Source: Parabacteroides sp. AM08-6 (lineage in GTDB: Bacteria > Bacteroidota > Bacteroidia > Bacteroidales > Tannerellaceae). Taken from it: 64,000 nt of DNA. The notes under the pieces were generated by a model. The model searched no databases. It was not told the origin of the DNA and was given only the letters and a program-made list of their open reading frames with translations. The stretch is taken from NCBI RefSeq assembly GCF_003473295.1, contig NZ_QRMP01000012.1, forward strand, positions 1 to 64,000, in the 5' to 3' direction. The position numbers were made by a program, and so were the translations under genes. Shown here in pieces: positions 1 through 64,000 of the stretch (positions are counted from its first letter, which is position 1; every line of letters begins with the position of its first letter).

Positions 1-69
1 AGAGATAGAGAAACTCTGATTTCCGGTTCGGAAGAAATCGAGAAGTTTACACATATAAATTTGATTTAA
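1..69 (+). CDS. C-terminal end of an unidentified gene (partial)
   Basis: Frame 1 is open from the first base of the window to a TAA at 67-69, while the other two forward frames close within the first 20 bases. The 22 visible residues (RDRETLISGSEEIEKF then THINLI) are too few to identify a family. The reading frame ends just before the palindrome array at 83-139, which fits a gene end followed by an intergenic region. It could equally be a chance open frame. Confidence 0.3.
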   Translation, partial: RDRETLISGSEEIEKFTHINLI

Positions 70-82
70 AGGTAGTTACAGC

Positions 83-139
83 TACCCTATAAGGTAAAAT
101 ATTTACCCTATAAGGTAGCTGTTGTTACCTTATAGGGTA
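83..139. repeat. Array of three 14-bp palindromes, 21-22 bp period
   Basis: TACCCTATAAGGTA occurs at 83-96 and 104-117, and its reverse complement TACCTTATAGGGTA at 126-139. The unit starts are 21 and 22 bp apart. The same motif with the same period recurs between murG and murC at 26765-26843. Each unit can form a short hairpin or bind a dimeric protein. No function is known to me; the spacing of about two helical turns suggests protein binding along one DNA face. Confidence 0.85.
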
Positions 140-140
140 G

Positions 141-532
141 AAATAAGGACACGGACGGACACTACGGACACGGCCACTTTTTAGGATAGGAAAGAGAACA
201 GGGAAAGAAAATAAAGCCTCTTTCAAGTAAAATATAACTTAGTTTCAGATAGCAGCAGGCAAGTATTCCTGATAATTATCGGGGCTATCTTAATGACACA
301 TTTCGGAATAAGACAATTGATAAAACGACGGGCAGAACATTCACCGATGTCCGGCACGGTGGCTTCGACATAAAACCTTTGCAAATCGGCTAATTCGAAA
401 AGATAAAAGAATTGGGTAGTATCCACTCGGCATCTATAAACAACCGGTTAAACCGTGTAGCAGTCGTACCGGAATAGGATGGCATATCCTGAAAAGTGGC
501 CGTGTCCGTAGTGGCCGTCCGTGTCCTTATTT
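141..532. repeat. 48-bp inverted repeat flanking about 300 bp of non-coding DNA
   Basis: Bases 141-188 are the reverse complement of 485-532 with two mismatches in 48. The arms contain GGACAC steps spaced about 9-10 nt apart (147, 157, 166). Between the arms (189-484) I find no convincing gene: only short open frames antisense to each other, none with a recognisable domain. No transposase and no clear target duplication are visible. It could be a MITE-like element, an invertible segment or the scar of a decayed gene. No TAnnTTTG box was found inside on either strand. Confidence 0.75.
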
Positions 533-732
533 CCCGCATACGTCTGATATATTTATCAGTATAACACTGATAATCAAGACACTTCACACCATCTATCCCG
601 TTCATACCGAGTAAATCCGATTGCAACCGAAAACAGCAGATTTTGAAACTTATTATTTAATAGCGTTCCCCCTTTTTATCATTATGCCAAAGAATTGACA
701 TACTAAAACTATTTTATCTCCCGTTAATTCTT

Positions 733-740
733 TACATTTG
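733..740 (+). promoter_or_regulatory. Candidate -7 box of the dxs promoter
   Basis: TACATTTG fits the Bacteroidetes -7 consensus TAnnTTTG and lies 18 bp before the dxs ATG at 759. No clear TTTG -33 element stands at the expected distance, and the implied leader is only about 13 nt, so the call is tentative. Confidence 0.4.
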
Positions 741-758
741 CCACAAATTTTAGCGGTT

Positions 759-2723
759 ATGACAGAATGCAAGGATGAACACATATTAAACACCATTGAT
801 TATCCTGAGGACTTACGAAAATTGAGCCCTGATAAATTGGGGGAGGTATGTGCAGAGTTGCGTCAATATATAATAGATATTCTTTCCGAAACCCCCGGAC
901 ACTTAGGGGCAAGCTTGGGCACAGTGGAACTGACCGTTGCACTGCATTATGTTTTCAACACTCCACACGACCGTATCGTATGGGACGTAGGCCATCAGGC
1001 TTACGGGCATAAGATACTGACCGGACGGAGAGAGGCTTTTCATACCCTGCGCAAATTTAAAGGAATCAGCGGTTTTCCAAATCCGGCGGAAAGCCCGTAT
1101 GACGCTTTTATTGCCGGACATGCGTCTAACTCCATCTCGGCTGCCATGGGTATGTCGGTTGCTTCCGAACTAAAAGGGGAAAAAGACCGTCACGTAATTG
1201 CCGTTATCGGCGACGGTGCCATGACCGGAGGACTGGCATTCGAAGGGTTGAATAATGCTTCGGCCAACCCGAACAACCTGCTTATCATACTCAACGACAA
1301 TGACATGGCTATCGACCAGCCTGTAGGCGGACTAAGCCAATATCTGGTAGATGTCACGACAAGCCAAGCATACAATAAGATGCGTTATGATGTATATCGC
1401 GGTCTGCGTAAAATGAAACTTATCAACAATGACCGCCGGGAAAACATCCTACGCTTCAACAATAGCCTGAAAGCATTGCTTACCCAGCAACATAATTTAT
1501 TCGAAGGCTTCAGCATCCGTTACTTCGGACCGATAGACGGACACGATGTCAACTACATGATAAAGGTGCTGAACGATATAAAAGACCTGCAAGGTCCCAA
1601 GCTGTTGCATATCAAAACAAAGAAAGGAAAGGGCTTTAAACCGGCGGAAGAGTCGGCTACGGAATGGCATGCACCCGGACTATTCAATAAGGAGACAGGA
1701 CAGCGTATCATTGTTCATAAACTGGACGAACCTCAACTTTATCAGGATGTATTCGGCCATACTCTTGTGGAATTGGCAGAACAGGACGAGCGTATCGTGG
1801 GTATCACCCCGGCTATGCCCACCGGCTGCTCCATGACCTATATGATGAAAGCATTCCCCAACCGGGCCTTTGATGTAGGAATAGCTGAAGGTCATTCCGT
1901 TACATTCTCCGCAGGTTTGGCAAAAGAGGGAATGATACCGTTCTGCAATGTCTATTCATCCTTCATGCAACGGGCTTACGATATGGTTATACATGATGTG
2001 GCGATGCAGAAACTACACATGGTGATTTGTCTGGACCGTGCCGGTTTGGTAGGCGAGGACGGTGCTACGCACCATGGGGTATTCGACTTGGCTTATCTGC
2101 GTCCGATACCGAACCTGATTATCTCATCGCCGCTGAATGAGTTGGATTTGCGTAACCTGATGTACACCGGATATAAAAAAGATAACGGCCCCTTCATTAT
2201 TCGTTACCCGCGTGGAAAAGGGGAAATGAAGGACTGGCGAAACGCAATGCAGGAACTGCCTATCGGCAAAGGGAAGAAAATACATGAAGGAAACGATATC
2301 GCTGTTTTATCGCTTGGCCCGATAGGGAATGAAGTGATAAAAGCCATTCAGGAAGTAGAAGTTGAAGGAATATCGGTTGCTCATTATGATATGATTTACC
2401 TCAAACCGATAGACCAAGAGATATTGCACGAAGCCGGCAAGAAATTCTCACGCATTGTCACCGTAGAAAACGGGGTGATAAGAGGAGGACTGGGTAGTGC
2501 TGTCCTGGAATTTATGGCGGACAATGAATATACTTCGCACATAACAAGGATTGGTGTACCCGATACTTTCATCGAGCACGGCCCGATATCCGAACAGTAT
2601 AAAATATGCGGTATGGATGCAAAAAGTATCGCAAACCAATTGAGAATAGAGTACAGAAAGCTTAACAAAAAAAGTATTCTACCCTCTTCGGAAGGCTCTA
2701 AGGAATATGTTATCTTACAGTAA
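759..2723 (+). CDS. dxs: 1-deoxy-D-xylulose-5-phosphate synthase
   Basis: Condenses pyruvate and glyceraldehyde 3-phosphate into DXP, the entry step of the MEP isoprenoid pathway; DXP also feeds thiamine synthesis. The protein has 654 residues, close to the usual DXS length. Visible features are the N-terminal thiamine-diphosphate domain with HQAYGHK near residues 79-85 and GDGAMTGG at 151-158, then the pyrimidine-binding transketolase domain and the C-terminal domain. The ATG at 759 is preferred over an in-frame TTG at 738, which falls inside the candidate -7 box and would add seven residues not expected in the family. It is followed after 72 bp by trkA on the same strand, which may be co-transcribed. 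Confidence 0.97.
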
Positions 2724-2795
2724 AAGTATTCCTTTCAGACTTGATTTATTATAGAAGAATAAAAAACAAACAATATATTAATCATATCACAAGGT

Positions 2796-4133
2796 ATGAA
2801 AATTATTATTGCCGGAGCAGGCGAAGTGGGAACTCATTTAGCGAAAATGTTATCGCAGGAGAAACAGGATATTATCCTGATGGATTCCAATGAGGAACGC
2901 TTGAATTTTACAAATTCGAGCATGGAGGTCCTGCCAATGGTTGGAAATCCGACCTCCATCCGCGACCTGGAAGAAGCCGGTATACGAAAAGCGGACCTGT
3001 TTGTCAGTGTCACACCTGAAGAAACGACCAATGTAGCAGCCAGTATCCTGGCTTCCAAGCTGGGTGCGCGCAAAACACTTGCCCGTATCAACAATTACGA
3101 ATATTTACTGCCCAAGAACAGGGACTTGTTCGAAAAGATGGGTATTAACTCCATGATTTACCCGGAAATGCTTGCCGCCAAGGAGATTGTAACGGCTGTA
3201 CGCCGTCCGTGGACACGTCAATACTGGGAACTGTTCGGAGGTGCCCTAATCCTGATTGGAGTTAAGGTACGCGACAATTCCCGCTTGGTCAACAAACTAT
3301 TGTCGGAATTGTTGAACGAACAGAAACTCTATCATATTGTTGCCATCAAACGGCAGAACGAAACGATTATTCCACGTGGGACAGACCGGATTGAGTCCGG
3401 CGATATAGTATTCTTCACCACGACAAAAAATCATATTGAAGATGTCCGCTTGCACGCCGGGAAAAAAGACCCGGAAGTGAAAAAAGTGTTCATCATGGGA
3501 GGTAGCCGTATAGCCATACGCGCCTGCCAGTATTTGCCGAACAATATCCGGGTGAAAGTTTTGGAAACGAACAAAGAAAAGAGTCATCGCATCGCAGAAG
3601 TCGTACCGAGCAATGTACTGATTATTAACGGAGACGGACGTGACACGGAACTATTGATGCAGGAAGGCATCAAAGACGCGCAAGCTTTTATCGCCCTGAC
3701 GGAAAACTCCAGCACCAACATTCTGGCCTGTCTGGCAGCCAAGCGTTCGGGAGTATTCAAAACAATTGCCAAGATAGAAAACATCGATTATATACCACTT
3801 GCGGAGAATATGGATATCGGTTCGGTCATCAATAAGAAGTTGATTGCCGCCAGCCATATCTACCAGTTCTTGCTGGATGCGGATGTATCCAACGTGAAAT
3901 GTCTGACATTTGCCAATGCCGACGTAGCCGAATTGGTAGCACGTCCCGATTCCAAGATTACCCGCAAACAAGTAAAAGACCTGCATCTGCCGAAAGATAT
4001 GACCTTAGGCGGATTGATACGCGATGGTGAACCGATGATGATTAAAGGAGATACCCACATCCAAGCTTACGACCATGTAGTCGTGTTCTGCCTGGATACG
4101 GCAATGAGAAAACTGGAAGATTACTTTAATTAA
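2796..4133 (+). CDS. trkA: Trk potassium uptake system NAD-binding protein TrkA
   Basis: Cytoplasmic regulatory subunit that gates the TrkH potassium channel in response to bound nucleotide. At 445 residues it has the full double-unit layout: a first Rossmann RCK_N domain starting with GAGEVG near residue 6, an RCK_C domain, a second Rossmann domain with the degenerate FIMGGSR stretch near residue 231, and a second RCK_C domain at the C terminus. The TAA stop is only 4 nt before the trkH ATG, so the two subunits are almost certainly co-translated. The degenerate second glycine loop suggests that the two halves differ in nucleotide affinity (inference). Confidence 0.95.
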   Translation: MKIIIAGAGEVGTHLAKMLSQEKQDIILMDSNEERLNFTNSSMEVLPMVGNPTSIRDLEEAGIRKADLFVSVTPEETTNVAASILASKLGARKTLARINNYEYLLPKNRDLFEKMGINSMIYPEMLAAKEIVTAVRRPWTRQYWELFGGALILIGVKVRDNSRLVNKLLSELLNEQKLYHIVAIKRQNETIIPRGTDRIESGDIVFFTTTKNHIEDVRLHAGKKDPEVKKVFIMGGSRIAIRACQYLPNNIRVKVLETNKEKSHRIAEVVPSNVLIINGDGRDTELLMQEGIKDAQAFIALTENSSTNILACLAAKRSGVFKTIAKIENIDYIPLAENMDIGSVINKKLIAASHIYQFLLDADVSNVKCLTFANADVAELVARPDSKITRKQVKDLHLPKDMTLGGLIRDGEPMMIKGDTHIQAYDHVVVFCLDTAMRKLEDYFN

Positions 4134-4137
4134 CAGT

Positions 4138-5592
4138 ATGCTGAACATTCGTTTTATAATCAAGATGTTAGGGATAATGTTTATCCTCGAGACATTGTTC
4201 ATGCTGGCAGCGACAGTCGTTGCTTTCCTTTATAAAGGGGACGACTTGATTCCGTTGTTGCAATCGAGCGGAATTATGTTCGGCACAGGACTTCTGTTTT
4301 ATGCCATCGGCTTCCGCGCGAATGAATATACAGCCGGACGGCGGGAAGGGATGATGGCGGTTACGCTCACCTGGGTATTCTGTTCGCTACTCGGTATGCT
4401 CCCGTTCTATCTGGGGGGATATATAAACAATATCACAGATGCTTTTTTTGAAACGATGTCGGGATTTACAACAACCGGCTCCACTATCTTGAGTGATATA
4501 GAAACTCTTCCGCATGGCGTACTATTCTGGCGAAGCTTGACCCAATGGCAGGGAGGTATCGGGATGATAGTGTTCACGGTAGCCCTGATGCCTATCCTGG
4601 GAGGAGGTGCGGCACAAATGTTCGACGCGGAGACACCCGGTATCACGCATGAACGTTTCCGGCCTCGCATCGCACAGGTTGCCAAACGGCTATGGGGTAT
4701 TTATGTTTTCCTGACTATTGTGGTTATCGGACTATTATGGGCCGGGCCTATGAACTTATTTGATGCCGTCAACCATGCTTTAACCACCATGTCGACAGGC
4801 GGTTACTCTACCAAAAATGCCAGTATCGCTTACTGGGACTCAGCTTATATCGACTATGTCATAACCGTATTCATGTGTATCGGAGCCACCAACATGACTC
4901 TCATCTATCTTTTCTTCAACGGCAAGTTCGGTAAGTTACTGAAAGACGAAGAGACACATTGGTTCTACATATTCGTTATCATCTTCATGTTCATTGTCAC
5001 CGGATACCTCATGTTGAAGGGACTGGCTCCGGACTTTTCACACGCTTTCCGGCTGGCTTCGTTTCAGGTGGCAACTCTTGTCTCGACTTGCGGGTTCGCA
5101 ACCACCAATTTCATTCCCTGGGGACCTTTCTTCTGGCTGATAGCCATTATCCTGATGATTGTTTGCGGTTGTGCCGGTTCTACCTGCGGAGGGCTGAAAA
5201 TGGGACGCTTCATGATACTGACGAAAAACTTACTGAATGAGTTTAAGAAAAGGACACATCCCCATGCAGTTCTACCTGTACGGGTGAACGACCATGTTTT
5301 GTCGTCCGATATAGTTTTCAGAGTACTTTCGTTTGCTTTTATTTATATCAGCCTGATTGTTATAGGTTGTTTATTGCTGATGGCGGACGGACTGGGTTTT
5401 GAGGAAGCGGTAGGTTCTGCCGTATCAGCCGTCAGCAATACGGGACCGGGATTAGGCAGTGTGGGACCTGCCGGAAACTTCTCCGAATTACCGGATTTCT
5501 CCAAATGGCTTTTATCCTTTTTGATGATGACGGGACGTCTGGAAATATTTACGGTCATTACTATTTTGTTACCGGGTTTCTGGAAACAATAA
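4138..5592 (+). CDS. trkH: Trk potassium uptake channel subunit TrkH
   Basis: Inner-membrane potassium-translocating subunit that works with TrkA encoded 4 nt upstream. The 484-residue protein is strongly hydrophobic and shows the four pore-loop signatures of the superfamily of K transporters: TTTGSTI, TTMSTGGYST, STCGFATTNF and NTGPGLG, each with the selectivity-filter glycine. This is the usual length for TrkH. The gene ends 35 bp before the oppositely oriented metallopeptidase gene; a small 6-bp hairpin at 5598-5615 lies between them and may be a weak terminator. Confidence 0.95.
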   Translation: MLNIRFIIKMLGIMFILETLFMLAATVVAFLYKGDDLIPLLQSSGIMFGTGLLFYAIGFRANEYTAGRREGMMAVTLTWVFCSLLGMLPFYLGGYINNITDAFFETMSGFTTTGSTILSDIETLPHGVLFWRSLTQWQGGIGMIVFTVALMPILGGGAAQMFDAETPGITHERFRPRIAQVAKRLWGIYVFLTIVVIGLLWAGPMNLFDAVNHALTTMSTGGYSTKNASIAYWDSAYIDYVITVFMCIGATNMTLIYLFFNGKFGKLLKDEETHWFYIFVIIFMFIVTGYLMLKGLAPDFSHAFRLASFQVATLVSTCGFATTNFIPWGPFFWLIAIILMIVCGCAGSTCGGLKMGRFMILTKNLLNEFKKRTHPHAVLPVRVNDHVLSSDIVFRVLSFAFIYISLIVIGCLLLMADGLGFEEAVGSAVSAVSNTGPGLGSVGPAGNFSELPDFSKWLLSFLMMTGRLEIFTVITILLPGFWKQ

Positions 5593-5627
5593 AACAAGTA
5601 TGTCCTCGCACATACATAAAAATAGAC

Positions 5628-6326
5628 TTACAACATGTGATATTTCTTCAATTCCTTACGCAACATTCCCGCCTTTCCGTCAGTCACTCTATCCATTAGT
5701 TTCCAGAAACGGTCACTATGATTCATCTCCACCGTATGACAAAGTTCATGCAAAAGCACATAATCAATCAGATACCAAGGCAAAAGCATCAGCGAAAGAG
5801 ATAAATTGATGCTTTTCCGAGGCGTACAACTTCCCCAATGGCTCCTGCTGTTAAATATCTTCACCCCCGTACATGTAAAATCATAACGGGAAGCCAATCC
5901 CATCAAACGTTCAGGCAAGAGACGGGCCGCTTCATGGCGAAGCGCCTTCTCGATAAATTCTTTCAATAACTTCTGTACACGCTCGTCGGAGAAATCGGTC
6001 CGGGTAGGACAGGCGATATGCAGAAGCCCCTCCTCCAACTTCATATAGAAACTCGCCCGGTCGGTACAAAAAATATGGAGACGAAAGGTGGCAGTTTCCA
6101 TCACTGTCTCTTCCGTCAAAAGAGGACGGGCCGGATGTTTGGCCAAAGCAGCCTGCAATTTCGCCTTGTTTTCACGTATAAAGGCGAGCATACGTAGCTC
6201 ATCCCCTCCTATAGGCATGATAGCCGTTATGCTGCCTTTCGAAATCTTAAGTGTATAACGGGTAGCACGCGGACTGGTACGAAGGAGGATTACCCCCAAC
6301 TCTCTGTCGTGTATCGTCTTTTCCAT
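5628..6326 (-). CDS. YgjP-like zinc metallopeptidase domain protein (DUF45 family)
   Basis: The product has 232 residues and carries the HELCH zinc-binding motif (HExxH) at 193-197, followed by the NHSDRFW stretch with the third ligand candidate, as in the YgjP/DUF45 group related to SprT and WLM metalloproteases. The physiological substrate is not known. The ATG at 6326 is chosen over an in-frame GTG at 6335 that adds only three residues. The gene is convergent with trkH and divergent from gpmI, with about 100 bp between the two starts. No signal peptide or membrane segment is seen, so it should be cytoplasmic. Confidence 0.85.
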   Translation of the reverse strand: MEKTIHDRELGVILLRTSPRATRYTLKISKGSITAIMPIGGDELRMLAFIRENKAKLQAALAKHPARPLLTEETVMETATFRLHIFCTDRASFYMKLEEGLLHIACPTRTDFSDERVQKLLKEFIEKALRHEAARLLPERLMGLASRYDFTCTGVKIFNSRSHWGSCTPRKSINLSLSLMLLPWYLIDYVLLHELCHTVEMNHSDRFWKLMDRVTDGKAGMLRKELKKYHML

Positions 6327-6378
6327 ATCGTACACAAAAGTAATACTTTATGAGAAAACAATATACAGCGGAAATGCT

Positions 6379-6386
6379 TATCTTTG
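6379..6386 (+). promoter_or_regulatory. Candidate -7 box of the gpmI promoter
   Basis: TATCTTTG matches TAnnTTTG exactly and lies 40 bp before the gpmI ATG, a normal leader length for Bacteroidetes. A clear TTTG -33 box is not evident. Confidence 0.6.
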
Positions 6387-6426
6387 CGGGCGATTAGGGA
6401 ATTTAATATATTAAACAAATAAAATC

Positions 6427-7950
6427 ATGAGCAAGAAAGCACTTTTACTTATCTGCGACGGCTGGGGAATCGGCGACCGCGGTAAAGATGATGTAATCTA
6501 CAACACTCCTACTCCTTACTGGGACGAACTGTTGAAAACGTATCCCAACTCACAACTCCAGGCATCCGGTGAGAACGTAGGTTTGCCCGACGGACAGATG
6601 GGTAACTCGGAAGTTGGCCACCTGAATATAGGGGCCGGCCGTATTGTTTACCAAGACTTGGTAAAAATCAACATTGCCTGCCGTCAGAATACGATTATGG
6701 AAAATCCCGAAATCAAACGTGCTTACAGCTACGCAAAAGAAAACGACAAGCAAATCCACTTCATGGGACTTGTTTCCGACGGTGGTGTCCACAGCTCACT
6801 TGAGCATTTGATGAAACTGACCGACATCGCTAAGGAATACGGTATCAGCAAGGCATACGTTCACTGTTTCATGGACGGCCGCGATACAGACCCGAAAAGC
6901 GGTAAAGGCTTTATCGAACAACTGGAAAATCACCTGAAAACCACAGGGGGAAAAATCGCATCCGTCATAGGACGCTATTACGCCATGGACCGCGACAAAC
7001 GCTGGGAACGCGTGAAAGAGGCTTACGACCTGTTGGTTGACGGCAAGGGCAAAGCTGCCGAATGTATGGTAAAAGCAATGGAAGAATCGTATGCCGAAGG
7101 CGTAACGGACGAATTTATCAAACCGATTGTCCACGTTGAAAACGGCAAACCGGTTGCCACCATCCAGGAAGGCGATGTCGTTATCTTCTTCAACTATCGT
7201 AACGACCGTGCCAAAGAACTCACAGTAGTCCTGACGCAACAGGACATGCCGGAAGCAGGCATGCACACAATACCGGGCTTGCAATATTTCTGCATGACTC
7301 CGTACGACGCAAGTTTCAAAGGTGTTCATATCCTGTTCGACAAAGAAAACGTTGAAAACACATTAGGAGAATTCCTGGCTGCCGTCGGTAAAACACAGCT
7401 GCATATCGCCGAAACAGAAAAGTATGCACACGTAACTTTCTTTTTCAATGGCGGACGTGAAACCCCTTACGAAGCAGAAGACCGTATCCTGGTTCCGTCT
7501 CCGAAAGTAGCGACTTACGACCTGAAACCGGAAATGAGCGCATTCGAAGTGAAAGACAAACTAGTCGAGGCAATCGGCTCTAAGAAATATGATTTCATCG
7601 TTTGCAATTACGCAAACGGCGATATGGTAGGCCATACCGGTGTGTACAAAGCAATCGAAAAGGCCGTCATAACTATCGACGCTTGTCTGCATGATACCGT
7701 AGAAGCTGCAAAAGCCAACGACTACGAAGTCATCATCATCGCCGACCATGGGAATGCCGACCACGCATTGAACGAAGACGGTACGCCCAACACGGCCCAC
7801 TCGCTGAACCCTGTACCCTTCGTTTACGTGACGGAAAACAAGGATGCCAAAGTAGAAAACGGTATCCTGGCAGACGTTGCTCCTTCCATCCTCCATATCA
7901 TAGGCTTGAAGCAACCGAAGGAAATGACAGGACATTCGCTGATTAAATAA
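6427..7950 (+). CDS. gpmI: 2,3-bisphosphoglycerate-independent phosphoglycerate mutase
   Basis: Interconverts 3- and 2-phosphoglycerate in glycolysis and gluconeogenesis without the 2,3-bisphosphoglycerate cofactor. The 507-residue protein belongs to the alkaline phosphatase superfamily: metal-binding Asp11 in CDGWG, catalytic Ser61 in GNSEVGHLN, and the C-terminal metal site around [10 protein letters not shown]. The length is typical of manganese-dependent iPGM. It has its own candidate promoter at 6379 and a strong terminator at 7965-8003, so it is probably monocistronic. Clustered strong codons and the perfect terminator fit a highly expressed housekeeping enzyme (inference). Confidence 0.97.
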
Positions 7951-7964
7951 TCTTAGTTATAAAT

Positions 7965-8003
7965 AAAGAGGTTGTGCCTTCAAACACCGGCACAACCTCT
8001 TTT
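7965..8003 (+). terminator. Rho-independent terminator of gpmI
   Basis: A perfect 14-bp stem (7965-7978 pairing with 7989-8002) encloses a 10-nt loop, with A residues before and T residues after. It begins 14 bp after the gpmI stop. It also shows that a GTG start at 7974 for the downstream gene would lie inside the hairpin and is not credible. Confidence 0.9.
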
Positions 8004-8015
8004 GTATCCCCTTAT

Positions 8016-8609
8016 ATGTTTCAAATAGACAAAACATTGGTCAGCCTCGATGTACTCGAACGCTACTTCATTTGCGACCTTGCACATTGTAAAGGAGCCT
8101 GTTGCGTGGAAGGCGACTCCGGAGCTCCGCTTCTGAAAAAGGAAATAGCCGAACTGCAAAAAGCGCTGCCCGTCATCTGGGACGACCTTTCGCCCAAAGC
8201 ACAAGAAATCATCAATAAACAAGGTGTCGCCTATATAGACCAGGAAGGAGACATCGTCACCTCCATCGTCGACGGGAAAGACTGCGTATTCACCTGTTAC
8301 GATGCCGACGGTACTTGCAAATGCGCTATCGAAAAGGCGTATCGCGCAGGAAAACTCTCTTTCTACAAGCCTGTATCCTGCCATCTATATCCGATACGGG
8401 TTACCGAATACGACACTTTCAGCGCCGTAAACTACAATCGCTGGAAAATATGCAAAGCCGCCGAAATACTTGGGAAGAAAGAACAAGTGCCCCTCTACAA
8501 GTTCCTGAAAGAACCGCTTATCCGCCGTTTCGGCAATAAATGGTACCAATCACTCGAAGAGGTAGCCCGGGAATGGGAAAAACAAAAGAATGAAGATAAT
8601 CCGGATTAG
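8016..8609 (+). CDS. DUF3109 family cysteine-rich protein
   Basis: A 197-residue protein of the DUF3109 family, common in Bacteroidetes and of unknown function. It is rich in conserved cysteines: Cys20, Cys25, Cys29 and Cys30 in CDLAHCKGACC, a second group in CVFTCYDADGTCKC, then SCHLYP and WKICKAAE. The pattern resembles a metal or iron-sulfur cluster site (inference). The ATG at 8016 is chosen because the longer GTG start lies within the gpmI terminator. Its TAG overlaps the stop codon of the convergent glsB gene, so the two ends share two bases with no terminator between them. Confidence 0.85.
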   Translation: MFQIDKTLVSLDVLERYFICDLAHCKGACCVEGDSGAPLLKKEIAELQKALPVIWDDLSPKAQEIINKQGVAYIDQEGDIVTSIVDGKDCVFTCYDADGTCKCAIEKAYRAGKLSFYKPVSCHLYPIRVTEYDTFSAVNYNRWKICKAAEILGKKEQVPLYKFLKEPLIRRFGNKWYQSLEEVAREWEKQKNEDNPD

Positions 8610-9574
8610 CTATCTGTCTTCCGGATTAAATCCGGAGATTGACCTTCCTCATTCAAATAAGTTTCAATATGACGTTTCTTCTTGTCTTCCAAAATCTCGT
8701 TGATGGCAATCAGGATGCCGGTTTCCTCCACTTCCCCAAACTCATGGTTGATGGCTGTACCGAATACGCGCATTTTGGGAGAAAGACTCATATAGGCATT
8801 GACTAAAGGAGGAACATTGATACCGAATTTACGGACTTCCTGGTTCAACACCTTATAATTATCCTTGAAGTTATCATATTTGAACAAAGCTTTCATCTTT
8901 TCCTGATCCGTATTCGTCTCCAGCGGGTAAACAGGAGTAATCAGCTTTTCAGGGTCAGGAAAATGCTTGCTAAGGAAATACAATATCAGATTACGGGCTT
9001 CAGGATTGTAAGTATTGTACATCGTCACCTTCCCGAAATAATATTGTAAGCTTGGGTCTACGACAGAAAGAGCTCCCAGGCCGTCCCATAAATTATCCAA
9101 GACAAACAGCCCTTTGGAACCGCTACGGGTAGATTGGTATTCGAGCGTCACAAACGAACGGCCCAGCTCGACCGTATAAGGCAGATATTCCTTATTGAAC
9201 TTTTCAGAGAAATTAAACAGATGAGAGGTTGCGAGAATAGGTTTGCCATTCTTATCGAATTTCACGTCCGACCCGCAAAGGAAACGATAACCGCCCAATA
9301 TCTGCTCATCTTCGGGACTCCATACAATCAATTGCCGGTAAGCATCATCCATCGTATCGTACTCATCTATATCGACAGGAAATCCCGTACCCCCGCCATA
9401 ATAACGAAAGGCTATTTCACGGAGACGTCCTATCTCTTGCATCACGTTCGGAGCGTCGTGAGCAGTAACGATATATATTTCATTATTTGACTTGTTCGTC
9501 CTCCGGAGCTTTTTATCCTTTGTCAGTTCGGCCTTCAGGAGAGCCCGGTCAATCGGTTTAATAATGTCTTGCAT
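8606..9574 (-). CDS. glsB: GNAT-type glycine N-acyltransferase of glycine lipid synthesis (GlsB-like)
   Basis: A 322-residue acyltransferase of the hemolysin-like/OlsB GNAT group. In Bacteroides, GlsB transfers a 3-hydroxy fatty acyl group to glycine, giving N-acyl-glycine, which GlsA then O-acylates to make glycine lipids and, with serine, flavolipin-type lipids. The match rests on overall resemblance (segments such as AFRYYGGGTGFPVDIDEYD and LGGYRFLCG) and on the gene directly upstream being the expected LPLAT-fold partner, 9 bp away. No signal peptide is seen. Amino-acid specificity (glycine versus ornithine) cannot be read from the sequence. Confidence 0.8.
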   Translation of the reverse strand: MQDIIKPIDRALLKAELTKDKKLRRTNKSNNEIYIVTAHDAPNVMQEIGRLREIAFRYYGGGTGFPVDIDEYDTMDDAYRQLIVWSPEDEQILGGYRFLCGSDVKFDKNGKPILATSHLFNFSEKFNKEYLPYTVELGRSFVTLEYQSTRSGSKGLFVLDNLWDGLGALSVVDPSLQYYFGKVTMYNTYNPEARNLILYFLSKHFPDPEKLITPVYPLETNTDQEKMKALFKYDNFKDNYKVLNQEVRKFGINVPPLVNAYMSLSPKMRVFGTAINHEFGEVEETGILIAINEILEDKKKRHIETYLNEEGQSPDLIRKTDS

Positions 9575-9583
9575 ATAAAATAG

Positions 9584-10411
9584 TTATTGTTTCCTGAGAT
9601 TATAAACGATGCCTTTTACCCATTCGGCCCATTCTCCCGGCTTTTTACTGTTGTCGAACGTTTGCCAGGGGATAGTTTTTCCGAAATAGATACGGAACGT
9701 TTTATGTTTACATCGGAACATTTCGTCCGGCAAGTAAATCATTTCATAATTCATCTTGATGCCCAAAGCTTTCCGCAAATTGGCCAGACGATAAAAGAAA
9801 TTCGAATTGCAACCATCGAAATAGACCGGCACAATGTCCCGCTTATATTCCACGGCTTTCTGTATAAACGACTTTTTCCATTCGGTATCCTGTATAACCC
9901 CGTGCACCTTACGCGAGCAAAGTCCCGCGGGGAAAGTGACAATCTGATTATCCGAAGCATACGCCTCTTCTATCAGTTGTGCGTTCTTCTTCCCTTGTGC
10001 GCCATGTTTATTAATAGGTACGAAAATGGATTTGAGATTCGAAAGATATAAAAGCAGGTCGTTCACCAGATAACGGATACGTCCTCCGAAACGTCCTCCA
10101 ATGACAGCGGAAAGACAAATTCCGTCCAAACCTCCCAGCGGATGATTGGAAGCAAAGATATAACGCCCCTCCTGAGGAATGTTTTCCTCATCGACCAATT
10201 CGAGCGTCAGGTCAAAATAACCGATAAGTTCCTGCATAAATGCAACACCGTCCTTATCATGGTAACGCCGTAATATATCATTCAGTTCATCCTGATGAAC
10301 AGTACGTATCAGATAGTCTACTACAAACCCGGGTATCTTTTTGGCAGCCGAAGGTGCCTTTTGTTGCAATACTTGCCGGATGTCTATCTGTGTTATACTT
10401 TCTTGCATCAT
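9584..10411 (-). CDS. glsA: LPLAT-fold O-acyltransferase of glycine lipid synthesis (GlsA-like)
   Basis: A 275-residue member of the lysophospholipid/PlsC acyltransferase superfamily. The acceptor-site signature NHPLGGLDG near residues 89-97 replaces the usual NHxSxxD, as in the Bacteroidetes glycine/ornithine-lipid enzymes; further on, VTFPAGLCSRK is the family's substrate-binding block. Its likely job is the second acylation, of the 3-hydroxyl on N-acyl-glycine. It is the first gene of a two-gene unit with glsB, 9 bp apart. Two ATG codons stand in tandem at 10411 and 10408; either could be used. A conventional phospholipid acyltransferase is the alternative, but the pairing argues against it. 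Confidence 0.8.
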   Translation of the reverse strand: MMQESITQIDIRQVLQQKAPSAAKKIPGFVVDYLIRTVHQDELNDILRRYHDKDGVAFMQELIGYFDLTLELVDEENIPQEGRYIFASNHPLGGLDGICLSAVIGGRFGGRIRYLVNDLLLYLSNLKSIFVPINKHGAQGKKNAQLIEEAYASDNQIVTFPAGLCSRKVHGVIQDTEWKKSFIQKAVEYKRDIVPVYFDGCNSNFFYRLANLRKALGIKMNYEMIYLPDEMFRCKHKTFRIYFGKTIPWQTFDNSKKPGEWAEWVKGIVYNLRKQ

Positions 10412-10724
10412 TTCTATCGCTCTTATGCGAGAACAAAGATATAGCTAATAATTAAATCTCGGCACTTTCAAGAAAATATTTTACCCCCCCGACACAACAA
10501 ATTACCCGACAACACTGTTTATATATATCGATATCAGACAGCTAACGACAGGTAATTGTATCAGGCACAGGCTTAATACATTAATTTAAAAATAGATAGG
10601 TAGTTATGACAGACACCCGGATAAACTATTTTTAATATATCAACCCTTGTATTTTTACCTTTTTTGTGTAAATATTAAATTAAAAGACACGTTATTTGTT
10701 CTGTTAAAAAGAGAGATTATTGAT
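10412..10724. other. Divergent intergenic region, glsA / rprX
   Basis: This region of about 310 bp must hold the promoters of the divergent glsAB and rprXY units. It is AT-rich with a C7 tract near 10485. I found no exact TAnnTTTG box; TACCTTTT at 10656 differs in one base and points toward rprX. No gene or strong hairpin is visible. Confidence 0.5.
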
Positions 10725-12275
10725 ATGAGGAAGTCTACGATTTGGTTGCTTGCGGTGGTGATGGCTTTTGCCTTCGCCGGTTTACTCTTTTTACAAGTAA
10801 AATATGTAAGTATCATACTCAAGAAAAGTAGCGAACAGTTTAACGAAACGGTAAGACGAGGATTGCACCAGGTTTCTAAAACCTTGGAGCTTGAAGAGAC
10901 ACGTAAATATCTGGAAGAAGAGCTCAACCGTGATGAAGCGAACAACTATTTATACCAGAATGAGCAGAGTAGCCAAAGTCTGACAACGGAAGAACAATAC
11001 AACTACCAATATTATACAGACTCGAACGGTGCAGTTCATAAAATAGAAATGCAGGAGAGCATCACGACGCATAAAATAGGACCGCTTACTTCATTAAGTA
11101 AAAAAGCCGCTGCCAACAGTATTGTCAGCACTTCAAAAGATTTACAGAAAGCATTGAAACAGCGTTTCCAATACCAGAAAGGGTTGATTGACGAACTTAC
11201 CCTCAGCATTTTATATACCGCCAATCTTAAGCCCATCGAGGAGCGGATAGATTTTAAAAAGCTAAATAATTACTTAAAAGCAGAATTTATTAACAGTGGA
11301 TTGAACCTGCCGTTCATCTTTTCTGTTATTAACAAAGACGGAAACGTAGTGTACCAGAGCGGAGACATACCACCTGTATCAGATGTGATTATGCAGGTTT
11401 TGTTTCCCGGAGATCCTCCTTCCAAGCTGAATTACCTCCGGGTATATTTCCCGACGAAAGGAGATTATATTTCAAATTCTGTAACATTTATTGTACCGTC
11501 GATACTCTTCTCGCTGATACTATTGGTAACATTTATTTTTACCATTTATATCGTATTCCGCCAGAAGAAATTATCGGAAATGAAAAATGACTTTATCAAT
11601 AATATGACACACGAACTTAAAACACCGGTATCGACCATCTCATTGGCAGCCCAGATGTTGAAAGACTCGGATATCACAAAAAGCCCGGATGTGTTCAAAC
11701 ATATCTCCGGCGTGATAAACGATGAAACAAAACGGCTGGGCTTCCTGGTGGAAAAAGTTCTGCAAATGTCACTGTTCGAACGACAGAAAGCAACTCTGAA
11801 GCTGAAGGAAGTCGACGCAAACGACCTGTTGGCCAACGTAGCCAATACTTTCGCACTGAAAGTAGAAAAATATGATGGAACGATAGACATCGATTTGCAA
11901 GCTGAAAACACGGACATCTATGTGGACGAAATGCATATTACAAACGTACTGTTCAACCTCTTGGACAATGCCGTAAAATATCGCAGGCCGGACGTACCTC
12001 TCACGCTGATGTGCCGCACTTGGAACGAGAATGGCAAATTATTGATATCGATTGAAGATAACGGTATCGGAATCAAGAAGGAATACCTCAAAAAGGTATT
12101 CGACCGCTTCTTCCGCGTACCGACGGGCAACGTACACGACGTGAAAGGGTTCGGTCTCGGACTTGCTTACGTTCGTAAGATAGTGGAAGACCACAAAGGC
12201 TCTATCCGGGCTGAAGGTGGTGCTGATAATGTAGGAACGAAATTTATTATTACTTTACCTCTTATAAAAAGTTAG
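10725..12275 (+). CDS. rprX: Membrane sensor histidine kinase RprX
   Basis: A 516-residue inner-membrane histidine kinase that phosphorylates the response regulator encoded 2 bp downstream. An N-terminal membrane segment (about residues 7-28) is followed by a long periplasmic sensor region with a Gln/Glu/Tyr-rich stretch, a second membrane segment (about 254-280), a HisKA domain with the phospho-acceptor His296 in MTHELKTP, and an ATPase domain with NLLDNAVKY, DNGIGIK and GFGLGLAY. The pair resembles Bacteroides RprX/RprY in length and layout. The ATG at 10725 is preferred over a GTG at 10647 because it places the start right before the first membrane helix. Confidence 0.88.
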   Translation: MRKSTIWLLAVVMAFAFAGLLFLQVKYVSIILKKSSEQFNETVRRGLHQVSKTLELEETRKYLEEELNRDEANNYLYQNEQSSQSLTTEEQYNYQYYTDSNGAVHKIEMQESITTHKIGPLTSLSKKAAANSIVSTSKDLQKALKQRFQYQKGLIDELTLSILYTANLKPIEERIDFKKLNNYLKAEFINSGLNLPFIFSVINKDGNVVYQSGDIPPVSDVIMQVLFPGDPPSKLNYLRVYFPTKGDYISNSVTFIVPSILFSLILLVTFIFTIYIVFRQKKLSEMKNDFINNMTHELKTPVSTISLAAQMLKDSDITKSPDVFKHISGVINDETKRLGFLVEKVLQMSLFERQKATLKLKEVDANDLLANVANTFALKVEKYDGTIDIDLQAENTDIYVDEMHITNVLFNLLDNAVKYRRPDVPLTLMCRTWNENGKLLISIEDNGIGIKKEYLKKVFDRFFRVPTGNVHDVKGFGLGLAYVRKIVEDHKGSIRAEGGADNVGTKFIITLPLIKS

Positions 12276-12277
12276 TT

Positions 12278-13009
12278 ATGGAAGAAAAACTAAAAATCTT
12301 CTTTTGCGAAGACGATGAAAACCTGGGTATGCTATTAAGAGAATACTTACAGGCTAAAGGTTATGTAACAGACCTCTTCTCTGATGGAGAAGCCGGTTAC
12401 AAAGGTTTCACCAAAGGCAAATACGACCTTTGTGTATTAGACGTGATGATGCCGAAAAAAGACGGCTTTACACTGGCACAGGAAATTCGCTCTATCAATC
12501 CTGACATTCCTGTTATTTTCCTTACTGCAAAGACAATGAAGGAAGATATCCTGGAAGGTTTCAAGATTGGTGCCGATGATTATTTGACAAAACCTTTCAG
12601 CATGGAAGAATTGCTGCTCCGTATCGAAGCCATCCTTCGCCGTGTGAAAGGCAAGAAAATGAAAGATATTCCTTTCTATAAGTTAGGAAATTTCTTGTTC
12701 GATACACAGAAACAGACATTGTCTATCGGTGACAAGGTTACAAAACTGACTACAAAAGAATGCGAATTGCTGAGTCTTCTTTGTGCTCATGCAAATGAAA
12801 TTCTGGAACGTAATTATGCACTGAAAACAATTTGGGTAGACGACAACTACTTCAATGCCCGTAGTATGGACGTGTATATCACCAAACTTCGTAAATTGTT
12901 GAAAGACGATCCGGGTATTGAAATCATCAATATTCATGGCAAGGGCTACAAACTGATTACTCCTTCCGGAGAAGAAGCTGCCCGCGAAGAAGGTATCCAG
13001 GTATTATAA
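12278..13009 (+). CDS. rprY: OmpR-type response regulator RprY
   Basis: A 243-residue response regulator. The receiver domain has the acidic pocket EDDE at 11-14, the phospho-acceptor Asp55 in VLDVMMPKKDG, the switch Thr in FLTAKT and Lys in TKPFS; the C-terminal half is a winged-helix DNA-binding domain ending near the KGYKL wing. It starts 2 bp after the rprX stop, so both are translated from one message. RprY is a global, oxidative-stress-linked regulator in Bacteroides as I recall; targets here are not known. A clear terminator follows at 13044. Confidence 0.9.
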   Translation: MEEKLKIFFCEDDENLGMLLREYLQAKGYVTDLFSDGEAGYKGFTKGKYDLCVLDVMMPKKDGFTLAQEIRSINPDIPVIFLTAKTMKEDILEGFKIGADDYLTKPFSMEELLLRIEAILRRVKGKKMKDIPFYKLGNFLFDTQKQTLSIGDKVTKLTTKECELLSLLCAHANEILERNYALKTIWVDDNYFNARSMDVYITKLRKLLKDDPGIEIINIHGKGYKLITPSGEEAAREEGIQVL

Positions 13010-13043
13010 AAAAATACTTCCGGGGTATCTTTAAACCCAAAAG

Positions 13044-13075
13044 CCCTCTTGTCCTTTGCGGCAAGAGGGTTTTTG
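13044..13075 (+). terminator. Terminator of rprXY
   Basis: CCCTCTTG (13044-13051) pairs with CAAGAGGG (13062-13069) and is followed by a T-rich run, 34 bp after the rprY stop. Confidence 0.85.
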
Positions 13076-13172
13076 TTGTTTATAAACAAATAGAGAGAGA
13101 CCGGTCATTTCACCGGCAGGTTCCTTTCGTCCAATATCCTTTTTCCGTAATTCATCCTTGCTTGCATATAAA

Positions 13173-13207
13173 AGAAGGGCGTACCAAAAATTTGGCACGC
13201 CCTCTTC
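13173..13207 (-). terminator. Terminator of the giant surface-protein gene
   Basis: GGGCGT (13177-13182) pairs with ACGCCC (13197-13202), with an inner CCAAA/TTTGG stem separated by one mismatch. On the minus strand the stem is followed by a T-rich stretch. It lies about 45 bp beyond the stop of the 13248 gene. Confidence 0.8.
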
Positions 13208-13247
13208 CTTTCCTAAACTTTAATCCTGAAAAGTTGCGTAAACAGGA

Positions 13248-16200
13248 TTAGAATACACCGACTTTGCTGGTAACAACCTTACCGGCGCTTATCAGTTTCA
13301 CTACATAAACACCCGGAGTTGCCGGTATTTGTTTCTGACCGCTTATGCGGTTATTGTAAATTGTTTTACCTTCCATGCTGACAATTACAACCTGCATTTC
13401 AGCCATCGGTTCGATATAGATGTATCCTTCTTTCGCATACACCCGTGAATCAGCCAATGCTTCTTCAATGCCTGTAGGAGCTTCCACACTCACTTTACAA
13501 GTAGCTGTGAAGTTCGGATTGTCGTTTGAAGTGGCTGTGATTGTAGCTTTGCCTGCTTTCAGGGCAGTCACCTTACCATCGGCATCCACGCTTGCGATTG
13601 TCGGGTCGCTGCTGCTCCAACTTACACTCGTGTCGTCGGCATTTGCCGGAGTAACGGTAGCCACGAGCGTGAATGATTCGCCGACAGCCAATGTCTTAGC
13701 CGTTACATCCAAAGTAACGCCTGTTGCCTCAACTGGCGGATTAACAACAGGAGGAACGCTGCTGCTCTTATTTACCTGATTGGAAGTGTAGACAACAGAA
13801 TAATTGTCTGTATCGCCACCCGTCACATAAAAGACAACAGGAGAAGTTCCGGATTGAGCAACATCAGGGTTATAAGCAAGTGTCGCATTATTCACCTTTA
13901 CATCCGCACCTGTTTGGCTAATCACAAATTTAGTTCCACTCACTACATTTTCCTTCGTTGTCGCACTTGCCGGCAGAGTAGCTACAAAGGTAGACTTCAG
14001 GATGGCAGCAGACGTCGGCTTATCCGTTGATAATTCGTAATTGCCTTCGCCCATCAATTGAACAGGATTACTTTCCACCAGAGTAGCACCGACGTTAGCA
14101 GTCTTGAATGCCACCTTTACCGGTACGATATCGCCGGAAATCAAACCTTCGGCCGTATAATCCGTTACATTGGAGGACACTGCGCTACCATCGTAATACT
14201 TATTAATCGTAGTAATCTTCAACACTTTCTTAGCAATAGAACCAGCCAATGTTGTGTTCAGCTTATAATTGTTTGCTTCGCTACCGGTCAGGATTAATGC
14301 CTGTGAAGGATTGATTGCATTTGCTTTTACACCGGCTTCATTGAAGTTGAATGTAACGTCTTCCTGATTCAATGCCACATCGACACCGCTAAGTTCAGTA
14401 CCACCTGTAGCAGCTGTCATCAATTTGATGGAGCCTGTAGTCTGTGTCTTGCCATCATAAGTCTTACTCATATCAGCAACGGCATAGAGGTCGGCCGGAG
14501 TGATATTCATAAGAGCTACTTGAGTACCATCTTTTTTTACGATAGCAACTTTACCGGTTCCGACAATTGTTGCTGTTGCACCGGAAATACTTATAATACC
14601 CGGAGTGGTAGAAATATAATCAGCAACAGATAAATCAAAAGTACGCCCCTTTGTATACGGGATAGTCTTGACATCTTTTGCTGTAGTACTCCAGAAGTTG
14701 TTATCAACAGCTTTTGTCATAGCAAGAGAAGTAACCTGATTTAGAGGCTTCACATCCACTTGATTCAAACTGCTCCATGTTTCTCCTGATGTGCTCGTAA
14801 CTGTCGCACGTCCTGTTCCATCTACTCCAGAGACTGTCAAATCCGTCCAACCGGCAGAATCAACCAACAAAGCTGTAGGCATACCCGAGAACTTAACAAC
14901 GATAGCAACCGGGGTTCCTTTATTGATTGTAAGTGTTGCATCCTTACCTACCTGCAAGTCGTAGTTCGGGCATAAAGCCGGATTGACAGTCAGATGCAGT
15001 TTGCCTTCGGCTGTTTCCGTAACATCTAATGAACCGGAATAAGCCATGGACAAAGTTTCACCATTCTTTGACAAAGCCTCCTCAGGTGTAAATCCAAATT
15101 CATATTTCGTATAAAGGTCATTCCAATTGCGTGTGGCATCTTCTACTTTTATGGTAAGCGGAGCCTTCTCAATCACACCTTTCAGGCCTGTCGGCTGGAT
15201 TAAGGTATAGTTGTCAGCAGCATCACCTTCCAGCGAAAGAACAGGAAGGATGATATCCTGTGTACCGGCATTCTTTCCACTGAAGCTAAATGCGAAATCC
15301 TTCACTTTAACATCATCACCGGTTTCCACTCCATTTAATGTCAGTTTGGAAGCTAACTTATCAATTCCGTTAGTCGTACCATTATACTCCCTTTTTATAT
15401 CTCCGGCTGTTATCGGATTGACAGTAATCGGTTTCCGAGTGATTTCAATCGTTTTCTTAGCTGTAGCAGCCGCGTAAGTTCCATCTTTTGCGCGGGATAC
15501 GGTCAAGACAACCTTACCGACACCGTTTGCAATCAGTTTACCATCTTGGATTTCTGCAATATCGGAATCTTCCAACTCATAAGCATACTCACCTGTCGCA
15601 GCCGTTTCAGAGCTGGAAGCACCTAAAGTAATAGAACTTCCATAAACAACTGTAGGCAATACGCTTTCAGCAAAAGAGATATTCTGCGGTTTCAGACTGT
15701 TGATAACGACATCAAGAGCTGCGCTTTCACCTGTCAAGTCGTTAATCGTTGCTTTTGCTTTAATTTTATAAGTAGCATCAGTAGTAGAGGGGATGATACC
15801 GGCAATTGTTGCGGTGTATAAACCGTCAGCCAAAACACCATCCTCAGAAGCATTCGAATCATTATTGTACAGGAAAGTAACCTTCAGTTTCTTTGCTTCA
15901 GCCAATTTAGCGGTATCAGTTCCCCCTAAATCAGTCAATTTAGCGGTCAGTTTGATATCACGTGTATCGCCATTTGTTACGACTTCCGCACTTACCAGCT
16001 CGATAGTAGGAGCAATTGCCTTTACAGTCAGTTTTCCTTGTTTATAAGTAATCGCATAATTCGGATTACTCAGACCGTAAGGAGTAATCGCATACTCACC
16101 TTCCGGAGAAGTGCTTGTTGCTGCACAATCGAACTTCAAGGTTCCATTCAGTTTGTCACCTTTTAAATCTGAGGAATAATCCGCTACTGTAAATGTACGT

Positions 16201-18974
16201 TCCTCACCGTAATTACTACTAGCAATTGTGTTGGCGGTGATAGTTATTGCCTTCGGCCATACACTATCCGTTACGAATGTAATCGGAGCCAAGGTATAGT
16301 AATCAGCTGAGTCACCGGACAAAGTGGCTGTTACTTTTACAGGTTTTTTACCTCCGGCATTGGCATCGGCTAATACACCACTGAAACCGTTAGCTAAATC
16401 AAGATTTGTAGCATCCGGACCTAACTTACCGGCAAACTTCAATGTGCCTTTAGTCAATGTCACATTTGTTGTACCATTATATTCTCTGGCTTCTGCTGTT
16501 AAACCTTCCACCAAAGTAACCGTACGTTTGTTAATCTTCAGAGATTGAGTGTTAGACTTTTCTTTACTGTTCGCAACAGTCAAACTGATTTTAACAGTTC
16601 CCGGTTTCTTAATTTTCAGTACATTATCAGAGATTTCCGCTTTGTCACTACCCTCTGCAATCGTAGCCTTTACACCTTCCTGGTTGAACGCCAATGCTAT
16701 CGGTGCCGTACCAAATACTACACTATCCGGTAAGTTGGTGATAGCGGCAAGCAATACGGTGGATTTTACATCTCCTTCCAGCGAAGCATCCCCTTCTAAG
16801 GTATGACCGTCATTGAAAATCCAGGTTTTACCAGTAGCTACCACAAAGTTCTTAACTACATTCCCCTCCCAGTTTTGGAAAGCAGCAATTTTTACATTTG
16901 CCCCCGTAACCTGTAGGTTAGCATTTTCCAAACCGGAACTGATATATACATTTTCATTATTAGCGTTAAAAGTATAAGTAGCTTTACCGGATACGTAAGC
17001 TTTGTAAGATTTATGATCTTTGGAATTCTCCCAATTCTTAACAGCTCCCAGGTAAGTGATACAGTTGTTACCAAAAGTACATTTATCATCGAATGTCATC
17101 GTAATATCTTTCACCGTACCCCGGTTGATAGATGCGATTTCTGCTTTATCCTTAAAAGTACAGCCCTTAAGAGTAGCCGTAACCACATCCGAACGGCCGT
17201 TACTTCCGGTACCATAAAGGCCACCGATAATTGCTTCGTCGATAGTTGCTTCTACATTCTTGGAATAAGAATATCCCTGTCCGCCCCCTAAAGCGATAGT
17301 TCCATACGTACCACCTGTCAGCGAGATTGTAGTTTTCGGAATACTGTTCACAGAAGCATCAAATTCGGTATCCAACGTATTGCCTGTTTCTCCTGAATCG
17401 TAGCCACCGCCCATAATCCAAGCGTTGGAAGCATTTGCATCTTTTGCCGTAATCTTAGCTTCTCCGCCGATTTTGGATTTATACATACCGCCGGCAGCCA
17501 GAATATTCGTAACTGTACCTTTATTAATCGTAATAGCAACATCTCCTGCTACATTGGCTGTATAGTTTTCAGTCTTTTTCGAACCGAAGCCACCTCCGTA
17601 AATGTTTTTAACCGTACCACCATTCATGGTAATAGAGGTTGAACCAGATATATCTTTCTTATAGCTACCGCCATAAACAGTCAGTGTCTCATCATAATCT
17701 TCAGAACCAATCTTAACACCCTTTTCGCTACCGCTACGAGCTTCAAGCGAAATAGGCTTCCCGTCTGCGAAGTACATATTCCATAACTGGGCTTTGTTTG
17801 TACCTGTTCCTTGCGGAGTCAATGTCGCACCATCAGTAGACAGCAAACCATTATAGAAGTTCCAGATTTTTTTCTCTCCGATTGTAAATGCCTTGACACC
17901 TTCTGCATCAGCAGTTTTCTTCTTAAAAGGTTCCACTGAAGCTTTTGCTCCCGTCAAGTTTACATTTGCAGCATCAAGTCCTTGTCCAATCCGAACAAGA
18001 GGAGCATTTCCATTAAAGGTATAAGAAACTGTTCCGGTAACATTCGGAATGACTCTCCCATCCGTATCACTATCAGCCCAACCTTCTACAGCACCAACAA
18101 AAGCTTTTATACCTGTATCAAAAGTACAACTATTGAAAGTTAGGTTAACATCTCCTACCCGGCCACGATTTAATGTTGCTATTTCCTCACTAATCGAACA
18201 ATTATTTACCTGAACATCGACTTTATCCGAACGGCCGTTAGAAGCAATTCCATACAAAGTAGCAATCTTAACATCATTAAGTTCTACAGTTGTTGACTTG
18301 GAATAAGAATAACCCTGTCCACCTCCACAACCGATATATCCGGTGATTTCACCACTCGTCATCGTAAACTTAGTCGATTTCACGCGGTTTACAGAGTTAG
18401 CATATTCCGTATCAATCGTATTCTTTTTAGTAGCTCCGGCTTCAAATCCTCCCATGAAAGGATAAGCAATAGAAACATCGCCACTTACTTCAATAACAAC
18501 ATCTTCAGATTGAGCATAATACAAACCGCCGGCAACCAATAAATTGGTGATACTGCCGCCTGTAATCGTAATCTTAGTTGGTCCTGTCACATTAGCATAC
18601 GTCGACTCGTCCTTTGTCGCACCTGCCGCTACTAATTCTCCATTACCCCCGCCATAAAGATTTCGAAGAACTCCTCCGGTCATCGTGATAGTCGATTGTG
18701 TGACAGGAAGATTTTTTTTACCGCCATAAAGAATGACTATAGAACCATCCTCGAAAGAAAGAGGATCTTCACCTTCACATTCAATAGTGACTCCCTCAGC
18801 CCCATTAGCTTTAACTGTTACCGGATTTCCATTTGCATAAACAACTTCACGCTGGTCATTACCAGTTCCTGTCGTTTCATGAGTCATTTTAGGATTTGTG
18901 TTGTCTGCACGTAGCCACCCCACACTCGTTACCGTCATAAAGACAGATAACAACATAAGTAATCTTTTCTTCAT
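13248..18974 (-). CDS. Giant secreted surface protein: duplicated repeat region, MBG/YDG repeats, BIg2 domain, sorting-type tail
   Basis: A 1908-residue protein of unknown function. A signal peptide (MKKRLLMLLSVF onwards, cleavage near LRA-D) shows export. Residues about 25-390 and 395-720 are two copies of one glycine-rich, beta-helix-like unit; both contain GGGQGYSYSK and NGRSD. Next come four MBG/YDG-type modules marked by REYNGTT (two), KTYDGKT and KYYDGS near 835, 1190, 1505 and 1590, with a BIg-like domain near 1100-1180. A BIg2 domain follows (about 1750-1831), then a beta-rich tail with VYAKEGYIYI and GVYVVKL, like a Por/T9SS-type or DUF6383-type C-terminal domain. This is the build of an adhesin or matrix protein (inference). 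The ATG at 18974 is preferred over a TTG two codons upstream. An apparent invertible promoter lies upstream at 19133-19331. Confidence 0.85.
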   Translation of the reverse strand: MKKRLLMLLSVFMTVTSVGWLRADNTNPKMTHETTGTGNDQREVVYANGNPVTVKANGAEGVTIECEGEDPLSFEDGSIVILYGGKKNLPVTQSTITMTGGVLRNLYGGGNGELVAAGATKDESTYANVTGPTKITITGGSITNLLVAGGLYYAQSEDVVIEVSGDVSIAYPFMGGFEAGATKKNTIDTEYANSVNRVKSTKFTMTSGEITGYIGCGGGQGYSYSKSTTVELNDVKIATLYGIASNGRSDKVDVQVNNCSISEEIATLNRGRVGDVNLTFNSCTFDTGIKAFVGAVEGWADSDTDGRVIPNVTGTVSYTFNGNAPLVRIGQGLDAANVNLTGAKASVEPFKKKTADAEGVKAFTIGEKKIWNFYNGLLSTDGATLTPQGTGTNKAQLWNMYFADGKPISLEARSGSEKGVKIGSEDYDETLTVYGGSYKKDISGSTSITMNGGTVKNIYGGGFGSKKTENYTANVAGDVAITINKGTVTNILAAGGMYKSKIGGEAKITAKDANASNAWIMGGGYDSGETGNTLDTEFDASVNSIPKTTISLTGGTYGTIALGGGQGYSYSKNVEATIDEAIIGGLYGTGSNGRSDVVTATLKGCTFKDKAEIASINRGTVKDITMTFDDKCTFGNNCITYLGAVKNWENSKDHKSYKAYVSGKATYTFNANNENVYISSGLENANLQVTGANVKIAAFQNWEGNVVKNFVVATGKTWIFNDGHTLEGDASLEGDVKSTVLLAAITNLPDSVVFGTAPIALAFNQEGVKATIAEGSDKAEISDNVLKIKKPGTVKISLTVANSKEKSNTQSLKINKRTVTLVEGLTAEAREYNGTTNVTLTKGTLKFAGKLGPDATNLDLANGFSGVLADANAGGKKPVKVTATLSGDSADYYTLAPITFVTDSVWPKAITITANTIASSNYGEERTFTVADYSSDLKGDKLNGTLKFDCAATSTSPEGEYAITPYGLSNPNYAITYKQGKLTVKAIAPTIELVSAEVVTNGDTRDIKLTAKLTDLGGTDTAKLAEAKKLKVTFLYNNDSNASEDGVLADGLYTATIAGIIPSTTDATYKIKAKATINDLTGESAALDVVINSLKPQNISFAESVLPTVVYGSSITLGASSSETAATGEYAYELEDSDIAEIQDGKLIANGVGKVVLTVSRAKDGTYAAATAKKTIEITRKPITVNPITAGDIKREYNGTTNGIDKLASKLTLNGVETGDDVKVKDFAFSFSGKNAGTQDIILPVLSLEGDAADNYTLIQPTGLKGVIEKAPLTIKVEDATRNWNDLYTKYEFGFTPEEALSKNGETLSMAYSGSLDVTETAEGKLHLTVNPALCPNYDLQVGKDATLTINKGTPVAIVVKFSGMPTALLVDSAGWTDLTVSGVDGTGRATVTSTSGETWSSLNQVDVKPLNQVTSLAMTKAVDNNFWSTTAKDVKTIPYTKGRTFDLSVADYISTTPGIISISGATATIVGTGKVAIVKKDGTQVALMNITPADLYAVADMSKTYDGKTQTTGSIKLMTAATGGTELSGVDVALNQEDVTFNFNEAGVKANAINPSQALILTGSEANNYKLNTTLAGSIAKKVLKITTINKYYDGSAVSSNVTDYTAEGLISGDIVPVKVAFKTANVGATLVESNPVQLMGEGNYELSTDKPTSAAILKSTFVATLPASATTKENVVSGTKFVISQTGADVKVNNATLAYNPDVAQSGTSPVVFYVTGGDTDNYSVVYTSNQVNKSSSVPPVVNPPVEATGVTLDVTAKTLAVGESFTLVATVTPANADDTSVSWSSSDPTIASVDADGKVTALKAGKATITATSNDNPNFTATCKVSVEAPTGIEEALADSRVYAKEGYIYIEPMAEMQVVIVSMEGKTIYNNRISGQKQIPATPGVYVVKLISAGKVVTSKVGVF

Positions 18975-19003
18975 AATCAAATAATTAAAATATTAATAGT
19001 AAG

Positions 19004-19049
19004 TCAATTATACCCCATACTTAAAATCAATTATACCCCATACTTAAAA
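19004..19049. repeat. Perfect 23-bp tandem duplication in the leader of the giant surface gene
   Basis: Bases 19004-19026 are repeated exactly at 19027-19049. The pair lies 30-75 bp upstream of the start codon, in the untranslated leader if transcription starts within the invertible segment. It could alter leader length or spacing. No protein-coding role is apparent. Confidence 0.9.
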
Positions 19050-19132
19050 TTTCGCATATTCACGCCCGGTAGCTCTTACAATTCATAATCAATAATTCAT
19101 CAACAAAAGTTAACTGGTGTGTCTTTTCGTAT

Positions 19133-19331
19133 AATGACTAAAATAAACGAACGTTTTTTTTAGTCATTTGCTCGCCACAAAAATCAACATTAATTTTCAT
19201 ATACCCAAATTTTTTTGCAATAAAAAACTAATTAATTATCAGCTACTAAGCCCGATTATATAAAAAAATCGCTCCAAAGCCTTATTTTATCTGAAAATGA
19301 CTAAATAAAACGTTCGTTTATTTTAGTCATT
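19133..19331. promoter_or_regulatory. Probable invertible promoter segment (36-bp inverted repeats, class I-like site)
   Basis: Bases 19133-19168 and 19296-19331 are inverted copies of each other with one mismatch in 36, enclosing 127 bp. The centre of each arm carries AAACGTTCGT in opposite orientation (19147-19156 on the minus strand, 19308-19317 on the plus strand), an exact match to ARACGTWCGT, which I recall as the Mpi serine-recombinase site of Bacteroides fragilis invertible promoters. Total length (199 bp) is like those capsule promoters. It lies 158 bp upstream of the giant surface-protein start. No recombinase gene is nearby. Confidence 0.8.
19178..19209 (-). promoter_or_regulatory. 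Candidate promoter inside the invertible segment, facing the surface-protein gene
   Basis: Read on the minus strand, TTTG (19209-19206) is followed after 20 nt by GATTTTTG (19185-19178), one base off TAnnTTTG. The spacing fits the Bacteroidetes -33/-7 arrangement. It points at the 18974 start, so the present orientation would be ON. The imperfect -7 box makes this tentative. Confidence 0.45.
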
Positions 19332-19834
19332 TTTTTTGCTAACAAAAGAAGAACCCATAAGCCTTAGTTATAAAAATACTTATACTTTTTAGCAAAAACA
19401 CTTACGTTTTTTTGCTAAAAGACTTAGATTTCTTTCCAAATGTATTTTCACAAATTGATTTTCAACAGCAACCCTGAAAGTGTCAAAAGTGCCAAAAGTG
19501 CCAATAATGCCAATAATGCCATATAGTATTTTCAATAATGCATTATATAGATTAATCACTGATAATATGATACTTACCACACAAATAATATTAATAGGAA
19601 GAGAATATTCCTAAACTCCCTCGGCACTTTCAGACCTTTTTGAATAGTTCTTTCAGGACTCTTTTTGAAGGGAAAAAAAGCCCTTTTACGGGTATTCGGA
19701 GAAAAAGAGGAAGGAAATAGCATCCGAATGTTAAGAAAACTGATATTTTTCTATTAGTCAGGGGGAAGAAAAAAGATGCAATAGCTCCCTGAAAATTCGT
19801 GAGCACTTATTGAAAATTCATGAAAACGAAAAGA
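19332..19834. other. AT-rich intergenic region, no gene seen
   Basis: About 500 bp between the invertible segment and the cstA terminator. It holds the left arm of the 19475/19948 inverted repeat and runs rich in A and T. A 63-residue frame on the minus strand (19389-19580) reads through the 9-nt repeat units and shows no domain, so I do not call it. Confidence 0.6.
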
Positions 19835-19948
19835 GGTTTATAGGATACCGCCCCTATAAACCCCTTATTATCAATATATTTACAACCACAAAAGCATCTT
19901 CTTCATTTTAAAATACTTATGGCATTATTGGCACTTTTGACACTTTCA
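19475..19948. repeat. Inverted repeat built of 9-nt units, overlapping the cstA stop
   Basis: The left arm at 19475-19522 consists of 9-nt steps (AGTGTCAAA, AGTGCCAAA, AGTGCCAAT, AATGCCAAT, AATGCCAT). The right arm at 19919-19948 is the inverted copy of the same series with two units fewer. The right arm ends on the cstA stop codon (19946-19948). The arrangement, inverted arms of 9-10-nt quasi-repeats around 300-400 bp, echoes the element at 141-532, though the sequences between the arms are unrelated. Confidence 0.8.
19835..19862 (-). terminator. Terminator of the dcw-yqeY-cstA operon
   Basis: GGTTTATAGG (19835-19844) pairs with CCTATAAACC (19853-19862) around an 8-nt loop; on the minus strand a T-rich stretch follows. 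It lies about 85 bp beyond the cstA stop. Confidence 0.75.
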
Positions 19949-21364
19949 TCCCATCTTTTCCACCTTCCGTTTCCAGATGAGAAAAAGGAAAAAGACTACA
20001 ACCGTGATGCCACAACCTATAAGTTGCGAAATACCGGTAGCCATTCCCAAACCTTCCGGCGCGACAAACAAATAGGTAGAACAGACAGCCGTCATAAACA
20101 AAGCAGGCAGCAAGGTGACAAGATATAATTTCTTCGCTTGCACCAGATAAACGGTCAACGCCCAAAGGGTAAAGACAGCCAAAGTCTGGTTGCTCCAGGC
20201 AAAATAACGCCAAATCATATCGAACCCGTCCTTGTCCTTCTGGCTGTACAGCAGCAGGCCGATGGCAATCAAGAAGAGAGGGATACTAATCATCAGCCGT
20301 TTGGAAATACTACGTTGCTCCAGATGAAGGAAATCAGCCACAATCAGACGGGCAGAACGAAAAGCGGTATCACCGGAAGTAATCGGGGCAGCAATAACAC
20401 CCAAGATAGCTAAAATACCTCCGACAGTCCCCAACCATTCTTTGGTAATACTATCCACTACCACAGCGGCATTGTTCTCTCCCATTCCGTTGTTATGATA
20501 AAAATAAGTAGCGGCAGCCGCCCATATAAGAGCAACAATTCCTTCTGTAATCATGGAACCGAAAAAGACAGGACGCCCGTATTTCTCATTGACAAGACAA
20601 CGCGCCATCAAGGGGCTTTGCGTGGCATGGAAACCGGAAATAGCACCACAGGCGATACTGACAAACATAATCGGAAAGATAGGCAGTTTACCCGGATATG
20701 TGTTCGGCATACCGTCGGTTATCTCCGGTAGCGGAGGGTGGTTGATAAACAACATAACCAAAATGCCGATAGCCATAAACAGCAAAGCGGCGGCAAACAG
20801 CGGATAAACTTTCCCGATAATCTTATCGACAGGCAACAAGGTTGCCAGGATATAATAAAGGAATACGACAATAATCCAGAATGTGGCATCCAGATGTTCA
20901 GGTGTCAGTTTTGCCAGCAAACCGGCAGGCCCAGCTACAAAAACCGCACCGACCAATATCATCAAAAGAACGGTAAAGGCACGCATAAACTGTTTGAAGT
21001 TCGAACCGAGATAACGGCCGATTATCTCCGGCAAGCTCTCCCCACGATGCCTCAAGGACAGCATACCGGACAAGTAATCGTGTACCGCCCCAGCAAAAAT
21101 ACTTCCCAAAACAATCCAGAGGAAAGAAGCCGTACCGAACTTCGCCCCCATGATAGCCCCGAATATCGGTCCTAACCCTGCAATATTGAGGAACTGTATC
21201 ATAAAGACTTTCCAGGTGGGCATCGGGATATAATCCACTCCATCCTGGTTCGCAAAAGCAGGAGTCTGCCGGGCCGGGTCGATACCGAACATCCGTTCAA
21301 TGAATTTGCCGTAAACAAAATAGCCGGCTACAAGTGCTATCAGGCAACAAATAAATGTAATCAT
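19946..21364 (-). CDS. cstA: CstA-family carbon starvation / peptide-pyruvate transporter
   Basis: A 472-residue, highly hydrophobic inner-membrane protein of the CstA family (pyruvate or peptide uptake on carbon limitation). Family blocks are clear: the N-terminal YGKFIERMFG, then FLNIAGLGPIFGAIMGAKFG and GAVHDYLSGMLSLRHRGES in the first third, and HATQSPLMARC plus SGDTAFRSARL further on. It is shorter than E. coli CstA (about 700 residues) and matches the short Bacteroidetes and Gram-positive form. Its ATG directly abuts the yqeY stop, so it is the last gene of the dcw operon by position. The substrate is not determined by sequence. Confidence 0.92.
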   Translation of the reverse strand: MITFICCLIALVAGYFVYGKFIERMFGIDPARQTPAFANQDGVDYIPMPTWKVFMIQFLNIAGLGPIFGAIMGAKFGTASFLWIVLGSIFAGAVHDYLSGMLSLRHRGESLPEIIGRYLGSNFKQFMRAFTVLLMILVGAVFVAGPAGLLAKLTPEHLDATFWIIVVFLYYILATLLPVDKIIGKVYPLFAAALLFMAIGILVMLFINHPPLPEITDGMPNTYPGKLPIFPIMFVSIACGAISGFHATQSPLMARCLVNEKYGRPVFFGSMITEGIVALIWAAAATYFYHNNGMGENNAAVVVDSITKEWLGTVGGILAILGVIAAPITSGDTAFRSARLIVADFLHLEQRSISKRLMISIPLFLIAIGLLLYSQKDKDGFDMIWRYFAWSNQTLAVFTLWALTVYLVQAKKLYLVTLLPALFMTAVCSTYLFVAPEGLGMATGISQLIGCGITVVVFFLFLIWKRKVEKMG

Positions 21365-21817
21365 TTATTGATTCAATAACTTCTTTACCATATCTGAAAT
21401 CATACGACCTTCGGCTTTGCCGGCCAACGCCTTGGAAGCAGCCCCCATTACTTTTCCCATATCCTTGGGACCTGCCGCACCCACCTGGGCGATAATAGCT
21501 TTCAGTTCGACTTCCAATTCTTCGGCTGTCATTTGTTTTGGCAGATAAGTTTCGATTACGGCAACCTGGGCCAATTCGGCATCTGCCAAATCCTGACGTC
21601 CTTGCTGGATATAGATGCCGGCAGAGTCTTTGCCCTGCTTTACGAGTTTTTGCATAATCTTCAACGCATCGGCATCCGTCAATGTATCGTTAGCCCCCGG
21701 AGCGGTCTTTGCTTCGAGGAAAAACTTCTTTACGTTTCTCAATGTTTCGAGGGCAACTTTATCTTTTGCCTTCATCGCGTTTTTAATGTCTTCGCTGACT
21801 CTTTCAAACAAATCCAT
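21365..21817 (-). CDS. yqeY: GatB/YqeY domain protein
   Basis: A 150-residue stand-alone YqeY protein, the helical tail domain that in GatB contacts tRNA during Glu/Asp-tRNA amidation. The family signature runs through the protein: an N-terminal AMKAKDKVALETLRNV block, the central VIETYLPKQM and the C-terminal GKVMGAASKALAGKAEGRMI. The precise role of the free-standing protein is unknown. It starts 21 bp after ftsZ and its stop abuts the cstA start, so it is translationally tied to the cell-division operon. Confidence 0.92.
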   Translation of the reverse strand: MDLFERVSEDIKNAMKAKDKVALETLRNVKKFFLEAKTAPGANDTLTDADALKIMQKLVKQGKDSAGIYIQQGRQDLADAELAQVAVIETYLPKQMTAEELEVELKAIIAQVGAAGPKDMGKVMGAASKALAGKAEGRMISDMVKKLLNQ

Positions 21818-21838
21818 ATCGATATATCTTTTAAATAA

Positions 21839-23206
21839 TTATCGGAAACTTATGACCGGCTTGCCACCCGTATCCGGCTTCTTCTCGTCTGGTTTCGGAG
21901 CGGAAGCGAAAGTAGCCGGGCCACTGGCTACCGGCGTCTCTTCCGTAGCCATTTTCGAACGGGCACGGACAATTATCTTCGGGTCGCGGTTGTAAGTCGG
22001 ATTATCCTCTATGAGGGCAATCAACGCATCATCATCCAGTTCGTCCTGTGTGAGCACCACTGCTTTTGCACGAGCGGACACACGGCGCATACGTTGTCCG
22101 GAAGCACCGTAATATTTGTCTATCAGTTCTTTCTCTCCCCGTTCCTTTTTCAGCCGTTCTTCTTCGATGCGAAGTTCTTCCTCCGTCATACGGGCAGACT
22201 CGGCGTGACGCTTGTCGGCTATCTGCGGAATGTCTTCCATGCCGAAACCGGTAGCCAGGATGGTCATCTTCACCTTTGGCCCGAGAGAGTTGTCGATGGC
22301 CGTACCCCAGATTACTTCGATGTCGCGACCGAAGCGGGACATAAAGTCGTGCACATCGTTCATTTCCTCCATACGGAGTTCGGCTTCCTCGCTGAAGGAA
22401 ACATTGAATAATATCTTCTTGGCATTAAACACGTCGTTGTTGTTCAGCAACGGAGAGTTCAAGGCATCTTCTATCGATTGGCGGACACGCCCTTCGCCTT
22501 CACCGAAGCCGTTGCTCATCAAGGCAACACCCCCATCCTTCATCGTGGTATTCACATCGGCAAAGTCCAGGTTGATAATACCCGGCAAGGTAATAATCTC
22601 GGCAATACTCTTGGCAGCAATCGTCAACGTATCATCCGCTTTACCGAAAGCATTGGTCATGGTCAAGTCGGAATAGATTTCACGCAGGCGTTCGTTGTTG
22701 ATGACAAGTAAGGCATCCACATCCTTACTAATCTCTTCCACACCGTTCAGGGCTTGGATAATCTTGCGTTCACCTTCGAATACAAACGGGATGGTCACGA
22801 TGCCGACGGTCAGGATACCCATATCCTTCGCGATACGGGCAATAACAGGAGCCGCTCCCGTACCGGTTCCTCCCCCCATTCCGGCGGTAATAAACACCAT
22901 TTTGGTGCCGTCACTCAGCATCTTGCGAATATCTTCCACACTTTCCTCGGCTGCCATCATCGCACGTTCAGGCTTGTTTCCGGCGCCTAACCCCTGGGTT
23001 ATGTTTCGTCCCAGCGGAACCTTGACAGGAACATCGGAACGGTTCAATGCCTGATTATCTGTATTACACAGTACGAATGTAACATCGTGAATACCTTCCT
23101 TATACATGTGGGTAACCGCGTTACCGCCACCGCCTCCTACACCGATTACTTTTATAATCTTCGGCGTATCTGTCGGATAATTGAAACTTAATATTGTATC
23201 GTCCAT
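21839..23206 (-). CDS. ftsZ: Cell division protein FtsZ
   Basis: The tubulin-like GTPase that polymerises into the Z ring at midcell. The 455-residue protein has the nucleotide-binding GVGGGGGNAV at 22-31 and the tubulin signature GGGTGTG at 111-117, followed by the T7 loop and the C-terminal domain. A long, charged linker (about residues 325-440) with Glu/Arg-rich segments ends in a short tail, GGKPVISFR, where FtsA normally binds. This linker is longer than in E. coli and usual for Bacteroidetes. The gene follows ftsA by 27 bp. Confidence 0.98.
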   Translation of the reverse strand: MDDTILSFNYPTDTPKIIKVIGVGGGGGNAVTHMYKEGIHDVTFVLCNTDNQALNRSDVPVKVPLGRNITQGLGAGNKPERAMMAAEESVEDIRKMLSDGTKMVFITAGMGGGTGTGAAPVIARIAKDMGILTVGIVTIPFVFEGERKIIQALNGVEEISKDVDALLVINNERLREIYSDLTMTNAFGKADDTLTIAAKSIAEIITLPGIINLDFADVNTTMKDGGVALMSNGFGEGEGRVRQSIEDALNSPLLNNNDVFNAKKILFNVSFSEEAELRMEEMNDVHDFMSRFGRDIEVIWGTAIDNSLGPKVKMTILATGFGMEDIPQIADKRHAESARMTEEELRIEEERLKKERGEKELIDKYYGASGQRMRRVSARAKAVVLTQDELDDDALIALIEDNPTYNRDPKIIVRARSKMATEETPVASGPATFASAPKPDEKKPDTGGKPVISFR

Positions 23207-23233
23207 AGTGTTCCGTTTTTTACATTCGCTGAT

Positions 23234-24583
23234 TTACTTACCTGTATTATCCTCATCGTCGAAAAGCGTCTTGCCGAAATTATCGATGCCTTTGCTCAGG
23301 CGGTCAAACAATCCCGGTCCCTTTTTCTTTTCCGGTTTCTTCTTCGGAGGTTCGGGAGCCTTTTTAGGTTCTTCCTTCGGAGCTTCCTCCACCTTCTGCT
23401 CAAACTTCGGTTCGGGTGATTTCGGAGGAATATATGCGCAGTTTTCCGTTCCCTTCATCAGAAGACCTACAGCCACGGCATACTGCGGATTATTCGCTAC
23501 CATCTCGCCATTCTCTACAATTCCTTTCCGGACAGTAGAATAGCGCACATCCATCTTCAACCTGTCGCGTATCACGTCGGGCAAGTTCTTCAGGGCAGCT
23601 CCACCGCCTGTTATCACAATGCCGGCGCCTAAGGCATTCATCAGTCCGGTTGCTTCCAAGCGGGAATATACGTTTTCAAGGATTTCTTTGATACGGGCTT
23701 CGACTACGTTGTTGAGGTCGGCCAGCTTTATCTCACGCAACCCCAGACCATCGGCGGAACTGACCTGGATAGTCATTTCATTGTCACGGTCCATCATGGC
23801 ACTGCCATAAGTCAACTTCACCCGTTCCGCCTCGGCTTCCACCAGATGCAAATCGGTAATATCGCGGGTAATCAGATTGCCGCCGAAAGGAATGACGGAA
23901 AGGTTCACCAGATTGCCCCCCTTATAAACAGTCAGGGTCGTAACCCCACCGCCGAAGCCTATCAGGGCACATCCCAAGTCCTTTTCATTCTCTGTCAGCA
24001 CCACATCGGCAAGCGCCAGCGGTGAAACGATAATATCGGCAATTTCAATCTTCGCGCGGTCGGCAATGCTGTTCGTCACATACCGTCTCAAGGAAGGCCG
24101 CCCCACCAACAGCTTATAACGCGCCTCTATGCGGCTGCAAGGAATCCCGACCGGTGACGGTTCAGGTTTATCGTCCAGGAAATAAACGGGAGAAACAGCC
24201 CCCAGCACATCCAGCATATCCGGATGGTATTCGGTACATTCCTTATAGAGAGACTGGATAATATCCTCCGTCACAACCCCTTCGGCACCCAATATCTTCG
24301 GCACCGTATGGTCGATAGTACGAAGAGACTGGCCACCGATACCGACATACACTTTTCCTATTTTAGCCCCATGCAACTTCGTCTCCAGCTTTTGTATCAG
24401 ACGTTTAATCTTAAAAGCCGTCCCTTCCACGTTATATACACAACCTCTTCGTATACAAGTTTCAGAGTTCTCAACTTCGTAGGCGATAATGGAAAGAGCG
24501 CCCGAAGGCCCTTTCGTCCCTACCATGCCGACCATGTGAGAAGAGCCAAGGTCGATGGCTGCTATAAAGTCTGTGTATGCCAT
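23234..24583 (-). CDS. ftsA: Cell division protein FtsA
   Basis: Actin-fold ATPase that anchors FtsZ filaments to the membrane and recruits later division proteins. At 449 residues it shows the phosphate-1 loop AAIDLGSSHMVGMVG at the start, the GFGGGVTTL phosphate-2 segment and the adenosine motif GIVITGGGAAL. A proline/lysine/glutamate-rich linker (about 385-425) precedes a C-terminal amphipathic stretch, LFDRLSKGIDNFGKTLF, the likely membrane-targeting helix. It lies between ftsQ (5 bp) and ftsZ (27 bp). Confidence 0.97.
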   Translation of the reverse strand: MAYTDFIAAIDLGSSHMVGMVGTKGPSGALSIIAYEVENSETCIRRGCVYNVEGTAFKIKRLIQKLETKLHGAKIGKVYVGIGGQSLRTIDHTVPKILGAEGVVTEDIIQSLYKECTEYHPDMLDVLGAVSPVYFLDDKPEPSPVGIPCSRIEARYKLLVGRPSLRRYVTNSIADRAKIEIADIIVSPLALADVVLTENEKDLGCALIGFGGGVTTLTVYKGGNLVNLSVIPFGGNLITRDITDLHLVEAEAERVKLTYGSAMMDRDNEMTIQVSSADGLGLREIKLADLNNVVEARIKEILENVYSRLEATGLMNALGAGIVITGGGAALKNLPDVIRDRLKMDVRYSTVRKGIVENGEMVANNPQYAVAVGLLMKGTENCAYIPPKSPEPKFEQKVEEAPKEEPKKAPEPPKKKPEKKKGPGLFDRLSKGIDNFGKTLFDDEDNTGK

Positions 24584-24588
24584 ATTCT

Positions 24589-25317
24589 CTATCTTTTAGT
24601 ACAAACTATCTGATTCTTATATTTTAAACTAATTATACTGTACTTTTCCCATCCGACTTTGGGTATAGCCTTTTCGTAGAAGAGCCGCAAATTATCCAGT
24701 TTCTCCTCGAAATCGGCAAAAGTACCGAGCACAATCCGATGATTTCCAACCCGGGGGATAAGCTCCACTTCGCTATCCGGATGAACATATATTTGTTCTA
24801 TCTGGTTGTTCCAGAAATCATTCTCCTGCAAAAATAATGCAAATTTGTATAAGTCGGTTACCGCCAGCTCTTTTTCCACATATCCGCTGACGACAGGGAC
24901 ATAGGCTGCGTAACGCCGGCTGACCGGCATCGTACTGCCGAGATTATCCACATAATAATTGCCATTCGGACTAATGATACGCAAGATAGGTATTTTTTGT
25001 TCCACTTCAAGCTTAATCATGCCGGAAGGAGTTTTATAGGCTTCCACCCGGGCAATCATCTCATTCTTTATCAGTTCCGCCTCTATCTTGTCTGTGTTTA
25101 TCTCGTCCATCGGCTTCTTAAGCGGGTCGAGGCCGGCATTCTTGAGCATATACACTAAATCGTATTCACTGACAAAATGTTTATCCAGACTGTCTACCAC
25201 CACCACCTGAAGGTCACGGCAAGGTTCGCTTCCCCTCATTTCGCGGAAGAAAAAGGAGACAAACACGATGTAACAAAACAACAGTGTTGCGACTATTATG
25301 GATACGATACGAAGCAC
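24589..25317 (-). CDS. ftsQ: Cell division protein FtsQ
   Basis: Bitopic division protein that links early and late divisome components. Of 242 residues, about 4-24 form the single membrane helix; the periplasmic part holds a divergent POTRA-like and beta domain. The start is a GTG at 25317, which overlaps the murC stop by one base; the next in-frame ATG (residue 27) would remove the membrane helix, so the GTG start is preferred. Sequence conservation of FtsQ is weak and the call leans on topology and position between murC and ftsA. Confidence 0.85.
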   Translation of the reverse strand: MLRIVSIIVATLLFCYIVFVSFFFREMRGSEPCRDLQVVVVDSLDKHFVSEYDLVYMLKNAGLDPLKKPMDEINTDKIEAELIKNEMIARVEAYKTPSGMIKLEVEQKIPILRIISPNGNYYVDNLGSTMPVSRRYAAYVPVVSGYVEKELAVTDLYKFALFLQENDFWNNQIEQIYVHPDSEVELIPRVGNHRIVLGTFADFEEKLDNLRLFYEKAIPKVGWEKYSIISLKYKNQIVCTKR

Positions 25318-26702
25318 TATTTCTTATTTTCTAATATTTGTTTTACAGGTTCCACCAAGAGTTCGATATTTCCCGCCCCCAGCATCAGCACGACTTCCAG
25401 TTTATCCGCTTCGGAAGCTACCAGGTCGAGCAATTCCTCTTTGCGTATCAACTTCTTTGCGGGAAGAGTAGCGGCATTAAAGATGATTTCGGAGGTGATA
25501 CCGGGAATAGGTTCCTCCCGCGCAGGATAGATATCCAGCAGGATTAACTCGTCAAGCAAAGAGAGGCTGGCGGCAAAATCGGCGGCGAAGTCACGGGTAC
25601 GCGTGTAAAGATGAGGTTGGAAGATACCCGTCACCTTACGTCCGGCATACAACTCTTTCACGGAAAGAATGCTCGCCTTCACTTCAGCCGGATGATGGGC
25701 ATAATCGTCTATCAACACGATATTCTCTTTCTTGAGATGGAAATCGAAACGGCGTTTCGGACCGGCAAAAGTAGCCATTCCCCGCTTGATTTCCTCCGGA
25801 GTCAGCCCATTCAGCCAGGCAAGGGCGATAGCGGCCACTCCATTCTCTATATTCACTTTTACAGGAACTCCCAACCGGATGTCAGGGATACGGATACCCG
25901 GTCCTACGAAGTCGAAGTATATTTCTCCATTCCCTACACGAATATGTTCCGCATGAAAATCTCCCCCGTCGGCAGCCGAATAGGTATAGAATTTCACACC
26001 CTGCTGTAAACGAGGCGTAACCCGGATACCCTTTTTCATAATCAGGCAACCGTCCGGACGTATCAGTGAGGTGAAATGCTCGAAACTCTCCCGGTAGGCT
26101 TCCGGAGTCCCGTAAATATCCAGATGGTCCGGGTCGGCGGCTGTAATCACAGCCATATACGGAGTCAGCCAGTGGAAGGAGCGGTCGAACTCGTCGGCCT
26201 CTATCACCGTTAAATCACTGGTATCGGATAGCATCAGGTTGCTGTCGTAATTCTTGAGGATACCTCCCAGAAAGGCATTGCAATCCACATGCGATTGTTT
26301 CAGCAAATGGGCAATCATGGAGGAAGTGGTGGTCTTGCCATGTGTTCCGGCCACACAAAGCCCGCGTGTACAGTTGGTAATCTCTCCCAATACACGGGCA
26401 CGCTTCATCACCTCGAAACCGTTTCCACGGAAATAGGATAGTTCCGAATGCGACTCCGGGACAGCCGGGGTGTATACCACCAATGTCTTGGCCGGGTCGG
26501 TAAAATCTTCGGGGATTAAATCGACATTATCTTCATAATGGATGTCGGCTCCTTCATAGTTCAACTGTTCGGTCAAACCGGTCGGGGTCTTATCGTATCC
26601 GGCCACTTTTTTCCCTTTTGAAAGGAAATAACGTATCAGGGCACTCATCCCGATACCGCCGGCGCCTACGAAATATACAGCCGTTATTTTGTTTATATCC
26701 AT
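25317..26702 (-). CDS. murC: UDP-N-acetylmuramate--L-alanine ligase
   Basis: Adds L-alanine to UDP-MurNAc in the first amino-acid step of peptidoglycan precursor synthesis (cytoplasmic, ATP-dependent). The 461-residue protein has the N-terminal UDP-binding GAGGIGMSAL, the ATP loop GTHGKTTTS at 119-127, the EADEFDRSF segment and the DDYAHHPAEV motif of the Mur ligase fold. The gene is separated from murG by 152 bp, the largest gap in the cluster, which holds a palindrome array; it shares one base with ftsQ downstream. Confidence 0.97.
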   Translation of the reverse strand: MDINKITAVYFVGAGGIGMSALIRYFLSKGKKVAGYDKTPTGLTEQLNYEGADIHYEDNVDLIPEDFTDPAKTLVVYTPAVPESHSELSYFRGNGFEVMKRARVLGEITNCTRGLCVAGTHGKTTTSSMIAHLLKQSHVDCNAFLGGILKNYDSNLMLSDTSDLTVIEADEFDRSFHWLTPYMAVITAADPDHLDIYGTPEAYRESFEHFTSLIRPDGCLIMKKGIRVTPRLQQGVKFYTYSAADGGDFHAEHIRVGNGEIYFDFVGPGIRIPDIRLGVPVKVNIENGVAAIALAWLNGLTPEEIKRGMATFAGPKRRFDFHLKKENIVLIDDYAHHPAEVKASILSVKELYAGRKVTGIFQPHLYTRTRDFAADFAASLSLLDELILLDIYPAREEPIPGITSEIIFNAATLPAKKLIRKEELLDLVASEADKLEVVLMLGAGNIELLVEPVKQILENKK

Positions 26703-26764
26703 ATCTTATTCTCTTTCTTTCTTCGCTATTTCCCACAAAGATAATAGCATTGTGTCTCTTTCCG

Positions 26765-26843
26765 TACCCTATAGGGTAAAAATTATACCCTATAAAGTAA
26801 ATTCAACTACCCTATAAGGCGGATGCGCGTACCCTATTGGGTA
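26765..26843. repeat. Array of four 14-bp palindromes, 21-22 bp period, between murG and murC
   Basis: Units start at 26765 (TACCCTATAGGGTA), 26786 (TACCCTATAAAGTA), 26808 (TACCCTATAAGGCG) and 26830 (TACCCTATTGGGTA). Spacings are 21, 22 and 22 bp. The first and last are perfect or near-perfect palindromes; the middle two are eroded on the right half. This is the same motif and period as at 83-139. It fills most of the murG-murC gap, inside an otherwise tightly packed operon. Confidence 0.88.
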
Positions 26844-26854
26844 AAAAACATCGC

Positions 26855-27967
26855 CTACAGCGTTTCCTTGTTTATAATCTTTACTATCTCGTCGACGATG
26901 CGTTCGGCACTTTGGTGCTGAGCCAGTTTTTCGATGTTGCGACTCAACGTGCGGAGGCGTTCGTCGTCGTGTATCACTTCCAACGCTTCGGGGACAAGTT
27001 GCTGCTCGGCCTCTTTGTCGGCTACCATGATGGCAGCATCCTTATTCGCCAAAGCCAAGGCATTCTTGGTCTGGTGGTCTTCAGCCACATTGGGAGAAGG
27101 GACCAGGATAACCGGTTTCTTCAGCAAACAAAGTTCCGAGATGGAGCTTGCACCGGCACGAGAAATAATCAGGTCGGCTGCAGAATAAGCATAATCCATG
27201 CGGGTGATAAAATCCGAACACCAGACGGAGATGCCCCGGTAAGCTTTCAGGTGCTTCAAAGCTTCTTCCTGATAATAGCGTCCAGTCTGCCAGATAACTT
27301 GTACATCCGATGCGAACAGCTTATCCAAACTGCCCTGAATACTCCGGTTGATGGTTCGTGCTCCCAAACTTCCACCTACAACGAGAATTGTTTTCTTTTC
27401 AGGTGAAAGGCCGAAAAACTTCAAAGCCTCTTCACGCTTGCCTTGTGCTTCTTCCAAGTCTTTCCGAACCGGATTTCCGGTTACGACGATGCGGTCGGCA
27501 GGGAAGAATTTCTCCATTCCATCATAAGCTACGCATATTTTACAGGCTTTCTTTGCCAAGAGTTTATTCGTCACACCGGCATAGGAGTTTTGCTCCTGTA
27601 TCAACGTGGGGATACCCAAAGAAGCAGCCATCCACAAAGTGGGACCGCTGGCATAACCACCTACCCCGACTGCTATATCCGGCCGGAACTCGCGGATTGT
27701 CTTTTTGGCAAGCCCCAGGCTTTTTATCAAACGACGAAGCACGCGGATATTATTCAGCAAATGAGCACGGTCGAAACCACTCACCGGCAAACCCACAATC
27801 CGGTAACCGGCTGCCGGCACTTTTTCCATCTCCATGCGGTCTTCCGCTCCGACAAACAGAATTTCCGCATCCGGGAAACGGCTCCTGAATGTGTTGGCGA
27901 TGGAGATAGCCGGGAAAATATGCCCTCCGGTTCCTCCGCCGCTTATGATGATACGATACTGTTTCAT
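26855..27967 (-). CDS. murG: UDP-N-acetylglucosamine--lipid I GlcNAc transferase
   Basis: Peripheral membrane glycosyltransferase (GT28) that converts lipid I to lipid II on the cytoplasmic face. The 370-residue protein begins with the donor-proximal glycine loop SGGGTGGHIFPA near residues 9-20, has a GVGGYASGP loop and the C-terminal UDP-GlcNAc site with SRAGASSISEL. The ATG at 27967 is preferred over a TTG at 27988, which would add seven unsupported residues. It lies 41 bp after ftsW. Confidence 0.97.
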   Translation of the reverse strand: MKQYRIIISGGGTGGHIFPAISIANTFRSRFPDAEILFVGAEDRMEMEKVPAAGYRIVGLPVSGFDRAHLLNNIRVLRRLIKSLGLAKKTIREFRPDIAVGVGGYASGPTLWMAASLGIPTLIQEQNSYAGVTNKLLAKKACKICVAYDGMEKFFPADRIVVTGNPVRKDLEEAQGKREEALKFFGLSPEKKTILVVGGSLGARTINRSIQGSLDKLFASDVQVIWQTGRYYQEEALKHLKAYRGISVWCSDFITRMDYAYSAADLIISRAGASSISELCLLKKPVILVPSPNVAEDHQTKNALALANKDAAIMVADKEAEQQLVPEALEVIHDDERLRTLSRNIEKLAQHQSAERIVDEIVKIINKETL

Positions 27968-28008
27968 AATCTTTCTATTAGCAGACAAGGATAAACCTTG
28001 CCTCTATG

Positions 28009-29319
28009 TTATGTTGTTGTTTCTTCTTTTTCCAATGACACGACAGCTTCCAACGGATTAGTTTCCGTCCGGCTATCCATCTCGACCGGACTCGCGGCCG
28101 TTGCTTCTCCGGAAGATACGGCTTCATCTTCCGTGGATTGTTCTTCTTCCTCTTCCTCATTGCCCATTCCGGCACCAAAACGGCTTACGCTCAAGATAAT
28201 GCCGAAATAGATACAGGAAATAACGGTCGATGTACCGCCACGGCTGACTAAAGGCATCGGTTGTCCGGTGACCGGTATCAGGTTGACAGCAACCGCCATA
28301 TTCGCCAATGCCTGCACTACGACCAACAAGCCGCATCCCAACACGAGGAACTTGGGGAAGGGTTTTTCGCACCTCCGGGCTATCATCCCGACTCGTACAA
28401 GGAGCATAATATAAAGCAAGAGAACAAATATACCTCCTACAATACCCAGTTCCTCGATAATAATTGCATAAATAAAGTCGGAATAGGCTTGCGGCAAGAA
28501 GTCGCGTTGTTGCCCGTGACCGGGTAATCGTCCGAAAATACCACCGCGGGCAATGGCTATCTTGGCATGAGATACCTGGTAATTATCGTCTGTTATCTTA
28601 TAGACGCCATTCTCGTCCAAGTCGTCTTCATGCGATTCCGAAAAGCGTTCCAGACGGGCCTGCCAAGTAGAGAAACGGTCCGGCAGATACTGGGTCACAC
28701 CGGCCGGCATGAACTTCAGCAAGGCAAGAAAGAGTATCATTGCCAGTACCAGCACTCCGGCCAGACGGGCCAGCTTCTTTATCGGCAATTGTCCGATAAA
28801 CATCATCAGGAAGCAGACGCCGAACAGCATGAAAGCTGTGGAGAAATTCTCCGGCAAAATCAACACGCAGGTCGTACCCACTCCTATCAGTATGTATTTG
28901 AAAATCTGGTTCTCCGTGAACTTTCCCCGCTTACTGAGCAGAAAAGCGATAAAGACAATCGAGGCAAGCTTCGCAAACTCCGAGGGCTGAAACTGTATTC
29001 CGAATATCTCCAGCCAGCGATGTGCATCATTGGCATTGACTCCCACGAAGGGGGTCGCCAACAACATCAGCACCGAAACGGGGAGCAGAAGTATGAATAC
29101 AGGGAAAAACCGGCACGGGATATTATGCAATAACAACACCAGCACGAAGCCTCCGAGCAGGAAGGTGGCATGGCGGACGATAGGAGCCCAGTGGTTGGCA
29201 TTCTTATAAGCAATCGTACTGGTTGCACTAAAGACCTCCACCACCGAAATCAGGCACAGGAACATAAATATAATCCAGATTACCCGGTCGCCTTTAAAGA
29301 GTTTACTCGCTAAATCCAT
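28009..29319 (-). CDS. ftsW: SEDS peptidoglycan glycosyltransferase FtsW
   Basis: Multi-pass membrane glycosyltransferase that polymerises lipid II at the septum with its partner FtsI encoded in the same operon. At 436 residues it shows the SEDS blocks: GVNANDAHRWLEIFGIQFQP (split by a loop in the first half), KIAIARGGIFGRLPGHGQ with the catalytic-region loop, and GQPMPLVSRGGTS near the end of the membrane domain. The last 50 residues form an unusually acidic cytoplasmic tail with a run of six glutamates. The gene sits between murD (13 bp) and murG. Confidence 0.96.
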   Translation of the reverse strand: MDLASKLFKGDRVIWIIFMFLCLISVVEVFSATSTIAYKNANHWAPIVRHATFLLGGFVLVLLLHNIPCRFFPVFILLLPVSVLMLLATPFVGVNANDAHRWLEIFGIQFQPSEFAKLASIVFIAFLLSKRGKFTENQIFKYILIGVGTTCVLILPENFSTAFMLFGVCFLMMFIGQLPIKKLARLAGVLVLAMILFLALLKFMPAGVTQYLPDRFSTWQARLERFSESHEDDLDENGVYKITDDNYQVSHAKIAIARGGIFGRLPGHGQQRDFLPQAYSDFIYAIIIEELGIVGGIFVLLLYIMLLVRVGMIARRCEKPFPKFLVLGCGLLVVVQALANMAVAVNLIPVTGQPMPLVSRGGTSTVISCIYFGIILSVSRFGAGMGNEEEEEEQSTEDEAVSSGEATAASPVEMDSRTETNPLEAVVSLEKEETTT

Positions 29320-29332
29320 CCTTTATTCTTTG

Positions 29333-30667
29333 TTACAAGTTACGAACACAAGCCTTGAACTGGTCGCCACGGTCCTCGTAGCTCTTGAACAAGTCGAAGC
29401 TGGCACAACAGGGCGACAACAATACGGTATCTCCCTTTTGAGCCAGTTTATAGGCTTTCGATACACATTCTTCCATGGAACGGGCATCTTCTATTACCGG
29501 CACTTTCCCATCGAAAAATGCGTGCAACTTATCATTGTCCACTCCCAGGAAAATCAGGGCGCGTACTTTATTCTTCACCAGTTCTTCTATTTCGGAATAA
29601 TCGTTTCCTTTGTCTGTTCCGCCTAAAATCAACACCAATTTGGTAGTCATGCTCTGCAAGGCATACCAGCAGGAGTTTACGTTCGTCGCCTTCGAATCGT
29701 TGATATAATCCACACCTCTAACCCGGGCAACCTTTTCCAGCCGGTGTTCCACGCCGGTAAAGTCGCTCAACGATTCCCGTATCTTCTCGTCCTGGATATC
29801 GACAACTTTCGATGCGATACCGGAAGCAAGGGAATTATACAGATTATGAGTTCCCGTCAAAGCCAATAAATCTTGTTCCATTGTAAACGTTCCGTTTGAA
29901 GTTTCAATTATAATCATCTTATCTTTCGTATAACCTCTAACACCTTCAGCATACGCTTCGGCGAAAGGATAAAGAGTTGCCGCAGGATGGCGTTTAGCTA
30001 TCTCGCGGGCAATTATCGGGTCATCATTCCAGAAGATGAACGCATCTTCCGGTGTCTGATTTTGGATGATGCGGAATTTAGCATCCACATAGTTTTGCAT
30101 TTCATAATTATAACGGTCCAGATGGTCGGGCGTTATATTCAATAAAACCGCGATGTCCGCTTTGAAATCATACATATTGTCGAGCTGAAAACTACTCAGT
30201 TCGATGACATAGACAGCATGCGGGTCTTCAGCCACCTGAAGGGCCAGACTGTTCCCCACATTCCCTGCCAAACCTACATCCACACCCGCTTGACGGAGGA
30301 TATGGTAGGTCAGCATCGTAGTGGTCGTTTTACCGTTGCTTCCGGTGATACATATCATTTTAGAGTCGGTATAACGTCCGGCAAACTCAATTTCGGAGAT
30401 GATATGCGTCCCTTTCTCTTTCAGTTTCTTTATAATCGGAGCCTTGTCGGGGATACCCGGGCTTTTGATGATTTCGTCGGCATTCAGAATGTCGGCTTCG
30501 GTATGCCGGTTCTCCTCCCAAGGAATACCATGGGCATCCAGCATCGCCTTATACTTAGGTTTGACAGACGAAAAGTCGGAGACGAATACGTCGAACCCTT
30601 TCGCCTTTGCCAGAACGGCAGCACCTGCCCCGCTCTCGCCTGCCCCTAATACAACAATTCTTTTCAT
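29333..30667 (-). CDS. murD: UDP-N-acetylmuramoyl-L-alanine--D-glutamate ligase
   Basis: Adds D-glutamate to UDP-MurNAc-L-Ala in the cytoplasm. The 444-residue Mur ligase begins with the UDP-site loop LGAGESGAGAA, has the ATP loop GSNGKTT at 109-115, the NITPDHLDRY block and the C-terminal LILGGTDKGNDY region where the glutamate substrate binds. Its start follows the mraY stop by a single base, so the two are translationally coupled. Confidence 0.97.
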   Translation of the reverse strand: MKRIVVLGAGESGAGAAVLAKAKGFDVFVSDFSSVKPKYKAMLDAHGIPWEENRHTEADILNADEIIKSPGIPDKAPIIKKLKEKGTHIISEIEFAGRYTDSKMICITGSNGKTTTTMLTYHILRQAGVDVGLAGNVGNSLALQVAEDPHAVYVIELSSFQLDNMYDFKADIAVLLNITPDHLDRYNYEMQNYVDAKFRIIQNQTPEDAFIFWNDDPIIAREIAKRHPAATLYPFAEAYAEGVRGYTKDKMIIIETSNGTFTMEQDLLALTGTHNLYNSLASGIASKVVDIQDEKIRESLSDFTGVEHRLEKVARVRGVDYINDSKATNVNSCWYALQSMTTKLVLILGGTDKGNDYSEIEELVKNKVRALIFLGVDNDKLHAFFDGKVPVIEDARSMEECVSKAYKLAQKGDTVLLSPCCASFDLFKSYEDRGDQFKACVRNL

Positions 30668-30668
30668 T

Positions 30669-31928
30669 TTATCTCATCTTCAATGTTACAATCGTTATTA
30701 CTGCCAGGATAATGCCTATCAACCAGAAACGGACTACAATCTTCGACTCCGGAACTACGTTGAAAGGTTTCTGTATCAAAGCCTGTATTCCCGCATTGCC
30801 CTGTTTCTGGAAATGGTGATGAAGTGGCGCCATCTTAAAGATACGCCGTCCTTCGCCATATTTCTTCTTCGTATATTTAAAATAGAAAGTCTGCATGATG
30901 ACGGAAAGATTTTCCACCAAAAAGATACCGCAAAGGATTGGGATTAACAATTCCTTCCGGATAATAATGGCGAAAACGGCTATCACCCCTCCCAACATCA
31001 GGCTTCCGGTATCACCCATAAACACTTGTGCCGGATAAGAGTTGTACCAAAGGAAACCGACCGTTGCCCCGATAAAGGCGGCGGCAAAAACCACCAACTC
31101 TTCCGCCCCCGGAATAAACATGATGTTCAGGAACGAGGCAAACTCGAAGTGGGCCGACATATAAGCCAGAATACCCAACGCGACTCCGATAATAGCCGAA
31201 CTTCCCGCAGCCAGCCCGTCCAGTCCGTCCGTCAGGTTTGCTCCGTTGGAAACGGCTGTAACGACAAAGATAGTCATCAGTACAAAGACCAGCCAGGCAG
31301 CTTCTTCCTTGTACTTCCCGGCCCAACTTACCAACTGCGCATAATCGAAGTTGTTGTTCTTGACAAACGGGATAGTCGTCTTGGTCGATTTCTTTTCGAC
31401 CGTATGGAAACGGACTTCTTCTATCACATTATCATGGCGTACTTCCATATTCTCTTTAATCACAACATCCGGACTCATAAACAGTACCAGACCGACAATC
31501 AAGCCAAGCCCAAGCTGTCCGACAATCTTGAAACGGCCATGCATACCCTCTTTATTCTTCCGGAACACTTTAATATAATCGTCGGCAAATCCGAGAGCGC
31601 CTAGCCAAACTGTCGTTATAATCATCAGTATCACATAAATGTTGTTCAGCCGGGCACAAAGCAAGGTCGGAACCAATATAGCGATAATAATGATAATTCC
31701 TCCCATCGTAGGAGTTCCTTTCTTACTCATTTGTCCTTCCAGCCCCAGGTTGCGCACGGTTTCACCGATTTGCAGGAGTTGCAGCTTATCGATGATGCGG
31801 CGGCCGATGGCGGTGGAAATAAATAAAGACAGAATCAGCGCAAGAGCGGAACGGAACGATACGTACTTAAACATACCGGCACCCGGAAAGTCGAACTGAT
31901 CCAAATAATTAAACAAATAATACAGCAT
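30669..31928 (-). CDS. mraY: Phospho-N-acetylmuramoyl-pentapeptide transferase
   Basis: Integral membrane enzyme that transfers phospho-MurNAc-pentapeptide to undecaprenyl phosphate, giving lipid I. The product has 419 residues, about 60 more than E. coli MraY; the extra length is a hydrophilic insert near residues 150-195, usual for Bacteroidetes. Catalytic aspartates are visible in [21 protein letters not shown] (about 231-242) and [12 protein letters not shown] (about 301-312), with PLHHHFQ near the C terminus. It starts 6 bp after murE. Confidence 0.97.
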
Positions 31929-31934
31929 GTCGTT

Positions 31935-33416
31935 TTATGGTTGTTGTGTTGCAAATATTTCCTGTAACTTCTCCCGGTCGTCGAAATGATGTTTCACCCC
32001 TTTCACGTCCTGATAATCCTCGTGTCCTTTACCGGCTACCAAAATCACATCGCCTTTCTTAGCCAGCATCGTGGCAGTCTTAATCGCCTGTGTACGGTCG
32101 GTGATGCAAAGCGTATGCTCCATATCGGAAGCGTTCAGGCCGGCTACCATATCTTTGATAATTTCGTCCGGTTCCTCAAAACGGGGGTTATCGGAGGTCA
32201 ATATCAACTGGTCGCTCAGTTTGGAAGCCTCTTTCGCCATGATGGGACGTTTGCCTTTATCACGGTTTCCGCCACAGCCCACCACTGTAATGACACGTCC
32301 ATTGCCGTCCAGCACTTCATGGATACTGTTCAACACATTTATCAGGGCATCCGGTGTATGGGCATAATCCACGATAGCCGTATAGCCCAAGGGAGATTGT
32401 ACGGTTTGGAAACGACCGGAGACAGAGTGCAGGTCGCTCAATGCCACCAGAACCTCTTCCGGTTCCTTTCCCAACGAAACGGCTGCACCGTAGACGGCAA
32501 GCAGATTGTAGGCATTGAAACGGCCGACGAAGCGTGTCATGACCTCCCGTCCGTTAATCATCATATCGGTTCCCTCGAAATGGGATTCTAATATCTTTCC
32601 TTTGAAGTCGGCTAATGTGCGCAATGAATAGGTCAACTTTTTAGCCGCCGTATTCTGCAACATCACCAAGCCTGATTTATCATCTGCATTCGTCAAGGCA
32701 AAAGCGGATGCGGACAGGTCGTCGAAGAATTTCTTCTTCGCCTTCAAATAGTTCTCTACTGTTTTATGATAGTCCAGATGGTCGCGGGTCAGATTCGTAA
32801 AAATACCACCGGCAAAAGAGAGACCGCTGATACGTTTCTGGTCGATAGCATGGGAACTTACTTCCATAAAAGCATATTCGCATCCGGCTTCTACCATACG
32901 GGCCATCAGGCTATGGAGTGTAATCGGGTCGGGAGTGGTATGGTCGGTCGGGATTGCTTCGCCGTCTATATAATTGCAGACAGTGGAGAGCAAGCCTGCC
33001 TTATGGCCCATCTTACGGAACATATCGTAAAGCAAGGTGGCAACAGTTGTCTTCCCGTTCGTACCGGTTACCCCCACAAGGATAAGATTATCGGAAGGAT
33101 TTTCATACCAGGTTGAGAGTACTTTCCCTAATGCTTCCGCCGAGTCTTTCACCCGGATGAAACAGATGTTCCTTTCGGAAGAAACGGCTGTTCCATCCGA
33201 AGGGAACGGAAGTTCCTCGCAAAGAATAGCAACAGCACCTTTGTCGATGGCTCCCGGGATATAAGCATGACCGTCTACCACTGTTCCCCTGACAGCGACA
33301 AACAAACATCCCGCTTCCACTTTGCGGGAGTCGGATTGGATGGCCGCAACCTCAATGGTTGTGTCGCCCACAACCTCCAGCACATCCAACGAACGTATCA
33401 GTTCCTTTAGTTCCAT
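31935..33416 (-). CDS. murE: UDP-N-acetylmuramoyl-tripeptide synthetase (probably meso-diaminopimelate-adding)
   Basis: Adds the third stem-peptide residue. The 493-residue protein has the N-terminal SDSRKVEAG site for the UDP sugar, the ATP loop TGTNGKTT at 117-124 and the C-terminal SDNPRFEEP. The DNPR motif marks meso-diaminopimelate rather than lysine as the substrate, consistent with Gram-negative peptidoglycan. The start is 20 bp after ftsI and the stop 6 bp before mraY. Confidence 0.97.
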
Positions 33417-33436
33417 ATCTACTCAACCTTTCTTTA

Positions 33437-35614
33437 TCATTTTAATGTCAACGCTACGGTTTGTCCCTTCGAGACGCGTGTACCGGCCGAAACAGACTGC
33501 GAAGACACGCGCCCCATACCATTCAACGAGGCACGCAATCCGGCACTTTCCAGCAGGAAGACGGCATCTTTTGCTCCCATGCCCACAACGTTCGGAACCA
33601 GCCCTTCGCGAATCGTAATATCTTTCAGTTTAATTTCGTCACTTTCTTCTTCTCGCTTTGCGGATACCCATTTCGTACTGATGCTATCAGTAACTACATT
33701 TATATCCAGTTTGTCCAGTACATTTTCGAGTGCTTCCCAATCTCCCGATTTGGGCTGCGGGAACTTCACCGCCAAAGAGTCAGGCTCCATCTTGCGAATA
33801 TCGAATATCATATGACTGGCATATATTTTTTCCGCTATGGCCTTTACCACGCCACCGGACATCGTACCCCCCGAAGGATAACCGATACGGGGCTGGCGGA
33901 TAACCACAATACAGGAGTATTTCGGTTCGTCGGCAGGAAAATAACCGCAGAAAGCGACCTGGTGACCGCTGGTGCGATACACACCGCCCGTAGCAATCTG
34001 TGCCGTACCGGTCTTTCCGGCGATAGAAATAATATCGGAATGGACTGCTTTGCCCGTCCCCTTCTCCACAACGCCGAGTAACATATCTTTAATGATGGCC
34101 AATGTTTTCTCCGAACAGATAGAAGGCTTTATCACTTCCGTCGAAAAGCTCTGCACCGTCTTCCCATTGCGCATAATCTCCTTGGTGAACATAGGGCGAA
34201 CCATCTTTCCGTTGTTGGCTATCGCATTGAAGAATGCAAGCGTATAGATAGGCGGTATCTGCGTTTCATAGCCGAAAGACATCCAAGGCAAGGCCGTCTT
34301 CGACCAATAATGAACCGTATCATTCGGCATACGTATCTTAGCACGACCGGCTCCGGGTATTTCCAAACGCAAATCGGCATTCATTCCGATACGGTACAAG
34401 CCTTCGACAAATTTAGTCGGGTTCTTTTCGTATCCTTTCAGGATAGTCTTGGCCACTCCGATATTGGAAGAATACCAGATAGCCTGTTCCACGGAAATGC
34501 GTCCGTAGCCGCCTTTGTTATTGTTGTGGTCCGTCATACGGGCTCCTTTATACATGTAAATACCATTCCCAACATCTACGGTATCGCCGGGCTGGCAAAG
34601 GCCATCCTCGAGGGCAACCATGATGGAAGCGACCTTAAAGGTCGAACCCGGTTCCGTCTCATCGGCAACTGCATGGTTTTTGGTTTCGGCATATACACCT
34701 TCACGGATACGTGCCATATTGGTTATCGCTTTCACTTCACCGGTTGCGACCTCCATTACTACAGCTGTTCCGGAATTGGCATCAATCTTCTTCAGCATAT
34801 CGACCAAAGACTTCTCCGTAATATCCTGCATATTGATGTCGATTGTAGTACGGACGTCCATACCGTCCACCGGCTCAACTTCCACCACATTCGTCCAGCC
34901 GCCACCTACCCGGCGAACGGAACTAAGACCGGCCTCGCCACGCAGTAAGCTATCGTATTGCAACTCCAGTCCGTTCTTCCCTTTGGTCAGACCGGTTGTC
35001 AGGTCTATTTCACCATAAATATCACCGATTGTACGGGAAGCCAGCGAACCGAAGGGTTTCTGGCGCTGTACCATTTCACGTGTGTAGAATCCGCTCTTAT
35101 TGCGGTTCAAGCGCAGAAAAGGATACTTTCTTATTTCTTTCAGGTCCGAATAGGAGATGCGACCCTCATACAAAGGATACTGGCGGTTGCTCTTTTTCAT
35201 GTTCAGACCGCGCAGCAAATAAGCTTTATAGCCTGCCGTTGTCCGGTTCCTAAATTTACGAGACAGGTAAAAGGCCAAGGAATCCACCCCATTCTGTTTG
35301 GAATAGAGGAAAGAGTCACGATTTAACCCCTGTGCCTGAAAATCGATATAAGTATAATAGCGTGGCACGCTGGTAGCCATCAATTTCCCGTCGGACGAAT
35401 AGATATTCCCCCGCCCGGGCAAAACCAAATGATTGGGACGCTTCTGACTTTCGGCGACCTTTTCCCATTTGTCCTTTTCCACAAAAGCCGTATCGAAAGC
35501 CCGCAGCACGATGCCTATTGCCACCAATCCCAGCAACAGGACAACAAGAAAGTAGCAGAGAAGTACTCTGTTACTTTTGGGGGTAAGCTCATTCTGTTCG
35601 ATTTCTTCAGCCAT
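33437..35614 (-). CDS. ftsI: Septal penicillin-binding protein FtsI (PBP3) with PASTA domain
   Basis: Transpeptidase that crosslinks septal peptidoglycan, partner of FtsW. The 725-residue protein has an N-terminal membrane anchor (about 17-38), a dimerisation domain, and a transpeptidase domain with the active-site serine in STFK (324-327), the SSN triad element and KTG at 534-536. Unlike E. coli FtsI it ends with a single PASTA domain (about 665-725, VPNVVGMGAKDAVFLLESAG), a common Bacteroidetes arrangement. The start is 2 bp after the upstream FtsL-like gene. Confidence 0.97.
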   Translation of the reverse strand: MAEEIEQNELTPKSNRVLLCYFLVVLLLGLVAIGIVLRAFDTAFVEKDKWEKVAESQKRPNHLVLPGRGNIYSSDGKLMATSVPRYYTYIDFQAQGLNRDSFLYSKQNGVDSLAFYLSRKFRNRTTAGYKAYLLRGLNMKKSNRQYPLYEGRISYSDLKEIRKYPFLRLNRNKSGFYTREMVQRQKPFGSLASRTIGDIYGEIDLTTGLTKGKNGLELQYDSLLRGEAGLSSVRRVGGGWTNVVEVEPVDGMDVRTTIDINMQDITEKSLVDMLKKIDANSGTAVVMEVATGEVKAITNMARIREGVYAETKNHAVADETEPGSTFKVASIMVALEDGLCQPGDTVDVGNGIYMYKGARMTDHNNNKGGYGRISVEQAIWYSSNIGVAKTILKGYEKNPTKFVEGLYRIGMNADLRLEIPGAGRAKIRMPNDTVHYWSKTALPWMSFGYETQIPPIYTLAFFNAIANNGKMVRPMFTKEIMRNGKTVQSFSTEVIKPSICSEKTLAIIKDMLLGVVEKGTGKAVHSDIISIAGKTGTAQIATGGVYRTSGHQVAFCGYFPADEPKYSCIVVIRQPRIGYPSGGTMSGGVVKAIAEKIYASHMIFDIRKMEPDSLAVKFPQPKSGDWEALENVLDKLDINVVTDSISTKWVSAKREEESDEIKLKDITIREGLVPNVVGMGAKDAVFLLESAGLRASLNGMGRVSSQSVSAGTRVSKGQTVALTLK

Positions 35615-35616
35615 AT

Positions 35617-35958
35617 TTATTTATATAATTCATACGGCGGATTTTTGGCCGCTTCAAGTTCGATACCTTGTTCCTCAATCAATAACTCGATTTGCGACTG
35701 GCGGCTGTTTCCCGTCAGTTCCGACGATATGGACAACGCTTCGAAACGAACATCACGCAATCTTTGTTGTAAACGATCGATTTCACGCAGTTTTTGCATA
35801 CAGGTATAACGGTTCCCGATAAAGAAAAACACCAACACCACGACGAGTACAATCATCTTGGTATGCCGGACGATGAAATCCTCTTTCAGGATACCACCTC
35901 CAAGAATGTACAAAAGAGAAAGACGTCTCTCCTTTTTCTTTTTCTTTCGTTGTTCCAT
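35617..35958 (-). CDS. ftsL: FtsL-like small divisome membrane protein
   Basis: A 113-residue bitopic protein with a Lys/Arg-rich cytoplasmic N terminus (KKKKKERR), one membrane helix (about 36-52, MIVLVVVLVFFFIG) and a short periplasmic coiled-coil (LREIDRLQQRLRD). It lies between rsmH and ftsI, the invariant position of ftsL. Bacteroidetes FtsL is poorly conserved, so identity rests on size, topology and position. The ATG at 35958 is preferred over a TTG two codons upstream. Confidence 0.82.
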   Translation of the reverse strand: MEQRKKKKKERRLSLLYILGGGILKEDFIVRHTKMIVLVVVLVFFFIGNRYTCMQKLREIDRLQQRLRDVRFEALSISSELTGNSRQSQIELLIEEQGIELEAAKNPPYELYK

Positions 35959-35982
35959 ATTCAAAACCTCCGCCTATACAAA

Positions 35983-36915
35983 TTATTCGTTTTCCATTGT
36001 CAGTTTCTCCGCAATACGCAACTTTGCACTCCGCGAACGCGGGTTACGTTCGATTTCATCTTCCGAGGGTGTAATGACCTTATTATTGACCAAGCGGAAC
36101 GGTGATTTCACATTTCCATAAAAATCCTGCTCCATTTTACCCTCGAAGTTTCCGGTCTTCAGAAAGTTCTTCACCAAACGGTCCTCCAGTGAATGATACG
36201 TAATCACAACCAGACGTCCACCGGGCTTAAGCACCTGCAAAGTCTGTTGCAGCATTTCCTTCAGGGCACGCATCTCGTCATTCACCTCGATACGAAGGGC
36301 CTGGAATACCTGGGCCAGAAATTTCTTCTCCTTATCTTTACCCGTAAAGGGTTTCAATATTTCCAAAAAGTCGCCAATCGTTTCTATCCTTTTCGCCTCC
36401 CGGCTACGTACCAACATGGAAGCAAGCTTTCGCGAAACCTTCAGTTCGCCATAAAGATAGAACAAATCGGCCAACTGCTCTTCCGTGTATGTGTTAAGAA
36501 CATCCGCAGCCGTCTGTCCCGCCCGGGTATTCATACGCATATCCAGCGCACCGTCAAAACGAAATGAAAAGCCGCGCTCCTTATCATCAAAATGATGGGA
36601 AGATACGCCTAAGTCCGCCAACAGGCCATCGACCTCACCGGCAACTCCATGATAACGCATGAAATTATAAAGATAACGGAAATTACTACGGACAAAGACA
36701 AAACGGGGGTCAGCCGGGATATTATTCTCTGCATCGGCGTCCTGATCAAATCCATAAAGCTCTCCCTCGCTATCCAACCGGCTCAGTATTTCCCGGGAAT
36801 GCCCTCCACCGCCGAAGGTAACGTCGACATACACACCTGAGGGCTGAATGTTCATACCTTCCAAACTTTCACGAAGCATTACCGGCACATGATAGCAGAT
36901 TTCTTTCTCTTCCAT
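35983..36915 (-). CDS. rsmH: 16S rRNA (cytosine(1402)-N4)-methyltransferase
   Basis: N4-methylates C1402 in the decoding centre of 16S rRNA. The 310-residue protein opens with YHVPVML, has the SAM-binding FGGGGHS at 34-40 and the ADLGVSSHHFD block, then the RALRIEVNDE and ITYHSLEDRLVKN motifs of the family. It is the first gene of the cluster here: mraZ, which usually precedes it, is not present in the 380 bp upstream. It ends 24 bp before the ftsL start. Confidence 0.97.
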   Translation of the reverse strand: MEEKEICYHVPVMLRESLEGMNIQPSGVYVDVTFGGGGHSREILSRLDSEGELYGFDQDADAENNIPADPRFVFVRSNFRYLYNFMRYHGVAGEVDGLLADLGVSSHHFDDKERGFSFRFDGALDMRMNTRAGQTAADVLNTYTEEQLADLFYLYGELKVSRKLASMLVRSREAKRIETIGDFLEILKPFTGKDKEKKFLAQVFQALRIEVNDEMRALKEMLQQTLQVLKPGGRLVVITYHSLEDRLVKNFLKTGNFEGKMEQDFYGNVKSPFRLVNNKVITPSEDEIERNPRSRSAKLRIAEKLTMENE

Positions 36916-37200
36916 TCCTCGCTATTATGTTAAACTTTTCCTTAAAATAAGGCATTGTAGTTGACTGATTAGCACACACATCGCCCTATCCGATGGTAAA
37001 AGTACACATTTCCTAATTTAACCGCCAAGAAATATAAGAGAAAAGTAACAAAAAGTTTTCAACAGGTCCGGATTTTAGCTTTATTTTAGTCCTATCCGCC
37101 TCATATTATTCGCATATTCGGGCAAATCCCGACTTCTGTTTCAAATATCGTATTCTTCAGGAGATAATTAGGTGCTCCTTTATAAACACAAAAAGCCCTC
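36916..37200. other. Leader region of the dcw operon
   Basis: About 285 bp between rsmH and the terminator of the upstream gene. No gene is seen and mraZ is absent. On the minus strand TACTTTTA (37004-36997) differs in one base from TAnnTTTG and lies about 80 bp before rsmH; it is the best promoter candidate here. No MraZ-type repeat boxes were recognised. Confidence 0.45.
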
Positions 37201-37220
37201 CCGGTAAAATAGATTACCGG
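37201..37220 (-). terminator. Terminator of the DUF6383-type gene
   Basis: CCGGTAA (37201-37207) pairs with TTACCGG (37214-37220), and on the minus strand a GC-rich step and a run of five T follow. A second hairpin, CTTCCTTTC/GAAAGGAAG at 37242-37263, lies between it and the stop codon. Confidence 0.75.
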
Positions 37221-37294
37221 AAAGGCCTATTTGTTTACCGCCTTCCTTTCTCGCGAAAGGAAGTGCAGTTGATTATTTAATTATCAATGTCTAT

Positions 37295-40200
37295 TTATTT
37301 AACCATAGCTTTTACAGCAGCTTCGCCTTCAACAGCTACAGCAACAACACCTGTTACAGGTACAGCAATTGTAGCATTGTCGGAAGAGATAACTGTGTTA
37401 ACAACAACACGGCCTAACATATCGCTTACAACAACTTTCTTACCTGCCGCGTTTGCAATTGTTACCTGACCTTCACCGGCAAGAACAGAAACTTCAGAAG
37501 TTGCAATTTCTTCGTTATCTGTAGCCAATTCATCGTCAAGTTTATTTTCTACGTTGAAGATAAGAGCACCGTCACCACCAGTCTTAGCATTGTTGAATTC
37601 AGAATTTTTATTTGTCAATACAATGCAACCATTCTGCATCTTAATCCAAGCAGCGTGTTCCGGTTGAATATCCTTACCACCATCATAAGTATTAGACTCA
37701 ATCAGGAACTGATTAGCTTCACCTTCTTTTGCTACAGTTGCAGCAGCGTCCGGATCCGTGTAACGGAATGACCAAGTATAATTCTTGTGGTCATCACCCT
37801 TCAAGCTCTTAATGTATGTACCATCGATACCTGCATCTTTGTAAGCTTTAATGATTTCGTCGACATTCAGTTTTTCAACATCCATCTTTTCATAACCATT
37901 TGTCAAGAATATCATGTCATCATTCTGACGGATAGCTTTAACAAAACCTACGCGAGTATAACCATTAGCAACATCCACATACGGAAGAACTTCGTCCTTA
38001 CCAGCATACTTAGTTACTGAGTCTGCAAAGCTTACCAAATATTTAGCTACTGTATATCCAGCTTTACCCGGGGTAGCGTGGATACATTCTTTGGCATCAG
38101 TTGTCTCTTTGCCATCCGGTGTCATGTGCTTGTGATTTTCATTTTTAGCATCACAAGGAATTGTATCAACAGCAGCCACTTCATGACGGTCAACAGAAAT
38201 CAAATATTGCGGTTTAATGTAACCCAGACCACGTTTTACCCAAGCAGTATCAATACGGAATGCCAAGCCTGTAGCTTTGTTTTCCGACCAGATACCTAAG
38301 TAATCAACGCCATCATTCTGCCATTTCTGGTTGTTTTCGTCCATCAGATACTCACCACGTCTTGATTCATAGAAACGTAAGCTATCAGGTCCGTCGGATA
38401 CATTTTCTTCCAAAGCCGGGTTATTGAAACGACGATACAAAGGAGCATCATCAATTTCCACTGTAAATGCAGAAGTACGGCTTTCAGTCATAACCTGAGC
38501 TTTCAGATACTTATTGTTTTCATCTACACCAACCTTACGCAACAAATCCGGTTCAACAGCATAAGCTGTATCAATCAAAGCATAGTATTTAACGCCTTCT
38601 ACATTATTATTAGCTTTATAGAAGAACTTAGCCATATCCTCAACATTTTCAGAAATAGCATATCTGTTTTCAGCAGCTTCAACCACATATTTATTAGCGG
38701 CTTTAGATTTCATTGTATAAGCCTGACGATAAAGTTTTGTCAAACCGGAAACATTACCGGTATAACCATATTCAGCAATATCTCCAACAGCAGCGATTAC
38801 ATAATTATCTTTAGCGCCAATGTAAATAATCGAGTCATTTGTCTTTGAAGCACCCATATACAGGTCTTTATCAGCAAAAGAAGTCCAATATTTCAGCTTA
38901 TAAGTCTGAACTCTCATTGAATCCTTATCCAATAATCTATAGCCCAGATATTTGTCTTTCATAATTGCAGCAGAAGCAGCTTCAAATGCTTTACCTGCAC
39001 CAACTTCTACTTTTACAGTAGCACCTAAAATAGTAGCATCAGCATTATCTAAGAACTGAATATTCAATGTTTCTTTTGCAAATTCACGGTTAGTAATTTT
39101 ATTAGCAGTACCGTTCTTTTCAACTACCCACTGGAATGCAGGCATATCCCAAGGTTCAACGTTATCTTCACGAGAAACCCAAACCATTGTAGAATCACCA
39201 TGGATAGGAACAGCCAAATACTGGCCTTCAGTATTACGGATTAAATACAAACCTTCAGCAATTGCTGTTTTGTGTGAAGGAGGAAGAGCTGTACAAGAAC
39301 CGATACCGAAGTTGATTTCAACTTCTTTCTTATCGTAGATTGTTACAACACGAATGTCATCAGCAGCATACAAATCCTGAACTGTTACGTAGTTTTTATA
39401 TTCGCTACCGACTTTACCCGTATTATCAATTACAACCGGAGCAGGAGTATTCGTATTAAATACACCATCAGCATTACCCATAGTACTCTGTTTTACTTGG
39501 ATAACCAAACTGTCTTTTGACGGCCAGTATCTGAACAGGAACTTAGATTGATCATTCAAAGCAGCTTTCAAAGAGTCAGCGATACTCTTACCACCCATCT
39601 TATCAGCAGTAGCTTTGATTGTATTAAATCGCAGGAACTTTTCTCCATTTGTATTAAGATAAGCTGTATCTACATATACATAAGAGCTATCTTTTGTCAA
39701 GATACGAACAAACTTTTCATCACCAGTCTGCGCTACCGTATCAGCCAAGAAATAATCATCCGTAAAGTAGTTCGTCTGTGATATCTTATTCTTATTAGGA
39801 GTGAATGCCAACTTAACGCCGTCTGTATCATCTTCCAACATTCCCAACATTGAATTAATCTGTTTTGCAGATAATGTCATTTCGTTGGCATAAACCAAAG
39901 AAAATGCTAATGCGCCCGAATAATCATTATCATAAGTAGATTCATACTTTTGCAATTTAACAGCATAATTTACACCATCCAAAGCCTGATCACCTTTAAC
40001 AAAAGCAACCACAGAATCAGTATCAAAATAATAATACATAGGTTTTTCAGTTGCAAGTGTACCCAAGTTATTTGAGAACGCCCAACCTGTAATATCACCA
40101 TCAACAGCGACTTCCAGATTGTCAGTTTTTCCGCCGGCAACTACATCTTTCAAATAATCAGAAGAAATGTTCAATTCCTGAGAAGTAGCTTTGTTTGTAA

Positions 40201-40498
40201 ATTTATACTTTACAGCCTGTCCCTGGTTGTATTTCTCAACTGTAACACACCACAAAGTGTTCAAAAACAAATCTCCTTGTGCATTTGCAGCCGGAACTAA
40301 TTTCAAACTGTCATTCTCAATAGCCAAATAGTCAGTAATGTCAGATGTAGGATCACCAACAGCTATCTGCACAAGACCATTGTCTTCTGTCAGACTCAAT
40401 GAAGGTACTGCATCCGCAGTAACATTAGCAGCATTAGCTGAGAATGAACTAACGGCCAGCAGGGCGCTAGCCAAAAGCGTAGAAAACTTTTTGTTCAT
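37295..40498 (-). CDS. Large secreted protein with a DUF6383-type C-terminal domain
   Basis: A 1067-residue exported protein of unknown function. A signal peptide is clear (MNKKFSTLLASALLAVSSF, cleavage after ANA). The body is beta-rich and acidic, with recurring short modules containing YLIRNTEGQYLAV-like and KNKYLKAQVM-like stretches, suggesting tandem ricin/beta-trefoil-like or lectin-like units (inference). The last 70 residues (SVLAGEGQVTIANA, then VVVSDMLGRVVVNTVI) match the DUF6383 tail seen on many Parabacteroides surface proteins, related in shape to T9SS sorting domains. It is a single-gene unit with its own terminator. Its upstream region carries GTACGT repeats (40551-40594). An S-layer or matrix role is possible but unproven. 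Confidence 0.82.
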   Translation of the reverse strand: MNKKFSTLLASALLAVSSFSANAANVTADAVPSLSLTEDNGLVQIAVGDPTSDITDYLAIENDSLKLVPAANAQGDLFLNTLWCVTVEKYNQGQAVKYKFTNKATSQELNISSDYLKDVVAGGKTDNLEVAVDGDITGWAFSNNLGTLATEKPMYYYFDTDSVVAFVKGDQALDGVNYAVKLQKYESTYDNDYSGALAFSLVYANEMTLSAKQINSMLGMLEDDTDGVKLAFTPNKNKISQTNYFTDDYFLADTVAQTGDEKFVRILTKDSSYVYVDTAYLNTNGEKFLRFNTIKATADKMGGKSIADSLKAALNDQSKFLFRYWPSKDSLVIQVKQSTMGNADGVFNTNTPAPVVIDNTGKVGSEYKNYVTVQDLYAADDIRVVTIYDKKEVEINFGIGSCTALPPSHKTAIAEGLYLIRNTEGQYLAVPIHGDSTMVWVSREDNVEPWDMPAFQWVVEKNGTANKITNREFAKETLNIQFLDNADATILGATVKVEVGAGKAFEAASAAIMKDKYLGYRLLDKDSMRVQTYKLKYWTSFADKDLYMGASKTNDSIIYIGAKDNYVIAAVGDIAEYGYTGNVSGLTKLYRQAYTMKSKAANKYVVEAAENRYAISENVEDMAKFFYKANNNVEGVKYYALIDTAYAVEPDLLRKVGVDENNKYLKAQVMTESRTSAFTVEIDDAPLYRRFNNPALEENVSDGPDSLRFYESRRGEYLMDENNQKWQNDGVDYLGIWSENKATGLAFRIDTAWVKRGLGYIKPQYLISVDRHEVAAVDTIPCDAKNENHKHMTPDGKETTDAKECIHATPGKAGYTVAKYLVSFADSVTKYAGKDEVLPYVDVANGYTRVGFVKAIRQNDDMIFLTNGYEKMDVEKLNVDEIIKAYKDAGIDGTYIKSLKGDDHKNYTWSFRYTDPDAAATVAKEGEANQFLIESNTYDGGKDIQPEHAAWIKMQNGCIVLTNKNSEFNNAKTGGDGALIFNVENKLDDELATDNEEIATSEVSVLAGEGQVTIANAAGKKVVVSDMLGRVVVNTVISSDNATIAVPVTGVVAVAVEGEAAVKAMVK

Positions 40499-40842
40499 AA
40501 TCTAAAAATTTAATATTAATACTAAAGTGTAATAAGTTCTATTCTAATATCCGTACGTTTCTCTACATAAAATCACAAAATTATACGTACGTTTTTTCTC
40601 GTCAACAAAAGTAAGCATTAGTTTTAAACCCGCAATCCTTTTTTCTTAATTTTTTCATTCTTCTATATGCTTTCTTATCAATTGAATAGCTTGTCATGTA
40701 CGAAAAACCCCTTTTCATAGACGAACTATCCGGAACGATAAAACAAAAATCAACAAAACCGGCAGCTCATCCTTTCGGATAATCGGTTATCCCATATTTT
40801 TATTTCAACAAACATCCCTTAAGAAGTCTACATCGTTTCCCC
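40499..40842. other. Upstream region of the DUF6383-type gene with ACGTACGTTT sites
   Basis: This AT-rich region of 344 bp precedes the 40498 start. CCGTACGTTT (40551-40560) and ACGTACGTTT (40585-40594) are direct repeats 34 bp apart. The second is an exact match to the complement of ARACGTWCGT, the class I inversion core, but no inverted partner with similar flanks is seen within the region, so it is not called as an invertible segment. No gene or TAnnTTTG box stands out. Confidence 0.5.
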
Positions 40843-41028
40843 TTAAAGACAATTTTTAATGTACGCGTACATTAATATACATCCTAATAAATACTCCTTC
40901 TTATCGACTCCGAAGAAGGTTCTTGCATAAATGAAGCCGTCCGCTCTCATAGCTACCTTTACTCCTTCAGTTCCCAAAAAAAAGTCGTTATCTCCTATTC
41001 GTTTCACGTTCGTTGTTTTTACGTTCAT
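40843..41028 (-). CDS. Possible small protein, 61 residues
   Basis: An open frame with an ATG start at 41028. It shows no motif that I recognise; a short stretch, GVKVAMRADGFIYARTFFG, reads like folded protein rather than noise. Its first codons fall in the palindrome array at 41001-41086 and its last in a 20-bp palindrome at 40856-40875, which makes it as likely to be the remnant of a gene as a working one. Confidence 0.25.
   Translation of the reverse strand: MNVKTTNVKRIGDNDFFLGTEGVKVAMRADGFIYARTFFGVDKKEYLLGCILMYAYIKNCL
40856..40875. repeat. Perfect 20-bp palindrome
   Basis: TTAATGTACG is followed directly by its reverse complement. This could be a dimeric regulator site or a small hairpin. 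It lies 358 bp upstream of the DUF6383-type gene and shares the GTAC core with the repeats at 40551-40594. Confidence 0.8.
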
Positions 41029-41086
41029 CGAACGTATTTTTTGCGTTCAGCGTTCGAATTTTTTGCGTTCAGCGAACGTGAAACGG
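41001..41086. repeat. Array of ACGTTC/GAACGT palindromes with 22-bp period
   Basis: Three units start at 41021, 41043 and 41065, each a 15-16-bp ACGTTC-type near-palindrome followed by a T tract in the first two; a partial unit precedes them. The outer ends, GTTTCACGTTCG (41001-41012) and CGAACGTGAAAC (41073-41084), are a perfect 12-bp inverted repeat, so the whole block can fold as one long hairpin with inner hairpins. The period equals that of the TACCCTATAAGGTA arrays, although the palindrome sequence differs. Confidence 0.85.
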
Positions 41087-41117
41087 AAAACCACTCTTTA
41101 CAAAAATATATAAACAA

Positions 41118-41150
41118 AATAGCAGCGGTCATAAAACTACCACTGCTATT
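41118..41150 (-). terminator. Terminator of the Rpn-type nuclease gene
   Basis: AATAGCAG (41118-41125) pairs with CTGCTATT (41143-41150), extended by GGT/ACC past one mismatch; on the minus strand TTTTG follows. It lies 63 bp beyond the gene's stop. Confidence 0.75.
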
Positions 41151-41212
41151 CGATATATTATAAAAAGGAATCTACAAAACTGTGATTACATCGTCACTTA
41201 AACCCTGACAAT

Positions 41213-42166
41213 TCATAAATCCTTTTGTATAGCCGCAATTGTATCCGCATCCAGTTTCGTACAATTCATAATGGTGGCGATATCCAGTCCATTCTTCGTC
41301 ATATTACGAACTATCTCACGTATCGCTTCCGTTTTACCTTCGGCTAATCCTTCAGCTTTACCTTCGGCCAATCCTTCAGCTTTACCTTCGGCCAATCCTT
41401 CAGCTTTCCCTTCGGCCAATCCTTCGGCTTTCCCCTCGGCAACTCCATCCTTATAACCTTTCTCGATGGCATAATCCCAAGTGTTCTTATTATCACGATA
41501 AACCTTCAAGCATTCCTCGTATTCCTGACGCTCTTTCTTGTTGAGATTGACTATCTTAGCGAGCTTCTCCAACCTCTCGAACAAGGCTTTCTGCCCTTTA
41601 AAGGGCAATGTTTCCAAATTTTCCATATACTTTAATGTATAAAGCCAATAATCCAATCCATTAACACATGCTGACTCCTCCTTTTCAAAGTAGGGCATCT
41701 CTATATAGATTTGACGCATCAGGTTACTAACCTGACACCCCGTTTCACGGTCCGAAAAGACGATGTCGGTTCGGACCTTATCCGTTTTGCCTGATTTGAA
41801 ATTCAGGAAAAATATACCGTACACAGGACAAAAACGGAACTTCCATTCCTCGCCTTTTTTATCCTGGTCACAAATCATACGACAAAGATAATATAAACCA
41901 CGTTCATAAAAATGAGATTGGGAGGCATTTTGAACTTCTACGATAAAATAACTGCCGTCCTGGTCTTTACATCTCAAATCGAAGACGGCCATACGGCTAT
42001 CCGGACATTCGCCGGGCATCTCGACATTCAGATACGATAACTCTGTGATGATATGTTCACCTTCGAACAGGTCATTCAGCAAATCGATTAGGAGTTCTTT
42101 ACTGTCTTCACGACCGAAGATGATTTTAAAGCCACGGTCCACAAAGGGATTGATAAATGTTGCCAT
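41213..42166 (-). CDS. Rpn-family PD-(D/E)XK nuclease / transposase-like protein
   Basis: A 317-residue protein of the PD-(D/E)XK 'nuclease family transposase' group (Rpn/RpnA-like, formerly transposase_31). The N terminus, FINPFVDRGFKIIFG, and the nuclease core with AVFDLRCKDQDG then YFIVEVQNA (D-x(n)-E-x-Q) are typical. A helical middle part leads to an AEGKAEGL repeat near residues 245-278, coded by 24-bp tandem repeats. In E. coli Rpn proteins promote RecA-independent recombination and act in phage defence toxins. The gene stands alone, with no other mobile-element parts around it. The number of repeat units may vary between strains. Confidence 0.9.
   Translation of the reverse strand: MATFINPFVDRGFKIIFGREDSKELLIDLLNDLFEGEHIITELSYLNVEMPGECPDSRMAVFDLRCKDQDGSYFIVEVQNASQSHFYERGLYYLCRMICDQDKKGEEWKFRFCPVYGIFFLNFKSGKTDKVRTDIVFSDRETGCQVSNLMRQIYIEMPYFEKEESACVNGLDYWLYTLKYMENLETLPFKGQKALFERLEKLAKIVNLNKKERQEYEECLKVYRDNKNTWDYAIEKGYKDGVAEGKAEGLAEGKAEGLAEGKAEGLAEGKAEGLAEGKTEAIREIVRNMTKNGLDIATIMNCTKLDADTIAAIQKDL
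41337..41432. repeat. Four 24-bp coding tandem repeats in the Rpn-type gene
   Basis: Units at 41337-41360, 41361-41384, 41385-41408 and 41409-41432 differ by one to three bases and encode eight residues each (AEGKAEGL register). They keep the reading frame, so gain or loss of units would change protein length without a frameshift. Confidence 0.92.
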
Positions 42167-42641
42167 AGTTTTATGGTTTTAGTTGGTTGTTCATCCAACA
42201 GCGGATGATGCCCCAAAAGTAAACATCTATTTTGTATTTCAAGCTCTTTTTACTTTTTATTTTCAGTATGCGTTCTTTTGTGCCTGTTTTAATTAAAATT
42301 CAAGCATTTATTCTCTTTGTTCTTCCTGATATTATCTAAACTCTGTAAAGACGTAAACAAAAAGCTCCGGCAGTCAAATTCGCACGATTATCAAAATGTC
42401 ATTAGTAAGGCAACTAAATGGGATTAGTATGGCGGGTAAAATAAATTACCCGCGCATGTAACCCTTTTTAACATATCAATACGACAGTGAAATACCCAAA
42501 TGGAGAGCATCCTGTCAGATACTCAATACGCTTCATTGACCGATATTATCACTAAAGGAATGTTTCATTTGTATTATTTGAAGGATTTGCATAATATTGC
42601 ATTTCGGACAGTGAAACAAATTTTATCCGGAAACAAACAAT
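42167..42641. other. Intergenic region between the divergent Rpn-type and GSCFA genes
   Basis: About 475 bp, AT-rich. A GC-rich hairpin, GCGGGTAA (42432-42439) with TTACCCGC (42446-42453), is followed about 12 nt later by a T5 run; it may be a terminator-like or leader element ahead of the GSCFA-murF-alr unit. A forward frame from 42500 overlaps the GSCFA start in another frame and has no domain, so it is not called. Confidence 0.5.
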
Positions 42642-43625
42642 ATGGAACTACATACACATATCTCCATTCCAAAAGTACCGTTTCCCTTTTCTTACCGGGA
42701 ACAGACATTGCTCTTAGGTTCCTGCTTTGCGGAAAATATCGGGAAAAAACTGGAGGAAAATAAATTCAAGATAGATATCAATCCTTTCGGGACACTCTAC
42801 AACCCGGCATCCATAGCCCAAGCAATCCGGGTACTGTTGTCTCCGAAAGGATTTACCGGAGAAGATTTGTTCCGTCATAAGGAGATGTATCATAGCTTTT
42901 CGCATCACAGCCGTTTTTCGTCTCTTTCGGAAACCGAATGTTTGAACAATATCAACAACCGGTTATTCTATTCGGCATCAACCGTCAGGGAAGCCGGAAG
43001 AATGATTGTGACATTCGGGACAGCTTGGGTGTATAAACTGAAAAGTAATGGACAAATTGTAGCGAACTGCCATAAACTTCCGGAAAAAATGTTCGAGAGG
43101 GAAATGCTCTCCGTTCAGGATATAACAGAAGACTGGAAACAGGTATTACGCTCGTTATGGGAACAAAATCCGGAGCTCAAACTACTGTTCACCGTAAGCC
43201 CCATCCGCCATTGGAAAGATGGTGCACACGGAAACCAGCTGAGTAAAGCGACCTTGCTGCTCGCCATCGAAGAGCTGCAAAAGGAATTCCCAAAACAAAT
43301 ATTCTATTTCCCCGCTTATGAGATTATGATGGACGAACTCAGAGACTACCGTTTTTACGCGGACGACATGCTACATCCTTCCGCTTTGGCAGTGGAATAT
43401 ATCTGGCAACGCTTTACGGAAAGCATGTTATCGGACGAATCAAAAGGAATTCTTAAAGAATGGGGAGAGATACAAAAGGCTCTTAATCATAAACCATTTC
43501 AACCGGAAAGTGAGGCTTATAAGCAATTCATCTCGCAAACTTTGTTAAAGATAGAGCGACTTAACGAGAAATTCCCTTACTTTGATAATACAAACGAAAC
43601 AGAAATACTGAAAAAGAAGTTCTAA
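42642..43625 (+). CDS. GSCFA domain protein
   Basis: A 327-residue protein of the GSCFA family, named for the motif visible here at 26-30 (LLLGSCFAENIG). The motif, with later NPFGTLYNP and a DDMLHPS block near residues 243-249, suggests an SGNH-hydrolase-like fold with the serine in GSCFA and a downstream D-x-x-H (inference). No signal peptide is present. The substrate is unknown. It lies 12 bp upstream of the murF-alr fusion, an arrangement I recall from other Bacteroidetes, which hints at a link with cell-wall precursor metabolism. Confidence 0.88.
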   Translation: MELHTHISIPKVPFPFSYREQTLLLGSCFAENIGKKLEENKFKIDINPFGTLYNPASIAQAIRVLLSPKGFTGEDLFRHKEMYHSFSHHSRFSSLSETECLNNINNRLFYSASTVREAGRMIVTFGTAWVYKLKSNGQIVANCHKLPEKMFEREMLSVQDITEDWKQVLRSLWEQNPELKLLFTVSPIRHWKDGAHGNQLSKATLLLAIEELQKEFPKQIFYFPAYEIMMDELRDYRFYADDMLHPSALAVEYIWQRFTESMLSDESKGILKEWGEIQKALNHKPFQPESEAYKQFISQTLLKIERLNEKFPYFDNTNETEILKKKF

Positions 43626-43637
43626 ACAAAATAAAGA

Positions 43638-46103
43638 ATGGAATACGCAATTAAATCTATCGCCGGAATTATCGGGGCTAACGCGAGTAAGTTGCATGAC
43701 GCCAAGATAAGCATTCTGCTTACCGATAGCCGTCGTCTTTCTTTCCCGGAGCAAAGTCTATTCTTTGCTCTTCAGACTAAAATGAACGACGGGCACAATT
43801 ATATACAGGAATTATATAAACTCCGCGTACGGAATTTCGTGGTAAACAAAGTATTACCGGAATTTTCGTCCATGCCGGATGCAAACTTCCTGGTCGTGAA
43901 AGACACACTGAAAGCTTTACAGAAATTAGCGGCTGCACATCGTAAACGCTTCAACATCCCGGTTATCGGCATCACCGGCAGCAATGGGAAAACGATTGTA
44001 AAAGAATTTCTTTACCAGCTGCTGCACAACGAATTCAATATTGTTCGTTCACCACGCAGTTACAACTCGCAAATCGGTGTGCCGTTATCTGTATGGCAGA
44101 TGAGCGAGAAGAACACATTAGGCATTTTCGAAGCAGGTATTTCCCTTCCGGACGAGATGGAACGTTTGCAACCGATTATTGCACCGACCATCGGTATTAT
44201 CACGAATATCGGTGAGGCTCATCAGGAAAATTTCGTTTCATCCACACAGAAATGCCTTGAGAAACTGACATTATTCAACGACTGCGAAGCTATCATATAC
44301 GACGGTGACGATGCTTTTATTTCCAATTGCATCGAATCAGCCTGCCTGTCCCACAAAGCTATTACTTGGAGCCGGACGGACTCGGAAGCTCCACTCTATA
44401 TCGCATCGATTGAAAAGAAAGAATCCTACACAGTCATACATTGTACCCTGTTGGGACTTGAACAGACTTATACTATCCCGTTCACAGATGATGCCTCTAT
44501 TGAAAATGTCATCCACTGCATGGCTCTTATGCTGTACCTGAAACCTACAAGTGTTAACGATGCGGGAAAATTCAAACGGCTGGAACCTGTGGCCATGCGT
44601 CTGGATGTGAAACAGGGCATCAATAACTGCCTGTTGATTAACGATACATATAATTCGGATATAAATTCATTAGATATCGCACTCGACTTCCAACAAAGTC
44701 GCCAAGTTGGAAAAGATTTGAAATGTACATTAATACTATCCGATATCCTGCAATCCGGAACTTTACCCAAGTCGCTTTACAAGAGGGTTGCAGATTTGGC
44801 ACGACGGAAAAAGATTGACCGCGTTATCGGTATCGGTCGCGATTTGAAAGAATACGGTAACGTATTCGAGATGAAAAAAGAGTTTTACCTGACAACCGAA
44901 GATTTTATCAAATCGCCGTCATTCAAGAAATTCAAGAACGAACTGATATTGATTAAAGGCTCCCGTCACTTCCATTTTGAACGGATTTCGGAACTGTTGG
45001 AAAAGAAAGTACACGAGACAATTCTGGAAGTCAATCTGGACGCAGTTGTTCACAACTTCAACTATTACCGTTCGAAACTGAAACCGGAAACGAAAATGGT
45101 TTGTATGGTGAAAGCATTCGGATACGGTGCAGGTTCTTATGAACTGGCCAAGACATTGCAGGAACACCGCTGCGATTATCTGGCCGTTGCCGTTGCCGAC
45201 GAAGGGGCTGAACTGCGCAAAGAAGGTATTTCCATCCCACTTATCGTCATGAATCCGGAATTCAGCTGTTTCAACGTCTTGTTTGAAAATCAACTGGAAC
45301 CGGAAGTTTACAGTTTCCGCCTGCTCGATGCCATGATTAAGGAAACAGAACGGAGAGGTATCACCTCTTATCCTATCCATATCAAAATCGACACGGGAAT
45401 GCACAGGCTGGGATTCCAACCTTCCGACATACCAGCTATTTGTGAAAGACTCAAAGGGCAAAGCGGTGTCATAGTCCGTTCTATCTTCTCCCATTTAGTG
45501 GGGAGCGACTCTTCACAATTCGACGACTTTACTAAAAAGCAATTGGACACCTTCGCACAAGCGGCTACCGAACTGGAAATCGGACTGGAATATAAAGTCA
45601 TCAAGCATATCCTGAATTCGGCGGGTATTGAACGCTTTACTGATTATCAGATGGATATGGTTCGCTTAGGAATTGGCCTGTATGGTATCAGCGCTTCCGG
45701 ACAAAAAGGTTTGCGTAATGTCAGTACCCTGAAAACGACAATCCTGCAAATACAAAACGTACCGGCAGGCGATTCCATCGGATACAGCCGTATGAGTTAT
45801 GTGAAACGCGACTCACGCATAGCTATTATCCCCATTGGATATGCCGACGGCTTGGATCGCCATTTCAGCAACGGAGGAGGCGAAGTCTCTATCAACGGAC
45901 ACCGTTGCCCGATTATCGGGAATATCTGCATGGATGCATGCATGATTGATGTTACGGATATTGATGCGCACGAAGGAGATTCGGTTATCATTTTCGGAGA
46001 GGAATTGCCCGTCAACGAACTTTCGGACAAGCTAAATACGATTCCGTATGAAATCTTAACCTCTATTTCTCCGAGGGTCAAAAGGGTATATTACAGGGAA
46101 TAA
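43638..46103 (+). CDS. murF-alr: Bifunctional UDP-MurNAc-tripeptide:D-Ala-D-Ala ligase / alanine racemase
   Basis: An 821-residue fusion of two peptidoglycan enzymes. Residues 1 to about 450 are MurF: TDSRRLSFPEQSLFFAL in the UDP-site domain, the ATP loop GSNGKT at 114-119 and NDTYNSDI. From about 455 on is alanine racemase: the NLDAVVHNF start, PLP-lysine Lys492 in VKAFGYGAGS, the KIDTGMHRLGF block and the GYSRMSY tyrosine near 715-721. It makes D-alanine and uses D-Ala-D-Ala, made by Ddl elsewhere, to finish the pentapeptide. The fusion is typical of Bacteroidetes and explains why murF is missing from the dcw operon. Confidence 0.96.
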   Translation: MEYAIKSIAGIIGANASKLHDAKISILLTDSRRLSFPEQSLFFALQTKMNDGHNYIQELYKLRVRNFVVNKVLPEFSSMPDANFLVVKDTLKALQKLAAAHRKRFNIPVIGITGSNGKTIVKEFLYQLLHNEFNIVRSPRSYNSQIGVPLSVWQMSEKNTLGIFEAGISLPDEMERLQPIIAPTIGIITNIGEAHQENFVSSTQKCLEKLTLFNDCEAIIYDGDDAFISNCIESACLSHKAITWSRTDSEAPLYIASIEKKESYTVIHCTLLGLEQTYTIPFTDDASIENVIHCMALMLYLKPTSVNDAGKFKRLEPVAMRLDVKQGINNCLLINDTYNSDINSLDIALDFQQSRQVGKDLKCTLILSDILQSGTLPKSLYKRVADLARRKKIDRVIGIGRDLKEYGNVFEMKKEFYLTTEDFIKSPSFKKFKNELILIKGSRHFHFERISELLEKKVHETILEVNLDAVVHNFNYYRSKLKPETKMVCMVKAFGYGAGSYELAKTLQEHRCDYLAVAVADEGAELRKEGISIPLIVMNPEFSCFNVLFENQLEPEVYSFRLLDAMIKETERRGITSYPIHIKIDTGMHRLGFQPSDIPAICERLKGQSGVIVRSIFSHLVGSDSSQFDDFTKKQLDTFAQAATELEIGLEYKVIKHILNSAGIERFTDYQMDMVRLGIGLYGISASGQKGLRNVSTLKTTILQIQNVPAGDSIGYSRMSYVKRDSRIAIIPIGYADGLDRHFSNGGGEVSINGHRCPIIGNICMDACMIDVTDIDAHEGDSVIIFGEELPVNELSDKLNTIPYEILTSISPRVKRVYYRE

Positions 46104-46126
46104 TTGCATATCGTGCACATTTTCCG

Positions 46127-46134
46127 TATATTTG
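46127..46134 (+). promoter_or_regulatory. Candidate -7 box of the fabI promoter
   Basis: TATATTTG matches TAnnTTTG and lies 24 bp before the fabI ATG at 46159 and 23 bp after the murF-alr stop. An alternative GTG start at 46132 would fall in this box, supporting the ATG. Confidence 0.6.
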
Positions 46135-46158
46135 TGCCGTTTAGTAAAAATAAAAGGT

Positions 46159-47016
46159 ATGAGTCATAATTTATTGAAAGGCAAGCGAGGCATTATATTC
46201 GGTGCACTGAACGACATGTCCATCGCCTGGAAAGTGGCAGAGAAAGCCGTTGAAGAAGGCGCGGTTATCACATTGAGCAATACGCCTATTGCCGTCCGGA
46301 TGGGACAAGTAGATGCCTTAGCTGAAAAATTGAACGCAACAGTTATTCCCGCTGACGCAACCAGCGTGGAAGACCTTGAGGCAGTTTTCTCTAAATCAGT
46401 CGAAATATTAGGTGGTAAAATAGATTTCGTTTTACATTCCATCGGCATGAGTCCGAACGTACGTAAGAAGCGGACATACGATGACTTGGATTACGATATG
46501 TTGAATAAAACATTGGACATATCTGCATTGTCTTTCCATAAGATGCTGCAAGTTGCCAAAAAACAAGATGCAATTGCCGATAATGGTTCGGTCGTAGCTC
46601 TTTCGTATGTAGCTGCACAACGTACATTTTTCGGATATAACGATATGGCAGATGCCAAAAGTTTATTGGAATCCATCGCCCGTAGCTTCGGATATATCTA
46701 TGGACGCGAAAAAGGGGTGCGTATTAACACAATCTCCCAGTCACCAACATTGACAACAGCCGGTAGCGGTGTGAAAGGAATGGACCACCTGATGGATTTT
46801 TCAGAAAAGATGAGTCCGCTGGGAAATGCCTCAGCCGACGAATGTGCAGATTATTGCGTGATGATGTTCTCCGACTTCACCCGCAAAGTGACAATGCAGA
46901 ACCTCTACCACGACGGCGGCTTCTCGAGTATGGGCATGAGCCTTCGTGCCATGAACCAGTATAGCAAAGGTTTAGAAGAATTTACCGACGAAAACGGACA
47001 TATTATATACGGGTAA
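46159..47016 (+). CDS. fabI: Enoyl-[acyl-carrier-protein] reductase (NADH), FabI
   Basis: Catalyses the last reductive step of fatty-acid elongation. The 285-residue short-chain dehydrogenase-fold protein has the FabI-type cofactor segment GIIFGALNDMSIAW, the HSIGMSP loop and the catalytic pair in YNDMADAK (Tyr-x6-Lys), which separates FabI from ordinary SDR enzymes (Tyr-x3-Lys). The substrate-binding loop ends with GGFSSMGMS. The ATG at 46159 is chosen over a GTG nine codons upstream that overlaps the promoter box. It is the usual triclosan-type target. Confidence 0.96.
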   Translation: MSHNLLKGKRGIIFGALNDMSIAWKVAEKAVEEGAVITLSNTPIAVRMGQVDALAEKLNATVIPADATSVEDLEAVFSKSVEILGGKIDFVLHSIGMSPNVRKKRTYDDLDYDMLNKTLDISALSFHKMLQVAKKQDAIADNGSVVALSYVAAQRTFFGYNDMADAKSLLESIARSFGYIYGREKGVRINTISQSPTLTTAGSGVKGMDHLMDFSEKMSPLGNASADECADYCVMMFSDFTRKVTMQNLYHDGGFSSMGMSLRAMNQYSKGLEEFTDENGHIIYG

Positions 47017-47029
47017 TCGGTAACCCCTT

Positions 47030-47056
47030 ATAAGGGCAGGAGCTACCTGCCCTTAT
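47030..47056 (+). terminator. Hairpin after fabI
   Basis: ATAAGGGCAGG (47030-47040) pairs perfectly with CCTGCCCTTAT (47046-47056) around a 5-nt loop. The downstream T run is weak, so it may attenuate rather than fully stop transcription. Confidence 0.65.
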
Positions 47057-47084
47057 TCATATAATAGAAATCAGGACAGGCAAC

Positions 47085-47693
47085 ATGTTAACAAAAATTT
47101 ATCCGGAGAACCCCAATCCCAAAGAAGTAGACAAAGTAATCGACATTTTGCGCGACGGCGGTCTTGTTATTTACCCGACAGACACAGTCTATGCCATCGG
47201 GTGTGACGCCCTGAACGTCCGTGCTGTGGAGAAAATATGCCAGATAAAGGGGATTAATCCCCAGAAAAGTAATTTGTCTATCATCTGTTACGACCTCTCC
47301 AATCTGAGTGAATACGCCAAAGTTAGCAATACAGCCTTTAAGCTGATGAAAAAGAACCTGCCCGGCCCGTTTACTTTCATCCTGCCAACCAGTAGTGAAC
47401 TACCCAAGCTATACAAAAATAAAAAAGAGGTCGGTATCCGTGTCCCGGACAACAATATCATCCGGACACTGGTAAAAGAATTGGGTAATCCAATCCTAAC
47501 GATGTCTATACACGATGACGACGATGTGATAGAATATTCGACCGACCCCGAACTGATTGAGGAAAAATATGAAAACCTGGTCGACATTGTCATTGACGGT
47601 GGTTACGGAGGCACCGAAGCGTCTACCGTAGTGGATTGTACAACCGACGAATTTGAAATTGTCCGCCAGGGAAAAGGCGAACTTCTTTATTAA
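47085..47693 (+). CDS. Sua5/YciO/YwlC-type L-threonylcarbamoyladenylate synthase
   Basis: A 202-residue protein of the TsaC/Sua5/YciO superfamily. It has the ATP/threonine-binding segments IYPTDTVYAIGCDA near 29-42, IKGINPQKSNLSII and PGPFTFILPTS, and a late STVVDCT block. TsaC and Sua5 make threonylcarbamoyl-AMP for the t6A37 tRNA modification; this size, without the C-terminal Sua5 domain, fits TsaC or the related YciO, and the sequence cannot fully separate them. It starts 68 bp after fabI and is followed 24 bp later by dgt. Confidence 0.85.
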   Translation: MLTKIYPENPNPKEVDKVIDILRDGGLVIYPTDTVYAIGCDALNVRAVEKICQIKGINPQKSNLSIICYDLSNLSEYAKVSNTAFKLMKKNLPGPFTFILPTSSELPKLYKNKKEVGIRVPDNNIIRTLVKELGNPILTMSIHDDDDVIEYSTDPELIEEKYENLVDIVIDGGYGGTEASTVVDCTTDEFEIVRQGKGELLY

Positions 47694-47717
47694 TCCGGAT
47701 TTATAAAAACAAATACG

Positions 47718-49043
47718 ATGAATTGGAGCCAGCTTCTTTCAGGCAAACGTTTCGGTATGGAAGAATACCACGAACGTAAACACGAACGTACGGACTTTCA
47801 GCGGGATTACGACCGGTTGATATTCTCTTCTCCTTTTCGCCGCTTGCAGAATAAAACACAGGTATTCCCTCTACCGGGAAGCATCTTCGTACACAACCGT
47901 CTGACACATAGTCTGGAAGTTTCTTGCGTAGGTCGTTCGCTCGGTAATAATGTGGCAAAAGAACTCATCAAAAAGTATCCGGAAGGCAGCATCAACTTTC
48001 CTGAAATCGGCTCGATTGTTTCTGCGGCCTGTCTGGCACACGATATGGGGAATCCTCCTTTCGGGCATTCCGGCGAACGGGCCATCTCCGCTTATTTCTC
48101 GGAAGGAAACGGGAAAGAACTGAAAGAACGTATTCTGGAAGAAGGAGGACGTTATGACGATTTCTTGCATTTTGAAGGAAATGCAAATGCGATACGCCTG
48201 CTTACCCATCAGTTCATCGGTCGCCGTAAAGGTGGTTTTGCCATGACCTACAGTACACTTGCGTCTATTGTCAAATATCCGTATTCATCTGTTTATGCCG
48301 GCAAAAAAGGGAAATTCGGCTTCTTCCAGTCCGAAGAGGAGACGTATTTGCGCATTGCGCATGAATTGGGTATCCGCCGTAATCCGGAAGACGAGAATAA
48401 ATTTGTCCGCTATCCGCTGGTTTACTTAGTGGAAGCGGCCGATGATATCTGCTATCAGATTATGGATATTGAAGATGCCTGTAAACTACATATCCTGACA
48501 ACGGAAGAAGCGATTCATCTTCTCCTTAACTTTTTTGAAAAAGAACGTCTCGACCATATCACCCGCGTCATGAAAATGGTAGACGATACAAACGAACAGA
48601 TTGCCTATCTCCGTTCCTGCATTATCGGCCTGTTGGTGGACGAATGTTCCCGTATTTTCTTGGAAAATGAAGAGGGTATCCTTAACGGTACCTATAATAC
48701 CCCGTTGATAGAAAATATTTGCGGACAAGCAAAAGATGCGTATGCTACCTGCTCCCAGACAGCTTACAAAAAAATATACAGGGCTAAAGAAGTATTGGAT
48801 ATAGAACTGGCCGGTTACCATATCTTCAGCAATCTGATAGATACATTGACGGAAGCCGTTATGAACCAAGGACATGCCTACAGCAAACTATTACTGCAAC
48901 GTATTCCTGAACAATACGATACGAACGAGCCTACTATTTACGGGAAAGTACAATGTGTACTGGATTATATTTCAGGCATGACGGACGTATATGCCCTCGA
49001 TTTATACAGGAAGATAACCGGAATGAGCCTGCCTGCAGTATGA
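47718..49043 (+). CDS. dgt: Deoxyguanosinetriphosphate triphosphohydrolase-like protein
   Basis: Cleaves dNTPs to nucleoside and triphosphate, lowering the dNTP pool. The 441-residue HD-domain protein has FSSPFRRLQNKTQVFPL, the first metal histidine in RLTHSLEV, the HD pair in CLAHDMGNPPFGHSGE and a later metal Asp in LVEAADDICY. It is most like the Dgt family with the dNTPase core rather than the short type. The TGA stop is directly followed by the stop codon of the convergent rsgA gene with no spacer. Confidence 0.93.
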   Translation: MNWSQLLSGKRFGMEEYHERKHERTDFQRDYDRLIFSSPFRRLQNKTQVFPLPGSIFVHNRLTHSLEVSCVGRSLGNNVAKELIKKYPEGSINFPEIGSIVSAACLAHDMGNPPFGHSGERAISAYFSEGNGKELKERILEEGGRYDDFLHFEGNANAIRLLTHQFIGRRKGGFAMTYSTLASIVKYPYSSVYAGKKGKFGFFQSEEETYLRIAHELGIRRNPEDENKFVRYPLVYLVEAADDICYQIMDIEDACKLHILTTEEAIHLLLNFFEKERLDHITRVMKMVDDTNEQIAYLRSCIIGLLVDECSRIFLENEEGILNGTYNTPLIENICGQAKDAYATCSQTAYKKIYRAKEVLDIELAGYHIFSNLIDTLTEAVMNQGHAYSKLLLQRIPEQYDTNEPTIYGKVQCVLDYISGMTDVYALDLYRKITGMSLPAV

Positions 49044-49976
49044 TTAATATTCTTCCCGGTACTTGCTTTCCTGCTTGTCTTCCAGAATGCTTAGATAACT
49101 TTTATAGCGCGATTCGCTGATAAATTGTTCTTCTAGTGCTTTCAAAACTGCACAGCCGGGTTCATGTCGATGGGAGCAGTTATTAAACTTGCAATCATGG
49201 GAAAAATGGAAGATTTCCGGGAAATAATGAGCGATTTCCGCACCTTCCATTTCTATCGTCCCGAAACCTTTTATACCCGGAGTATCAATCAGATACCCTC
49301 CTTCCGGAAGTGGAATCATTTCAGAGAAGGTAGTGGTATGCATTCCCTTATTATGATATTCGGATATATCTCCGGTCCGTAAATTAACGCCGGGAATCAG
49401 TTTGTTGATAATCGTCGATTTACCGACCCCGGAATGTCCGGACAACAAGGTTATTTTATCTTTCAGTTCCGCTTTCAATTCATCCAAACCGACCTCTTCG
49501 CGGGCACAAAGTTTGGAACAAGGATAACCGATAGTCGTATACAGATGGATAAGCGCGTCCAACATCGCCTGGTCTTCGCCACGATACCGGTCTATCTTAT
49601 TAAAAACAAGCTTCACAGGTACCCGGTAAGCTTCGGCTGTTGCCAGAAAACGGTCGATAAAAATAGTGGTAGTTATCGGATAATTAACCGTAACAATCAG
49701 CATTGCCTGGTCTAGATTGGCTGCGATAATATGGGATTGTTTGGACAGATTGGAGGCACGACGGATGATGTAGTTTTTCCTTTCTTCTATTTTGGTTATG
49801 AATGCGGTACCTTCTGCGTTAATATCAATTTCAACCTGGTCTCCGACCGCAACTGGATTGGTTGTACGAATATCTTTCAACCGGAAATTACCTTTTATCT
49901 TACTCTCTATATCACGTCCGTCATCCGTGCGGACCGTGTACCAACTTCCGGTATTTTTAATAACCAATCCCTTCAT
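49044..49976 (-). CDS. rsgA: Ribosome small-subunit biogenesis GTPase RsgA
   Basis: Late-stage 30S assembly factor. The 310-residue protein has the N-terminal OB-fold, the circularly permuted GTPase with NKID at 126-129 before the P-loop GHSGVGKST at 180-188 and DTPGIKGFG, and a C-terminal zinc knuckle ([10 protein letters not shown] then EPGC). The permuted order is diagnostic. It is downstream of frr, separated by a 101-bp gap with a strong hairpin, and ends flush against dgt. Confidence 0.96.
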
Positions 49977-49995
49977 ATAAATTATAAACTAAAAA

Positions 49996-50065
49996 TTGAA
50001 AACTAAGAATTGAAAGAAGAACGCCTGAGAAGAAAGGATTGTTCATTCCAATTCTTAGTTTTCAA
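49996..50065. terminator. Long hairpin between frr and rsgA
   Basis: A 17-bp perfect stem (49996-50012 with 50049-50065) encloses 36 nt. On the minus strand it follows the frr stop by 13 nt. A/T-rich flanks fit a terminator or processing site between frr and rsgA, but there is no long T run, so the function is not certain. Confidence 0.6.
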
Positions 50066-50077
50066 CTTTCAATCATT

Positions 50078-50641
50078 TTAAACTGTCATTATTTCTTTTT
50101 CTTTTGCTGCATACAGTTCGTCTATTTTCTTAATAAACTTATCGTGTATCTTCTGAACTTCCGCTTCGGCATCTTTTTCCACATCTTCAGGGACATTATC
50201 AGTCTTAATACTTTTTTTCAATGCTTCGATAGCATCGCGACGGGCATTCCGGATACTCACTTTAGCTGTTTCAGCTTCCTGCTTGGACTGTTTTGCCAGC
50301 TGTTTACGACGTTCTTCGGTTAAAGGAGGAATGCCGAGACGAATCACTTCACCATTGTTCTCCGGCGTAATACCCACTTCCGAATTAAGGATAGCCTTTT
50401 CTATTTCTTTGATTAATGGCTTTTCCCAAGGAGTTATAATAATGGTCTTAGCATCCGGTGTGTTTATTGATGCAACATTCGAAAGAGGGACAAGACCTCC
50501 GTAATACATCACCTTAACGCCGTCAAGGATTTTCGGATTGGCTTTACCGGCACGGATGTGGGCCAATTGTTCGTCAAGATAATCAATAGCGAATGCCATT
50601 TTCTCTTCTGCCGCTTTTACATATTGCTTAGTATCTGCCAT
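50078..50641 (-). CDS. frr: Ribosome recycling factor
   Basis: Splits post-termination ribosomes together with EF-G. The 187-residue protein has the family length and the conserved [15 protein letters not shown] helix, the [10 protein letters not shown]-terminal motif and the [14 protein letters not shown] segment. A -7-like box lies on the minus strand at 50687-50680. The next gene downstream is rsgA. Confidence 0.97.
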
Positions 50642-50679
50642 AACTAATTGAATATTTTTGTTTTCTGTTTTTTACTAAA

Positions 50680-50687
50680 CAAAAGTA
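50680..50687 (-). promoter_or_regulatory. Candidate -7 box of the frr promoter
   Basis: On the minus strand TACTTTTG matches TAnnTTTG and ends 39 bp before the frr ATG. Confidence 0.6.
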
Positions 50688-50842
50688 GTAAAGTTTTCGT
50701 ATTTAACAAACTGTATGTCGAAGAAGAAAAGAAATTATTACATTAATGTCAAAAATATAAGTCATTCTATCATTTTTATACTTGCAGAAAGCACAGCAAT
50801 CACTTTATTTGTATAATCATAAACATATCTTAAGTTTACTAT

Positions 50843-52432
50843 ATGAAAAAAGAAATTCTATCAATTTTGGTTCTATGGCTTGCTTGTTGCTGTATGCAAG
50901 CCCAATCCATTGCAGTTGTTCCCCAACCTTCGGAAATAACCAGTACATCCGCTCCGGTCATTTTAAAAAACGGAAAAGAGATTAAGGTTTATATCACACC
51001 TGAAGCACAATTGGAAAAGGCCTATATTTCAGATTTATTGCAAGAGATGAGATTGTCGCCCGTCTATGTTTCCAAAAATAAAAAAGCGCAGCTTGTATTG
51101 GAAATGAAACCGGGAGTAACAGGTAATCCGGAAGAGTATCTCCTGAACATTGGCCCTAAAGAAAAAAATCCGATTCATATCCAAGCCGAAACAGAAGCCG
51201 GTTTACGCTACGCCATGCAAACATTACGCCAATTGGTATATGAACAAAATGGAGCAGTCTGTTTCCCCGGATGTAAAATAAAAGACATTCCAGCCTTTTC
51301 GTGGCGGGCATTTATGTTGGATGAAAGCCGCCATTTCCATGGTATGGCTATCGTAAAAAATCTGTTGGATGAAATGGCACGGTTGAAGATGAACACTTTT
51401 CATTGGCATTTGGTAGATGACCCAGGCTGGCGTATCGAAATCAAAAAATATCCGCTTTTGACAAAAATCGGTTCCAAAAGAGACTTCTCCCACCGGGAGA
51501 TAACACCAGCCGGATGGGATAGTATTCATTCGGAACGCACCTATTACACACAAGATGAAATACGGGAAATCATACAATACGCCGCTATCAGAGGTATCCG
51601 GATTATTCCGGAAATAGAAGTTCCGGGGCATGCGTCCGCCTCCATTGCTGCTTATCCTTGGCTTGGAACATCCAGCCGTAAAGAAGATAAACCGGTATGG
51701 GGAGATTTATACCAGGTCACAGACCCTAAGGTTGAACAATTTCTACAGGATGTACTCAGTGAAGTCGTAGCACTCTTTCCCTCCAAAATCGTACATATTG
51801 GGGGCGATGAGGCCGGATTCGTACACTGGCAGAATGACAAAGACATAACAGCCTTTATGAAAGCCAATAATCTACCTACCTGTTCCGATTTACAATTGTG
51901 GGCTATCAACAGGGCTTCGGCGTTCCTTGCTTCCAAAGGATGTAAAATGATTGGATGGAATGAAATTACAGGCGATAACATTCGTAATGAACAGCATGTT
52001 GAAGCCAGTAAATCCGAAAAATTGGCAGCAGGAACGATTGTTCAATTTTGGGATGGAGAGGTTAGTTTGGTTAACAAAGCAATACAAAAAGGATATGACG
52101 TTGTTAATTCAAACCGTCTCTTTACTTATCTGGACTACCCATATGATGCTATACCTTTGGACAAGGCTTACTCTTTCAATCCGATACCGGAGAATTTACC
52201 GGCTAATGTTTCCAATAAAATATTAGGTACAGGATGCCAGATGTGGGGAGAGTTCACACCTACGCCGGAACGGATTTATTTCCAGACATTCCCTCGCATA
52301 GCTGCCTATGCAGAGTGTGGATGGACTGAAAATTCCAAGAAAGATTATAAAGACTTTTGCAAGAGAATGCAAAAAATACAACAGATATGGGATAAGAAAG
52401 GCTATATAAATACACAGCCGTTATATAAATAA
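50843..52432 (+). CDS. Secreted beta-N-acetylhexosaminidase (GH20)
   Basis: A 529-residue glycoside hydrolase that removes terminal GlcNAc or GalNAc from host glycans or chitooligosaccharides. A signal peptide (MKKEILSILVLWLACCCMQA) directs it to the periplasm or outer membrane; the cysteines near the cleavage site leave a lipoprotein possible. A GH20b-like N-terminal domain precedes the GH20 catalytic barrel with the Asp-Glu pair in HIGGDE (Asp322, Glu323) and a downstream QMWGEFTP. TATACTTG at 50777 is a near -7 box. It is convergent with the GH78-type gene and is probably not part of the downstream PUL operon. Confidence 0.92.
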   Translation: MKKEILSILVLWLACCCMQAQSIAVVPQPSEITSTSAPVILKNGKEIKVYITPEAQLEKAYISDLLQEMRLSPVYVSKNKKAQLVLEMKPGVTGNPEEYLLNIGPKEKNPIHIQAETEAGLRYAMQTLRQLVYEQNGAVCFPGCKIKDIPAFSWRAFMLDESRHFHGMAIVKNLLDEMARLKMNTFHWHLVDDPGWRIEIKKYPLLTKIGSKRDFSHREITPAGWDSIHSERTYYTQDEIREIIQYAAIRGIRIIPEIEVPGHASASIAAYPWLGTSSRKEDKPVWGDLYQVTDPKVEQFLQDVLSEVVALFPSKIVHIGGDEAGFVHWQNDKDITAFMKANNLPTCSDLQLWAINRASAFLASKGCKMIGWNEITGDNIRNEQHVEASKSEKLAAGTIVQFWDGEVSLVNKAIQKGYDVVNSNRLFTYLDYPYDAIPLDKAYSFNPIPENLPANVSNKILGTGCQMWGEFTPTPERIYFQTFPRIAAYAECGWTENSKKDYKDFCKRMQKIQQIWDKKGYINTQPLYK

Positions 52433-52474
52433 ACAAATGTCCGTACGCTCATTCATAACATTTCATTTATAAGT

Positions 52475-52522
52475 AAAGTCTTTTCTCTTTAGAATGTGAG
52501 AGCATTCGGGAGAAAAGACTTT
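52475..52522. terminator. Bidirectional terminator between the GH20 and GH78 genes
   Basis: A 13-bp stem, 52475-52487 with 52510-52522, sits between the convergent genes and is flanked by A residues on the left and T residues on the right, so it can serve both strands. Confidence 0.8.
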
Positions 52523-52551
52523 CGTTTATTTGTCAATAAATGGTCCTGCTT

Positions 52552-54771
52552 TTATTGCTTATGCAAACTACAATTAGATGCATTTTCTATTGTAACCTCA
52601 TATCCTTCAGGAATATTCAAAGAATAAGAGATTACATTATCTTTCTTGACCCACTCAAGCGTTACATATTCAGGACCTACAGGTATCTTGCCTTTACAAG
52701 ACTTCAAATCTGTATCCGTAAATTTAATTTCAATCTTTTTGATATTAGGTAAAATATTTTTTACCCCTAATATATCGCGATAAAAAACATGTGCAATATG
52801 AGAAGCAAAGCCATGATTACAGCTTGCCACAGTAGTCATGTTTTCCCACAATGTACCGGTTGTCTTCGCCATAATCAGATATTCATCGAGCGATTCATTC
52901 ATCAGCTGACGAATATGACCATATCTCGACAGTATCTCCAGACGTAAATAGTTTCCTATAAATGCGTTCGCAAAATGAATTGAGGGATACGGATTATTTA
53001 TTTTACGTTTTGGACCGAATTCATTTAATAGACGTTGCCATAACTCAGGATACAATTCAGGAGTCGCCACATTAAAATAGAAGGCATAGTATTGACAAAC
53101 TTCTGTTTGATTATTTCTCTGAACCTCTAGTTTGCCATTCTTCCGAACAGCATTATCGGAGAAAAATTGACCATCGAACGATTGCTTACGTATTACCTTA
53201 CGCACTTTTTCAGCCTCTTTCTTCAATGATGAATCATTATATATATTACCGGCTGCATCCAACATACCGGCATAAAGCATATTGGAGGGATAATTTACAT
53301 CCTGAACAAAACTATTGGCAGCAGACCATTCCACAAAAACCCACTTATCTAGTTTCTCCAACAATCCATCTTTATTTTTAAACGGTTTGAAATATTCAAT
53401 CAAATCATAGACTTTCGGCTTAAGAGCTTCAATCATCACCTTATCTGTACTCCGTTTTGCATATTCTTCCAATTCAAGAACAAACCACATCGCCCAATTT
53501 GGAATAAAATTATTATTCGGATGATCGCTCGGATAGCACATTGGCAACATTCCATGCGGAATATCCTTGAATGTATCAGGTAATAAGAAATTTTGTAAAA
53601 AGTTATGTTCTATCCATGTATAACCGGATAAATCAAAAGCAACCCGAGCACTAAAATAACTATCGCAAAGCCACCCTGCCCGTTCTCGCGAAGGGCAATC
53701 CATAAATATATCAAGGGCGTTCTGCCGAAATGTTTCACGAGCTGTTTCGAAAAGGAAGTTTAAACCAACATCATTCGATTCAAACTCGGCACGATGCACA
53801 TCGCTATTTACATAACTACGCATATAAGTCATAAGGATATCTCCTTCCCCTTCTATCTTCGTTTTTAAATACTTCAATGTATAAGGCTCGAATGTTTCGA
53901 GAGTGTAATCTCCGGGCTGTAAATCATAGACAATATAGCTTTCTGTACCTAAGCGTTTATAATTCACGTCATTATTTGACAACAATTCATCAAAAAAGAG
54001 AGTAATCTTAGATGGCTTTTTCACCTTTACCGAAAGGCCGATAAAACCGGTACTATTGGAGGTAAACACATAAAGACTATCCGATATTTGCGAGGAACGA
54101 AGAATTGAATAATCCGGATATGGAACCCCTCTCGGTAAAAGTTTCTTCTCCGGCTGTATCGCGCAAGAAACCGGCTGGCCTTTATTCCATGAGGCATCCG
54201 TCATCCACTGATTATAATCAGATGACAAAATATAATACTCTGTAAAAGGACGCTGAAAACTAAAGCGAGGGACATCCGGTTTTCTCTGATTCAGTATATA
54301 CGCCGAGAAGTCATCCGATGTTCCTGATGCAGTAATCACTTTATTTCCGGCTACTACTTCTGCCTGCAAAAAAGAAGGTTGGTCCAACAAATAATAACTG
54401 GGTGTATTATATCCGCTCACTTCTATGGAAACAATATTATCTCCCGGCTTCAATAAGTTTGTTATTTCATACGAATCTATACGATAATAATCATGAGCAG
54501 CGACACAAGGACCATGCGCAAGAAATTTCCCATTGACATACGCACGATAATCAGTAGAAGCCGCAATCTTTAAATTTGCACTTTCAATACTTTTCACATG
54601 GAAGACTCTACGAAACGAAACGGTCATATTCTGCTTCTTTTCATTCCCTTCCGGCCATATTGGTTTTGCTTTTACAAACGAACTCACTTCATTAAAAAGG
54701 AAATCATTACCTTTTACACTCACTGTTATCAATAGTGATAATATGGTTATTACAAATGTCTTTAAATTCAT
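52552..54771 (-). CDS. Secreted alpha-L-rhamnosidase-like glycoside hydrolase (GH78-type)
   Basis: A 739-residue exported enzyme (signal peptide MNLKTFVITILSLLITVS, cleavage near VKG). N-terminal beta-sandwich domains (about 40-300) are followed by an alpha/alpha-barrel with DIFMDCPSRERAGWLCDS near 370, corresponding to the GH78 signature DCPxRDERxGW/GD, and a C-terminal beta domain. The acid residue is placed within this block. It is the last gene of the susC-susD operon, so it probably trims rhamnosyl side chains from the imported or captured glycan. The block differs from typical GH78 (RERAGWLCD instead of RDERxGWxGD), so specificity may not be plain rhamnosidase. Confidence 0.82.
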   Translation of the reverse strand: MNLKTFVITILSLLITVSVKGNDFLFNEVSSFVKAKPIWPEGNEKKQNMTVSFRRVFHVKSIESANLKIAASTDYRAYVNGKFLAHGPCVAAHDYYRIDSYEITNLLKPGDNIVSIEVSGYNTPSYYLLDQPSFLQAEVVAGNKVITASGTSDDFSAYILNQRKPDVPRFSFQRPFTEYYILSSDYNQWMTDASWNKGQPVSCAIQPEKKLLPRGVPYPDYSILRSSQISDSLYVFTSNSTGFIGLSVKVKKPSKITLFFDELLSNNDVNYKRLGTESYIVYDLQPGDYTLETFEPYTLKYLKTKIEGEGDILMTYMRSYVNSDVHRAEFESNDVGLNFLFETARETFRQNALDIFMDCPSRERAGWLCDSYFSARVAFDLSGYTWIEHNFLQNFLLPDTFKDIPHGMLPMCYPSDHPNNNFIPNWAMWFVLELEEYAKRSTDKVMIEALKPKVYDLIEYFKPFKNKDGLLEKLDKWVFVEWSAANSFVQDVNYPSNMLYAGMLDAAGNIYNDSSLKKEAEKVRKVIRKQSFDGQFFSDNAVRKNGKLEVQRNNQTEVCQYYAFYFNVATPELYPELWQRLLNEFGPKRKINNPYPSIHFANAFIGNYLRLEILSRYGHIRQLMNESLDEYLIMAKTTGTLWENMTTVASCNHGFASHIAHVFYRDILGVKNILPNIKKIEIKFTDTDLKSCKGKIPVGPEYVTLEWVKKDNVISYSLNIPEGYEVTIENASNCSLHKQ

Positions 54772-54822
54772 AATCGTAAAATTTAATTACACAAAATCTG
54801 GAACTTTAATGATTAAGAAGAA

Positions 54823-54864
54823 AATAGTTACCAACAACTACAAAGATAGCCATTGGTAACTATT
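54823..54864. terminator. Hairpin between the DUF4998-type and GH78-type genes
   Basis: AATAGTTACCAA (54823-54834) pairs perfectly with TTGGTAACTATT (54853-54864). It lies in the 120-bp gap within the PUL and could partly terminate transcription or protect the upstream transcript; such gaps often set lower expression of the enzyme gene relative to susCD (inference). Confidence 0.6.
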
Positions 54865-54891
54865 AAACTATTTATCAGGCCATATTCCTAC

Positions 54892-56028
54892 TTAATAGCC
54901 ATAAGCATAGAATTCCATAAAACTAATATACGGAGAACCTGCTTTTGAATTGGGGAATACAAGAGCAATATAACGTCCTTTCGTTACTGCCGGCAATTCA
55001 ATCATAAACTCATCACTACCATCATAAGTCGTAGTAACTGCAGGAGTTCCCCACGACGCATCCGGAGCATCAGCCGGCAATTCTTTGTCACTCACATAAA
55101 CTTCAACATCTACAATATAACGCCAACCGGTATTTGATGAAGGAATAATTTTTAACGCAGTAGGAGCCTGAGATTCCTTCATATCAACGACAAATACTTG
55201 AGGAAACCCAGCACCGACTCTTGAATGCCAACCGGTTAAAGTATTCCCGTCGAATACCAGATATGGGAATCCGCCACCACCGTCACCCCAATCATGATTG
55301 CCATTACGTGCACTGGCCGTCCATGTATCTCTTGGGAACTGGTACAAGAACGGTTTACCATAGGTTGTCCAATCGAGCGAAACGGTATCTATGCCGTTAA
55401 CCGGCAAAAAATGTGAACGATATTCAAACAGTTCACCCGGTTTTGCATCCGGACATTTCAAAGTTTTCTCCGTAGACGGAACTTTCACAATGCTATAGCT
55501 ACCCGAATTATTCTTATAACGAACTTCCGTATAAACTAAATCTGTCGAGAGAGCCCCCCAATTAATGGTTCCCGTATAATTTCCATCACGTGTGGCTTCT
55601 TCAACGGCACGTTCCGTCAATGTTATGAAATAATTATCACCATACGATGTACCTGTAGCCTCACTGACAATAGAAGCATTTCCATCTTCATCAAATGTTT
55701 GTACATTGAAAGTATAGGTTCCTTCAACCAAATCGGGAATGCTAATCTCCACGATATCGGGTGCTTCCGTCAAATCAACCGACAGGGAATCTGTATAATT
55801 ATTCCAATAAACCTTTGCACGGACAACACTCGGATCCATCGCTTTTAGCCAAGTAAGCTTCAAGCGGTTATATCCGGAAAAGACCTTCAGAGAATCGGCT
55901 TTTTGAGGATACTTATGTCCATTCAATTGCACAAACTCTTTATATATCGAATCTTGATCTTTACAAGAAAACATATTGACTACAATAAATATCGCCAATA
56001 GGATGTATATAGATTTCTTCATTTTCAT
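54892..56028 (-). CDS. PUL lipoprotein, DUF4998 plus F5/8 type C (discoidin-like) domain
   Basis: A 378-residue surface lipoprotein. The lipobox is VVNMFSC with the lipid cysteine at 22. The N-terminal half resembles DUF4998 with two fibronectin-like sandwiches (about 35-225); the C-terminal part (about 235-378) is a discoidin/F5-8C carbohydrate-binding fold with LVFDGNTLTGWHSRVGAGFP and a late RYIALVF. It is the fourth PUL gene in transcript order and is likely to bind the glycan at the cell surface. The exact ligand is not known. Confidence 0.8.
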   Translation of the reverse strand: MKMKKSIYILLAIFIVVNMFSCKDQDSIYKEFVQLNGHKYPQKADSLKVFSGYNRLKLTWLKAMDPSVVRAKVYWNNYTDSLSVDLTEAPDIVEISIPDLVEGTYTFNVQTFDEDGNASIVSEATGTSYGDNYFITLTERAVEEATRDGNYTGTINWGALSTDLVYTEVRYKNNSGSYSIVKVPSTEKTLKCPDAKPGELFEYRSHFLPVNGIDTVSLDWTTYGKPFLYQFPRDTWTASARNGNHDWGDGGGGFPYLVFDGNTLTGWHSRVGAGFPQVFVVDMKESQAPTALKIIPSSNTGWRYIVDVEVYVSDKELPADAPDASWGTPAVTTTYDGSDEFMIELPAVTKGRYIALVFPNSKAGSPYISFMEFYAYGY

Positions 56029-56050
56029 AAATATTTAATTATCCATTTGA

Positions 56051-57316
56051 CTAATTTTCTACCTTTTGACCCCAGAAAGTAAACTCTCCGATAATGATTT
56101 GCCCTATCGATGCATCAGTTCCATAAGTAGCAAACGTCGACGTCACCTTGAAACGGAGGTAAGATACCGGCTGATGTGGGTCTGGAGTTTCTTCCGAAGG
56201 AGCTAACTCAAATTCCGTTTTATTATACCAATAATCCTTGTCTTCGTCCGTAATAGTCCCGACTTCCCGGCCTTCACCATAACCGGAAGGCTTAAATTGT
56301 TCAAATTTCCCAATCAAATGCCAGCTTTCATCAAAACTGCCATCCGGGTTAGGATTCGTACTGCCATATACTTCGATTGTACGCGGAGCTGTTCCCGAAT
56401 ATAATTCATAATCATTTCGCGGCCATTTTTGGATACGGCTAATTGAAGCTTTATAGCCCAAACTAATCGTAAACCATTGAGGCATCGGACCGGAATGTGA
56501 GGTCGCATAAAAACCACCTCTCAAGTCTCCATCCCACAGACGATGAATACCATATCCACTTTCATTACCTTCCGCAACTGTAAAATAGTCGGTTGGAAGA
56601 TTACCATTCGTATAAGTATCTTTTGATAGTTCAATCTCCTCAATAGGAGTCAACTCTTTAAATATTGTATCGGAATGATTATCCCAACGGTCTCTTAGAA
56701 AAGCTCCGTAAATACGGGTTTCTGCAGCCAGATTACGTCTTGTTAAGCTAATCGACTTTGCAGAAGTATGGAAAGTAGTGACATCAGCCCATTTAATCTC
56801 CGAAGGTTTTAAATTGATATCGGAAAGGATTGTATCAACCAAAACTCCTACTGCCAAATCAGCACCGGAATGATTATCTTCCAGTTTTACGACTACTCCG
56901 CCGAAAGTTTCTGCAATATCGAATTTTACAGCCTGGACAGGAGGTGTTAAAGGATTAACCGTTACAACTACCGGTTCAGAAAGCTTTTCATTCACACCGA
57001 GGCTATATACTTTAATATCCCGGGGTTCCGTATTTCCAAATCCTTCCACCGCCAAAGTGTCCACATATTTAGAAATCTTAGTTTTACATTCTTCACCGTT
57101 ACGAGTATATACAGCCATTGCTCCCATTAGATTTTTATCATTAGGAACCTTGACTTTTATAACCGCCCCTCCCGGAGTATTTGTAATACCGACAACCTTC
57201 AATGCGGCAGGAGCAGGAGCCGATTCGTCTATCTGGTCTATTCGGCCAAGCTCGCTACATCCAAAATAGATAAATGTGGAGACGGCAACCATTAAAAACA
57301 ATATTATCTTTTTCAT
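56051..57316 (-). CDS. PUL lipoprotein, DUF4959 / DUF5126 / DUF5000 (discoidin-like) layout
   Basis: A 421-residue surface lipoprotein with lipobox FIYFGC (cysteine 20). It starts with a DUF4959-like domain (ALKVVGITNTPGGAVIKVKVP), continues with a DUF5126-like sandwich and ends in a DUF5000 discoidin-type domain (about 255-421) with LWDGDLRGGFYATSHSG. Such proteins follow susD in many Bacteroidetes PULs and act as surface glycan-binding proteins. It lies 22 bp before the next lipoprotein gene and 27 bp after susD. Confidence 0.84.
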   Translation of the reverse strand: MKKIILFLMVAVSTFIYFGCSELGRIDQIDESAPAPAALKVVGITNTPGGAVIKVKVPNDKNLMGAMAVYTRNGEECKTKISKYVDTLAVEGFGNTEPRDIKVYSLGVNEKLSEPVVVTVNPLTPPVQAVKFDIAETFGGVVVKLEDNHSGADLAVGVLVDTILSDINLKPSEIKWADVTTFHTSAKSISLTRRNLAAETRIYGAFLRDRWDNHSDTIFKELTPIEEIELSKDTYTNGNLPTDYFTVAEGNESGYGIHRLWDGDLRGGFYATSHSGPMPQWFTISLGYKASISRIQKWPRNDYELYSGTAPRTIEVYGSTNPNPDGSFDESWHLIGKFEQFKPSGYGEGREVGTITDEDKDYWYNKTEFELAPSEETPDPHQPVSYLRFKVTSTFATYGTDASIGQIIIGEFTFWGQKVEN

Positions 57317-57343
57317 AATTTATCACATTTATAAGATTATACA

Positions 57344-59299
57344 TTACCAGCCTAAATTTTGCACCAAATTCGGATTCTGCTCTATTAGGCTAGTCTGAAT
57401 AGGCCAAAAATAATCTTTCAATCCAAAAGTCTGGTCAGCAAGCTTAATCAACTGATAATAATCAGCCGGCTTACTTGCCGTTACCTTATATCCATAGATA
57501 CCTTTACTATATTCAGAAGGAGCTTCTTTCCAGCGACGCAAATCCCAAAAACGTTGTCCTTCAAATGACAATTCAATTAAACGTTCGCGATGAATGATTT
57601 CCCGCATACCGAGCTGCGTTTCATATTTACCCGGTGTATTACTATATTTATCCCAAGCGGTTTTTATATCAGGGATATTAGCCCTTTCGCGAACCAAATC
57701 TATATAATTAAACATATCTGAACTATGTGCACCATTCGGACCTTCCGCCTCATTTATAGCTTCTGCATAAAGCAAATAAAGATCTGATAGTCTAATCATC
57801 GGCCATGGATAATACACATAACTATATCCGGTTGCCGAAGTCTGGCGATTCTGATAATGTACATACTTTTTCAAGAAATACCCCGTAACAGGTCCCCAGT
57901 CATATCCTTTCTTAGCCTGATGTCCGCCGACACGGCAAGCAATCCAGAACAAATCACTCGGAAGCGGATCGTTCATGGCTGATTTTTGTCCATACCATTG
58001 ACCTCCGTCAAATCCCAACCAAGCATAAAATCTCGGTTCACGATTGAAATTGAATTCTACTGTCGTATAATCCTGGCGGATATACCAACGGTTTGCGTAA
58101 TCCCCGTCACGCAATGCCAACGGATTGACCCCTTGCCAACTCTTATCATACTCTATCGGCAAACCGTTATTCGTGTAAAATTCTTCCGCTACTTTATAGG
58201 GAGCTTGTATGTGTGAATATAAAGAAGGCATATCCGGATAATCTACCCATTGTAGATTCGGAGAAGCACACTTTTGTATATTCTCATTCGCACCTTTAGC
58301 CGTATGAGTATTTCCCCAAATAATTTCAGGATTCCATTTCTCCGTAAATGCATTCCTCAAATTTAATTCAACACGGATTGAATCATTCAAGCGAAGATTT
58401 CCATTGTAATAATAAAGCTCAATATTTGCCGATTCACAAATATCAATTGCATTTTTACAAGCTTCCATGGCATAAATCCAACGTGCTTTTACTTCTTCAT
58501 CCGATTTATTCGTATCAAACAAATGTACACCTCGGTTATCAACTATAGTTGCCTGGTCTTTATTGTTATTAAACAACGGACTTGCTGCAAAAACAGCGAT
58601 TTTTGCTTTTAATGCAGCTGCAACCGGCTTGGTGATACGTCCCAATTCATCACGACTCTGAGTTACATAAGGTAAATCAGGAATTGCTTCATCCAATAAT
58701 TGCAATACATAGTTATAGCAAGAATCTATCGGATCCCTATATACACGAACCTCATCTATAGAAGCGTTTATAGGAAGATTTTCTTTTATTATTGGAATTG
58801 GCCCCCATTTACGCATCAAATGGAAATGGTAGTAAGCTTTCAAAACCTTTGCTTCAGCTATCCACTGAGTTGCTTCCCAATCCGGTAAATCCGGAACGCT
58901 TTTCGCATTTTCTATCATGATATTGCAGCATCGGATTCCTTCATATATACCGGACCAATCGTTCCCGTATGGCGAGGATGCACCTTGAAATCCACGAGCT
59001 ATATTAAATAAAGTCCCATTAAAAACACCACCGCTTTCACGCCGATCATAGATAGTCCATATTTCATCACCTGTTACCAGACCATGGTCTTTATCCAAAT
59101 CACCGTCAGAAGTCAGAAAACCGTAACAAGTATACAAATAACGGATAGCTGTCGTACGTAAATTAAAAGCAGTTTCCAGTGTAGCTATTCCATCATCCGG
59201 CACAATATCCAAATAATCACTGCATGAAAAGAATGTCAGTAAACCAGCCAATGCCACAACCAGCTTCTTTTCTCTTATTTTATTCAATATATCTGACAT
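57344..59299 (-). CDS. SusD-family glycan-binding lipoprotein
   Basis: Surface lid protein of the outer-membrane glycan importer, paired with the SusC encoded 8 bp upstream. The 651-residue protein has a lipobox (LLTFFSC, cysteine 27), the SYLDIVPDDG-like opening (CSDYLDIVPDDG) and TPR-type helices with YLYTCYGFL and AKVLKAYYHFHLMRKWG, ending in the REIIHRERLIELSFEGQRFWDLRRW signature, split here by a few residues. At 651 residues it is larger than SusD (about 550), within the range of RagB-like members. Confidence 0.95.
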   Translation of the reverse strand: MSDILNKIREKKLVVALAGLLTFFSCSDYLDIVPDDGIATLETAFNLRTTAIRYLYTCYGFLTSDGDLDKDHGLVTGDEIWTIYDRRESGGVFNGTLFNIARGFQGASSPYGNDWSGIYEGIRCCNIMIENAKSVPDLPDWEATQWIAEAKVLKAYYHFHLMRKWGPIPIIKENLPINASIDEVRVYRDPIDSCYNYVLQLLDEAIPDLPYVTQSRDELGRITKPVAAALKAKIAVFAASPLFNNNKDQATIVDNRGVHLFDTNKSDEEVKARWIYAMEACKNAIDICESANIELYYYNGNLRLNDSIRVELNLRNAFTEKWNPEIIWGNTHTAKGANENIQKCASPNLQWVDYPDMPSLYSHIQAPYKVAEEFYTNNGLPIEYDKSWQGVNPLALRDGDYANRWYIRQDYTTVEFNFNREPRFYAWLGFDGGQWYGQKSAMNDPLPSDLFWIACRVGGHQAKKGYDWGPVTGYFLKKYVHYQNRQTSATGYSYVYYPWPMIRLSDLYLLYAEAINEAEGPNGAHSSDMFNYIDLVRERANIPDIKTAWDKYSNTPGKYETQLGMREIIHRERLIELSFEGQRFWDLRRWKEAPSEYSKGIYGYKVTASKPADYYQLIKLADQTFGLKDYFWPIQTSLIEQNPNLVQNLGW

Positions 59300-59307
59300 A
59301 ATTGTAA

Positions 59308-62300
59308 TTAATTAAAAGTTAAATTAATACCGAAATTAAATACTCTCTGGATAGGATATCCAAGGCCGTCACCAGCCATTTCAGGATCCCATAACTTAAA
59401 TCTGCTCCAACAGAGAAGATTTGTTCCGCTCACATAGAATCTCAAATTGCTGACATGATACTTTTGCAACAATTTTTCGGGAAGAGTATATCCTAATTCA
59501 ACTTGTTTCAGACGCAAGAAAGAGCCGTCACGCATGAACCATGTACTAGTCTGTGTATTATTCTTATTTATAGAAGGACTTAATCTCGGCCACAATGCAT
59601 ATAAATCTTGATTATCTTCCGACCAATGGCTATCGGCATAAGCCTTTAGCAACTGAGTTTGGTCTTGGAATGGTGAGGTATTCGCAGCATTTATCCAGAA
59701 AGATTCATTCCCCAGCCCTTGGAAAAACACAGATGCGTCAAATCCTTTATAACCGGCAGAAAGACCGAAGCCATAAATAATTTCGGGAGATGTCGGATTA
59801 CCGATAGGAACCATATCTGCTTCCGTAATCTTACCGTCGCCATTTACATCCGTATATTTAATATCACCACCGCCATATTCGCTTCCAAAATCTTGTATCG
59901 GAGAGTTCGCCGCTTCTTCATCATCTAAGAATAAGCGTTCAGCAATATATCCCCAAGTTTGTTTCAGCGACTGGTTTACATGCGAACGCCACCATTCTTT
60001 ATATTCCGGTTCTTCGTAAATCTTATACTTACTTGTCGAATAAGTAAAATTAAAACGAGCAGAAGTCCAAAGATCCTTTGTCCATACTTGCTGATAATCA
60101 GACTGAATATCAATACCGTGTGCCGTTGCTTCACCGATATTGGCTTTTACCTGTGCTTGAAGGCCCATCGTTGTTGGAATAGCCGAACGAGCCATTAAAA
60201 TTTCTTTTCTATGTTCGGTAAAATACTCTGCGATAATATTCAATTTATTAAACAACCCCAGTTCCACAGCATAATTCTGTTTAGTGGACTTTTCCCAGGT
60301 TATATGGTCATTTGCATAACGGTTAATACGGATACCGGCACCGCCGACACTGGCATTCTCTCCGAAATAGGCACCTCTATCCCCATCGTTCATATTCACA
60401 TCCGACAAATAGAAGAAACGGTCTGTTGATTCACCAATCTGGTCGTTACCGACCAAACCATACGAATAACGCAACTTCAAATTACTGACAACCGGTTTGA
60501 AACGTTCAAAAAAATCTTCATTCGAAATCAACCAACCCAAACCGGCAGAAGGGAAGAACCCCCAACGGTGGTTTGCCGAAAAACGTTCGGAACCATTATA
60601 ACCGAAATTAAACTCTGTAAAATATTTATTGTTGTAAGCATACGTAAAACGACCTGCTAAACCGACATTTCGAGAAGGCAACGACAATTGCAGAGAGCCT
60701 TGATTAGCAGCCAGATATTCACGGGTTGTAAAAACCATCAAACCACTTACCGCATGTTTTCCAAATTCACGATTATAATTCAAATGAGATTCAGTATACA
60801 AGGTCGACGTAATCGTTTTGTCGCTCTCCGAATAACCTAAATATTCCGTACCGTCATCATTGATACGCTCCAAGTGATACTCTCCGGTATAACTATCATA
60901 ATCAGACATAACATACCAGAACGGATTATAAGAACGGTTTACACTGTAATTCGACAAACGGGATATATTAACCATTGCCATAAAAGAAAGACCTTTCGTA
61001 ATAAAGTCCAATTTCTGGTTTACATCCACAGCTGCCAACATTTGCGAACGGTTACTATTCTGATAGCCGCGAACCATTTCCGCATAAGGATTTCGATAAC
61101 CGCCTGTACCATAATTACCGAACATGATATGTTTCGTGTATTTAAAATCCTCATCTGTCGGATAATAGGCTGGAAAAAGTACTGGATTGGAACGTACAAT
61201 CATTTTATAAACCTCAGTACCACCTTGCAGAGGACCGGTATAATCATCAAAGTTCCCTGTCAGACGGATACCCAGTTCGGTCGTTTTCGTTACGTTTATA
61301 TCGACATTGGCACGTAATGTATAGTTTTTAGAAACAACGTTATTATTGAAACTGTTACGTTTGTCAACTTTCAAAATACCATTATCACGAGTAAAACTGG
61401 CCGCTACATAATATTGAGCAACTTTACCACCACCCGATACATTCAAATTACCACGATAACTATTAGCATGGTCTTTAAACAACATCTTGTACCAGTCATT
61501 TGCCGGATAAATATATGGACTTGAACCGGGTTTCAATGTGTTTTCTATTTTATCCTGAGAATAAGGCAGCTCCCCTAAAGGATTACGCGTCAACACCGCT
61601 TCATTATGAGCTTTCATAAAAGTAATCGGATCTGCCATTTCCACATTATCAGTCGGTTGAGAAATAGAATTCTCCAAACGGACAAACACTTTAGCCGGTC
61701 CCTCTACACCACGTTTTGTTGTTACGAAAATAACACCGTTTGCACCGCGAGCACCATAAAGAGCTGTTGCCGTAGCATCTTTCATGATAGAGAAACTGGC
61801 AATATCATCAGGCTGCAAACGAGCCAAATCGGTCGATGTTAATTCGATATTATCAATAAGAATTAACGGATTTGTATTTGCACCGAAAGTCGTGATACCA
61901 CGAACAAAGAAATCCGCATTATCTTTTCCGGGTTCTCCGGTACGTTGATAAGCTATAACCCCCGCCAAATTACCGGCAAGTGCGGTTGTCAGGTTACTTG
62001 AAGGAATCTTCAAGTCGGCAGGACTGACCGTTGTAATAGCAGCAACCACACTTTCTTTTTTCTGTTTTCCGAAAGCAACGATTGTCACCTCGTCCAATTC
62101 ATCAGCTTTGGGTTTCATTGTAACGACCAGCTCTTTTTTATCCTTTATCGTGACAATCTGGTCTTCCATGCCCAAATAAGAAACAGTCAATTTCTCTCCG
62201 ATAGAAACACTAATTGTAAATGAACCATCAACATCCGTAGCGACACCTCTGGTTCCTCCTAAAATAATTATATTTGCTCCGGGAAGTGGTTCTCCCATGT

Positions 62301-62547
62301 CATCTAAGACCTTACCTTTCAATTCAAAAGCTGCTTGATTTTGTTGTAGCTTCATAGTACTTGCTCCAACTTTAACCTCCGAGCTTGTTTGATTCCCTTT
62401 TTCCTGCTTACTATTCATAATAACATTTGTACCGGTCACTGTTTTAGTTTCTGTAGAAGCAACAGACACAGTATAACTCGGGATACACAGAATAGTCAGG
62501 AGTACAGCTTTTTCAATTAATTTACTGTATGTAGATTTATTCATCAT
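59308..62547 (-). CDS. SusC/RagA-family TonB-dependent outer-membrane transporter
   Basis: The 1079-residue outer-membrane importer of the PUL. After an export signal (first about 30 residues) and an unusual hydrophilic stretch, a carboxypeptidase-regulatory-like domain occupies about 75-155 (ELKGKVLDDMGEPLPGANI), then a TonB-box region with VTIVAFGKQ, the plug (IMKDATATALYGARGANGV) and the beta-barrel to the C-terminal FNFGINLTFN. It starts the susC-susD-lipoprotein-lipoprotein-GH78 operon. The 104 bp between its ATG and the 62652 inverted repeat contain no TAnnTTTG box, so expression should depend on the orientation of the upstream segment. Two ATG codons stand in tandem at 62547 and 62544. 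Confidence 0.95.
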   Translation of the reverse strand: MMNKSTYSKLIEKAVLLTILCIPSYTVSVASTETKTVTGTNVIMNSKQEKGNQTSSEVKVGASTMKLQQNQAAFELKGKVLDDMGEPLPGANIIILGGTRGVATDVDGSFTISVSIGEKLTVSYLGMEDQIVTIKDKKELVVTMKPKADELDEVTIVAFGKQKKESVVAAITTVSPADLKIPSSNLTTALAGNLAGVIAYQRTGEPGKDNADFFVRGITTFGANTNPLILIDNIELTSTDLARLQPDDIASFSIMKDATATALYGARGANGVIFVTTKRGVEGPAKVFVRLENSISQPTDNVEMADPITFMKAHNEAVLTRNPLGELPYSQDKIENTLKPGSSPYIYPANDWYKMLFKDHANSYRGNLNVSGGGKVAQYYVAASFTRDNGILKVDKRNSFNNNVVSKNYTLRANVDINVTKTTELGIRLTGNFDDYTGPLQGGTEVYKMIVRSNPVLFPAYYPTDEDFKYTKHIMFGNYGTGGYRNPYAEMVRGYQNSNRSQMLAAVDVNQKLDFITKGLSFMAMVNISRLSNYSVNRSYNPFWYVMSDYDSYTGEYHLERINDDGTEYLGYSESDKTITSTLYTESHLNYNREFGKHAVSGLMVFTTREYLAANQGSLQLSLPSRNVGLAGRFTYAYNNKYFTEFNFGYNGSERFSANHRWGFFPSAGLGWLISNEDFFERFKPVVSNLKLRYSYGLVGNDQIGESTDRFFYLSDVNMNDGDRGAYFGENASVGGAGIRINRYANDHITWEKSTKQNYAVELGLFNKLNIIAEYFTEHRKEILMARSAIPTTMGLQAQVKANIGEATAHGIDIQSDYQQVWTKDLWTSARFNFTYSTSKYKIYEEPEYKEWWRSHVNQSLKQTWGYIAERLFLDDEEAANSPIQDFGSEYGGGDIKYTDVNGDGKITEADMVPIGNPTSPEIIYGFGLSAGYKGFDASVFFQGLGNESFWINAANTSPFQDQTQLLKAYADSHWSEDNQDLYALWPRLSPSINKNNTQTSTWFMRDGSFLRLKQVELGYTLPEKLLQKYHVSNLRFYVSGTNLLCWSRFKLWDPEMAGDGLGYPIQRVFNFGINLTFN

Positions 62548-62651
62548 ATTGATATTAAGTTAAACAAAAAAAATGAGTTAATTCATTCAAAATCAGGAAT
62601 TCACAGCGATACTTTATCCTCTCCCATAGGCATTCTATTTATATTATTTAA

Positions 62652-62925
62652 ATTAGTTCTTGTGGAACTATGTCGATACCAGAGATACTTTTTATGTGTT
62701 AATATGTATATAATCAAATGATTACATAATTTCGAGTTCGCACAGATATTTGTTGAATGATTAAGATAAAGAGGTCGACGTAGAAAATTTTTGAAGCTAT
62801 ATTTAGATTAGTGTCAGTTTTATTATATTAAAAATCATTTTTATAACTGTCATATTCTTTACATCTCATATATTTGCGATATTTAACAACTTGAATCTAA
62901 TCGACATAGTTCCACAAGAACTAAT
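62652..62925. promoter_or_regulatory. Probable invertible promoter segment (26-bp inverted repeats, AGTTC-N5-GAACT core)
   Basis: Bases 62652-62677 and 62900-62925 are perfect inverted copies of each other, enclosing 222 bp. Each arm carries AGTTC-N5-GAACT (62655-62669 and 62908-62922), the motif I recall for the class II invertible segments that control SusC/SusD genes in Bacteroides fragilis through a tyrosine recombinase. The left arm ends 104 bp before susC. The inner DNA is very AT-rich and non-coding. No recombinase gene is in the window. Confidence 0.85.
62869..62876 (+). promoter_or_regulatory. Consensus -7 box inside the invertible segment, facing away from susC
   Basis: TATATTTG matches TAnnTTTG exactly and is the only such box within the segment on either strand. 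As written it points right, away from susC and toward the 3' end of the MFS gene. Inversion would place it on the minus strand at about 62708-62701, giving susC a leader of about 147 nt. Confidence 0.65.
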
Positions 62926-63071
62926 ATACTTTTGGTATAAAAATTTCAAAAAAAAGGAAATAACACACAATATGAAATTTTAAAACATCCTTCTTACTTC
63001 CGATGATTTCTACTTATTTTTCCGGTATACCCACAGACAACAACAGACATCAAGTACAAACACAAAAAAAA

Positions 63072-63102
63072 CAGCTATAATAACAAATATTTATTATAGC
63101 TG
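63072..63102 (-). terminator. Terminator of the MFS transporter gene
   Basis: CAGCTATAATAA (63072-63083) pairs perfectly with TTATTATAGCTG (63091-63102) around a 7-nt loop. On the minus strand an eight-T run follows directly. It would also stop transcripts leaving the invertible segment only if active in both directions. Confidence 0.88.
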
Positions 63103-63141
63103 CTAGTAACTCATCATGCGCGTTTAACGCAAAACTATCTA

Positions 63142-64000
63142 TTAGCGTTGTCTTAACTTGGCTGACAAGATTAACAAATACAACACTCCTACCGCCAATA
63201 CAAGTAAAGCTCCCGCCTGTGAATGAACGGCATCCGAAGCAAAACCCATCAACAACGGAAAGATTGTTCCGCCGAACAGGCCCATTATCATCAGTCCGGA
63301 CACTTCATTCTGCCGTTGCGGCATTGAAAGCAAGGCTTCCGAAAACAGAATGGAAAAAACATTCGAATTGCCAAAACCGATTAAAGCGATACAAACATAA
63401 AGCAATACTTTCGTATCGAATAACAGGAAGCCGGTCATTGAAGCTATCATGCAAACAATACTTATGATAAAGAACTTTTTAGCCGACCAATGCGCCAAAA
63501 TGAATGAACCGGTCAAGCATCCGACCGTACGGACAATAAAATACAAACTTGTCGCAAACGCTGCCTGATGAAGATCCATTCCCAACCGCTCCATCAAAAT
63601 TTTCGGAGCAGTCGTATTTATACCCACATCAATACCTACATGGCACATGATACCTACAAACATCAGCAGAATAAAAGGATTACCCAGCAAAGCAAAACAT
63701 TCGCCATAAGTAGACGGTTTCCCTTCCGGCTTTTCTTCTTCTATATGTGTTGCCCCCAAGAAGAAAATAGCAATTATCGCGATTACCATATAAATAGGGA
63801 ACAGTACCCGCCAGCCTAATCCCATCGAAGGAATTGCCTGGGTAGCCCCCCACATGGCAATATAAGGAGCCAGGAACGAAGCAATCGCTTTTACAAACTG
63901 GCCGAAAGTCAGGCTACTTGCCAACTTATCACCGGTAATGATATTCGACAACAACGGATTCAAAGAAGTCTGCATCAACGCATTTCCAATCCCTAACAAA
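63142..64000 (-). CDS. MFS sugar transporter, 3' part (runs off the window)
   Basis: The last 286 codons of a major-facilitator permease. The visible part has about eight hydrophobic segments and MFS features such as GQFVKAIASFLAPY, and TSLYFIVRTVGCLTGSF in the second half. The sequence resembles the fucose/N-acetylglucosamine permease group (FucP/NagP-like), suggesting import of a monosaccharide. It could serve the neighbouring PUL or the GH20 enzyme, but it is separated from susC by the invertible segment and its own terminator. The start lies beyond base 64000; an in-frame TTG near the edge is not a start. Confidence 0.85.
   Translation of the reverse strand, partial: LLGIGNALMQTSLNPLLSNIITGDKLASSLTFGQFVKAIASFLAPYIAMWGATQAIPSMGLGWRVLFPIYMVIAIIAIFFLGATHIEEEKPEGKPSTYGECFALLGNPFILLMFVGIMCHVGIDVGINTTAPKILMERLGMDLHQAAFATSLYFIVRTVGCLTGSFILAHWSAKKFFIISIVCMIASMTGFLLFDTKVLLYVCIALIGFGNSNVFSILFSEALLSMPQRQNEVSGLMIMGLFGGTIFPLLMGFASDAVHSQAGALLVLAVGVLYLLILSAKLRQR

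Follow-up and report, generated by a model that had tools for sequence, protein, structure and literature searches.

At the right-hand side of the 64-kb stretch of Parabacteroides sp. AM08-6 DNA analysed here (the window), an operon at 52552-62547 encodes SusC, SusD, two more proteins of surface type, one with DUF4959/DUF5126/DUF5000 and one with DUF4998 and F5/8-type domains, and a GH78-like protein, with a GH20 gene adjoining. A first-pass annotation had called this a five-gene PUL, and its gene content was confirmed by domain assignment:

59308..62547, minus strand: susC, SusC/RagA family TonB-linked outer-membrane protein
57344..59299, minus strand: susD
56051..57316, minus strand: DUF4959/DUF5126/DUF5000 protein of the operon
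54892..56028, minus strand: DUF4998 and F5/8 type C protein of the operon
52552..54771, minus strand: GH78-like protein of alpha-L-rhamnosidase fold, last gene of the PUL
50843..52432, plus strand: GH20 hexosaminidase-family gene adjoining the PUL

One might guess that the PUL and the GH20 gene have a common substrate containing rhamnose and HexNAc. No ECF sigma, anti-sigma or hybrid two-component gene is found among the scanned neighbours (RsgA, frr, GH20 and MFS), up to position 63999.

The start codon of susC is at 62547, and the near arm of a perfect 26-bp inverted repeat (62652-62677 / 62900-62925) begins 104 bp upstream of the gene, with 222 bp between the arms:

62652..62677: susC-near inverted-repeat arm, holding AGTTCTTGTGGAACT at 62655-62669
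62678..62899: putatively invertible core, 222 bp, 24% G+C
62900..62925: susC-far inverted-repeat arm, holding AGTTCCACAAGAACT at 62908-62922, with the same spacer in inverted sense

Repeats, distances and the AGTTC-N5-GAACT motif of each arm were re-found exactly where they had been annotated; taken with their flanks, the arms form an inverted repeat that extends to 29 bp at 97%. The motif, which we take to be the class II motif of the Bacteroides fragilis SusC/SusD invertible segments, occurs twice in the window, both times in the arms, where simple arithmetic with equal base frequencies predicts about 4e-8 such pairs within 3 kb of each other in 64 kb. As in a class II inverton, the motif stands at both ends within inverted repeats, the 5-bp spacer is identical in inverted sense in both arms, and the segment has an internal promoter and adjoins a SusC/SusD operon. 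The arms lack the ARACGTTCGTN-type core of class I (Mpi) invertons, whose site motif differs from theirs. A search of viral contigs with the arm sequence gave no matches, and an Rfam scan of the window gave none at gathering scores.

Other inverted repeats are present in the window. A second perfect repeat of 25 bp (19133-19157 / 19307-19331, arms 149 bp apart) lies upstream of a gene for a 1910-aa YDG/MBG/Big_2 surface-type protein (13248-18980, minus strand); its arms contain AAACGAACGTTT, which resembles what we take to be the Mpi class I core, making 19133-19331 a candidate second invertible promoter. Nested inverted repeats of 16-22 bp occur at 82-533, near the left end of the window, and at 19475-19948, between the surface-protein gene and the CstA gene.

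Pairs of AGTTC-N5-GAACT separated by 215-245 bases were found at 20 places in 11 of 123 Tannerellaceae genomes, and a reversed-pattern control matched nowhere in the same 123. The 5-bp spacer, which the motif does not force to agree, is the same at both sites in inverted sense in all 18 of the 20 pairs that were examined; of the other two places one shares its spacer and one, in a repetitive stretch of genome G101, does not. On this sequence evidence, class II pairs are a real feature of the Tannerellaceae, the family in which the window also falls by its RsgA, 89-90% identical to the RsgA of several genomes from the family of a Tannerella metagenome genome. Six of the 18 adjoin a SusC homologue as judged by BLAST. 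In the Bacteroidaceae a pair with the same spacing was found in one of 301 genomes, in a partly masked stretch. Upstream of relatives of the window's own SusC the motif was found at none of 41 loci, so the inverton is not general to this SusC family; a contig scan had returned 43 such loci (best 83% identical), of which L009 and L037 were dropped for want of upstream DNA and some others had less than 700 bases of it. Two of the 41 upstream regions (L010 and L021) hold other short inverted repeats. At one of the six pairs beside a SusC homologue (L087 4019-4278, genome G062) a class II site lies inside the SusC coding sequence, so that inversion there would alter the start of the protein, and the pairs of genome G053 (L077, L078, L079 and L082) lie beside small HU-DNA-binding/DUF4469 proteins, some adjoining large proteins. 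Phage-integrase domains are abundant in all six relatives examined, and among these six no tyrosine recombinase could be assigned to class II sites because candidates are too many.

Within the segment there is a single TAnnTTTG box, on the plus strand at 62869-62876, which points away from susC as first annotated; a second, at 62927-62934 just beyond the right arm, points the same way. The box closes a layout of the form TGTCA-N15-AAATCATTTTTATAACT-N20-TATATTTG (62812-62876, plus strand), in which a direct repeat with a 21-bp period stands at a fixed spacing from the -7 box. We read this as a putative promoter without a recognisable -33 box, with an activator site in its place:

62812..62848, plus strand: predicted RhaR/AraC-type activator site, direct repeat TGTCAGTTTTAT (62812-62823) / AATCATTTTTAT (62833-62844) with period 21, directed away from susC
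62869..62876, plus strand: -7 box TATATTTG, spaced as in rhamnose-operon promoters, directed away from susC (OFF)
50747..50811, plus strand: another promoter-like site of RhaR type, fixed and directed at the GH20 gene, -7 end 31 nt from the ATG; second-best match in the window (14.8) of the matrix described below

Flipping the segment in silico brings its -7 box to 62701-62708, with 153 nt from the end of the box to the susC ATG, which fits the leader of about 147 nt that had been predicted for the inverted state.

The same layout precedes the rhamnose catabolic operon across the Tannerellaceae, usually opposite an AraC-family gene, and is also found before GH78, GH106 and GH20 genes. The direction of the promoter follows from these relatives, which precede rhamnose and rhamnosidase genes in direct orientation. 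At 14 of 16 L-rhamnose isomerase (rhaI) loci the element, standing before the rhamnose operon, scored above the maximum of 80 shuffles, the exceptions being L131, whose contig ends at rhaK, and L138, from a Bacteroides genome; in G059 the operon order is rhaK, rhaI, rhaT, aldolase and GH78-like, with the AraC-family gene divergent. A first motif pattern, which allowed up to three mismatches, gave mostly noise and its reversed control matched often, so only matches with no or one mismatch were used. This stricter motif occurs at 76 places in 52 of the 123 genomes, and its reversed control at none throughout. Among the first 30 loci returned, 21 precede rhaK, with 19-33 nt from the -7 end to the ATG in 20 and 118 nt in one, and in 17 of the 21 an AraC-family gene is divergent within the short stretch examined. 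When the 70 distinct sites (84 loci) were classed by their next ORF, 38 were RhaK-like, five GH106-like, four GH78-like, two SusC-like and one GH20-like, and 20, including the invertons of the window and of G083, had a next ORF without a match to the reference set. Two of the 70 (L165 and L181) have short inverted repeats on either side that lack the class II motif, which we take to be chance. The element stands in direct orientation before a GH20 gene in G083 and before GH78 alpha-L-rhamnosidase genes in G057 and G082; in G105 it precedes a GH106 gene with an in-frame stop after 102 codons, and this site was therefore counted as unassigned. As in the window, the GH20 gene of G083 thus has its own fixed RhaR-type site, and in G082 a further one (L136 1011-1075) lies before a GH127 gene close to the rhamnose operon.

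With a matrix built from nine dereplicated rhamnose-operon sites, 62812-62876 ranks first in the window with a score of 19.7, the maximum in 30 window shuffles being 7.6; the third place, at 13.5, lies inside the susC coding sequence. The matrix carries some circularity, as the rhamnose-operon sites from which it was built had themselves been found by a matrix derived from six sites of PULs and glycosidase genes. An alignment of rhaK upstream regions made blind to PULs, for which rhaI and rhaK were the sole criteria of choice (15 of 16 loci, reduced to 11 by dereplication), has the block seen at the matrix-located sites. When this alignment was used with nhmmer, the inverton site was absent among the best 10 matches, and the best match was the GH20 upstream region, overlapping the GH20 site (E 0.12). 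A matrix scan of SusC upstream regions covered 28 of the 43 loci, with the best six reported; one match (L038, 10.7) was set aside, the rhamnose operon of the same genome having scored -2.8.

These figures bear on the possibility that the segment is a simple class II inverton whose promoter is constitutive, in which the likeness to rhamnose promoters is a chance product of AT-rich DNA and inversion alone sets expression. The nhmmer result would fit this, as would shuffles of the AT-rich 222-bp core, which reach 16.7 at most in 500 with the same matrix, and the six other class II SusC invertons of the family that have no RhaR-type site (best score 1.7). Chance, however, does not readily account for 76 places against none for the reversed pattern in 123 genomes, for a site and -7 spacing conserved in G083 at 73-74% DNA identity, or for a build that recurs in six invertons with near-constant geometry, and we consider this reading unlikely.

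As to the activator, RhaR is an AraC-family activator of the rhamnose genes of Bacteroides. Comparative genomics of the Bacteroides group (PMC3870299) assigned to its AraC-family regulators of rhamnose use a motif that is a direct repeat with a 21-bp period, like that seen here. A site of this type, common to rhamnose operons, suggests that a regulator encoded elsewhere probably acts on the segment too; the probable candidate is RhaR or one of its paralogues. With a regulator gene that would lie at the rhamnose operon, its absence beside the PUL would be readily explained. The first-pass annotation had read the lack of a local regulator as fitting control by inversion; the lack itself was borne out among the scanned neighbours, but it does not point to inversion alone, since the RhaR-type site suggests a regulator elsewhere. 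The second half-site reads ATTTTC.TAAGC at rhaK sites and ATTTTTATAACT at PUL sites, and because of this difference the activator may be a paralogue of RhaR. It is possible, if doubtful, that the same switch answers to an activator other than RhaR, such as a paralogous AraC-family or a hybrid two-component regulator that serves rhamnoside PULs and glycosidases through a similar site of 21-bp period. Indeed, ATTTTTATAAC is common to the PUL, GH78 and GH20 sites and differs from the rhaK sites, and tandem HTCS sites of B. thetaiotaomicron are also about 21 bp apart on average (PMC3878776). Set against this are sites of intermediate type, such as those before GH127 in G082 and before SusC in G040, and the agreement of the classes in their first half-site and in its spacing from the -7 box.

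A RhaR-type site between class II arms upstream of SusC was found in six cases, the window and the genomes G083, G056, G059, G048 and G065. The five outside the window had escaped the exact-pair search because one of their arms departs from the exact motif by one base. The promoter is directed away from SusC in five of the six and toward it in G065. Flipped in silico, the -7 end would lie 153 nt from the ATG in the window, 149 in G083, 161 in both G056 and G059 and 157 in G048, while in G065 the distance as sequenced is 168 nt; in G040 a fixed site that has no class II arms is directed toward SusC, 177 nt away. The inverton of G083, in a PUL whose SusC is 58.6% identical to that of the window, agrees with the window inverton in layout and orientation, and in each the -7 box is 46 bases away from the motif of the far arm; the two have in common the core TGTCA-N15-AAATCATTTTTATAACT-N20-[TG]AnnTTTG, with small changes. 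The PUL of G056 encodes GH106 and GH78 proteins (94-96% identical in their G059 counterparts), that of G048 likewise encodes one of GH78 type, and next to the G040 PUL there is a GH78 gene; no rhamnosidase was found among the four proteins scanned in the PUL of G065, which is a different PUL with a SusC 24% identical to that of the window. G056 and G059 are near-identical at the locus (SusC 98.9%) and so count as one origin. The cassette stands at a near-fixed distance from the SusC start codons of PULs whose SusC proteins are 24-59% identical to that of the window, as if it were a portable, invertible and inducible promoter. On balance, we lean towards the view that class II invertons of the Tannerellaceae have repeatedly taken up a rhamnose-activator promoter, which would make a recurrent two-key switch, with recombination selecting the cells able to use a rhamnoside PUL and a shared sugar regulator determining the time of use.

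A short element in the susC leader also recurs:

62624..62631, minus strand: GCCTATGG in the susC leader, common to four of the five other RhaR-type invertons

It stands 78-91 nt upstream of the SusC start codon in five of the six (the window and the leaders L075, L212, L213 and L214; not G065) and occurs also near the inverton at L080, with no occurrence in 38 other SusC leaders (38 of 43 loci scanned). It is a candidate leader or recombination element.

Orientation has to be weighed with regard to which side of the segment the promoter serves, and to whether the segment still turns. As sequenced, the window promoter reads rightwards into 62926-63142, and this orientation could be the working one, with a far-side product rather than susC under its control. 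Such a role is highly improbable, as neither the window nor G083 has an ORF of 60 aa or more that begins in the 300 bases downstream, the far-side gene differs between the two (MFS in the window, enolase-C-terminal-domain in G083), and the G065 and G040 promoters face SusC. Alternatively, the segment could be a relic that no longer inverts, the PUL being silent or read from an unrecognised promoter. The orthologous segments of the window and G083 are alike in orientation, as are those of G056 and G059, and no recombinase could be assigned among the six relatives, which would fit a relic. Decay, however, would spoil the arms, whose 26 bp match perfectly; all 18 pairs examined have matching spacers, and G065 holds an inverton of this build in the ON orientation, so that we consider a relic quite improbable. 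The two-key switch itself has against it that no single locus was found in both orientations, and that the ON case is another PUL: DNA searches returned no opposite orientation of the G056 region or, among the matches listed, of the G065 region. G058 follows G056 until 4 bases short of the far arm and differs beyond that point, with no class II-like site in the stretch examined; a G045 contig begins within the near arm, which is suggestive only.

That the segment is an invertible promoter in the OFF orientation, as first proposed, is still the best reading, given motif pairs that recur in the family with a control of zero and promoter relatives that supply the direction. With a probability of about 0.75, we favour the view that 62652-62925 is a class II-type inversion switch carrying a RhaR-type, activator-dependent promoter, OFF as sequenced and rhamnose-dependent when flipped. 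In the sequenced orientation the promoter would face away from susC and the five-gene PUL would be OFF. Inversion, presumably by a tyrosine recombinase encoded elsewhere, would turn the promoter towards susC and give a leader of about 150 nt; output in this ON orientation would depend on binding of the rhamnose activator, RhaR or a paralogue. The PUL would thus have two keys, site-specific inversion setting which cells may respond and rhamnose signalling setting the output. What keeps the promoter on a flipping segment might, at a guess, be phage or immune pressure on SusC.

The proposed switch resembles SusC/SusD phase variation in B. fragilis, served by the tyrosine recombinase Tsr0667, in what we take to be the site motif, in the SusC gene downstream and in the geometry of inversion. 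The B. fragilis system is described as a shufflon of SusC/SusD clusters (PMC4747536, PMC11852207), whereas the window has one simple promoter segment with a rhamnose-type activator site. The Mpi capsule promoters of B. fragilis likewise lie between inverted repeats and are ON or OFF by orientation (PMC10939037), but they belong to capsule loci and to a serine recombinase, Mpi (PMC4747536). PULs under hybrid two-component or SusR control, as covered in PMC3878776, are likewise sugar-responsive SusC/SusD operons; here, in contrast, no regulator gene is found among the scanned neighbours and the promoter lies on an inverton. The same paper reconstructs the RhaR regulon of Bacteroides as a single operon, whereas here the site is found also before glycosidase and SusC genes, and on invertons in six genomes. 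Among the best-ranked titles of a literature search, most subscription papers being outside its scope, none describes an invertible rhamnose-type promoter in Bacteroidales.

Phase-variable promoters of gut Bacteroidales are usually taken as random ON/OFF switches, and PULs as sugar-induced. If our reading is true, both layers of control lie on one 274-bp segment, so that the response to the sugar would be confined to a heritable subset of cells, and bet-hedging in glycan use would become directly testable. The ON or OFF state of an inverton could then be told from the regulon motif that its promoter matches, besides the -7 box, and recurrence of the build in several species hints at which PULs turn phase-variable.
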